DNA from: Strigomonas culicis
Lineage: Eukaryota > Euglenozoa > Kinetoplastea > Trypanosomatida > Trypanosomatidae
DNA length: 33,496 nucleotides
NCBI GenBank assembly: GCA_000482145.1
Contig: AUXH01000158.1
Coordinates: forward strand, 1-33,496
Direction: 5' to 3'
A program made the position numbers and the translations under genes. Position 1 is the stretch's first letter, and every line of letters begins with the position of its first letter. The notes under the pieces are model-generated. The model made no database searches and was not told the DNA's origin. It was given only the letters and a program-made list of their open reading frames with translations. Of the stretch, positions 1-33,496 are shown one piece after another.

Positions 1-1187
1 CTGCGCGGCGGGCCGCCGCCGCGCGCCGCCGCCTGCGCCGTCCGCGCGCTCGGCATGGGCTGCGCGAAGCCGCCAAAGTGCGGCCGCGGCTGCCGTGGGA
101 CGCTCGCGCGGCGGTGCGGCGCCGGCGCGCCGGTCGGCAGGGCGCCTTGCGTCGGGTGGCGGCACACGGGGCAGCTGCTGGCGCGCAGCAGCCACGCGCG
201 CAGGCAGCCGTCGTGGAAGAGGTGCGCGCACGGCATCTGCCGCACGCGCTCGTGCGCGCCGAACGTCTCGAGGCAGATGGCGCAGCTCTTGTCGGGGTCC
301 CCCGTCACAGAAGGAAACGCCTCCAGCAGCTGGAAGTATTTGCGGAACTCGCAGTACGCAATGACGGCGGAGAGCAGCTTGCGGAAGACGGACAGCTGAT
401 AAATGAACGGCATGTCCGAGGGGCAGTAGTGCCACGCGAAGAGAAAGGTCAGCAGCGGGTGCGCCGCGCCGAACAGGAGCCGATAAAGGTTGCCGCTCGG
501 GTCGATAAACGTGTTCTCCAGCTGCGCGCCGGGCGCCACCTTGGGCACGCAGCGGGCGAGGAGGTCGAAGAGCCCCAGCCGCAGCGCGGTCGTCAGCAGC
601 AGGTGCCCCGCGTCCAGCGTGTGGGCGACGGACTGCACGAGGAAGGTGTAGTGCAGGTACATGTGTGCCTGCCCGAGCGCCGCGTCCGGCAGCAGCGTCG
701 CGTAGTAGGCCCACATGAGCAGCGAGGCAGCGCCGCACGCGGCGCTGCCGACAAGCAGCGCCACACGCTCGAGCGCCGACGCAACGCCGTAGCACTTGAC
801 AGAGCTGGCGATCATGTTCAGCACCACCGCCATGGCAGTCCGCCCTGTCATGGACCCGACCCACTCGCCGACCGCACCGCCGGTCAGCAGGGCCAGCTCG
901 CCGCTGAAGAGGGCGCACAGAAAGAGATGCTGCGTCGGCACCGTCACCACCTCCGCCAGCCGCGACCGGGAGACAAAGCTAATTGGTACTTCAACGAGGA
1001 TGATCAAAGACGCCACGATGCCGTAGAGGCTCAGCGTGGAGCCGTACGCGATGATGAAGAGCAGCACCCGTGAGAGCAGGGTCCGTGCGTTCCAGTAGAC
1101 AAAGAGCAGGGCCAGCTGCATCCAGTAGTGGGCGCTCCAGAGCGCCCCGAGGACCTGCGAGTATTGGCCCGGGGATGTGGCGAGCAT
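1..1187 (-). CDS. Multi-membrane RING-H2 E3 ubiquitin ligase, HRD1/gp78-like, 3' end cut by window edge
   Basis: The frame opens with ATG at 1187 and stays open to the window edge (395 codons), so the C-terminus is missing. Residues 1 to about 250 are rich in hydrophobic stretches, consistent with several membrane helices. A C3H2C3 RING-H2 finger follows at about residues 302-342: CAIC, then C-x-H-x2-H-x2-C, then CPVC. After it comes a basic, Pro/Ala/Gly-rich tail. This architecture (polytopic N-terminus, then a RING of the type PCxHLFHxxCLRxWL) is that of the ER-associated degradation ligases HRD1/synoviolin and gp78/AMFR, which ubiquitinate misfolded ER proteins at the cytosolic face. A splice-acceptor signal lies about 40 bases upstream, which supports the start. 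The coding region is very GC-rich. I cannot separate HRD1 from gp78, and a different membrane RING ligase is possible. The family call (membrane RING-H2 E3) is firm; the ERAD role is inferred. Confidence 0.8.
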   Translation of the reverse strand, partial: MLATSPGQYSQVLGALWSAHYWMQLALLFVYWNARTLLSRVLLFIIAYGSTLSLYGIVASLIILVEVPISFVSRSRLAEVVTVPTQHLFLCALFSGELALLTGGAVGEWVGSMTGRTAMAVVLNMIASSVKCYGVASALERVALLVGSAACGAASLLMWAYYATLLPDAALGQAHMYLHYTFLVQSVAHTLDAGHLLLTTALRLGLFDLLARCVPKVAPGAQLENTFIDPSGNLYRLLFGAAHPLLTFLFAWHYCPSDMPFIYQLSVFRKLLSAVIAYCEFRKYFQLLEAFPSVTGDPDKSCAICLETFGAHERVRQMPCAHLFHDGCLRAWLLRASSCPVCRHPTQGALPTGAPAPHRRASVPRQPRPHFGGFAQPMPSARTAQAAARGGGPPR

Positions 1188-1228
1188 GGCGCTCGGCCTA
1201 GTGTTTTTCTTTTTTCTTTTCTGTGTAT

Positions 1229-1266
1229 CTAGACGGGGAAGGAGTAGAGAGAGAGAGAGGTGTGGG
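1229..1266 (-). promoter_or_regulatory. Spliced-leader trans-splice acceptor for the RING ligase gene
   Basis: On the minus strand a CT-rich tract (complement of 1231-1266, made of CT repeats and a CTCCTTCCCC block) ends in GTCTAG. The acceptor AG is the complement of 1229-1230. It would leave a 5' UTR of about 41 bases before the ATG at 1187. A polypyrimidine tract followed by the first AG is the standard kinetoplastid trans-splicing signal, and such tracts also direct polyadenylation of the upstream gene, here the DNA-PKcs gene. Confidence 0.55.
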
Positions 1267-1409
1267 ATAGAGAGTCGGGTAATAGATGACAAGGTTGCGG
1301 TGACAGAACAGTACTACCATCGAACACTCTCAATAGAAATAGTACGTACATCACTCTGAACACACTTGTTATCATATCAGTGGGCACGCTTACCCCATAA
1401 TAGGCAACA

Positions 1410-3110
1410 TCAAAAAAGCGGTTGCCAGCCTGCATAACAACGGCCCAGGATGTCATCCGACGTAGCGAGACGGAGCAAGCGCTGTACAAAGATGGACTCT
1501 TGGGCGTCCTCCCCTTCACCACCGTCGATCTCCTCCACAGCCTTTGCAACTACCTTCTCGATCGCCTCGCGCGCAATCGGTGTGAGGCTGCGGTTTTGCC
1601 GCAGGTCACTTTGGAGGATGCGGCACGGGTGCTCCAGCTGCAGTTTCCGCCGCACCGAGCGCACGCGCAGCTCCGCCGTCTGCGCGAGCTGCGCGGGGCC
1701 GGCCGCCGCCCGCCAGTGCTCGAGCGGCTCCTGTGCGAAGGCGGAGGCAATGCTCTCCACGACGGTCCGGCACTCGCGCAGCACGTGCAGGACACGGCCC
1801 ATCGGCGCGGCGGTGACGGCGTCCCCCAGCGCCCCCAGCGCCCCTTGGATCTGCGGCGTCAGCCGAAAGGGCACCAGCTCCGGCACCGGCAGCGCGTAGG
1901 TCGCCGAGCCAAAGGCGTGCCCAAAGTCGATGCTGACCAAGTCGCCCGTGCCCGTGTCGACCAAAAAGTTGGACAGGTGGCGGTCGCCGATCCCGAAGAG
2001 GTAGGACGCGATGGACAGCGTCGCGTGCGTGCGTTGGAAGCGCGTGCGCACCTCGTAGGCACCACGGCGGTCGGCCGCAATATCATGCAGGGCCTCTGTC
2101 AGGCACAGCGGGTCGATGCCGCGCACCAAGTTGCGGTACCACTCCGCCACACCAGCGCTGCGGTCGTCCGTGTAGCTGCTCACATAACTCTCTTGGTTGC
2201 GGTACCGCTCTCTGTACTGTTGAGTGCGAGGATCGTTCGCGATGCTCTCGCCGCAGCCCCGCCGCACCATCCCCGCGTTGATGGTCTCGTTGATCGTCGC
2301 CGTGCGTGGGACCCACTCCACCAAGCCCATCTGCCGTGAGGCCGGCACGACCGAGTAGGTGCGCAGGTAGAGGTGGCTGCTGCCGGCGTGGGCCAGAAAG
2401 CGGCTCAGCAGCATGAAGAACTCCTGCACCCGCTGGTCCATGCGCAGGTCGTCGCCGCCCTTCACGAGCACCACCAGCGAGCGCTGCGTCGTGTGGAGCA
2501 CGAGGCGCTTCGGGCGCTGCAGCGACGCCAGCGCCCGCACGATGGGCGCGGCCCCGATGATGTGCTCGGCGGCCGCCGGCCGCGGCTGCAGCCACATGAT
2601 GGGCTGCACGGGCGGCTCCAGCGGCAGCAGCCCATCCGCCGCGCCGCTCAGGTTGCCGTGGAGCAGCGCCGCCAGCCGCGCCGAGTAGCGCTCCAGCGTC
2701 GGCGCGGTCTCAGCGGGCACCATCCGTTCCAGCTCCCTCACCACGGCGAAGGCCAGACGAGACAGCTGGGCGTAGTCCGGCAGCAGGCGGCCGTCGGGGC
2801 ACAGACGGGCCACATAGGGGGCCGCTTTGTGCGCAAAGTTCAGCGTCACCGACTCGGCCGTGTCCACCCCCTTGACGTCAACACACGAGGCGTGGAACCG
2901 GAAGAAGATGGCCTGCGCCTTGTCGTAGTGCACCCGCGTCTGCGGCTCGGCGGGCTTGTACAGTGACAGCTCGCTCAACACACCCTTGATCGCATCCTTA
3001 AAGCGCAGCAACGGGTCGTGCAGCTTTGGTAGACACTGGGCAAAGATATGCACGCGCGCGAGGCGCTGATTGCCCTCCAGCGCCTCGCGCATGCCCTCCA
3101 AAAAAAGCAC
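1410..3110 (-). CDS. PRKDC: DNA-PKcs C-terminal part: end of FAT, PI3K-like protein kinase domain, FATC (frame +1 relative to the N-terminal part)
   Basis: This open frame is the direct continuation of the large upstream ORF. No convincing ATG separates the two; the first in-frame triplet after the last stop that could initiate is GTG. It holds a complete PIKK catalytic core. There is a DNA-PKcs-like LQRPKR strand, a KGGDDLRMDQR nucleotide-binding segment, the catalytic loop GIGDRHLSNF (Asp and Asn near 3820 and 3825 in joined numbering) and the activation segment IDFGHAFGSAT (Asp near 3839), followed by LPVPEL and PFRLT. The stretch GHAFGSAT / LPVPEL / PFRLT is characteristic of DNA-PKcs rather than ATM, ATR or TOR. 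The extreme C-terminus is a FATC domain with DDILGRCYAGW, resembling the NILGR-x2-EGWE end of the vertebrate protein. All catalytic residues are present, so the kinase is expected to be active if translated. The stop is TGA at 1410-1412. Confidence 0.93.
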   Translation of the reverse strand: MLFLEGMREALEGNQRLARVHIFAQCLPKLHDPLLRFKDAIKGVLSELSLYKPAEPQTRVHYDKAQAIFFRFHASCVDVKGVDTAESVTLNFAHKAAPYVARLCPDGRLLPDYAQLSRLAFAVVRELERMVPAETAPTLERYSARLAALLHGNLSGAADGLLPLEPPVQPIMWLQPRPAAAEHIIGAAPIVRALASLQRPKRLVLHTTQRSLVVLVKGGDDLRMDQRVQEFFMLLSRFLAHAGSSHLYLRTYSVVPASRQMGLVEWVPRTATINETINAGMVRRGCGESIANDPRTQQYRERYRNQESYVSSYTDDRSAGVAEWYRNLVRGIDPLCLTEALHDIAADRRGAYEVRTRFQRTHATLSIASYLFGIGDRHLSNFLVDTGTGDLVSIDFGHAFGSATYALPVPELVPFRLTPQIQGALGALGDAVTAAPMGRVLHVLRECRTVVESIASAFAQEPLEHWRAAAGPAQLAQTAELRVRSVRRKLQLEHPCRILQSDLRQNRSLTPIAREAIEKVVAKAVEEIDGGEGEDAQESIFVQRLLRLATSDDILGRCYAGWQPLF

Positions 3111-6100
3111 ACATGAGTCGCTTGGTGGGGTCTGCTCTTGTCTTGGCGTATATGGCGTCCAGCTCTTCCTTCACACACCGGTAGGGGTAGTAGACGGACT
3201 GGGGGTGGTCCTGGGCGAGTTGGTACAGGATCTGCGCCGCGAACGCGTGCTCGGTGCGCAGCAGCGCGCTGAGGAGCTGCGATATCCACGGGAGCCAGAC
3301 GTCCGACGGCAGCGCCGCCATGTCCGCGAGGAGGCCCTCCCACACGTCGTCCGGGAGGCCGAAGACCCCTGCCTGGAGGCGATCGAGCAGCAGCAGCAGA
3401 TGCGGCACGTAGAAGATGGGCGCCACGCACCCGTTCCGGCTGTGCGGCAGCGTAAGACCGTAGTGCGCCGTGCAGCGGAGGAACGTCTCGGCCAACAGCC
3501 GCCAGCATCCCTCCACCTCCACGGCGCACGTGTGGACCTCCGGGTAGAGGGACAGCACGCGGTCGACGACATCCAGCAGACGCAGCGCGCTGCCCTCCCC
3601 GTCCTCGTTGGCGGACAGGTACTGGAGGTCCTGCAGCGTCTCGCCCGCGGCGCGCGGCGGCACAGCCGGCCGCTGCAGGTCCAGCCGCAGACCACACATG
3701 GCGTGGTCGCGGCGGGCGAGGGCCTGCGCGCGGGCGGGCAGCAGCGCCGCCTTCTGCATGACGGCCTCGAGCGCCTCCCGCGGACGCGCGCGCAGCCACT
3801 GGGCTCCGGCGGCCACACGGTAGAGGTTCGCACGCAGGGCGGCGCTCCGGATGCTCTCCCGCACGGCATCGCCCACATCCCCTGCGCCGCTGCGGGCGGA
3901 CAGCGACAGCACGGCGGTCAGCAGCTGCCGCACCGCGCCGTTCTGCGCCGCGTCGCTCAAGAGGCCGTCGCACCGCTCCGCCAAGAAGCGCACCTCGGCC
4001 ACGTGGCACTCCGCCCGCAGCTCGCGCGCGTACTCCGGCGGCAGCCTGCCCTGCAGGCCGCGGCCGAAGAGGTGGCGCTCGAAGGACTGCTGCACGAGGG
4101 CCACGTCGTCCACCAGCCGCGCGCTCGTCAGCAGGGCGCCGCGCGTGAAGGTGGAGAGGAGGCCCCGCACCTCCTCGACCGCTGTCAGCTGCTCCTCCGA
4201 CACAAGGGTGAGCGCCTTTGCGCACCGCAATACAACGTACAACTTGTACGCGTCCACAAAGCGCGACGCGCCGCTCGCCGCGCGGTGCGCCGGCCGGCAC
4301 AGCAGGCGGGACAGGCCGTCGTGGATGAACTGCTCGCAGTCCCGATAGCGGCCCTCGTTCAGGAGCAAGACGCTCCACTCGAAGGGGTACTGCGCGCGCA
4401 GGGCTGCCTGCGGGACGGCGCGGTCGCTCAGCACGCGTGCGGCGCTATCCGGCTCGCAGCGCAGCGCGGCAGGGAGGAGCAGCGCGACGTCCTGCAGCCG
4501 ACTGTCTGGTGCGGCGTTGAACGAGTCCCACACATCCGACCACTGCAGCAGGGACGCGCAGGCGAGTCCGCGTTGGCGGTTGAGCGTCGCGTAGGCATAC
4601 CGAGCGTCTTCGCTGTCCACCGCCGCGGCAGCGTGCTGCTGCAGCCACTGCTGCAACAGCACAATGCCGTCGCTGAGCCCCCCGGACCTGGCGCGCCAGC
4701 GTACTTCCGTCAGGAGCTGCACCTCGGGCCTCCCCAAGACGTGCTTGATCGCCTCCCCTGCCTTTTCCGTGTCGCGGAGTAGCTCGAAGGCGTCGCTCAG
4801 CGCGCGCCACCGGAAGCCCGGTGGCATCGGTTCCGCTGCGCCGGCGCGCTCCGCGCGCTGCAGGTGCAGCATGTCGAGCACATGAACCGCGGCATTCGCG
4901 GCCTCGTGCGCGTGATCGGCCGACAGGAGACCTTTCCGGCACGGCTCCAGCAGCGCGTCGACCTGCGCCGCGTCCAACCGCCCTCCCATCTCCGTGAAGA
5001 GGAGCAGCAGCTCCATGTTGAAGCGGAGGTCGGTCTGGCCCGCCTGCTCGACGCTTCCGGTGATGGCGGAGACGAACGCTTGAAGCGGCGCGTGAGGTCC
5101 GTTGGACGCCCCGGGCCGCGCGTCGGCCCAGCCCCCCGCGTGGCGAACGAGCTCCATCATCAGCGGCGTGCACACGAGCGATGCCAGTTGCGGGTCGTGG
5201 AGACACAGCGCCTGGAGGGGCGTCACAAGCGCCTGCAGCGGGACCTGGATGTCCGGCACATCGCCCGCGCGGTACCGGCGGAAGATGATCTCCTCTCTCG
5301 TCTTGCGCAGCTCCCGCTGCCGCTCCCGCTCCAGCCGCAGCTGCTTCTGCCTGGCAGACGCACTCATGTACTTCAGCGCGCGCACCTCCGTGGGCATCTC
5401 GCGGAGCTGCCTGGACAGGGATAGGGGCGGCTGGCTGGCTGCCGTTGTGGCGTCATCGCTGCGGGAGAAGATGAGCGAGGAGTGCAGCTCGACCGGCGCG
5501 ATCGCCATGCTGTAGCTGGTGAACTGCGCCACCTGCGTCGGCGGTGCCAGGGAGTGTGGGAGCGCGCGTCCCTTCGGGATAGCAAACTGCGGCCGAGCGG
5601 GCGCGGCCGCCCCGCGCTCCGCTCGGCTACTGGCCCCCTGCGCTGGGACGTAGCACTGGCTGGCGGTGGGGAAGACAAAGGGGGAAGGGGCGGCCGCCAG
5701 ACCCCCCTCCTCGGCTTGCGAGAAGAGCGGTGTCATCCGGTCGACGCTCTGAGCTCGACTGGGCTGTAGGGTCTTTTCTTCGTACGTGCAGTCGCCGAGA
5801 GGGTTTGGGAAAAAGTACTGGTTGCTTGCGAACTCCGAATCACGGTGGCACAGCGACAGCAGAAGCACCGCGCAGTGCCGCGGCCAGCTGCACGCCACTG
5901 GGGAGAACTGAAGGAGCTCTCGCAGGCGCTGCGATGGGTCAGGGCTCAGGTACGCCGTGTCCATGTACTCCAGCACAATATTTTGGACGAATGGGAAGGA
6001 GTCTTGCAGTCCCCTCTCAACGAGGAGCTGTAGGAGGTGGTCATGTCTGCCGTATCGCCTGAGCGCGGCCACACAGCATTGGAAGAAAGCAACACGGCAG

Positions 6101-9100
6101 TCCGTGTTGATGTGCAGGGAGTCGAGTGTTTCCGCCGTCAGGAACGCGCTTGTCACCCGTTCGGCTCCGTCATTAGCGACGTGTGGTATGAGGGCTGCTA
6201 GGAGTTTTAGGAAGTGCACTTTGACTGCATCATCGTACCGATGGAGTGCCCCTGCAAACTGCACCAGTACCGTGTCATACATGGCCGCTGCTTTCGCAGG
6301 TGAGCCGGCCAGTATCTCCATCACCATCATTTGGTCACCCGGAGACAGCCCTGTGAAATTGGTGAAGAGCCCGTTGGATAGAAACACCTCCACCGCCGCC
6401 TCGTCCCACGTCTGAACGGTCTTCACGACCTTCAGCAGGAGAGAGAAGCGCTCCCTTCGCAGGGATTCCACGGCGTGCTGCATGGCGTTGCACAGCTCTG
6501 TCTGCAGCCCGCCGCTGTCCTGCGCTCGCAGCGCGCGGAGCTCCATGGCAAGCGTCTCGCTGACCGCCAGCGCGCAGTGGGGCGCCGCGTGCGCGACGAG
6601 CCGCGCCAGTTCGGCGTACAGTCGGAGCACGTCCTCCCGCGCGCCGAGGGCGGCAAGGGGCGTGCCCTCGTCCACGACCGCGGCGCACATCTGGCAGAGG
6701 GCCTGCGTCTGCGAGTCGTTGCCTCGCCGCGCCTCCACCAAGGCGGTCAGGTCCGCCACGGAGAGACACGGCTGTGCCTTCACGTGGGCGTACAGCTTCT
6801 TGAACAGCTCCACGTTGTAGCGCAGGACGTAGGTGGAGTCCGTGCTGGGGACGGCGCACAGAAGGAAAGCCATCATCCGCCTCGCAAGGCCGCTGTCGGT
6901 GGTGAGGCTGCCATCGGCGAGCCAGTCCAGCAACGCGTGCAGGACCTCGCGGGCGACATAGTGGAGCTGAGAACCTAGCGAGGGATCGCATGCGACGGAA
7001 AGAAGGGGGGCCGCTAGCCGTCCCGCGAACGCACGGAAGAAAGACGACCGCAAAATAACTAACCTCGCCCACACCAATCGGACTTCCAGCAGGAGGGCGT
7101 CGGACGACAGCAAGGCCACCACCTCCTGCACCCACGCCGGAGCATCGCGGCCGCCGGTGCCGGTGCTGCTGCCGTGCTGGCCCGCGCTGCTGCACGGCTT
7201 GGCGATGAGAGAGTCCAGGAGCGAGAAGAGGGCGCCGGAGCAGGTGCTGCGCCAGATGGGGTCCACCAACACGCGCCGGCCGGGGGCGGCCGCGGGTCCA
7301 CCGTTGCCACGCGACGCCTGCATGGTCTCCCGCACGCCAGTGTCCATCCCAAGCGCAAGCGTGGCGGCGAGGCCTCTCGCCATGGATGCCTCAGTGGGAT
7401 GTGGCTTCTCAAACGGTTTGCTTCGCGTGACAGTGCTTTCTTTTGGCCGGCGGGAGAGCTCCCACTCACTGTACTTCTTCGCGTCCGCTTCCGAGATGCG
7501 CGAGAAGGACACTTCCACTGGGAGGACAGCGGCGTTCGTACATACGATACTATTCCAGTTCTCTGTGTTCTTACTGTCGAGCAACAGCTTGACGAACACC
7601 GCCTCGTTGTCCTGTGTCGCCATGAGAACCGCAGCGAGGCACCGATAGGCGACCTGACGATACTCGATCGCCTCCTCACTTTTGTTCGCCACGTCATGCT
7701 GCCGTGCGCTGCCGCACACTTTGATCATTTTGACCGTCAGTTCCTTCCCGGTGCCCGTCTGCGTCCCGCCCAAAAAGGCGTCGTTAATCGGTCCCTTCAG
7801 CACCTTCTGGTCGAGCAGCTTGTAGGCCGCCTCCAGAAGAAGGAGGGCGTTGCACTGCTGAAAGCACGTGACCTTAACAGGCACCTCCGCCTGCTTCACC
7901 CACACCGGCACGTTCCGTTGGAAGAAGTCGATCTGTGCGTCCCCCGGAAGCGAGCGCAGCAAAGGCAGCAGGATGCCGTACGTGGCGGCCCACCACAACG
8001 GCTGCGGCAACCCCGACCGGTGCAGCGCGGTTGTCTCGTCACACAGGCGCACAAGCGAGGCGGTGTCGACCTCTCGCAGGGCTGCACTGACGGTGGTCGA
8101 GAGGAAATCGCCCTCTGGGAAGTCCGTCATCGCGATCAGAGGAAGCAACATGAACGTGCTCGACACATCGCATGGGATGATGACGCGCAGCATGGAGACC
8201 ACCGCATGCACAACCTTGTGATAATTATCACTCGTCGATGTTTCGGGTGTCAGTTCTCTCCAATCAAGCGGCACCTCATTGTCGAGCACATACTTGGCAA
8301 TCTGCACACCGGCCCTCACGAATGTGGTGACATTCTCGCACCCGTGCTGTCGCTCGACCTTCTGCAGTGCGGCACACACCACTTCCGAAACACGGAGAAG
8401 CATGTCCGTAATGTAGCGCTCTGAGAGCAGTTTGTACTTGGCCCCCGACCAGTGTTCGGAGCTGGCAGACTGGAGCAGGAAATCCACCACACGCGCACAC
8501 ACTTCCGTGGAGATGCAAGCCACGCATTGGTCAATCTCAAAGAGCAGCTTGAGGACATGCAGCTTGAAAGCGACCACAGCTGGCACCGCGCGGGAGCTAG
8601 AGGGGACAGGAAGAAGGACCTCGCAACACTTGGACAGGTGAGAGCCAGCCGCCTCTGTCGCGACAGCCGGACGTCTTTGTAGTTCCTGGAGGAGCGCGCA
8701 GAGACTCTGTGCCGCCATGTCGTGTTCCGCTATCCATGTCGCCTTACCGCTCTCTTTTTCCAGTTCTTCATCTTCTTCGTTGCTGCATCGGTCTGGTACG
8801 CTCTCTATATGCTCCACCATTCTCACCGGCAGCACGTCCAGAAAAGCACACAAGCAGTCACGCGAAGCGGTGGCAAGTGCCACTTGAAACTGCTCCACAA
8901 AAATGCCGACATTGACCGAAAACTCAACCTGTCTGTTGAGATCGGCTGTCTCGACAGGTAGATTGAATGCTGCATCCAGCAGCAATGTAGGGGGGAAGTC
9001 AAGAGCGAACACCAGCGTAAGGAGTGACAGCAGTACCTTCTTGTCATTGAACTGACGACCAAGATCGCTCTGCCACAACAGACCGCCCACCGCCTGGCAG

Positions 9101-12100
9101 AGGAGAGAAGCAATATGCGAACCACCCCCCTTCATGCGCACCACCTCCGACCATACGCTTGGGGCCGAAGGGCCTCTTGCAGAGAAGCGCGTGAGACCAC
9201 ACAGCACCTGCAGGCCGTCGCACACGTGGTGGGGATCTGAACGGTAGGCACGTAGCCACTCGTCCGCCGTTGTGGAGGAGCTAATCAGCAAGTAGGGAGG
9301 CACCAGCTGCGTCATCGCCTCGATGAAGTCAGAAAAACAGCTTTCTTGTCGTCCACTCGGAAGCTGTCGCACCATTGTGCAGACACACTGCGCTAATGCC
9401 GCCTTGCTATCCTCACCATTGTTGCTGATACTGTCCGACGTGCCATCGTACGCCGGTGACGCCAGGAGGAGCCGCGCGAGCACAGACAGCTCTTGCCTAT
9501 CCAGCAACGAGCTGCACTTGTCGTCCGCAGTGCCGTAGGCGGAGAGAAACCGACTCAGGCTATGGCCGAAGCGCTGCAGCCTCGCGCGCTGCTGGCCGTT
9601 GTGCTCGTCGTCGCGCACGCGGCGCAGCACCTTCGCGATATTGGACAGTGTGTCCTGCAGCAGTGGTGCTCCATGCGCACCTTCCGTGCCACTGCGTGGG
9701 CGTTTGGTGCCGGCCGCCTGGCACGACTCCGCGTTCTGCTGAAGGGCCCCGTAGAGCACCATGGCCGCAATGGCGCCGTCGACGTCCGCATCGTCCGCGC
9801 GGCGGGCCCCGGCCGTGGCAGGCTCGCAGAGAGCGGCGTGGAGCATTTGGACCCACTCCCGCTCCGCGCGGTCCGCCTCCGCTGCACCGCCGGGGCGCAG
9901 CTGGCTGATCGAAGCGGCCAGGCGAACGAGGGTGGCGGCGGCCGCCGGGTGATGGGGCGCCACCGCAGCGGCCGCGCGTGCTGTCTCGGCCAGTAGTTGG
10001 CGCGTTTCCTCCGCGTGGGCGGGGTCGCCGAGGTGGGCCTGGGTGCTGCGGGCGCCGGCGCTCGCCTTCGAGTGCACGACGGTCTCCATCACATGCGCGC
10101 AGAGGGTGAGCTCTGCAATGATGCCCAGCTCATCGTACAGCATCTCACGCGCCGTCTTCTGCAGCGACGTCATCACCGAACAAAGACAGTGAGGGATGGC
10201 GGAAACACTATGCCAGATGCGCTCGCCCACGATGGCCTCCAAATACTGATGCAGTGCACCAGCGGCGCCTAGCCGTGGCCACGGCGCGTCGGCGAGGAGT
10301 TTCGCGTTCAAGACACTCATCACCTGAGCGATGGCAATGTTGCTTTGCTGTCGGTTTTGGATTTTCTCACACCCGCAGATGTACTCCAGCAGACCCTCTG
10401 TCGCTGTCCGGCGAAGTGCGGCATCTTCCGACTCCAGTAGCGCGAGGAGAGACCGCGTGAAGCCATCCGCGCTGGGCTTGCCCGAAAACCAGCGTGCACA
10501 CATCAAGAGTAAGTCGTGGAATAATTCTTGTGCCACGGATCTTTCTGCGTTCGCTGCGAGGCGAATGACGGCGGGAAACACATCGCTGTACCATTCCGTC
10601 TCCTTATCCTTATAATTACCAATTGTCCACACCACAATAAAGTGAAAGAGTTCTGCCGCCGTCGTAGCGGTTGTCTTGTCACCATGGAAACATAGTTCAA
10701 CGACGCGAGAGAGCAGTCCATGCACAGGGAAGTGAATCTTCATGGGTGGGAGTGCAAGTGGAAGTGCACAGTCGCGAACCTTCCACTGCGGCTGACCACC
10801 GCCAACACCGACCTGCGCCGCGAGAGGAGCGCTGGAGGGTGGCGCCTCCAGTGCAGCGCATTGGCATCCCGCTTCACCTTCAACTTGGCGAGCGATCCGC
10901 ATACCGCACTCCGCCGCCATCGCACAGAGCTGCTCCTGGGCTCCCGCCTGCATGGCGGTCGTGCCGGCGAGCAGCTGCAGAATGACATCAGCGGCGAGCG
11001 CGGGCCGCGCCTGCACCCAGCGACGCAGGACACTCAACGCAATGGTCACGTTTTCTCCCACTTCCTGGATGCGGGATACCAGTGTTCCGCCATCTGCTGT
11101 CACGACAGTTAGAAACAGCCGTCCCAGCTGCGCATGCTGGAGCTCCTGCACCTCCAGCTTATCGGCCAGCACAATGACAAGAACACCACACCGATAGAGC
11201 AACTCCTCTGTGTATATGTGTGATCGGTACAGACAGGACTCCGCGTATGCCGCACAGATAGACCGCTGCGAGTCGCTAAGGAGCTGGACGCAGCGCGTCG
11301 TCCACAGCGTGGTCGACAAGAGCTGGAGGAGCCCCGACACATGAGGGTGCCGCCGCGACGCCTCCACGAGTTGGACTGCCCACTCGGTGAGCTGCGAGGC
11401 GTCACCCGATGGGGCTGCACCATCGCCTTCCGGCGTGTCTTCGTCTGCTTCCGCATAAGATGCCGCGCCGCACGCACACCAGAGAGAGGGCAGTACGGTG
11501 GCTTGGAAGGAGACAAAATGGAGGAAGTAGGCGTACTCCCCGGGTGCGCGCGGCTCCGCGTCCAGCGAGCGGTTGACCACCTCCTGTAGCGCCACGCGGC
11601 GGCCGCTCGACCTGGACACCACGGCGAGGTCCGCGTGGGCGACCACCTCCACCGACACCGACTGCATGCTCATCTGCAGGAGCTGCAGGGCAGCGCCGCA
11701 GTCCACCGTGTCCCAGGGGTAGCCCCACTTCTCGCCGGGGGAAAGGAAGGACTCCGACTGCAGAATACTGTTCCAGAGCCGTGCGTAGAGCGCAACCGTC
11801 TCCCCCTCCGCCCCTTGCGTGCCCTCCACACTGGGCTCCTCTCCCCCATCCCCTGCGCAGGGGTCGGCCGCGCGCCGCACGGGCGCCAGCAGCTGCAGCG
11901 ACCTTCGGCAGAAGTGCATCGTGAGGTCTGTGCGGCACGGGTGGCGCGAGAGGGCCACGAACAGCTTGAGAAGCGAGGGCACCGTCACCACACGAAGGCG
12001 GTCGAAGAAAAACTCATGGGGGTACAGCACCAGCGTGGCCTCCAGCAAGGTGCGCACCGCCTCCACCCCCACACGGTCGACCGAGTCCATCTCCAAGAGG

Positions 12101-13443
12101 AAGCACGCAAAGGCGGTGAGCAGCTGTGGAATAACCCGCGCCACGTCCTCGCCGCCCGGCGCGCGGGCGATCGCGGCGGCGAGCATCGTGTCACTCCGTC
12201 CGCTGATCTCCGCAAAGTAGGCGCGGATGGCGGACACACCGAAGCGCACGTGGATGGGACGCGCCATGTAGCCGAAGGCGACAAGTGCGAACATGATGTG
12301 GCCGTGCCCGGCCTCGGTCGACTGCACCGTGGCCTTCAGGTCCTCGAGCAGGCGGGCGAGCAGTTCGCCTGCTGGGCACCGCTGGCCGGCCGCGGGGGGC
12401 GCCACCGCCACTAGCTGGCGCGACAGCGCCCGGAAGAAGCTGGCGGCGGCCGGGTACGACTCGCGGTGCACGTCCGCGTTCTTGTGCACCCATAGCCTCT
12501 GCAGTATGCCGAAGTAGCTGTCAGCGTCCGCTAGGATGCACTCCGCCAGAGTTGTGTCCGCGTGCACGCGCAGAAAGAGCAAGGCAGCTTTACAGAACCG
12601 ATAGTTGGAGCTGCTATCCGCCAAGAGCAACGCATTCTTCAGCATCTGATGCACCAAAATGACGCTCTGCCGTTGGCTCGCATCGTCATAGTTACGTGGA
12701 AAGGAGACGAGGAAGTCTGTCAAGCCGATGAAGAAGCCCTCCCCCACGGACTGCGCGGCCTGAGCTTCCGCCGTCAGCTTCTTCGCCACTGACATGAAGC
12801 AGAGGAACATGCGGGCCTCGTGTTGTACCACGTCCGCGGGAAAGGTCTTGGCGAGTATACCCATCAGTTGTAGCGCCACGCTCTTGAGGCGCTGCCCGGT
12901 GGAGAGGGCCTTCCCACATATCTCCACACACCTGTCAATCACCTCGGTGCTTTGCAAGTCTGTCGCACGAAGGACAGGGCGCGTGTCCGCGGCGTGCAGC
13001 AGCTCGCGCAACACCCACAAGCACTCGGACTGCACCTCCTTGCCCTTGTCATAGCGATACAGGACGAGAAAGGTGCTCCACACGGCGCTGACCACGCGAC
13101 CCAGTTGGTCGCGTGACGCACTCGACAGCGAAAAGATCGATAGGATGGAACTCAAAAGAGAGACCGCGCTCTTCAGCACCTTGGCATCCGCTGCATCCCC
13201 CGTGATGCAGCCATCGCGCACCAGCGAAATAACAGCGAGGAGGGTCCCTGTGCTTGCGCCCTCACTGCCACAAGCGATACGGTAGACTGCCTGCGCAGCT
13301 GCCTGGCTATCGCTGGGAATATCAGTGAGATTCTTCTGTATGTTTTCCAAAAGAATAGAAACATCTGCGTTTGACATTCTCCCAATGACCGTTGGAATGT
13401 ACTTCATATCCGAGTCAATTTTCCGAAGCGTCTCAGAGAACAT
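2998..13443 (-). CDS. PRKDC: DNA-PKcs N-terminal part: HEAT-repeat solenoid, YRPD motif, FAT region
   Basis: This is the catalytic subunit of DNA-dependent protein kinase, the Ku partner that bridges and regulates double-strand break ends in non-homologous end joining (nucleus). It starts at ATG 13443, about 73 bases after a splice-acceptor AG. Residues 1 to about 2500 are alpha-helical HEAT-like repeats without other domains. Residues about 2570-2670 form a low-complexity loop with SQ/TQ sites at 2575, 2595, 2636 and 2670, where vertebrate DNA-PKcs carries its ABCDE autophosphorylation cluster. YRAGDVPDIQ at 2724-2733, followed by VTPLQAL, matches the DNA-PKcs-specific YR-x-GD-x-PDIQ block and sits at nearly the same residue number as in human. 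The FAT region follows. Homology breaks at a T7 run (complement of 3100-3106); beyond it this frame gives about 35 unrelated Arg/Ala-rich residues before a stop. Joined length would be about 4010 residues, against 4128 in human. The gene is very GC-rich, most of all in its 3' half. Confidence 0.93.
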   Translation of the reverse strand: MFSETLRKIDSDMKYIPTVIGRMSNADVSILLENIQKNLTDIPSDSQAAAQAVYRIACGSEGASTGTLLAVISLVRDGCITGDAADAKVLKSAVSLLSSILSIFSLSSASRDQLGRVVSAVWSTFLVLYRYDKGKEVQSECLWVLRELLHAADTRPVLRATDLQSTEVIDRCVEICGKALSTGQRLKSVALQLMGILAKTFPADVVQHEARMFLCFMSVAKKLTAEAQAAQSVGEGFFIGLTDFLVSFPRNYDDASQRQSVILVHQMLKNALLLADSSSNYRFCKAALLFLRVHADTTLAECILADADSYFGILQRLWVHKNADVHRESYPAAASFFRALSRQLVAVAPPAAGQRCPAGELLARLLEDLKATVQSTEAGHGHIMFALVAFGYMARPIHVRFGVSAIRAYFAEISGRSDTMLAAAIARAPGGEDVARVIPQLLTAFACFLLEMDSVDRVGVEAVRTLLEATLVLYPHEFFFDRLRVVTVPSLLKLFVALSRHPCRTDLTMHFCRRSLQLLAPVRRAADPCAGDGGEEPSVEGTQGAEGETVALYARLWNSILQSESFLSPGEKWGYPWDTVDCGAALQLLQMSMQSVSVEVVAHADLAVVSRSSGRRVALQEVVNRSLDAEPRAPGEYAYFLHFVSFQATVLPSLWCACGAASYAEADEDTPEGDGAAPSGDASQLTEWAVQLVEASRRHPHVSGLLQLLSTTLWTTRCVQLLSDSQRSICAAYAESCLYRSHIYTEELLYRCGVLVIVLADKLEVQELQHAQLGRLFLTVVTADGGTLVSRIQEVGENVTIALSVLRRWVQARPALAADVILQLLAGTTAMQAGAQEQLCAMAAECGMRIARQVEGEAGCQCAALEAPPSSAPLAAQVGVGGGQPQWKVRDCALPLALPPMKIHFPVHGLLSRVVELCFHGDKTTATTAAELFHFIVVWTIGNYKDKETEWYSDVFPAVIRLAANAERSVAQELFHDLLLMCARWFSGKPSADGFTRSLLALLESEDAALRRTATEGLLEYICGCEKIQNRQQSNIAIAQVMSVLNAKLLADAPWPRLGAAGALHQYLEAIVGERIWHSVSAIPHCLCSVMTSLQKTAREMLYDELGIIAELTLCAHVMETVVHSKASAGARSTQAHLGDPAHAEETRQLLAETARAAAAVAPHHPAAAATLVRLAASISQLRPGGAAEADRAEREWVQMLHAALCEPATAGARRADDADVDGAIAAMVLYGALQQNAESCQAAGTKRPRSGTEGAHGAPLLQDTLSNIAKVLRRVRDDEHNGQQRARLQRFGHSLSRFLSAYGTADDKCSSLLDRQELSVLARLLLASPAYDGTSDSISNNGEDSKAALAQCVCTMVRQLPSGRQESCFSDFIEAMTQLVPPYLLISSSTTADEWLRAYRSDPHHVCDGLQVLCGLTRFSARGPSAPSVWSEVVRMKGGGSHIASLLCQAVGGLLWQSDLGRQFNDKKVLLSLLTLVFALDFPPTLLLDAAFNLPVETADLNRQVEFSVNVGIFVEQFQVALATASRDCLCAFLDVLPVRMVEHIESVPDRCSNEEDEELEKESGKATWIAEHDMAAQSLCALLQELQRRPAVATEAAGSHLSKCCEVLLPVPSSSRAVPAVVAFKLHVLKLLFEIDQCVACISTEVCARVVDFLLQSASSEHWSGAKYKLLSERYITDMLLRVSEVVCAALQKVERQHGCENVTTFVRAGVQIAKYVLDNEVPLDWRELTPETSTSDNYHKVVHAVVSMLRVIIPCDVSSTFMLLPLIAMTDFPEGDFLSTTVSAALREVDTASLVRLCDETTALHRSGLPQPLWWAATYGILLPLLRSLPGDAQIDFFQRNVPVWVKQAEVPVKVTCFQQCNALLLLEAAYKLLDQKVLKGPINDAFLGGTQTGTGKELTVKMIKVCGSARQHDVANKSEEAIEYRQVAYRCLAAVLMATQDNEAVFVKLLLDSKNTENWNSIVCTNAAVLPVEVSFSRISEADAKKYSEWELSRRPKESTVTRSKPFEKPHPTEASMARGLAATLALGMDTGVRETMQASRGNGGPAAAPGRRVLVDPIWRSTCSGALFSLLDSLIAKPCSSAGQHGSSTGTGGRDAPAWVQEVVALLSSDALLLEVRLVWARLVILRSSFFRAFAGRLAAPLLSVACDPSLGSQLHYVAREVLHALLDWLADGSLTTDSGLARRMMAFLLCAVPSTDSTYVLRYNVELFKKLYAHVKAQPCLSVADLTALVEARRGNDSQTQALCQMCAAVVDEGTPLAALGAREDVLRLYAELARLVAHAAPHCALAVSETLAMELRALRAQDSGGLQTELCNAMQHAVESLRRERFSLLLKVVKTVQTWDEAAVEVFLSNGLFTNFTGLSPGDQMMVMEILAGSPAKAAAMYDTVLVQFAGALHRYDDAVKVHFLKLLAALIPHVANDGAERVTSAFLTAETLDSLHINTDCRVAFFQCCVAALRRYGRHDHLLQLLVERGLQDSFPFVQNIVLEYMDTAYLSPDPSQRLRELLQFSPVACSWPRHCAVLLLSLCHRDSEFASNQYFFPNPLGDCTYEEKTLQPSRAQSVDRMTPLFSQAEEGGLAAAPSPFVFPTASQCYVPAQGASSRAERGAAAPARPQFAIPKGRALPHSLAPPTQVAQFTSYSMAIAPVELHSSLIFSRSDDATTAASQPPLSLSRQLREMPTEVRALKYMSASARQKQLRLERERQRELRKTREEIIFRRYRAGDVPDIQVPLQALVTPLQALCLHDPQLASLVCTPLMMELVRHAGGWADARPGASNGPHAPLQAFVSAITGSVEQAGQTDLRFNMELLLLFTEMGGRLDAAQVDALLEPCRKGLLSADHAHEAANAAVHVLDMLHLQRAERAGAAEPMPPGFRWRALSDAFELLRDTEKAGEAIKHVLGRPEVQLLTEVRWRARSGGLSDGIVLLQQWLQQHAAAAVDSEDARYAYATLNRQRGLACASLLQWSDVWDSFNAAPDSRLQDVALLLPAALRCEPDSAARVLSDRAVPQAALRAQYPFEWSVLLLNEGRYRDCEQFIHDGLSRLLCRPAHRAASGASRFVDAYKLYVVLRCAKALTLVSEEQLTAVEEVRGLLSTFTRGALLTSARLVDDVALVQQSFERHLFGRGLQGRLPPEYARELRAECHVAEVRFLAERCDGLLSDAAQNGAVRQLLTAVLSLSARSGAGDVGDAVRESIRSAALRANLYRVAAGAQWLRARPREALEAVMQKAALLPARAQALARRDHAMCGLRLDLQRPAVPPRAAGETLQDLQYLSANEDGEGSALRLLDVVDRVLSLYPEVHTCAVEVEGCWRLLAETFLRCTAHYGLTLPHSRNGCVAPIFYVPHLLLLLDRLQAGVFGLPDDVWEGLLADMAALPSDVWLPWISQLLSALLRTEHAFAAQILYQLAQDHPQSVYYPYRCVKEELDAIYAKTRADPTKRLMCAFFGGHARGAGGQSAPRARAYLCPVSTKAARPVAAL
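3100..3106 (-). other. Homopolymer frame-break in the DNA-PKcs gene (T7 on the coding strand)
   Basis: Reading the minus strand, the N-terminal frame enters a run of seven T after GC. Conserved sequence continues only in the +1 frame, so the run is one T too long (or two too short) for an uninterrupted protein. Both sides are conserved DNA-PKcs sequence. A homopolymer length error in the assembly is the simplest explanation; a genuine mutation, allelic difference, or +1 ribosomal frameshift at the T run are alternatives. Confidence 0.85.
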
Positions 13444-13516
13444 CTTTTCACCACGCCCCTTTTTTCGTTTCTTTGAATTATATAAACCTCTGTAGATGTA
13501 GAGTAAATGAATCCGA

Positions 13517-13566
13517 CTTCGAAGAGATAGAGAGGGAGAGGGAGAGAGAGAGAGAGAGGTGGGGGT
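13517..13566 (-). promoter_or_regulatory. Spliced-leader trans-splice acceptor for DNA-PKcs
   Basis: On the minus strand a long uninterrupted CT-repeat tract (complement of about 13521-13566) is followed by TTCGAAG. The AG is the complement of 13517-13518 and would give a 5' UTR of about 73 bases before the ATG at 13443. This supports 13443 as the true start of the 12-kb gene. Confidence 0.55.
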
Positions 13567-13934
13567 AGGAAAAGGATGATTGTCTATACCGTTGAGTACT
13601 TGACTATAAACACTAGATATACATACATACGCCTAGACGTTTTTTTCTTTCTTTAACCTGTATTAAATGTCTCCTCAGAAAGCTTCAATTTTCTTTTTTT
13701 TCACTTTTTGTCGATCTTAGGTTTTTCCCACGTATATATTTCTTCAGTTGAAAAAGAAGCTTGATGTGCTACTCTAATTACAACATATTTAGTGTGCAAA
13801 ATATGAAGAATTAAAAAAAAAAACATTTTGAAAGAAGGACGAAAAAGAAGTATATATCATGTATAAAGAAAAAAAAGAAAAAAAAGAGATCAGCACTTTT
13901 TTATTTCTTTCTCTGAAATATATAGGAGGGCAAG

Positions 13935-13953
13935 ATATATATATATATATATA
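13935..13953. repeat. (AT)n microsatellite
   Basis: A perfect alternating A/T run of 19 bases inside the AT-rich spacer. Confidence 0.8.
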
Positions 13954-14641
13954 AAACAAAAGAAAAAATAACTTTTAGTTGTATTGTGTTTTTATATGCT
14001 TTAACAATGATTTAGTTTAGGTACTTATTTGATTATTTACTTTTTTTTTGTTTTAAAAGAAAGAAAGAAAACCTCATAGCTACAGTGTCATACAAAATCG
14101 TGTGTTTCTGCGTTGTGTGAACAACAAGGAACTGAACTGAAGATTCATCTTCTAAGCAAACACCTTATCATGTAAAACACATATGCGCGAAAAAACAAAA
14201 ACAAAAACAGGAAGGCTCGGGAGATAAGGAGGATAAAGATAAAAAAAAAAAGAGTTAACACGGGAAAGAGGGTTGATTAGAGTGTACATTTCATTAAAGT
14301 GCAGTAACTAAAGATAGAGCGAGAGAGAATGCCTTTTTTCTTTCTTCTCCTTTCGCTTGCTCCTCCTTCATACTTATGTATAAGCGTATGCCAATATGTG
14401 AATACTCCATTCCTCGTGGAAATGGAATAACCGTGGCGCAAAACGAAATCTATCAACACGATTTAGTCCTTTTTTTTGTAAATGCATTTACTTGTGCAAC
14501 TTCTTCTCTATCTTTGAAACTATACTACCTCTTTTCGTTTGTTTTCTCTTATGTTTTTTTTTCTTTTTCTCCCTTCCTTGTACATGAATCTGTAACACCC
14601 ATTTTTTTTTACTTTTTTCGTTTGGTCATTTTGCGTCATGC

Positions 14642-15892
14642 TTACTTCCTGGCCTGGGCCAGCTCCACCGCGAGCTTGGCGCCCGTCTCGAAGTCCGGCA
14701 CGGGGTGCACAGCCATGCCGCTGTCGCTGAGGATCTTCTTACCCTCGTTCTCGTACGTGCCGTTGAGGCGGACGATGATGGGCACATCCGTCTTGAGCGT
14801 CTTGCAGGCGTTGACGACGCCCTCAGCAATGATGTCGCAGCGCATGATGCCGCCGAAGATGTTGACCAGGATGCTCTTCACGTGGGCGTCGCCTAAGATG
14901 ATCTGGAAGGCAGCCACAATCTGCTCCTCCGTGGCGCTGCCGCCGACGTCGAGGAAGTTGGCGGGGCTGCCGCCGTGCAGGGAGATGAGGTCCATCGTCG
15001 CCATGGCGAGGCCCGCGCCGTTGACGAGGCAGCCGACGTTGCCCTCGAGCGCGATGTAGTTCAGCTCGTGCTTCGCGGCGAGCACCTCCTTGGGGTCGAT
15101 CTGGGACTCATCGATCAGATCGAAGATCTCGTTCTGGCGGAAGTGCGCATTGTCGTCAAAGCTGAGCTTCGCGTCGATCTCCATGACGTCGCCGTTCTCG
15201 AGCTCCACAAAGGGGTTGATCTCCACCATGGTGCAGTCCTTCGCCTTGCCGATGTTGTAGAGGACCTTGATCTGGTCCGCCGCGCGCTCCGCAACAGTGC
15301 CGGTGAATCCAAGCTCCTTCGCGTATGCCACGCACGCGTCGTTATCGATGCCCTCGGCGACGTTGATCTTCATCGTCTTGATCTTCTCGGGGTTCGTGTG
15401 CGCGAGCTCCTCGATGCCCATACCGCCCTCGGCGCTGCCGACGAACATGGGGGAGGCGCTCTTGCGGTCGAGGACGAGGGAGAGGTACAGCTCGCGCTTG
15501 ATGCCGGCGACGGCCTCGGTCACGTACACGGTGTTCACGTGCTGTCCCTTGGGGCCCGTCTGCTGCGTGATGAGCGTGTTGCCGAGCATCGCCTTGGCGC
15601 TGGCGACGGCCTCCTGCGTGTCCTTGCAGACCTTCACACCGCCCTTGAGGCCATCCACGAAGTGGCCCTTACCGCGACCGCCGGCAAGGATCTGGGACTT
15701 GACGACCTTCTGGGGGGTCTTGATCTTGGCGCAGGCGGCCTCGACCTCCTCCACAGTCGTGCAGGCAATGCCGAACTCCACCTTACCGCCGTTGTCCTTC
15801 AGGATGCGCTTGGACTGGTACTCGTGGATGTTGAAGAAGCGGCGCTGCACCTGAGTGCACTTGGGCTGAACAAGACGGGTAAAGCGTTGCAT
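14642..15892 (-). CDS. Succinyl-CoA ligase (succinyl-CoA synthetase) beta subunit, mitochondrial
   Basis: This 416-residue protein has the normal length of the family. It is the beta subunit of the TCA-cycle enzyme that converts succinyl-CoA to succinate with substrate-level phosphorylation; in trypanosomatid mitochondria it also works with acetate:succinate CoA-transferase to make ATP. Residues 1-20 are basic and hydroxylated with an RRFF end, a typical mitochondrial presequence. The mature protein then starts with the family hallmark NIHEYQSK. An ATP-grasp domain follows with the glycine-rich AGGRGKG segment, then the metal-binding EINP motif, and a C-terminal CoA-ligase domain with VNIFGGIMRCD. 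The coding region is much more GC-rich than its flanks and uses C- and G-ending codons heavily, as expected of a highly expressed gene. Nucleotide specificity (ATP or GTP) cannot be told safely from sequence alone. Confidence 0.96.
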   Translation of the reverse strand: MQRFTRLVQPKCTQVQRRFFNIHEYQSKRILKDNGGKVEFGIACTTVEEVEAACAKIKTPQKVVKSQILAGGRGKGHFVDGLKGGVKVCKDTQEAVASAKAMLGNTLITQQTGPKGQHVNTVYVTEAVAGIKRELYLSLVLDRKSASPMFVGSAEGGMGIEELAHTNPEKIKTMKINVAEGIDNDACVAYAKELGFTGTVAERAADQIKVLYNIGKAKDCTMVEINPFVELENGDVMEIDAKLSFDDNAHFRQNEIFDLIDESQIDPKEVLAAKHELNYIALEGNVGCLVNGAGLAMATMDLISLHGGSPANFLDVGGSATEEQIVAAFQIILGDAHVKSILVNIFGGIMRCDIIAEGVVNACKTLKTDVPIIVRLNGTYENEGKKILSDSGMAVHPVPDFETGAKLAVELAQARK

Positions 15893-16281
15893 GATGATAA
15901 TGAATTGCTTCTTAAAATTGAGTCAGCAAAATGAGACCTTTTGAGGTTGAAGAAAGAATTCGGAGTAATAATTGAAAGGTATGAATAAAACTAAAAAATA
16001 AAACTGCACACAGTTCAAATCGTAGATGCAAATAGAGAGAATAAAGGAAGAGAGCGGAAAAAATAATGATGCCTTCAACATCAAGAGAGAAACTGCATCG
16101 AAGGAGTCGAACAGGACGAAACATCATTTTAGCAAGAAGCACGCGCAGCACACAAACTGATACAAATGCCACTGGACTGCAGTATACATACATATATATG
16201 ATATGCCCCTGTGGAGGTATACGTTTCATGAAGCAACTAAATAATACGCGTGCATATAAACGCCCCTATGCACGGCAAAGA
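15893..16281. other. Intergenic spacer
   Basis: This stretch is AT-rich. On the minus strand it holds the 3' UTR of the membrane-protein gene and the 5' UTR of succinyl-CoA ligase beta. A short TTCTTTCTTCAACCTC pyrimidine-rich stretch around 15940-15957 is a possible trans-splicing tract. I see nothing else. Confidence 0.5.
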
Positions 16282-16680
16282 TCAAGCCATATTCTGCTTC
16301 AATTCGCACGTGGTTGTGTAGTAATTCCGTCCATACACCCATATGTTAAACATGAAGAATACAAGTAGCATGGTGTTGTAAGAAGTCGCCATGATATTAT
16401 GTTTGAACAAGTAGGAGAAAGCCAAAACCCGTAGCGCCTCCAATAATGCGTTGTTGAACATTAGCCATCGGTTAAGCGGATCGGTGATGACAAACAGACG
16501 GGCCAGCATAAACACAATGAGGGGAAACGTGTAGAGCAGAGGCCCTTCCGGCACATCCGCGCGCCTATCAAACCAAAGGCTACCGTTTGAAAGCACAGGT
16601 CCTTTCGTGGTCCATAGGTAGTACAGCTCGTAGAGGTCGGCCAATATAAGAGCGGCAGAGTAGTACTGTAAGAAATACAT
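16282..16680 (-). CDS. Small four-helix membrane protein, possibly ERG28-like
   Basis: This is a 132-residue protein of unknown identity. The ATG at 16680 is chosen because a splice-acceptor AG lies only 27 bases upstream; a longer reading of the frame would need a GTG start. Four hydrophobic segments are visible at about residues 3-22, 46-66, 72-93 and 101-118, with a polar loop WFDRRADVPEG between the first two. The tail is short and contains consecutive Tyr and Thr residues. The size, the four-helix layout and an R-L-F followed by D-P-L-N pattern recall ERG28, the ER scaffold that tethers sterol C4-demethylation enzymes, but the similarity is too weak for a firm call. A kinetoplastid-specific membrane protein is equally likely. 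No signal peptide or targeting motif is evident. Confidence 0.75.
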   Translation of the reverse strand: MYFLQYYSAALILADLYELYYLWTTKGPVLSNGSLWFDRRADVPEGPLLYTFPLIVFMLARLFVITDPLNRWLMFNNALLEALRVLAFSYLFKHNIMATSYNTMLLVFFMFNIWVYGRNYYTTTCELKQNMA

Positions 16681-16707
16681 TGGTATCAAAAAAGGATCTC
16701 TCACAGA

Positions 16708-16733
16708 CTAAAATAAAGGGGGGGGGAAACAGC
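16708..16733 (-). promoter_or_regulatory. Spliced-leader trans-splice acceptor for the four-helix membrane protein
   Basis: On the minus strand a pyrimidine run with nine consecutive C (complement of about 16718-16726) continues as TTTATTTTAG. The AG is the complement of 16708-16709. It places the first ATG of the mRNA at 16680, which settles the start of this gene. Confidence 0.6.
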
Positions 16734-16896
16734 AGCACAGAAGAGATAAAACAAAAAAAAAAGCATAAATCGTATTGCAGATAATATCAGATAGCTTTAC
16801 TCATTATGAGGGATAAAGGGACAACGAAGAAGAGAAGCACACGTTCGTTTTTGCCCGTTGATATTGCTGTTTTACTTGCCTTCATATTATTCTTTT

Positions 16897-17553
16897 CTAA
16901 GAAGACTCAGATTCAGAGTCTCCTTCATCATCGCTGTTGCTTTCACTAATGGAGCTACCATCGTCACCTTCTTCATCTTCACCGTTGGAGGATTCTTCGG
17001 CATCATCCTCTTCATCTTCGTCATCACCGGAACTTTCATCCTCCTTGTGAGCATACTTGGCGCGGAGTTCTTCTATCGACATTTCTCTTTCTTTCTTCAT
17101 GTTCTCCATCACCTCGCTAAAGTCCTCTTTGTATTTGTTTTCCGCCTTTCGCAACGTCGACTCGTCATCCTTTGCCTTTTTGGAAGGAATGAAAGAGTTG
17201 TCGTCGTCAATGTTGAGGCCGCATTCCTTCGCAAACGTGAGGTAATGGCGGCGTATCTCCTTCGCCCGCCGGTGCCAGTGGGACCCTTTCTCATTGAACT
17301 CCAGCGCATTGGCGAGCATGAGGGCAACGTCCGCTTCCACATCAGCGTCCTCATTGTACTCTCCTTTTTCTATCTTGTGCTTGATGCTAGAAAGATCCAC
17401 CGGGTTCTTGACAACCTCGTAGTACCCAGGGACATCTGTGGCACTGACTGGATGGTGGAACATGGCCAACTTGTCCGCATCCCACACTTTTTGAATAAAG
17501 GATAAACACTTATCCTTCTGTAGGACTGCCCTCGGCCTTTTCTCGGCTTCCAT
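16897..17553 (-). CDS. Bromodomain factor, small kinetoplastid type (BDF3-like)
   Basis: This 218-residue protein has one bromodomain at about residues 12-110. The ZA loop contains VPGYYEVVKNPVDLSSIKHKI, and the BC region reads NALEFN, with Asn87 as the expected acetyl-lysine-binding residue and Phe where Tyr is more usual. A lysine-rich helical stretch (about 125-170) with a predicted coiled-coil feel follows. The last ~50 residues are almost entirely Asp, Glu, Ser and Gly, a highly acidic tail. Kinetoplastid bromodomain factors bind acetylated histones at transcription start regions, and some have been linked to other acetylated proteins. Size and architecture best resemble BDF3 of trypanosomatids, but I cannot exclude another BDF paralogue. 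In the cell it is expected in the nucleus. Confidence 0.88.
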   Translation of the reverse strand: MEAEKRPRAVLQKDKCLSFIQKVWDADKLAMFHHPVSATDVPGYYEVVKNPVDLSSIKHKIEKGEYNEDADVEADVALMLANALEFNEKGSHWHRRAKEIRRHYLTFAKECGLNIDDDNSFIPSKKAKDDESTLRKAENKYKEDFSEVMENMKKEREMSIEELRAKYAHKEDESSGDDEDEEDDAEESSNGEDEEGDDGSSISESNSDDEGDSESESS

Positions 17554-17869
17554 AATTCAGTCTGTATGCTGCTTTTTCAAAAAAAAAACAAGACACGAGA
17601 ACCGGGTGGTCGAGAGAGGGAAAGTGTGAAACAGACATTTGCATGATGTAAAAAAAAAACTAGAAAATGCCACCTCCATCCTCACCCCAAAAAGCAACAG
17701 CAACAAAAAGCATACTCTGCTCCTATGACTGAGAAAGAAAAAAAAAGGTATATAGTTTACCTTTAAATTATCCATGTATATGTGAATGTCGTTTATTTGT
17801 TCACTTCGAACTTAACAGGATCACCCGTTGGGCCACTTGGGCCTAACTGCGCTGTATGAGCAGAGCCAC
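17554..17869. other. Intergenic spacer between Obg GTPase and bromodomain factor
   Basis: The sequence is AT-rich with several A8-A10 runs (T runs on the coding strand). A pyrimidine-rich stretch (complement of about 17600-17628) and a following T10 run (complement of about 17579-17589) precede AG dinucleotides just upstream of the bromodomain ATG, a plausible trans-splicing region. No gene is seen. Confidence 0.5.
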
Positions 17870-19312
17870 TCAAGAGGATCGAGTGCTTGACTTCCACTTT
17901 TCATTCCTCAGCGATTCCCCCTTCTGTCGCGTAAGACGCCAGTACTTCCCTTTCATAGTTAGATCTCTGTACTCATGGAGTTTGTTCCGCGCGATCGAGT
18001 GCTCGTACCCATCAAAAGTCTCACCAAGACCACTGAAGCCCAACTGGTCCAGCTGTTGGTCTACCAGCGACTGCGTGCTCTCGGTCAAGGAGTCGCCATG
18101 GTCCTCATCATCCTCAAAGGAAAAAATGCCATTGTTTTTGTACTCGAACACCTTCTGCAGCTGCATCTCCTCATTCGCGCGTCGCTTCTGTAAAAGCTGT
18201 CGTTCACTGCTTTTGGACTCGAATACCTTGTGGCACATGAACTGAATGGCCGCCGACAGCCCTGCCTGCTTGTGGTCGGGCCCGAGTGCGATCCCCAAGG
18301 CAGCGGAGACAGGAAAGACGGGCAGGGTGACGCGGTCTGTCAGCTCCTTCAGCTTGTCCACCAGAGGGCGACCGTTGCTGTCGACCTCTTGGTCCATCTT
18401 GTTGGCAAACACCATGATGGCCCTTTCACTGAGGTTGGGGAGATAGTACTCCAGCTCACACTGCAGCAGCGCCACCACGTCCCACGGCTCCATCGACGGC
18501 TCCTTTGGGTCCGGCGTGTAGGTGCTGTGCATGTCGACCACAAAGGCAAGCGTCTTGGTGCGCTCGACGTGGCGAAGGAACTGATGACCAAGACCACGAT
18601 TCTCGTAGGCGCCTTCCATCAGCCCGGGGATGTCCGCGATACGGCACGTGTTTCCGTACAGGTCATGCAGCACCCCAATGTAAGGACGCAGCGTGGTGAA
18701 GGCGTAGGGCGCGACAGCAGGCTTACTGCTGCTGATGGCGGACAAAAGAGAAGATTTGCCGGCGTTGGGATAGCCAATCAACCCACAATCCGCAATGGAC
18801 TTAAGCTCCAGCTGAGCCAGCATGGTGTTTCCCGGGAGGCCTCGCGTGGATTCGATGGGTGAATGGTGCCATTTGTTCGCAAACGCGGCATTACCCTTCC
18901 CCCCTTGGCCCCCCTCCAGCAGCAGAACTTCCATCCCAACCTCGTTCATGTCATACACTACTTCATTGGTGTCCACATCAATAATTTCGGTTCCCAGAGG
19001 AACCTCTAACCACATGTCCTTGCCTCTCTTACCGTGCGCCTCTCGCGCGTAGCCGCAACACCCATCGGGGGCCTTGAGCTGCGTGCCCAGCTGCTTGATA
19101 TGACTCAGGTCGTACTTGTCTTTTACACACTTGATCATGATGTTGCCACCATTGCCGCCATTGCCGCCCCCGGGTCCGGCAAATTCATTGCCATGCTCAT
19201 GGGCCATAATACTTGCACCATCCCCGCCCGTCCCACTCGAGAGAAGAACCTTTAAGTTGTCTACAAAGCGGCGACCGCTTTTATCCATAAGAGCTGCGCT
19301 TCGACGGAACAT
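17870..19312 (-). CDS. Obg/CgtA-family GTPase, probably mitochondrial ribosome-assembly factor
   Basis: This is a 480-residue protein with the two diagnostic Obg domains. Residues about 12-172 form the glycine-rich Obg fold (GPGGGNGGNGG at about 47-57, and GGQGGKGNAAF around 134-144). The G domain follows with G1 GYPNAGKSS (180-188), G2 TT (206-207), G3 DIPG (227-230), G4 NKMD (304-307) and a G5-like SAA (336-338). All GTP-binding motifs are intact. Obg proteins bind the large ribosomal subunit late in assembly; eukaryotic members act mainly in mitochondria (MTG2/GTPBP5) or plastids. The N-terminus, MFRRSAALMDKSGRR, is basic and could be a short mitochondrial presequence, so mitoribosome assembly is the likely role. 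The C-terminal ~120 residues form a charged extension with no recognised OCT domain. A very clear splice acceptor lies 77 bases upstream. Confidence 0.94.
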   Translation of the reverse strand: MFRRSAALMDKSGRRFVDNLKVLLSSGTGGDGASIMAHEHGNEFAGPGGGNGGNGGNIMIKCVKDKYDLSHIKQLGTQLKAPDGCCGYAREAHGKRGKDMWLEVPLGTEIIDVDTNEVVYDMNEVGMEVLLLEGGQGGKGNAAFANKWHHSPIESTRGLPGNTMLAQLELKSIADCGLIGYPNAGKSSLLSAISSSKPAVAPYAFTTLRPYIGVLHDLYGNTCRIADIPGLMEGAYENRGLGHQFLRHVERTKTLAFVVDMHSTYTPDPKEPSMEPWDVVALLQCELEYYLPNLSERAIMVFANKMDQEVDSNGRPLVDKLKELTDRVTLPVFPVSAALGIALGPDHKQAGLSAAIQFMCHKVFESKSSERQLLQKRRANEEMQLQKVFEYKNNGIFSFEDDEDHGDSLTESTQSLVDQQLDQLGFSGLGETFDGYEHSIARNKLHEYRDLTMKGKYWRLTRQKGESLRNEKWKSSTRSS

Positions 19313-19686
19313 TTGAACCGCGAGGACCTAGTTCGATGTATAGACCGCTACACTCAAAACCCAACTATCAATCAAACAACACACTATCGCTGAGAAAGAA
19401 AGGAAAAGGAGGGAGAAGGAGAGGAAAAAAAATCCCAGCACATTCATTTAGATCCAGTGGCTCCAACAAAGGACAGTCTTTCTTTTTTTTTGACAGTATC
19501 GCATCGTATCACTATACTGGAGAACAAAATGAAGAAAAAAAAAGAATTAAACAGAGACCACAGAGGTATTTGTATTAATAATTAAACTTAAACGTCGTTT
19601 CTTTTTTCTTTTTTTTGTTCTTTCTTGAATTTTTGTTCACTTACAGTTGCCCTTCGGCGAAACACGATGCAGATCACTCGATCCAT
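19313..19686. other. Intergenic spacer between MTR4 and Obg GTPase
   Basis: The sequence is AT-rich. It holds the MTR4 3' UTR and the Obg 5' UTR with its acceptor. No coding region is supported; the plus-strand frame across 19336-19578 is Lys/Arg low-complexity read out of the pyrimidine tract complement. Confidence 0.55.
19390..19430 (-). promoter_or_regulatory. Spliced-leader trans-splice acceptor for the Obg GTPase
   Basis: On the minus strand an almost pure pyrimidine tract (complement of 19392-19430, rich in CTCC and TTCC blocks) ends in CTTTCTCAG. The AG is the complement of 19390-19391. This is the cleanest such signal in the window. Confidence 0.65.
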
Positions 19687-22518
19687 TCAAAGGTATAAGG
19701 AAGAGGCGAACACAATGTCGCGCTTGATGAGTTGAATTCCTTTTAGAAACTTATCATGCAGATCCATGCTGCCAATCGCAGGAGATCGTGCGGCGGCTGC
19801 CAACTGACGCAGCATCTCCTCTAGGCGTCGCATCATGCGTACAATCTCACCCTCGTACGCGGAGGTCTTGCTGACAAGGTCCACAAACTTGGCACCCTTC
19901 GCCCAGAGGTAGGTGATCTCCATCAGAGACGGCATGACACGGTCCGCGTAGTTGCTTTGCTGAGACAGGCCGCTCTCCACGCTCACCGTGGCAATGCGCG
20001 TGACAATTTCATTGAGTTCCTTCAGGGGCTGCTCGAACTCCTGCGGCAGAGAGAAGCCCTCTGGCGTCCGGTGAACGTTAACGAGACACGAGAGCAGTGC
20101 AACAATCATCTCCGTCTCCATGGGATTGAGAATACCCTTAAACAAAAGCTCTGTCAAGAGAATTTCGTTTTCATCCGTGGTGGTAATTTCGCAAGCCACA
20201 CGAGCCTTGCGGAGAATAATGTTATCCTTGTCAATGTAGTCCAAACGCCGCAGCACGCGCATCATCTGCTTTAGTTCCTCCGAAAAGACGGCGCGCCGCA
20301 TACTCTCCAGTTCGTCCACGACCGTCTGGAGTTGTTTGTCCAGCTCGTCCTTCAGTTTGTACTGCTCGAACGCCGCTTGGAGTTCCGCGGTGGGTTTCTT
20401 GACAAGTTCATTCTCCTCCAGTTGCTTCTCCAAGTTGGTTACTTGACTCTGTAGCTTGGTGAGCTGGGGGTCATCAATGCCCATCTGCGCAGCGGTCAGC
20501 GCGGGCACCTTATCCTCGCCAAATTGCTTGTTGAGCCGCGACAGGGTCTGCACGATCTGCACGCGTCCCTGCTCCGAGTCTGGCTGAGCGGGCAGATTGC
20601 ACTTGAGCGTGGACAGTTTATCCACATCACAGAAATCAAATACAACCGTGTAGAGGTCCGCGGCGGACGACGTGTAGCTTTCCACATGGCACGGCGAGAG
20701 GGACTCATGCGTCGGCCCGTCCACCTTCATGCAGATGACAGACACAGTGATGGAGAAGCTGCTGGGGTCGGTGACGGCGGAGGTGACGGTCTTCGCGGCG
20801 AAGGATCGGCAGATACCCCATCCAAAGGAAACGCGGTCGGATGAGCGGATAATGTGCACGAAACGACCCGGCTGCACCCACGTCTTCATGTGCTTGGGCT
20901 GCTTGAGAACGGCGTTGATGTCATCCGTGCGCTTCGCGATGAGGTCGCGGCAGCGGATGTACTGACGAAAGACCTCTTCCTTTTCTACACTGATAGAGTT
21001 TATTCGCTTTTCCAAGACATCTCTTTTTTCTTCCAAGATGGGCTTGTCTTTGAGGCGCTGGAACTGGGCAAAGCTTCGCTTCATCATGAACTCGGGATCC
21101 ACGTCCTCCACGCGGAGTAGGTTGAGCACCATGTTGTAGGTGAGGTGGAAGCTGCTCAGCAGGACGTCTGCGCCGCCGCTGGTGACCTGCTTCAGCGTAT
21201 CCGGTTCAACTGCCTCATCTACCATGGCAATGACGACGCCCACTCGGTCTAGGCCTCGCCGGCCGGCGCGACCGGACATTTGGATGTACTCGCCGCCGGT
21301 GAGATAGCGGTTGTCCTCTCCATCGAACTTTTTAACAGACGTGAACACCACCGTTCTAGCAGGCATGTTCAGCCCCATAGAAAAGGTTTCGGTCGAGAAG
21401 AGCACCTTCACTAGCCCAGCTTGAAAGAGAATTTCAACCACTTCCTTGAGAATAGGAAGAAGACCGGAATGATGAATGCCGACGCCGCGCCGCAGAAGGG
21501 GCAGCAGGTGTTCAATGGCGGGCAGCTTCCTGTCATCTTCGCCGAGAGACTCCATGGCGTTGTTAAACACCTCGGTCACCAGGGCGTCCTCCTCGGTATT
21601 GTTGAAGTTGAGTCGCGACAACGCTGACGCATTGCGCTCGCACTGTACTTTGGCAAAGGAAAATACAATGACAGGATACATATTCCGATCCATGACGAGT
21701 TTGATGATCTCCATCATAGAGTCGTTGCGTTTCAGTGCACTCTTTTGATTTCGGCTGCGCTCAGTGCCCCCTCCTCCCGCCCCTCCTCCTGCTGCCGACG
21801 TGTCTGCGCCCATGGAAGACATTGCTTTGCCAAAATTGTCATCTCGGAATTTGCCCTTTTCGTCCACAATGAGAAATATGCCGTCAGCTCCTGAAGGATA
21901 AATGTAATGCTGCAACGGGACGGGGCGGTAGTCGGTGTGTATGACGTGTACCTTGGTGGTGGTATGAATACTCTCAACCCAGTCAGCAAACTCACGTGCA
22001 TTGGGGATGGTGGCGGAGAGGAACACGTACTGGCAACCATCTGGGAGAAGACTGATCGTCTCCTCCCACACAACACCACGAGACTTGTCGCGCATGTAGT
22101 GCACCTCATCGAACACAACGCATCCGACCTCACGCAGCATTTCTGTCCCACGGTACAGCATACTTCTGAGAATTTCCGTCGTCATGACGAGACAGTCCGA
22201 GTCCGTTTTAATAGTGGTATCGCCGGTCATGAGACCAACGGAGTCAAATTTCTCTGAAAACTCACGAAATTTTTGATTGCTCAAGGCCTTGATGGGTGAT
22301 GTGTAGATAACTCGTTTCTTTTCCCGCAGCGCCTTCGCTATAGCGTAGAGGGCCACTGTCGTCTTGCCAGCGGAGGTGTGTGCGGAAACGAGGACACTGT
22401 CTCCGTCTTCCAAAGCATCAATACTGCTCTTCTGAAACTGATCTAGCTCATAGGGAAATTCTAAGGCCGGGCTGGTTTCCCTTCTTGGCCGTTTTCTAAC
22501 TTGCGCAATCTCAGCCAT
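19687..22518 (-). CDS. MTR4: MTR4 / Ski2-like RNA helicase of the nuclear exosome
   Basis: This 943-residue DExH helicase unwinds substrates for the nuclear RNA exosome (TRAMP-type surveillance, rRNA and snoRNA processing). In order: a short N-terminus; RecA1 with motif I AHTSAGKT (46-53), motif II DEVH (137-140) and motif III SAT (168-170); RecA2 with ETFSMGLNMPA and QMSGRAGRRG; a long central insertion from about 520 to 790 corresponding to the arch/KOW region; and the C-terminal ratchet bundle ending in KRDIVFASSLYL. The last segment matches the near-invariant end of MTR4 and separates it from SKI2. It is about 100 residues shorter than yeast or human MTR4, mostly because the N-terminal low-complexity region is missing. 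A Gly/Ala/Ser linker (about residues 246-258) interrupts the region between the RecA domains. The exosome core subunit RRP41 lies two genes upstream. Confidence 0.95.
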   Translation of the reverse strand: MAEIAQVRKRPRRETSPALEFPYELDQFQKSSIDALEDGDSVLVSAHTSAGKTTVALYAIAKALREKKRVIYTSPIKALSNQKFREFSEKFDSVGLMTGDTTIKTDSDCLVMTTEILRSMLYRGTEMLREVGCVVFDEVHYMRDKSRGVVWEETISLLPDGCQYVFLSATIPNAREFADWVESIHTTTKVHVIHTDYRPVPLQHYIYPSGADGIFLIVDEKGKFRDDNFGKAMSSMGADTSAAGGGAGGGGTERSRNQKSALKRNDSMMEIIKLVMDRNMYPVIVFSFAKVQCERNASALSRLNFNNTEEDALVTEVFNNAMESLGEDDRKLPAIEHLLPLLRRGVGIHHSGLLPILKEVVEILFQAGLVKVLFSTETFSMGLNMPARTVVFTSVKKFDGEDNRYLTGGEYIQMSGRAGRRGLDRVGVVIAMVDEAVEPDTLKQVTSGGADVLLSSFHLTYNMVLNLLRVEDVDPEFMMKRSFAQFQRLKDKPILEEKRDVLEKRINSISVEKEEVFRQYIRCRDLIAKRTDDINAVLKQPKHMKTWVQPGRFVHIIRSSDRVSFGWGICRSFAAKTVTSAVTDPSSFSITVSVICMKVDGPTHESLSPCHVESYTSSAADLYTVVFDFCDVDKLSTLKCNLPAQPDSEQGRVQIVQTLSRLNKQFGEDKVPALTAAQMGIDDPQLTKLQSQVTNLEKQLEENELVKKPTAELQAAFEQYKLKDELDKQLQTVVDELESMRRAVFSEELKQMMRVLRRLDYIDKDNIILRKARVACEITTTDENEILLTELLFKGILNPMETEMIVALLSCLVNVHRTPEGFSLPQEFEQPLKELNEIVTRIATVSVESGLSQQSNYADRVMPSLMEITYLWAKGAKFVDLVSKTSAYEGEIVRMMRRLEEMLRQLAAAARSPAIGSMDLHDKFLKGIQLIKRDIVFASSLYL

Positions 22519-22806
22519 GAGAACTATAAGCTATTGCAAAACCTGTATATATGTATAGATTGGCTTCAAGTAGAAAAGATCAGATGTGGAGATTATGAGA
22601 ATATGAGAAAGTGCGAGCGCAACATCACAAATAGTGTACAGAGAGGCATTCGCTTCGTACAGCCAGTCCGCGTTTGAACGCTGCGTTCGAGATACAGGAG
22701 TGCATGTACACCTAGAGAGATCTTTCACTGAGATAATGTGGCGACAAGGTGAACTTCACAACAAGTAACATATACATATATGCGTGATTTCATTTTTTTC
22801 TTCTCT

Positions 22807-23265
22807 TCATAAGAATTGCTCAATGACTCTGGCTATTGTTGAGTGTGTTGCGGCAGGGTCGTACTTAGCGTGCGGTATGCCGTCTCGAGAGCACAAAAAC
22901 TTAGTGTAATTCCATTTTGCACTTCCCAGCTCTCTTTGCAGCATCTGAAATAATGGATGGACCCCTTTCCCTTTGAGGGATACTCGATCAAACACGGGAA
23001 AGCATATTCGCTGCTGTTCCACCCACTGAGCTAGACCATCATTACTAAGAGGTTCTTGTCCCCCGAACTGGGCGCATGGAAAAGCCAATACGGTGAAATG
23101 TTTCGATTCGTACGCTTTTTGAAGATCATTCAAAAGATGAATATTATAATTCGTAAAGCTACACTGGGATGCGGTGTTGACAATAAGCGTCACCTCATTC
23201 GTAAATCGAGACAGTGCCACGGGGTGACCGCCGCGAGCTACCGTATATGAGAAAACAGTTGTCAT
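22807..23265 (-). CDS. Glutathione-peroxidase-type (probably tryparedoxin-dependent) peroxidase with atypical cysteines
   Basis: This 152-residue protein belongs to the GPX family and is slightly shorter than usual. It reduces hydroperoxides; in kinetoplastids the electron donor of such enzymes is normally tryparedoxin rather than glutathione. The catalytic tetrad is present: Cys35 in NTASQCS, Gln70 in FGGQEP, and Trp118-Asn119 in KWNYTKF. The conserved FPC motif reads FPCAQFGG, with Ala65 replacing the usual Asn. The resolving cysteine of trypanosomatid enzymes, expected about eight residues before the FP of the following strand, is replaced by Glu83, but an unusual Cys88 sits directly before Phe89-Pro90. 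No signal peptide, mitochondrial presequence or peroxisomal PTS1 is visible (it ends in EQFL), so a cytosolic location is likely. Identity as GPX family is secure; the donor is inferred. Confidence 0.92.
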   Translation of the reverse strand: MTTVFSYTVARGGHPVALSRFTNEVTLIVNTASQCSFTNYNIHLLNDLQKAYESKHFTVLAFPCAQFGGQEPLSNDGLAQWVEQQRICFPVFDRVSLKGKGVHPLFQMLQRELGSAKWNYTKFLCSRDGIPHAKYDPAATHSTIARVIEQFL

Positions 23266-23504
23266 TCTTTCGTACTACGAACGCAGCAGAGTAATATGAA
23301 CAGTGGAGGTAGTACTAGTTGTAAGAAAGCGAAGCGAGAACAATGATGCGAGGGAGGGGAGGGGGTAAGAAGGGTTATTGTGGCACAGTTTCTCCTCCAA
23401 CAACAGTCCATGTCTACTATTTGCACTAGTTGGCGAGCAAGCACGATACAGTGGACTGTATCCAAATCATCGTTATATTTTTAGCCTTAATAGTTAAACG
23501 TCAT

Positions 23505-24221
23505 TTACACACTTGCCTCCAGTGCTTTTTTTATCTGCTCATCAAAAAGTACTTTGGCAGACTTTTTTGCGCTCTCTAACAGCTGCGACAGCACATCAGG
23601 TGATATGCGGCCCGCAGTCTCAAACCATACGATGTTATCTGTATTATGTCCTGTAAAAGCTACGGACAGTACGGAGCACTGAGATCGCAGCTCATCGGCA
23701 GTGAGGTCTATGAGGATATGATTATCTAGACTGGCGGCATTGAGGCAGCAAACAGCGTCACGCATTGCGACGTTGGCATCCACCAACGCTAGGCACGCTG
23801 CATTGATGGCAGCAATTTTTTCGCTCCCATCGTTCTGCAGTATTTCAACAGATATGTGTATTTGAGATCCCGGATACTGTGACAAAAGCACAATGGAGCG
23901 TACTACTTGCACCACCGCACTACTTATCTCTTCCGATTGTATGGTCTGGCGCTGTGCAGCTCTGCGTCTCTCACCCGCGAAAGCAGCAATGGCAACTTCA
24001 CACGTCACAGCCACTTGGTCGTATTTGGCTTCTTGACGATTTGTGGTTTCACGGGGTCCCAAAACAGTCGCACACACTTTTGATTTTCTGCTTGTTACGG
24101 TACAGCTTCCGTCACAAGCGGCCATCGTACCGAATTCGATGTTCACTTGACGAGTCTCTGGGGGCCTACGACCGTCTTTCCTCAGACCAGCAGAGCTGAC
24201 ATACTCCACATGCCTGGACAT
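23505..24221 (-). CDS. RRP41: Exosome core subunit RRP41 (RNase PH-like)
   Basis: This is a 238-residue protein of the expected length. It opens with the RRP41 signature RKDGRRPPETR at residues 14-24, and FGTMAACDGSCTV and KVCATVLGPRE follow. The two-part RNase PH fold is complete, with RRRAAQ and a hydrophobic core strand QIHISVEILQNDGS in the middle, and AACLALVDANVAMRD in the second half. RRP41 is one of the six ring proteins of the RNA exosome, working in 3'-5' processing and decay of rRNA, snoRNA and mRNA in nucleus and cytoplasm. In eukaryotes the ring itself is usually catalytically inactive and RRP44/RRP6 supply activity. The ORF begins directly at its ATG after an AT-rich leader. MTR4, the helicase partner of the nuclear exosome, is encoded two genes downstream. 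Confidence 0.93.
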   Translation of the reverse strand: MSRHVEYVSSAGLRKDGRRPPETRQVNIEFGTMAACDGSCTVTSRKSKVCATVLGPRETTNRQEAKYDQVAVTCEVAIAAFAGERRRAAQRQTIQSEEISSAVVQVVRSIVLLSQYPGSQIHISVEILQNDGSEKIAAINAACLALVDANVAMRDAVCCLNAASLDNHILIDLTADELRSQCSVLSVAFTGHNTDNIVWFETAGRISPDVLSQLLESAKKSAKVLFDEQIKKALEASV

Positions 24222-24489
24222 GGATTATAACAAAACTTCCTTGGAAAACGATAATGACAATGATAAAAGAGTTGCAATTCAGTAACCGGAAGAGAACGAA
24301 AGGAGAGAGGAAAGAAGGAACAATCTCAAAGTGCCACGTACGCCAAGTGTCACGTTCAAGAAAGAGATAACTCTCGTATCTAGAGGGAAACAGGTGTACC
24401 AATAATCAAGTATACATGAATAACTCGTTAGATGAAGCAGAGCAAGACAAAGAAAAAGTAGATCTTGAGGAAAAAAGAACATCCGTGTT

Positions 24490-24687
24490 CTATAGATTTT
24501 CTTTTATATCCATCTTAGCGTAAGTATTTGCAAGTGGCTCTTGACACTGTGACGCTATGAGTGAGAGTACATTTTGAGCAATGTCTTTGATTTCATTATA
24601 CTCATGAAGCGCCTCGCTTCGGCGCATGGCTAAGAGGCGGTGACAGTAGTTCTCATATCCGGTGCAAGAAGCTGCACTTCCGCTCAT
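24490..24687 (-). CDS. Small protein of 65 residues, unknown function
   Basis: I do not recognise this protein. The frame is open further upstream, but that part is read from T-rich leader sequence and begins with a hydrophobic artefact. The ATG at 24687 is the first after a clean splice acceptor (AG as the complement of 24710-24711) and leaves a 22-base 5' UTR. The product starts MSGSAASCTGYENYC and is otherwise polar and probably helical: heptad-like spacing (LLAMRRSEALHEYNEIKDIA) suggests one amphipathic helix. There are three cysteines and no membrane segment. Such small single-helix proteins in kinetoplastids are often subunits of larger assemblies (respiratory complexes, BLOC/BORC-like, dynein-associated), but nothing here points to one in particular. 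Confidence 0.65.
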   Translation of the reverse strand: MSGSAASCTGYENYCHRLLAMRRSEALHEYNEIKDIAQNVLSLIASQCQEPLANTYAKMDIKENL

Positions 24688-25256
24688 AGATTGTAGTAAA
24701 TAAAGTTGACTAGAACAACAAAGGGAACAATAACAAAAGCGAAGAAGAAGACACAGCGAAAAAATGTGCCACCATGTGGTAAGATGAAAGAAGAAGAGAT
24801 ACATTTGATAGTCGGAGTTCGTGGCAACAAGAACAAGTCACCATCGGAAGGCGCTTATAGTAGCAGGAGTCATGAACAGTCACACGCTGACGCACGCATG
24901 CACGTTTACATTTTATCAGCATTATTGGAAGCACTGATTTCAACAAGGCACTTACAGCCTATTTATCATAGTTCACAACCAAAACAATTCTAACCTGAAC
25001 ACACCATCAACCGCAACACGACAACAAAAAGGAGTAATGCATGACAAGTGATCCATAGTAGCAATAATCATAATAGTGACAGCAAAAAAAGTAATCGATA
25101 TTTTTTATTTCCTTTAAGAAAAGAACGTAACAATGTGCGGAAAGACAACGAAACCGTCGCATGGACTCACTGGCTGGGACACATACACAAGTACGCATGC
25201 CTCAACCCATCAATGCATATGTCGGAGAGAGAGAGAGAGCGATACCGCGGAAGTGA
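24688..25256. other. Intergenic spacer between AP-2 mu and the 65-residue gene
   Basis: This is mostly the presumed 3' UTR of AP-2 mu. It contains a GA microsatellite at about 25225-25241, an A/T-rich stretch around 25080-25120, and the acceptor of the downstream small gene. No credible coding region or RNA gene was seen. Confidence 0.5.
24710..24755 (-). promoter_or_regulatory. Spliced-leader trans-splice acceptor for the 65-residue gene
   Basis: On the minus strand a T/C-rich tract (complement of about 24712-24755, with CTTCTTCTTCGC and GTTCCCTTTGTTGTT blocks) ends in CTAG. The AG is the complement of 24710-24711. It lies 22 bases before the ATG at 24687. Confidence 0.6.
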
Positions 25257-26585
25257 CTATATGCGGCATTCATATTGCCCCGCCTGTGTCGTGTACCGGA
25301 TCCATTTATTGGGCTGATAGAAGAAAACAGGTTCATGAACCCTTAGCTCATCAATGTGGAGACCTGTTAGCGACTTTGACACGCACTTAAACTTTATATT
25401 AATGAGTGGACGTGCCCAGAGAGACACAGATGACTCATTCGTTGGGGCAATTTGTATGACTTCGCACGAAAACGAGTGCTCCTCACCACTCCTCATTTTA
25501 GGTATGGTCCACACAATGCATCCCTCCTTGGCAGTGTACACCGCCTTGCCACGGCTCACTTTCGGCTTAGCGGAAGCTGTATTGGTTGGGCACGGAATGC
25601 GAACACTGATATCGGTTGATTCTTGCTCGTCCGAGTTGCACTTCAGCACAAATTCTATAACAATTCTTGTTTTGGAGGCCTCCTGCACGTGCACCGACGT
25701 GATGGACATGGGCGGTCGAGCGTCCATTTTTGCACAGTAGCTCATCAAAGTGAATTCGCCATCCGGAGGTATAAAACTAATGTTCTGTGCTTCATCGAAC
25801 TTATTAAGCCGGACACATGTGTGAAAGGTGACGTCTTCCAGTTTTGCCGCGTTCAGCCCACTGACCCTCTCTACTGGTTCAATGGGACTCTCTGAATCTG
25901 TGGCGTTGCTATCGCCGTATGCGCGGCGGTTCAAAATCAGATTGCACTGGGGCATCCCCGAAAGGAAGTTGTTGACAACAATGCGACCGATCACGTCACT
26001 TTGTAAAATTTCCCCGGAGGGAGACATCAGAAGGTTAATATCTTCCAGCACATCGATGAACATTTCATTTACACGGTAGATGAGACCATCGTTTCGCCAG
26101 GGAACTTCGCCGGTCAGCTTTTTGGAAATAACTTCTGCCTTCGGGGCCATTTTGATGGAGTTCTCATTGATCCCTGACGGCGTAATGAAGTCCTGAAAGG
26201 CTTCGCTATCCGTGATTTGAGGATAGCCATAGTCGACTGCTTCATCAATCAAGGCCTGCAGCACAACAAAGTTTTGCTTCAATGTAGTCTCATCAATTTT
26301 CCGAAAGTAGGCTACAATAAGCTGTAGAAGACGTATACCAAACTGCACGGCACACAGACAGTTCACGTTGGCATTAGAAACTAGTACAAGAAAAAGATCA
26401 GAAAGATCCATATGTATGTAGCATAGATGGTTTATTATGTTGATAGGGCTTCGTGCGTGCTTCTTTGTCGCAATCATCTCATTCCGAAACGATTCCGCCA
26501 AGACACGTACACTGTATCCTTCTCGAAAAGTCCGCGACAAAATGACATCGCCGCGTGAGTTCAGCAGTAAGAGTGCTCCAATCAT
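25257..26585 (-). CDS. AP-2 clathrin adaptor complex, mu subunit
   Basis: This 442-residue protein has the standard mu-adaptin layout. Residues 1-140 are a longin-like domain starting MIGALLLLNSRGDVILSR and ending with DYGYPQITDSEAFQDFITPSGI, which reads like AP-2 mu rather than AP-1 mu. A linker follows with TGEVPW, where Thr158 is in the position of the AAK1-phosphorylated threonine of mammalian AP-2 mu. The C-terminal mu-homology domain (about 165-442) contains LLMSPSGEIL, FLSGMPQCNL, CVRLNKFD and ISFIPPDGEF, and ends in a WIRYTTQAGQYECRI strand typical of mu adaptins. The role is cargo (YxxPhi) recognition in clathrin-mediated endocytosis at the flagellar pocket. T. brucei is reported to lack AP-2 whereas other trypanosomatids keep it, so its presence is informative about lineage. 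AP-1 mu is the main alternative and less likely. Confidence 0.88.
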   Translation of the reverse strand: MIGALLLLNSRGDVILSRTFREGYSVRVLAESFRNEMIATKKHARSPINIINHLCYIHMDLSDLFLVLVSNANVNCLCAVQFGIRLLQLIVAYFRKIDETTLKQNFVVLQALIDEAVDYGYPQITDSEAFQDFITPSGINENSIKMAPKAEVISKKLTGEVPWRNDGLIYRVNEMFIDVLEDINLLMSPSGEILQSDVIGRIVVNNFLSGMPQCNLILNRRAYGDSNATDSESPIEPVERVSGLNAAKLEDVTFHTCVRLNKFDEAQNISFIPPDGEFTLMSYCAKMDARPPMSITSVHVQEASKTRIVIEFVLKCNSDEQESTDISVRIPCPTNTASAKPKVSRGKAVYTAKEGCIVWTIPKMRSGEEHSFSCEVIQIAPTNESSVSLWARPLINIKFKCVSKSLTGLHIDELRVHEPVFFYQPNKWIRYTTQAGQYECRI

Positions 26586-26916
26586 TTTATTGGTACGGAT
26601 ATGTTTGTGATTTCCACGTGTCTTCTTGCTCTTTTCTTGTGGTAAGTATCGCTATTCTACCTTTACATAAACAAAGAAACATACAATGCCACAAAACAAA
26701 AACGAAGAAGAGGAGAAATATATGTGTATTGACGGCATTACATAAAAACAGCCGTGTGAGCATGTACGGACAAAACGATTTTTTTTTTCCTTCCAAATAT
26801 GGGTGTATGACTATTAATTGCCATCATAACAATAATGATATATAAATATATAAATATAGTTCATTTTTATGTTTACAAGAGAGACGCAGCTTCTAAGACA
26901 AACGTGTTTTGTCCGC
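26586..26916. other. Intergenic spacer between p14 and AP-2 mu
   Basis: The sequence is AT-rich. A CT-rich tract on the minus strand (complement of about 26700-26720) is a plausible trans-splicing tract for AP-2 mu. ATATAAATATATAAATATA-type sequence lies around 26838-26857. No gene is seen. Confidence 0.5.
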
Positions 26917-27249
26917 TTACTGTTCTTCAGCTGCTTCACCAGACTGCGCAACGTGCTTATTAAACTCGGCATGCGCTTCTCTTCGTCGCTTCCGTTTATC
27001 TAAGGCTCGTTTGTCTCTATTCTCATCATAAACGGATACCTTTAGCATTTTAGTGCTATTCAATTGGGCCATTGCCGTGGCAGCAGAATCGCACTGTTCG
27101 TAAACAACAATGGCACAACCTTTAGTGATAGAAGAAGACCCTATTCGTATCTGGCGGATCGCACCGTATTCCTGAAACAATTTGTACAAAAAGTCACCCT
27201 TTCCTTTGGACGGTATTCCTGTCACTAAGAGAATCCTTTCATCGGACAT
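26917..27249 (-). CDS. U2 snRNP SF3b protein p14 (SF3B6/SF3b14a-like)
   Basis: This 110-residue protein is one RRM (about residues 5-85) with a basic C-terminal helix. The stretch EYGAIRQIRIGSS closely matches the KYGPIRQIRVGNT segment of p14/SF3B6, the spliceosomal protein that sits in the SF3b particle near the branch-point adenosine of the intron. In kinetoplastids it would serve trans-splicing of the spliced leader. RNP2 reads ILLVTG (6-11) and RNP1 KGCAIVVY (43-50). The Tyr of human RNP2 that contacts the branch adenosine corresponds to Leu8 here, and the aromatic of RNP1 to Ile47, so both are lost. The C-terminal half contains KRALDKRKRRR, a likely nuclear localisation signal, and the tail is Glu-rich. 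The length matches the family. Confidence 0.85.
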   Translation of the reverse strand: MSDERILLVTGIPSKGKGDFLYKLFQEYGAIRQIRIGSSSITKGCAIVVYEQCDSAATAMAQLNSTKMLKVSVYDENRDKRALDKRKRRREAHAEFNKHVAQSGEAAEEQ

Positions 27250-27553
27250 GTTTTCCTTTCTCTTTTTTTTTTTTTGGAGGGGAGCGTTTGTTTGCTTGTC
27301 CGTTTGATTGACCTATTAATATACACGTACTTACGAATGCTTGGTAGACCTCTTTAACCCAAGAAAAAGAAAAAAAAGAAAAGATGAAGAGAAAAGGAAG
27401 TGAATCAGTGCATGTTAATTAATGATGATAATGCTGATGGTAACGTTTTTTTTTAAAAAAAACTGAGAGGCGCACACTTTCTCCGGAGTACATATTTATT
27501 CCACACAGCCAACTAAAGAGAAGAAATTGGAAGAGACAACTGAATGATGCCTC
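27250..27553. other. Intergenic spacer between PEX22 and p14
   Basis: On the minus strand it contains a pyrimidine tract (complement of about 27361-27402) followed by GGTTAAAG, a plausible acceptor for p14. No gene is seen. Confidence 0.5.
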
Positions 27554-28216
27554 CTAACTTAGCAATTCTGCAACAGAATTGAAACATGCCACGTTATCTT
27601 TGGAGAGTGGCGCACTTCGCACCAAGGCGATATAGGGGAGCACTCTGCTTAGCAACTCAGCAAGCCTTAGATCTCGAGTGATGAGTAGTGCCGGATTGAT
27701 TTGGCGTGTAAATGCTTCGTATCCCTTTTCGGTTGTAGAGAATAGAACCTTGTAGCGGCGCAGTCCCTGAATGCCGCGAACCAGATTGAGTATCTTCGTT
27801 TTCTGCTCATCTTGCGAGATATGACACATTAGATACACATCCGACGTATTTGCGTACAATTCCAACACCTCTTTCCCCTTCTCCTTCCAGCCTTCACTCT
27901 CAAATAGAGCCTCCCATTCAATGCAGATTTTACTTCCCACAAATGTTTGATTCTTGATTCTTGTAAGTACACTGTCTGGCTCACTTTTCTTCGATACCGC
28001 CGCCTGTGGTGTTGGTCTGCGCATTTCGGCACCGGTGCTGCTTTGCGACGACAGTCCTGGTGGTGCGGCCCCTCCTGGTGGCGGGCGCGGCGTCCTTTGA
28101 TTCTTTTTGTATATAAAGTAAAGTGTGATGGCACCAATTGCAATTACAGCTATGGTTGTGTACGAACCCGCAAATTCCTGAACCAAAACTTCAAACAATG
28201 GTTTTCGGTGAGGCAT
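27554..28216 (-). CDS. PEX22: PEX22, glycosomal/peroxisomal membrane anchor of the PEX4 ubiquitin-conjugating enzyme
   Basis: This 220-residue protein has one N-terminal membrane helix (about 18-36), a Pro/Gly/Ser-rich linker (about 41-75), then a globular domain (about 85-220). The end of that domain, LFSTTEKGYEAFTRQINP followed by LAELLSRVLPYIALV, follows the pattern of plant PEX22 (STE-x-G-x3-F-x-RQ-x-P, then L-x3-I/L-x5-V). PEX22 anchors and activates PEX4, the E2 that monoubiquitinates the import receptor PEX5 for recycling. In kinetoplastids the organelle is the glycosome. PEX22 is among the fastest-evolving peroxins, so this assignment rests on the C-terminal motif plus topology. A different single-pass membrane protein with a Rossmann-like domain is the alternative. 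The N-terminal orientation would leave the globular domain cytosolic. Confidence 0.7.
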   Translation of the reverse strand: MPHRKPLFEVLVQEFAGSYTTIAVIAIGAITLYFIYKKNQRTPRPPPGGAAPPGLSSQSSTGAEMRRPTPQAAVSKKSEPDSVLTRIKNQTFVGSKICIEWEALFESEGWKEKGKEVLELYANTSDVYLMCHISQDEQKTKILNLVRGIQGLRRYKVLFSTTEKGYEAFTRQINPALLITRDLRLAELLSRVLPYIALVRSAPLSKDNVACFNSVAELLS

Positions 28217-28770
28217 CTAACAAAAATAGTCAAATCTCTCTCTCTTTTCTTTAATACTTGTTTGATGTATACACGTGTGTGCGTTTTCTTCTTGTCGCTT
28301 TATACAATAAAAAAAAAATCACTCTATATATTACATGCATTCAATGAAACCAGCGGAGGAATAAACAAATGAAGAAAAGCAAAAAAAAAACAAGAACGAA
28401 AATGGAAGAAAAAGAGATGAATGAAAATGAAGAGGAAGATTAAAGTAATAAAAATGGAATAGTTGACCACCAAAAGCAAACCAACAGGAAAACAAACAAA
28501 CAAGCATTGCAAAGAGAAGAAAAAAAAAATGTACATGTATGTGCTAAGATATTTGATATGTATATGCTCTACAAGCAGTACATTGAACAGAATGCAAATA
28601 ATGTGGGACGATACCAACAACTAGAGAGAAAACAAAAATAATACATCCGTTTTTATTCTCACATTTCATAATAATAGTTTTTTTTTTCTTTAACGAAAAG
28701 CAACCAATGTGGAACAGGCGAATACTCTGTATATATGTGCGTGCGAAAGTGGTAAGTGTAGTCGTGTATT
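28217..28770. other. Intergenic spacer between cullin and PEX22
   Basis: These 554 bases are very AT-rich, with several A8-A10 runs on the plus strand and T/C-rich tracts on the minus strand (for example the complement of 28375-28415) that could serve trans-splicing of PEX22. No coding region or RNA gene is supported. Confidence 0.5.
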
Positions 28771-30906
28771 CTATGGTGTATAAATATAGCGGGATGAGTC
28801 TTTTTCATCACGGTACATGTACCCTTTATCAATGAGAGATTCGATTTGTGATTTCATCTCGGCTCTGGTAGGGACAGAGAAATGTTCCATTGACTCAGCC
28901 ACTGATTTGCACAAATCGGTATGCATGATGCGCCTCTTCTGCTTCATGATATGCATGATATTGCCGCGAAGAGCATCAATCGAGTGATGAGACTGGTTTT
29001 TGCTTTTGCTATGCTTCGTTATGCTCTCTACATCAATCGAACTAGCCGTCGAGCTAATAACTTTGATTTCTGTTGAAGTGGAGTGAAACTTGGTATTAAA
29101 GTGATAGCAAAGAGGGTGAGCTTGGCAACGACCTGGTTCCGTCTTGCACGCCAGTTTGAGCCGACACAGGGCCGTCATCTGTTCAGTAACATCATTTGCA
29201 CTGAGACCTGTGGTGTCCTGAAGCTGTTGCACTCCCAAGCAGCTGTTGCTGTTTAGAGACAAAATCAACGGAGCAAACACTGTAGATGCCGACACACTGT
29301 ATACAGTTTTGTTGTGGAAGAGATGAAACAGTACAGAGCCTAGCGCTAACTGGAACTTCAGTACGCGCTCCTCGTGACGCTTGAGGTAAAACTGGGTCAC
29401 GGCGTTGCGGCACATTTCCATTGACTGTGGCAAATTCAGCGGCACACTAGCATATGTTGGCCAAGCTGCTTGGGTAACAATATGGACATGGAGTTCTATA
29501 GGCAGCTGTTGCACAGCATGACGGTTGATCGCGGACATGAAACTATCCTGAAATTCTGTCGCGCAGCTGGCATCAGCAATCATCCTTTCCATCTTATAAA
29601 CATACTCTTGACCATTGTTGTTTCTCAGCACTTCTACAAATTTCTTCTCTTCTTCCATTTTACGGTCACTTTCGTTGAGGAGCCGAACAGCGAGGAAATT
29701 TCTGAAAGTGGTCTCGAACACAGATTTATCCTCTATGAGGCGAAACAGCTTGATCATCGTGTCACAAAGAGGCTGTCCATCGCTCATCCCGGTTCCTCGA
29801 TGCATGCAACGGTCGTAAAAGCAAACCACCTCATCAATGAACGCTTTGTCGTGATTCAATTCCATCGACATCACTTTAAAAAATGTGTCTTCCACTTTTC
29901 TGCAGAACGGTGGAAAGTAGGAGCTGATTTGCGACATACAATCTGCAAGAGTGAGTAGTTCCTTGATAAAGTGCACTTTTCTGTTGCTAGTATTGATCAT
30001 ATCTCGCACACACTTCTGCGCCAAAGACTCTAATATATGTATGAATTGATCTGTATCTTCCATATGTACGAACATGGAGATGATATTGGCTAGAGTTTGC
30101 TCATTTAGGTTGTTCGGTATGCAGGAGCATTCTTGCTGAACACAATTGATAAACCTTTTATTGTGGCGCACCAACAAATCGCAGAGGAGCAAATCCACTT
30201 TCTCCTTTGAAAGAGGGGATATGAAGCGGTCCGCTAAACGACTCTCCAATGTGATGATGGACCTTAGCGAGTCAATGTACGTATTAACATCCGATATTTG
30301 CTCCGAAATGAATGTGTCCTTTGCGTAAAGTACTTGGACAAAACCTAAATACGGCTCTTCAATACAGCTTTTGTACTTGTCACATTTTTCGTAATATGGC
30401 CGGAGCTTGACATTAAAGTTCTCCAATACGTCCCATTGGTTCTCATCGCTTCGCAAAGAAACAATGGCAGACTGTACTTTTACCCCTATCGATGCGTTAT
30501 CAATGACATTCGCCATGAATATTTTTTCCCCAACATCTTGAAGTGAACACTCATAATTTGGGGTAAGAAAGTGCTGGTTGAAGTATATAAGAACATACTC
30601 CATCTTAGATATAGTCGAGATAAAAGATGAAAAACTGCTGAGAAAAACTGAAATGAACGACGAGCCCAGCTCTTCATTCAATCTGGCAACAATACGATTA
30701 GACTCATCCGTGAGAAGTTTTTCAAGCTCTTCTAAAATGTTGCGGCCCATACTCTGGCTGCACAGAAGAACAATCGAGTGATGTGTGCTCTGAAACGAGT
30801 ATTTTAAGCTTTTCTTCTGAACAATACTGGACATCGCTTCTCTGAAAACATTCCACTGGTTGTGCAGTGGAACATCGAATCTCAGTTTCTTTTCACTATG
30901 ATTCAT
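28771..30906 (-). CDS. Cullin, divergent
   Basis: This is a 711-residue cullin, the scaffold of a multi-subunit RING ubiquitin ligase. The N-terminal ~400 residues are helical cullin repeats. The cullin-homology domain (about 400-600) includes a stretch resembling the usual alpha/beta region: LHVHIVTQAAWPTY, then NAVTQFYLKRHEERVLKFQLALGSV, where family members have a W-P and an F-Y-x3-H-x-G-R pattern. The C-terminus is a winged-helix neddylation domain: IMHIMKQKRR with the predicted Nedd8-acceptor Lys655, then QIESLIDKGYMYRD and YIYTP. A string of Ser and Thr (about 610-640) precedes it. I cannot decide between CUL1-, CUL3- and CUL4-like subtypes. The N-terminal W-x3-R-x-A-x2-I segment slightly favours CUL3-like. 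All neddylation features look functional. Confidence 0.88.
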   Translation of the reverse strand: MNHSEKKLRFDVPLHNQWNVFREAMSSIVQKKSLKYSFQSTHHSIVLLCSQSMGRNILEELEKLLTDESNRIVARLNEELGSSFISVFLSSFSSFISTISKMEYVLIYFNQHFLTPNYECSLQDVGEKIFMANVIDNASIGVKVQSAIVSLRSDENQWDVLENFNVKLRPYYEKCDKYKSCIEEPYLGFVQVLYAKDTFISEQISDVNTYIDSLRSIITLESRLADRFISPLSKEKVDLLLCDLLVRHNKRFINCVQQECSCIPNNLNEQTLANIISMFVHMEDTDQFIHILESLAQKCVRDMINTSNRKVHFIKELLTLADCMSQISSYFPPFCRKVEDTFFKVMSMELNHDKAFIDEVVCFYDRCMHRGTGMSDGQPLCDTMIKLFRLIEDKSVFETTFRNFLAVRLLNESDRKMEEEKKFVEVLRNNNGQEYVYKMERMIADASCATEFQDSFMSAINRHAVQQLPIELHVHIVTQAAWPTYASVPLNLPQSMEMCRNAVTQFYLKRHEERVLKFQLALGSVLFHLFHNKTVYSVSASTVFAPLILSLNSNSCLGVQQLQDTTGLSANDVTEQMTALCRLKLACKTEPGRCQAHPLCYHFNTKFHSTSTEIKVISSTASSIDVESITKHSKSKNQSHHSIDALRGNIMHIMKQKRRIMHTDLCKSVAESMEHFSVPTRAEMKSQIESLIDKGYMYRDEKDSSRYIYTP

Positions 30907-31855
30907 TGTGCCTAAATGTGAGTGATGTGTGTGCTTGGAAAGGTGTTATGGATAAATGATCCTCTCCTTATTTGCACTGTGATGGAACAAGAATAAAACA
31001 GCAATGGCAAGAACAAAAAAATGAGAATGAAACTACTACCGTTTTTTTATTGGTACTCTTTCCTTCTGAATGGTGGAAAGAGTGAGAGGAGCAAGTGTGA
31101 AAAAAAAAAAGCAGAATATGAGAGAAACTGAACTACATGAAAATCTGTCGTACAATTAAATCCACTACTGAACACATGCTATTCATTATTAATAGGCATT
31201 TGAGGCCTGATGTGCTTCATATTTTTATTTAATTGGTAGCGTACTGTTATCATCGATTGTAGTAGAATTATATTGCAGGACTAGTAATATGCACAGATTT
31301 CTGTTAACATTACTATCAGCTTTATTAAGATTATTTGAATTCGAATGCGAACAGAAAAAAAAAAGCTAATTATTGACAAAAGTTATCATGAAGAACACTC
31401 TTTTTCGTTGATTAATATTTGTTGTTTCTTTCAGCCACAAATACCAATGAAAACAATGCTATATAAATATATTCTTTTTTTGCTGTCCACTTATCTTTCT
31501 TATCTTCTTTTCTTTTGTTTTGTTTATTTAGATCCGTCGGTGATAATGTTTAATACTTGCCGAACACACAACGACAATGAAAAAAAAAAAACACAAAAAT
31601 ACATGCTTACAACAGCTGCCTTAACGTTTTATCGATTATGATTAATGATCTCTTAGTGTTAGTCTACTTTTTTTAATTTTTTTTTGGTGCTAATTAAATT
31701 ATTTTCAACAGAAAAAAGAAAAGAAATAATCAGAGAAAACTAAATAAATACACAATCTTTTCATTTTCTTTTTTTTTCTTTGTATTTACAGTCTCTCTTT
31801 TTTTTTTGTTGTGTGTGTGTGTGTGTGAGTGTGTGTGTGCTTGTTGTAAAACAAT
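30907..31855. other. Long AT-rich spacer between fibrillarin and cullin
   Basis: The spacer is about 950 bases. It contains a (GT)n microsatellite at 31811-31839, several T8-T9 runs and long A runs. On the minus strand it must include the fibrillarin 3' UTR and the cullin 5' UTR. I found no tRNA-like or snoRNA-like box arrangement and no credible ORF; the plus-strand frame 31345-31641 is hydrophobic low-complexity read through T-rich DNA. Confidence 0.55.
31811..31839. repeat. (GT)n dinucleotide repeat, interrupted once
   Basis: A GT run with one A interruption (GTGAGT), equivalent to (CA)n on the coding strand. It lies directly downstream of the fibrillarin stop codon, so it is transcribed as part of that gene's 3' UTR. 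Confidence 0.8.
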
Positions 31856-32755
31856 TTACGCAGCTGCCTTCTTCACTCGGCGGTAAATTCCAATGACAAC
31901 TGCGTGATCTCTTTCAAAGGGCTCTAATGTTTGCTCTTCCTGTGGCTTTAACTTATCCTTAGCCAGTTTGTTCAGCTCCGATGCAATAACAACTGAAGCC
32001 TCGAGTGTGGAGTCAATGCAATTTGCCTTAATGGAAATAACGTAGTGACCTCCGTTTCGTAAGAATGCTTGGGCGTTAAGGGCTAAAATACGAGCCTGAT
32101 CCGGCTGAGCCACATCCATAAAAATACAGTCCACCATCGGGACAAGCATGCGATACTTCATCGGGTAGCGTGCGTCCTCGATGATAGGAACAATATTTGG
32201 GCGACGTTTAGACATTTCCACCAAATCGCGCCCAACACGGTGCGAAAACTCCACTGCGTACACCATGCCCTCAGGTCCAACAAGGTCACTAACGTGACTT
32301 ACAGTTGTTCCGGTGGCTCCACCCAGGTACAAGACTTTTGATCCCGGACCCATGTGAATGCTCTTTACACCAGCGTAGATGGCAGCAGCTAACTTGGAGC
32401 GGTACGGATTCCACAGACGGTATTCCTTTTTCTCATCTCCTCCCTGCGTCGCACCAAGTTCAATGCGCTTCTCCCCATAAACCGAAATACCGGGGACCAT
32501 ATTCAAAGTGCAGAGGGAACTGGACTTGCCTTTGGAGACAAAAACTCCCGGATGCAGCATGTGCGGCTCCACAACGACTTTAGCACCAGCAGCACCGCCG
32601 CCGCGTCCACGACCGCCACCACGTCCACCACGACCTCCGCCAGCACCACCGCGACCACCGCGGAAGCCACCGCCGCCGCCAGCGCCGCCGCGAAAGCCAC
32701 CACCACCGCGGCCACCACCACGACCACCACCACGACCACCGAATCCTCCGCGCAT
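31856..32755 (-). CDS. NOP1: Fibrillarin (NOP1), box C/D snoRNP 2'-O-methyltransferase
   Basis: This 299-residue protein has the two fibrillarin parts. Residues 1 to about 58 are a Gly/Arg-rich (GAR) domain made of RGG and GGRGG repeats, the usual site of arginine methylation and nucleolar targeting. The methyltransferase domain follows, with [13 protein letters not shown], the SAM-binding loop [27 protein letters not shown], the [10 protein letters not shown] motif and [11 protein letters not shown]. It is guided by box C/D snoRNAs to 2'-O-methylate rRNA in the nucleolus; kinetoplastid rRNA is unusually heavily methylated. Length and domain order are normal for the family. The GAR region is far more GC-rich than its surroundings. 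It is the first confident gene at the right side of the window. Confidence 0.97.
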
Positions 32756-33369
32756 TTTAGTAAGTTTTTTTTTATGTATGTACTATTATTGGTTATAGCT
32801 GCAGATAAGCTTATTTGCAAACAAGTTTTTTTTTTCCGCTAGTGAAATGTGAAAAAAAAAAAGGAGCTTTATGAACGAAAATAATAATAATGAGAATAAT
32901 TACTTATCTTAATACATCAGCGTAGAAGGATGCAAAAAAAAAAAAAGTTAATGATAAACAACAACAAAAAAAAAGTGCAAAAAAAGAGAAAGTGGGAGAG
33001 AATAAGACAATCATACACAAGACACAGATGCAGTCACATTTTTCTTTTTAATGCTTGTATTATCTGGTAATCCGGTTGCCAAGCTTTTTCTTACTGAGCA
33101 AGAACAAGAACAAAAAAAAAAAAACTGTTATGTGGAAATATATTAGATTCAAATACAAACAATTATTACATAATGGAATCAATAACACTTTGGATAATAG
33201 TAGTCGTACAAGGTTTCAACAATGTAACACACATATTTACATTTGGTCAGCATCCTTCAATTTTGCACATAACACAGCCGTTTTTTTCCAGTTTTTCTAA
33301 AAAAAAAACTAAAAGAAATAAAAAAACACAATAAACTCAATTGAAAAAACAACCAGCGCCGCTTTGTGT
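32756..33369. other. AT-rich region upstream of fibrillarin
   Basis: The stretch is dense in A8-A12 runs on the plus strand. Minus-strand T/C tracts (for example the complement of about 32861-32872) precede CAG triplets and are plausible trans-splicing signals for fibrillarin. No coding region is supported. Confidence 0.5.
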
Positions 33370-33496
33370 TTATAAGCCTTGCCTTCGCGCTCGCGGACGC
33401 ATTTGTAGTGGAACGGGGAAAAGAGGAAAAGAGATTGCGTTGCGGCGTCCTGGGAATATCGGCGCGCTGAATGCCGTGCGGAGGGGGGGTGGGTGG
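33370..33496 (-). other. GC-rich right edge, possible 3' end of another minus-strand gene
   Basis: The composition jumps from about 30% GC to clearly GC-rich at roughly 33350. Elsewhere in this window that jump marks coding sequence. On the minus strand one frame is open from the edge and closes with TAA at 33370-33372 after PLQMRPRARRQGL; the other two minus frames are also open nearby, so the frame cannot be chosen. It may be a gene tail or simply a GC-rich spacer. Confidence 0.25.

Follow-up and report, generated by a model that had tools for sequence, protein, structure and literature searches.

A DNA-PKcs gene in a trypanosomatid draft genome that also carries Ku80 and DNA ligase IV genes

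After analyzing the window, which is the whole of one contig (33,496 bases) of a draft genome of 17.7 Mb in 670 contigs, we assigned the gene of about 4,000 codons at positions 1410-13443 of the minus strand, which runs in two overlapping frames, to DNA-PKcs; judged by its sequence, it is a real member of that family. The weight of this find comes from its company: the kinase gene, a tail-bearing Ku80 gene and a ligase IV gene are all present in one draft genome. We put at roughly two in three the probability that Ku80, DNA-PKcs and ligase IV work as an end-joining set that was inherited from a kinetoplastid ancestor and lost piecemeal elsewhere. The loss of end joining has been used to explain trypanosomatid genome features and gene editing, and a trypanosomatid with DNA-PKcs, a Ku80 apparently able to bind it and ligase IV would provide a direct test case for the pathway.

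The DNA-PKcs gene and its relatives

The original prediction had read an intronless DNA-PKcs from this DNA, with the correct extent and strand; "intronless" fits, as no interruption was seen apart from one frame break. The features of the gene are as follows.

2998..13443, (-): first DNA-PKcs reading frame, 3,481 aa, with the HEAT solenoid (N-terminal), the middle domains and part of FAT
11749..13077, (-): DNA-PKcs_N (PF20500), residues 123-565; Pfam E 4.5e-26, 91.6 bits, cut-off 26.1
7543..7977, (-): DNAPKcs_CC3 (PF08163, NUC194), best stretch, residues 1823-1967; Pfam E 5e-14, 52.5 bits, cut-off 28.9
5149..5391, (-): DNAPKcs_CC5 (PF19704), residues 2685-2765; Pfam E 1.9e-15, 56.7 bits, cut-off 25
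5245..5274, (-): YRAGDVPDIQ motif, starting at residue 2724; the snake DNA-PKcs P0123 has YRQGDLPDIQ
3100..3106, (-): stretch of seven T, read as A on the plus strand; site of the reading-frame change, left as assembled
1410..3110, (-): second DNA-PKcs reading frame, 566 aa, with the end of the FAT region, the kinase and FATC
1710..2471, (-): PI3/PI4-type kinase domain (PI3_PI4_kinase); Pfam E 1.1e-38
1968..1994, (-): catalytic loop GIGDRHLSN, second frame
1920..1928, (-): DFG of the activation segment, then HAFGSATYALPVPEL, second frame
1416..1487, (-): FATC, second-frame residues 542-565; Pfam E 3.5e-5, 23.9 bits, below the cut-off of 25.3

Homologous sequence occupies about residues 1-3,440 of the 3,481 in the first frame. 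The kinase core is intact, with GxGDRHxxN and DFG both present; its activation region reads GHAFGSAT then LPVPEL (as GHAFGSATYALPVPEL), and the C-terminal end, ILGRCYAGWQPLF, aligns to the ILGR...GW end of human DNA-PKcs. The YRAGDVPDIQ motif, the activation-region motifs and the C-terminal ILGR end all lie where they had been predicted. A chance ORF is excluded by a frame of 3,481 codons in DNA of about 57-70% GC together with a third-position GC of 0.65-0.93 in 12 of 12 blocks (up to 900 bases each) of that frame. An SQ/TQ cluster of the kind phosphorylated in the human protein did not reach significance: the 120 residues upstream of the YRAGDVPDIQ motif hold 4 such sites, a count matched in 0.35 of 2,000 shuffles, and the same test on the snake DNA-PKcs gave 0.07. 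The ATG is preceded by a long polypyrimidine tract (by eye), which looks like part of a trans-splice acceptor. A predicted model of the kinase half was set aside at a mean pLDDT of 35.6. The next gene downstream is a frame at 3-1292 (-) that the contig end truncates, and its CAICLETF...CAHLFHD looks by eye like a RING-type zinc finger; Pfam gave zero matches on 1-918 (-), a different frame from the longer one there.

The DNA-PKcs identity was borne out by the three family-specific Pfam domains, by structure-database scores and by phylogeny. Of the 143 PDB sequences that the kinase frame matched at E <= 0.001, human DNA-PKcs scored best, at 158 bits, ahead of mTOR (115), ATR (105), SMG1 (98), TOR2 (94) and ATM (86). 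In a kinase tree of 11 rows (the window kinase, eight other kinases of the same genome and two of three DNA-PKcs homologues), the window kinase pairs with P0121 of Novymonas esmeraldas at 100/99 and the pair then joins the snake DNA-PKcs P0123 at 98/97. The genome's own TOR, ATR-like and ATM-like kinases fall apart from this group, as the original prediction, which had set phylogeny as a check, expected; the tree holds one vertebrate reference and no SMG1 row, and its ATM-like and ATR-like rows drew long-branch warnings. The lipid kinases, pieces and weak matches numbered L009 and L012-L016 were omitted from it, as was P0122, which has 2,819 residues and no kinase domain. Along the solenoid, blastp matches between the window protein and both P0121 and P0123 are collinear.

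A search of 5.8 billion proteins, which detects only relatives sharing exact words and had no Leishmania proteins among its matches, returned three relatives of the first 3,440 residues: Novymonas P0121, the metagenome protein P0122 and the snake P0123. P0122 (2,819 aa, on an 18.8-kb contig) matches solenoid residues 32-1069 and 1835-1966, with no Pfam match and no kinase part, and is probably a further DNA-PKcs, cut or broken. The PIKK genes found in the genome include four of TOR type (three with an FRB domain), one ATR-like gene, one ATM-like gene and one DNA-PKcs, where the ATR-like and ATM-like labels are based on HEAT_ATR scores, frame length and appearance rather than on a reference tree. 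The ATM-like kinase (L010, G000:C13:44003-44824) sits in an open frame whose 5,019 codons come close to the 4,905 aa given for L. major ATM in a passage of PMC6161909.

Ku80, ligase IV and a putative end-joining set

The Ku80 gene lies on a separate contig (L001) and encodes Ku_N, Ku and Ku_PK_bind (2.6e-17, Pfam). Its product aligns with residues 42-729 of the 732 of human XRCC5 (111 bits over the whole length), and this alignment includes Ku_PK_bind and the acidic end EEDEDILDLI(S). The acidic C-terminal tail of human Ku80 binds DNA-PKcs, and the Ku80 of this genome looks able to do so as well, a prediction from the conserved end.

Five ATP-dependent ligase matches were found in the genome: ligase I, ligase III, ligase IV and two neighbouring small ligases, which we take to be of the mitochondrial k-alpha/k-beta kind. 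The ligase IV gene (L039 with L044, G000:C7; ORF of 1,145 aa) scores 304 bits to human LIG4, compared with 150 to LIG3 and 114 to LIG1. It has the ligase N-terminal, adenylation and C-terminal domains and the first BRCT, and its alignment to human LIG4 extends as far as chain residue 780, taking in part of the XRCC4-binding linker (PF11411), for which the Pfam score of 17.2 bits is below the cut-off of 22.1. A ligase tree of 28 rows (25 of 37 listed proteins plus three of the genome's own) joins this ligase IV at 100/100 to nine proteins: Novymonas P0128, annotated at source as "DNA ligase-like protein"; P0125, the closest, 55% identical and on a 771-kb NCBI contig; and seven metagenome proteins. 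This clade of ten, presumably kinetoplastid, nests in ligase IV (100/99), and the ligase I and III of the genome fall elsewhere. Foldseek of a P0125 model (mean pLDDT 67.7) ranked human ligase IV chains first.

The second BRCT was not recognised in this ligase IV (residues 1-1,046 of 1,145 scanned, the rest by eye) or in the nine relatives, each of which has at most one BRCT-type match; in its place, the protein ends in a tail of about 200 residues, and the tail of the P0125 model is mostly at pLDDT under 50. This arrangement suggests that the ligase would meet its partner another way or that XRCC4 is divergent. The gene downstream of ligase IV looks, by eye, like a class I fumarate hydratase. 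The ligase III (L038, G000:C34:53802-54398 and flanks) scores 414 bits to human LIG3 and at most 164 to other ligases, and a frame change, seen by eye, seems to occur at six consecutive G in the BRCT-like part at its C-terminus. T. brucei is not known to have a ligase III.

The search for an end-joining apparatus in the same genome, as the original prediction had proposed, returned Ku80 and ligase IV but, in this draft, no Ku70, XRCC4, XLF or Artemis. For Ku70, four models were used (PF02735 and PF03731, which matched Ku80 only, PF03730 and TIGR00578), and PF03730 was also without a match in every control genome. XRCC4 (PF06632) and XLF (PF09302) gave zero matches at E <= 10, likewise in the control genomes. 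The sole DRMBL protein is SNM1A-like (107 bits, compared with 91 for Apollo and 36 for Artemis); many eukaryotes with end joining do not have Artemis. The draft yielded 12 proteasome genes out of an expected 14 and, by that measure, may be short of roughly one gene in seven. These absences weaken the end-joining case without deciding it. DNA polymerase X gave two neighbouring matches (L046 and L047, G000:C487:2694-4813), of which the first lies in an open frame of unusual length (1,176 codons).

Taken together, we propose a putative mechanism. Ku, whose Ku80 keeps the DNA-PKcs-binding domain and the acidic tail, would load on a broken DNA end, and the Ku80 tail would recruit DNA-PKcs. The kinase would then tether the ends and phosphorylate partners, and ligase IV would seal the break. 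The model supposes the kinase, Ku80 and ligase IV to act jointly, Ku70 and a partner like XRCC4 to be present, and breaks to be joined by this route. An active end-joining pathway in the host is likely, as far as gene content can tell.

Alternatively, a true DNA-PKcs and Ku80 could have functions other than break joining, for example one at telomeres or one in the signalling of damage, as has been discussed for Leishmania, and ligase IV could have a task of its own. A role of Leishmania DNA-PKcs in directing end joining is doubted in a passage of PMC8377203, L. mexicana Ku80 serves telomeres according to a passage of PMC8716037, and four partners are missing from the draft, as described above. 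However, this genome has ligase IV, unlike Leishmania as described, and its Ku80 keeps the kinase-binding end. We consider such a role outside joining unlikely, although it is the strongest of the rival explanations.

We return to the inherited end-joining set. T. brucei and T. cruzi are reported to be without DNA-PKcs, and Leishmania to have DNA-PKcs but not ligase IV. The set was probably inherited from the kinetoplastid ancestor and then lost piecemeal; the single clade in the ligase IV tree speaks for inheritance with several losses rather than for a regain. The original prediction had left open whether the lineage "retains (or regained)" the kinase: Ku80 and ligase IV in the same genome fit retention, and a regain finds no support in the Novymonas copies, which pair with the window gene for the kinase and share the ligase IV clade. 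Its suggestion of an ancestral NHEJ apparatus fits the same two genes. We further think it somewhat probable that several crown trypanosomatids, at least the Angomonas relative described here and Novymonas, never lost classical end joining, and that breaks in them are still sealed with the help of Ku, DNA-PKcs and a ligase IV of one BRCT. If so, the accepted claim that trypanosomatids are without ligase IV would be wrong, the losses in Trypanosoma and Leishmania would be separate and late, and the puzzle of Ku being kept in trypanosomatids would be partly a sampling matter. The carriers would also help to date the losses of end joining and offer natural comparisons within one family.

Integrity of the gene, the contig and the host assignment

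In the assembly, DNA-PKcs lacks a continuous single frame; one frame change lies between the solenoid and the kinase, and we counted it against the integrity of the gene, without bearing on family identity. The gene could accordingly be a recent pseudogene, broken at the T run. Against this real change in the assembly stand the rest of the gene, uninterrupted over about 4,000 codons, a coding third-position GC on both sides of the break and intact kinase motifs. Moreover, 3100-3106 is the only homopolymer of at least seven in the 12-kb gene, and in the same assembly ligase III, too, has an ORF that appears broken at a homopolymer, its six G; the two breaks together suggest homopolymer errors. 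A sequencing error is therefore the likeliest cause, inferred from this coincidence, and a pseudogene is improbable.

The host was placed by the MTR4 gene of the window; three genes upstream of DNA-PKcs, MTR4 among them, serve as landmarks.

14642..15892, (-): succinyl-CoA synthetase beta-type (SCS-beta; ATP-grasp_2 and Ligase_CoA), next gene upstream of DNA-PKcs; T. brucei Tb927.10.7410
19687..22518, (-): MTR4 RNA helicase, host marker; T. brucei Tb927.10.7440
23505..24221, (-): RNase PH-type exosome gene (subunit unspecified); the corresponding place in the T. brucei numbering is taken by rrp41, Tb927.10.7450

The MTR4 product is 81% identical to that of Leptomonas, 77-79% to those of Phytomonas, Porcisia and T. 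grayi, and 71% to that of Bodo. In a quick tree of 56 rows chosen from 120 listed proteins, it falls within the trypanosomatids, where its sister is a fragment from Angomonas deanei (SH-aLRT 99). The kinetoplastid origin given by the original prediction was thus confirmed and narrowed: the host is a trypanosomatid grouping with Angomonas and probably a strigomonadine (the clade name for the Angomonas group), and by MTR4 it apparently lies outside Leishmaniinae. Many unnamed metagenome relatives fall among trypanosomatids and bodonids in the MTR4 tree, and seven metagenome proteins belong to the ligase IV clade; more end-joining kinetoplastids probably exist in public data.

Eleven other genes of the window have Pfam matches, all on the DNA-PKcs strand. 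The order of SCS-beta, MTR4 and the RNase PH-type gene (at 14642, 19687 and 23505) is that of the T. brucei chromosome 10 block, with DNA-PKcs just beyond SCS-beta. The L. major gene adjoining LmjF.36.2940 is presumably SCS-beta too, which would make the place of DNA-PKcs syntenic. The T. brucei identifiers are taken from passages of PMC10593219 (Tb927.10.7410), PMC5352147 (Tb927.10.7440) and PMC3282835 (rrp41, Tb927.10.7450).

A chimeric or contaminant contig, the GC-rich part of which would not be trypanosomatid, was considered in view of a GC drop, from roughly 0.6 down to 0.2-0.4, over the stretch 13.3-13.9 kb. This stretch lies before the DNA-PKcs start codon and is an intergenic dip: GC swings of at least 0.2 between kilobases occur in 14 of 20 sampled genome stretches (the first 10 kb of the window, one of the 20, has no such swing). 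Third-position GC of the repair genes (0.78-0.94) is inside the range of the other scored genes (0.50-0.96), and SCS-beta, across the drop, stands at 0.91. Additionally, the closest kinase comes from Novymonas, a named trypanosomatid, and the ATM-like, ATR-like, DNA-PKcs, LIG1, LIG3 and LIG4 types were each found as a single gene, which speaks for one organism. We rejected this explanation on the GC pattern, the MTR4 placement and third-position GC, and consider it very improbable; the contaminant or chimera that the original prediction had allowed for did not appear, the flanking genes being trypanosomatid.

Finally, because the kinase domain is common to all PIKKs, the gene might be another PIKK resembling DNA-PKcs, a reading with hardly any probability in view of the Pfam domains, the 158-bit match, the tree and the separate TOR, ATR-like and ATM-like genes, on which ATM, ATR and TOR were rejected, and SMG1 was excluded by score (98 compared with 158 bits) and domains only.

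Comparison with known systems

Passages of earlier work describe trypanosomatids as having retained Ku but not ligase IV, which is called an "unusual combination" (PMC6635534), and a loss of Ku is reported for "jaculum". Ligase IV is stated to be absent from trypanosomatid genomes in a passage of PMC8716037, and the absence was restated for T. cruzi, T. brucei and Leishmania in 2025 in one of PMC12578213. PMC3616161 counts eight ORFs of A. deanei and seven of S. culicis under "non-homologous end-joining", and the word "ligase" never occurs in its main text. We found no report of a trypanosomatid ligase IV in the main text of the open-licence papers listed; the Novymonas and P0125 sequences are public. 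Both carriers belong to groups that house bacterial endosymbionts, according to PMC8022732 for Angomonas and PMC8406214 for Novymonas; this may be chance, or symbiont life may favour end joining.

Compared with human Ku80 (XRCC5), the protein found here shares Ku_PK_bind and the tail, but it is distant in sequence (111 bits) and its Ku70 partner was not found in the draft. The ligase IV resembles eukaryotic ligase IV in its catalytic domains, first BRCT and fold (that of its relative P0125), aligns with human LIG4 in part of the XRCC4-binding linker, at a Pfam score under the cut-off, and differs in having no recognised second BRCT. The kinase shares with vertebrate DNA-PKcs (PRKDC) the length of about 4,000 residues, DNA-PKcs_N, CC3, CC5 with YRxGDxPDIQ, the kinase domain and the C-terminus. 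In contrast to it, the window gene has no significant SQ/TQ cluster and carries a frame break in the assembly, and identity is about 20-31% in aligned pieces, with 39% over 66 residues round the YRxGDxPDIQ motif. Novymonas P0121 belongs to the same family and pairs with the window kinase at 100/99, with 37% identity in the kinase part; P0121 lacks the YRxGDxPD motif, matches neither CC3 nor CC5, and scores below cut-off for DNA-PKcs_N. On domains and motif, the window gene is the more canonical of the two.

The original prediction had taken Leishmania to be without DNA-PKcs, which is contradicted by LmjF.36.2940 (4,183 aa), reported as DNA-PKcs in a passage of PMC6161909 that assigns the kinase, among trypanosomatid genera, to Leishmania only. 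Putative DNA-PKcs has also been described in Endotrypanum and Crithidia (in a passage of PMC8377203). Compared with these three genera, taken by their published description, the host here is apparently a strigomonadine, and the DNA-PKcs described here is apparently new for its clade, though not the first in the family.
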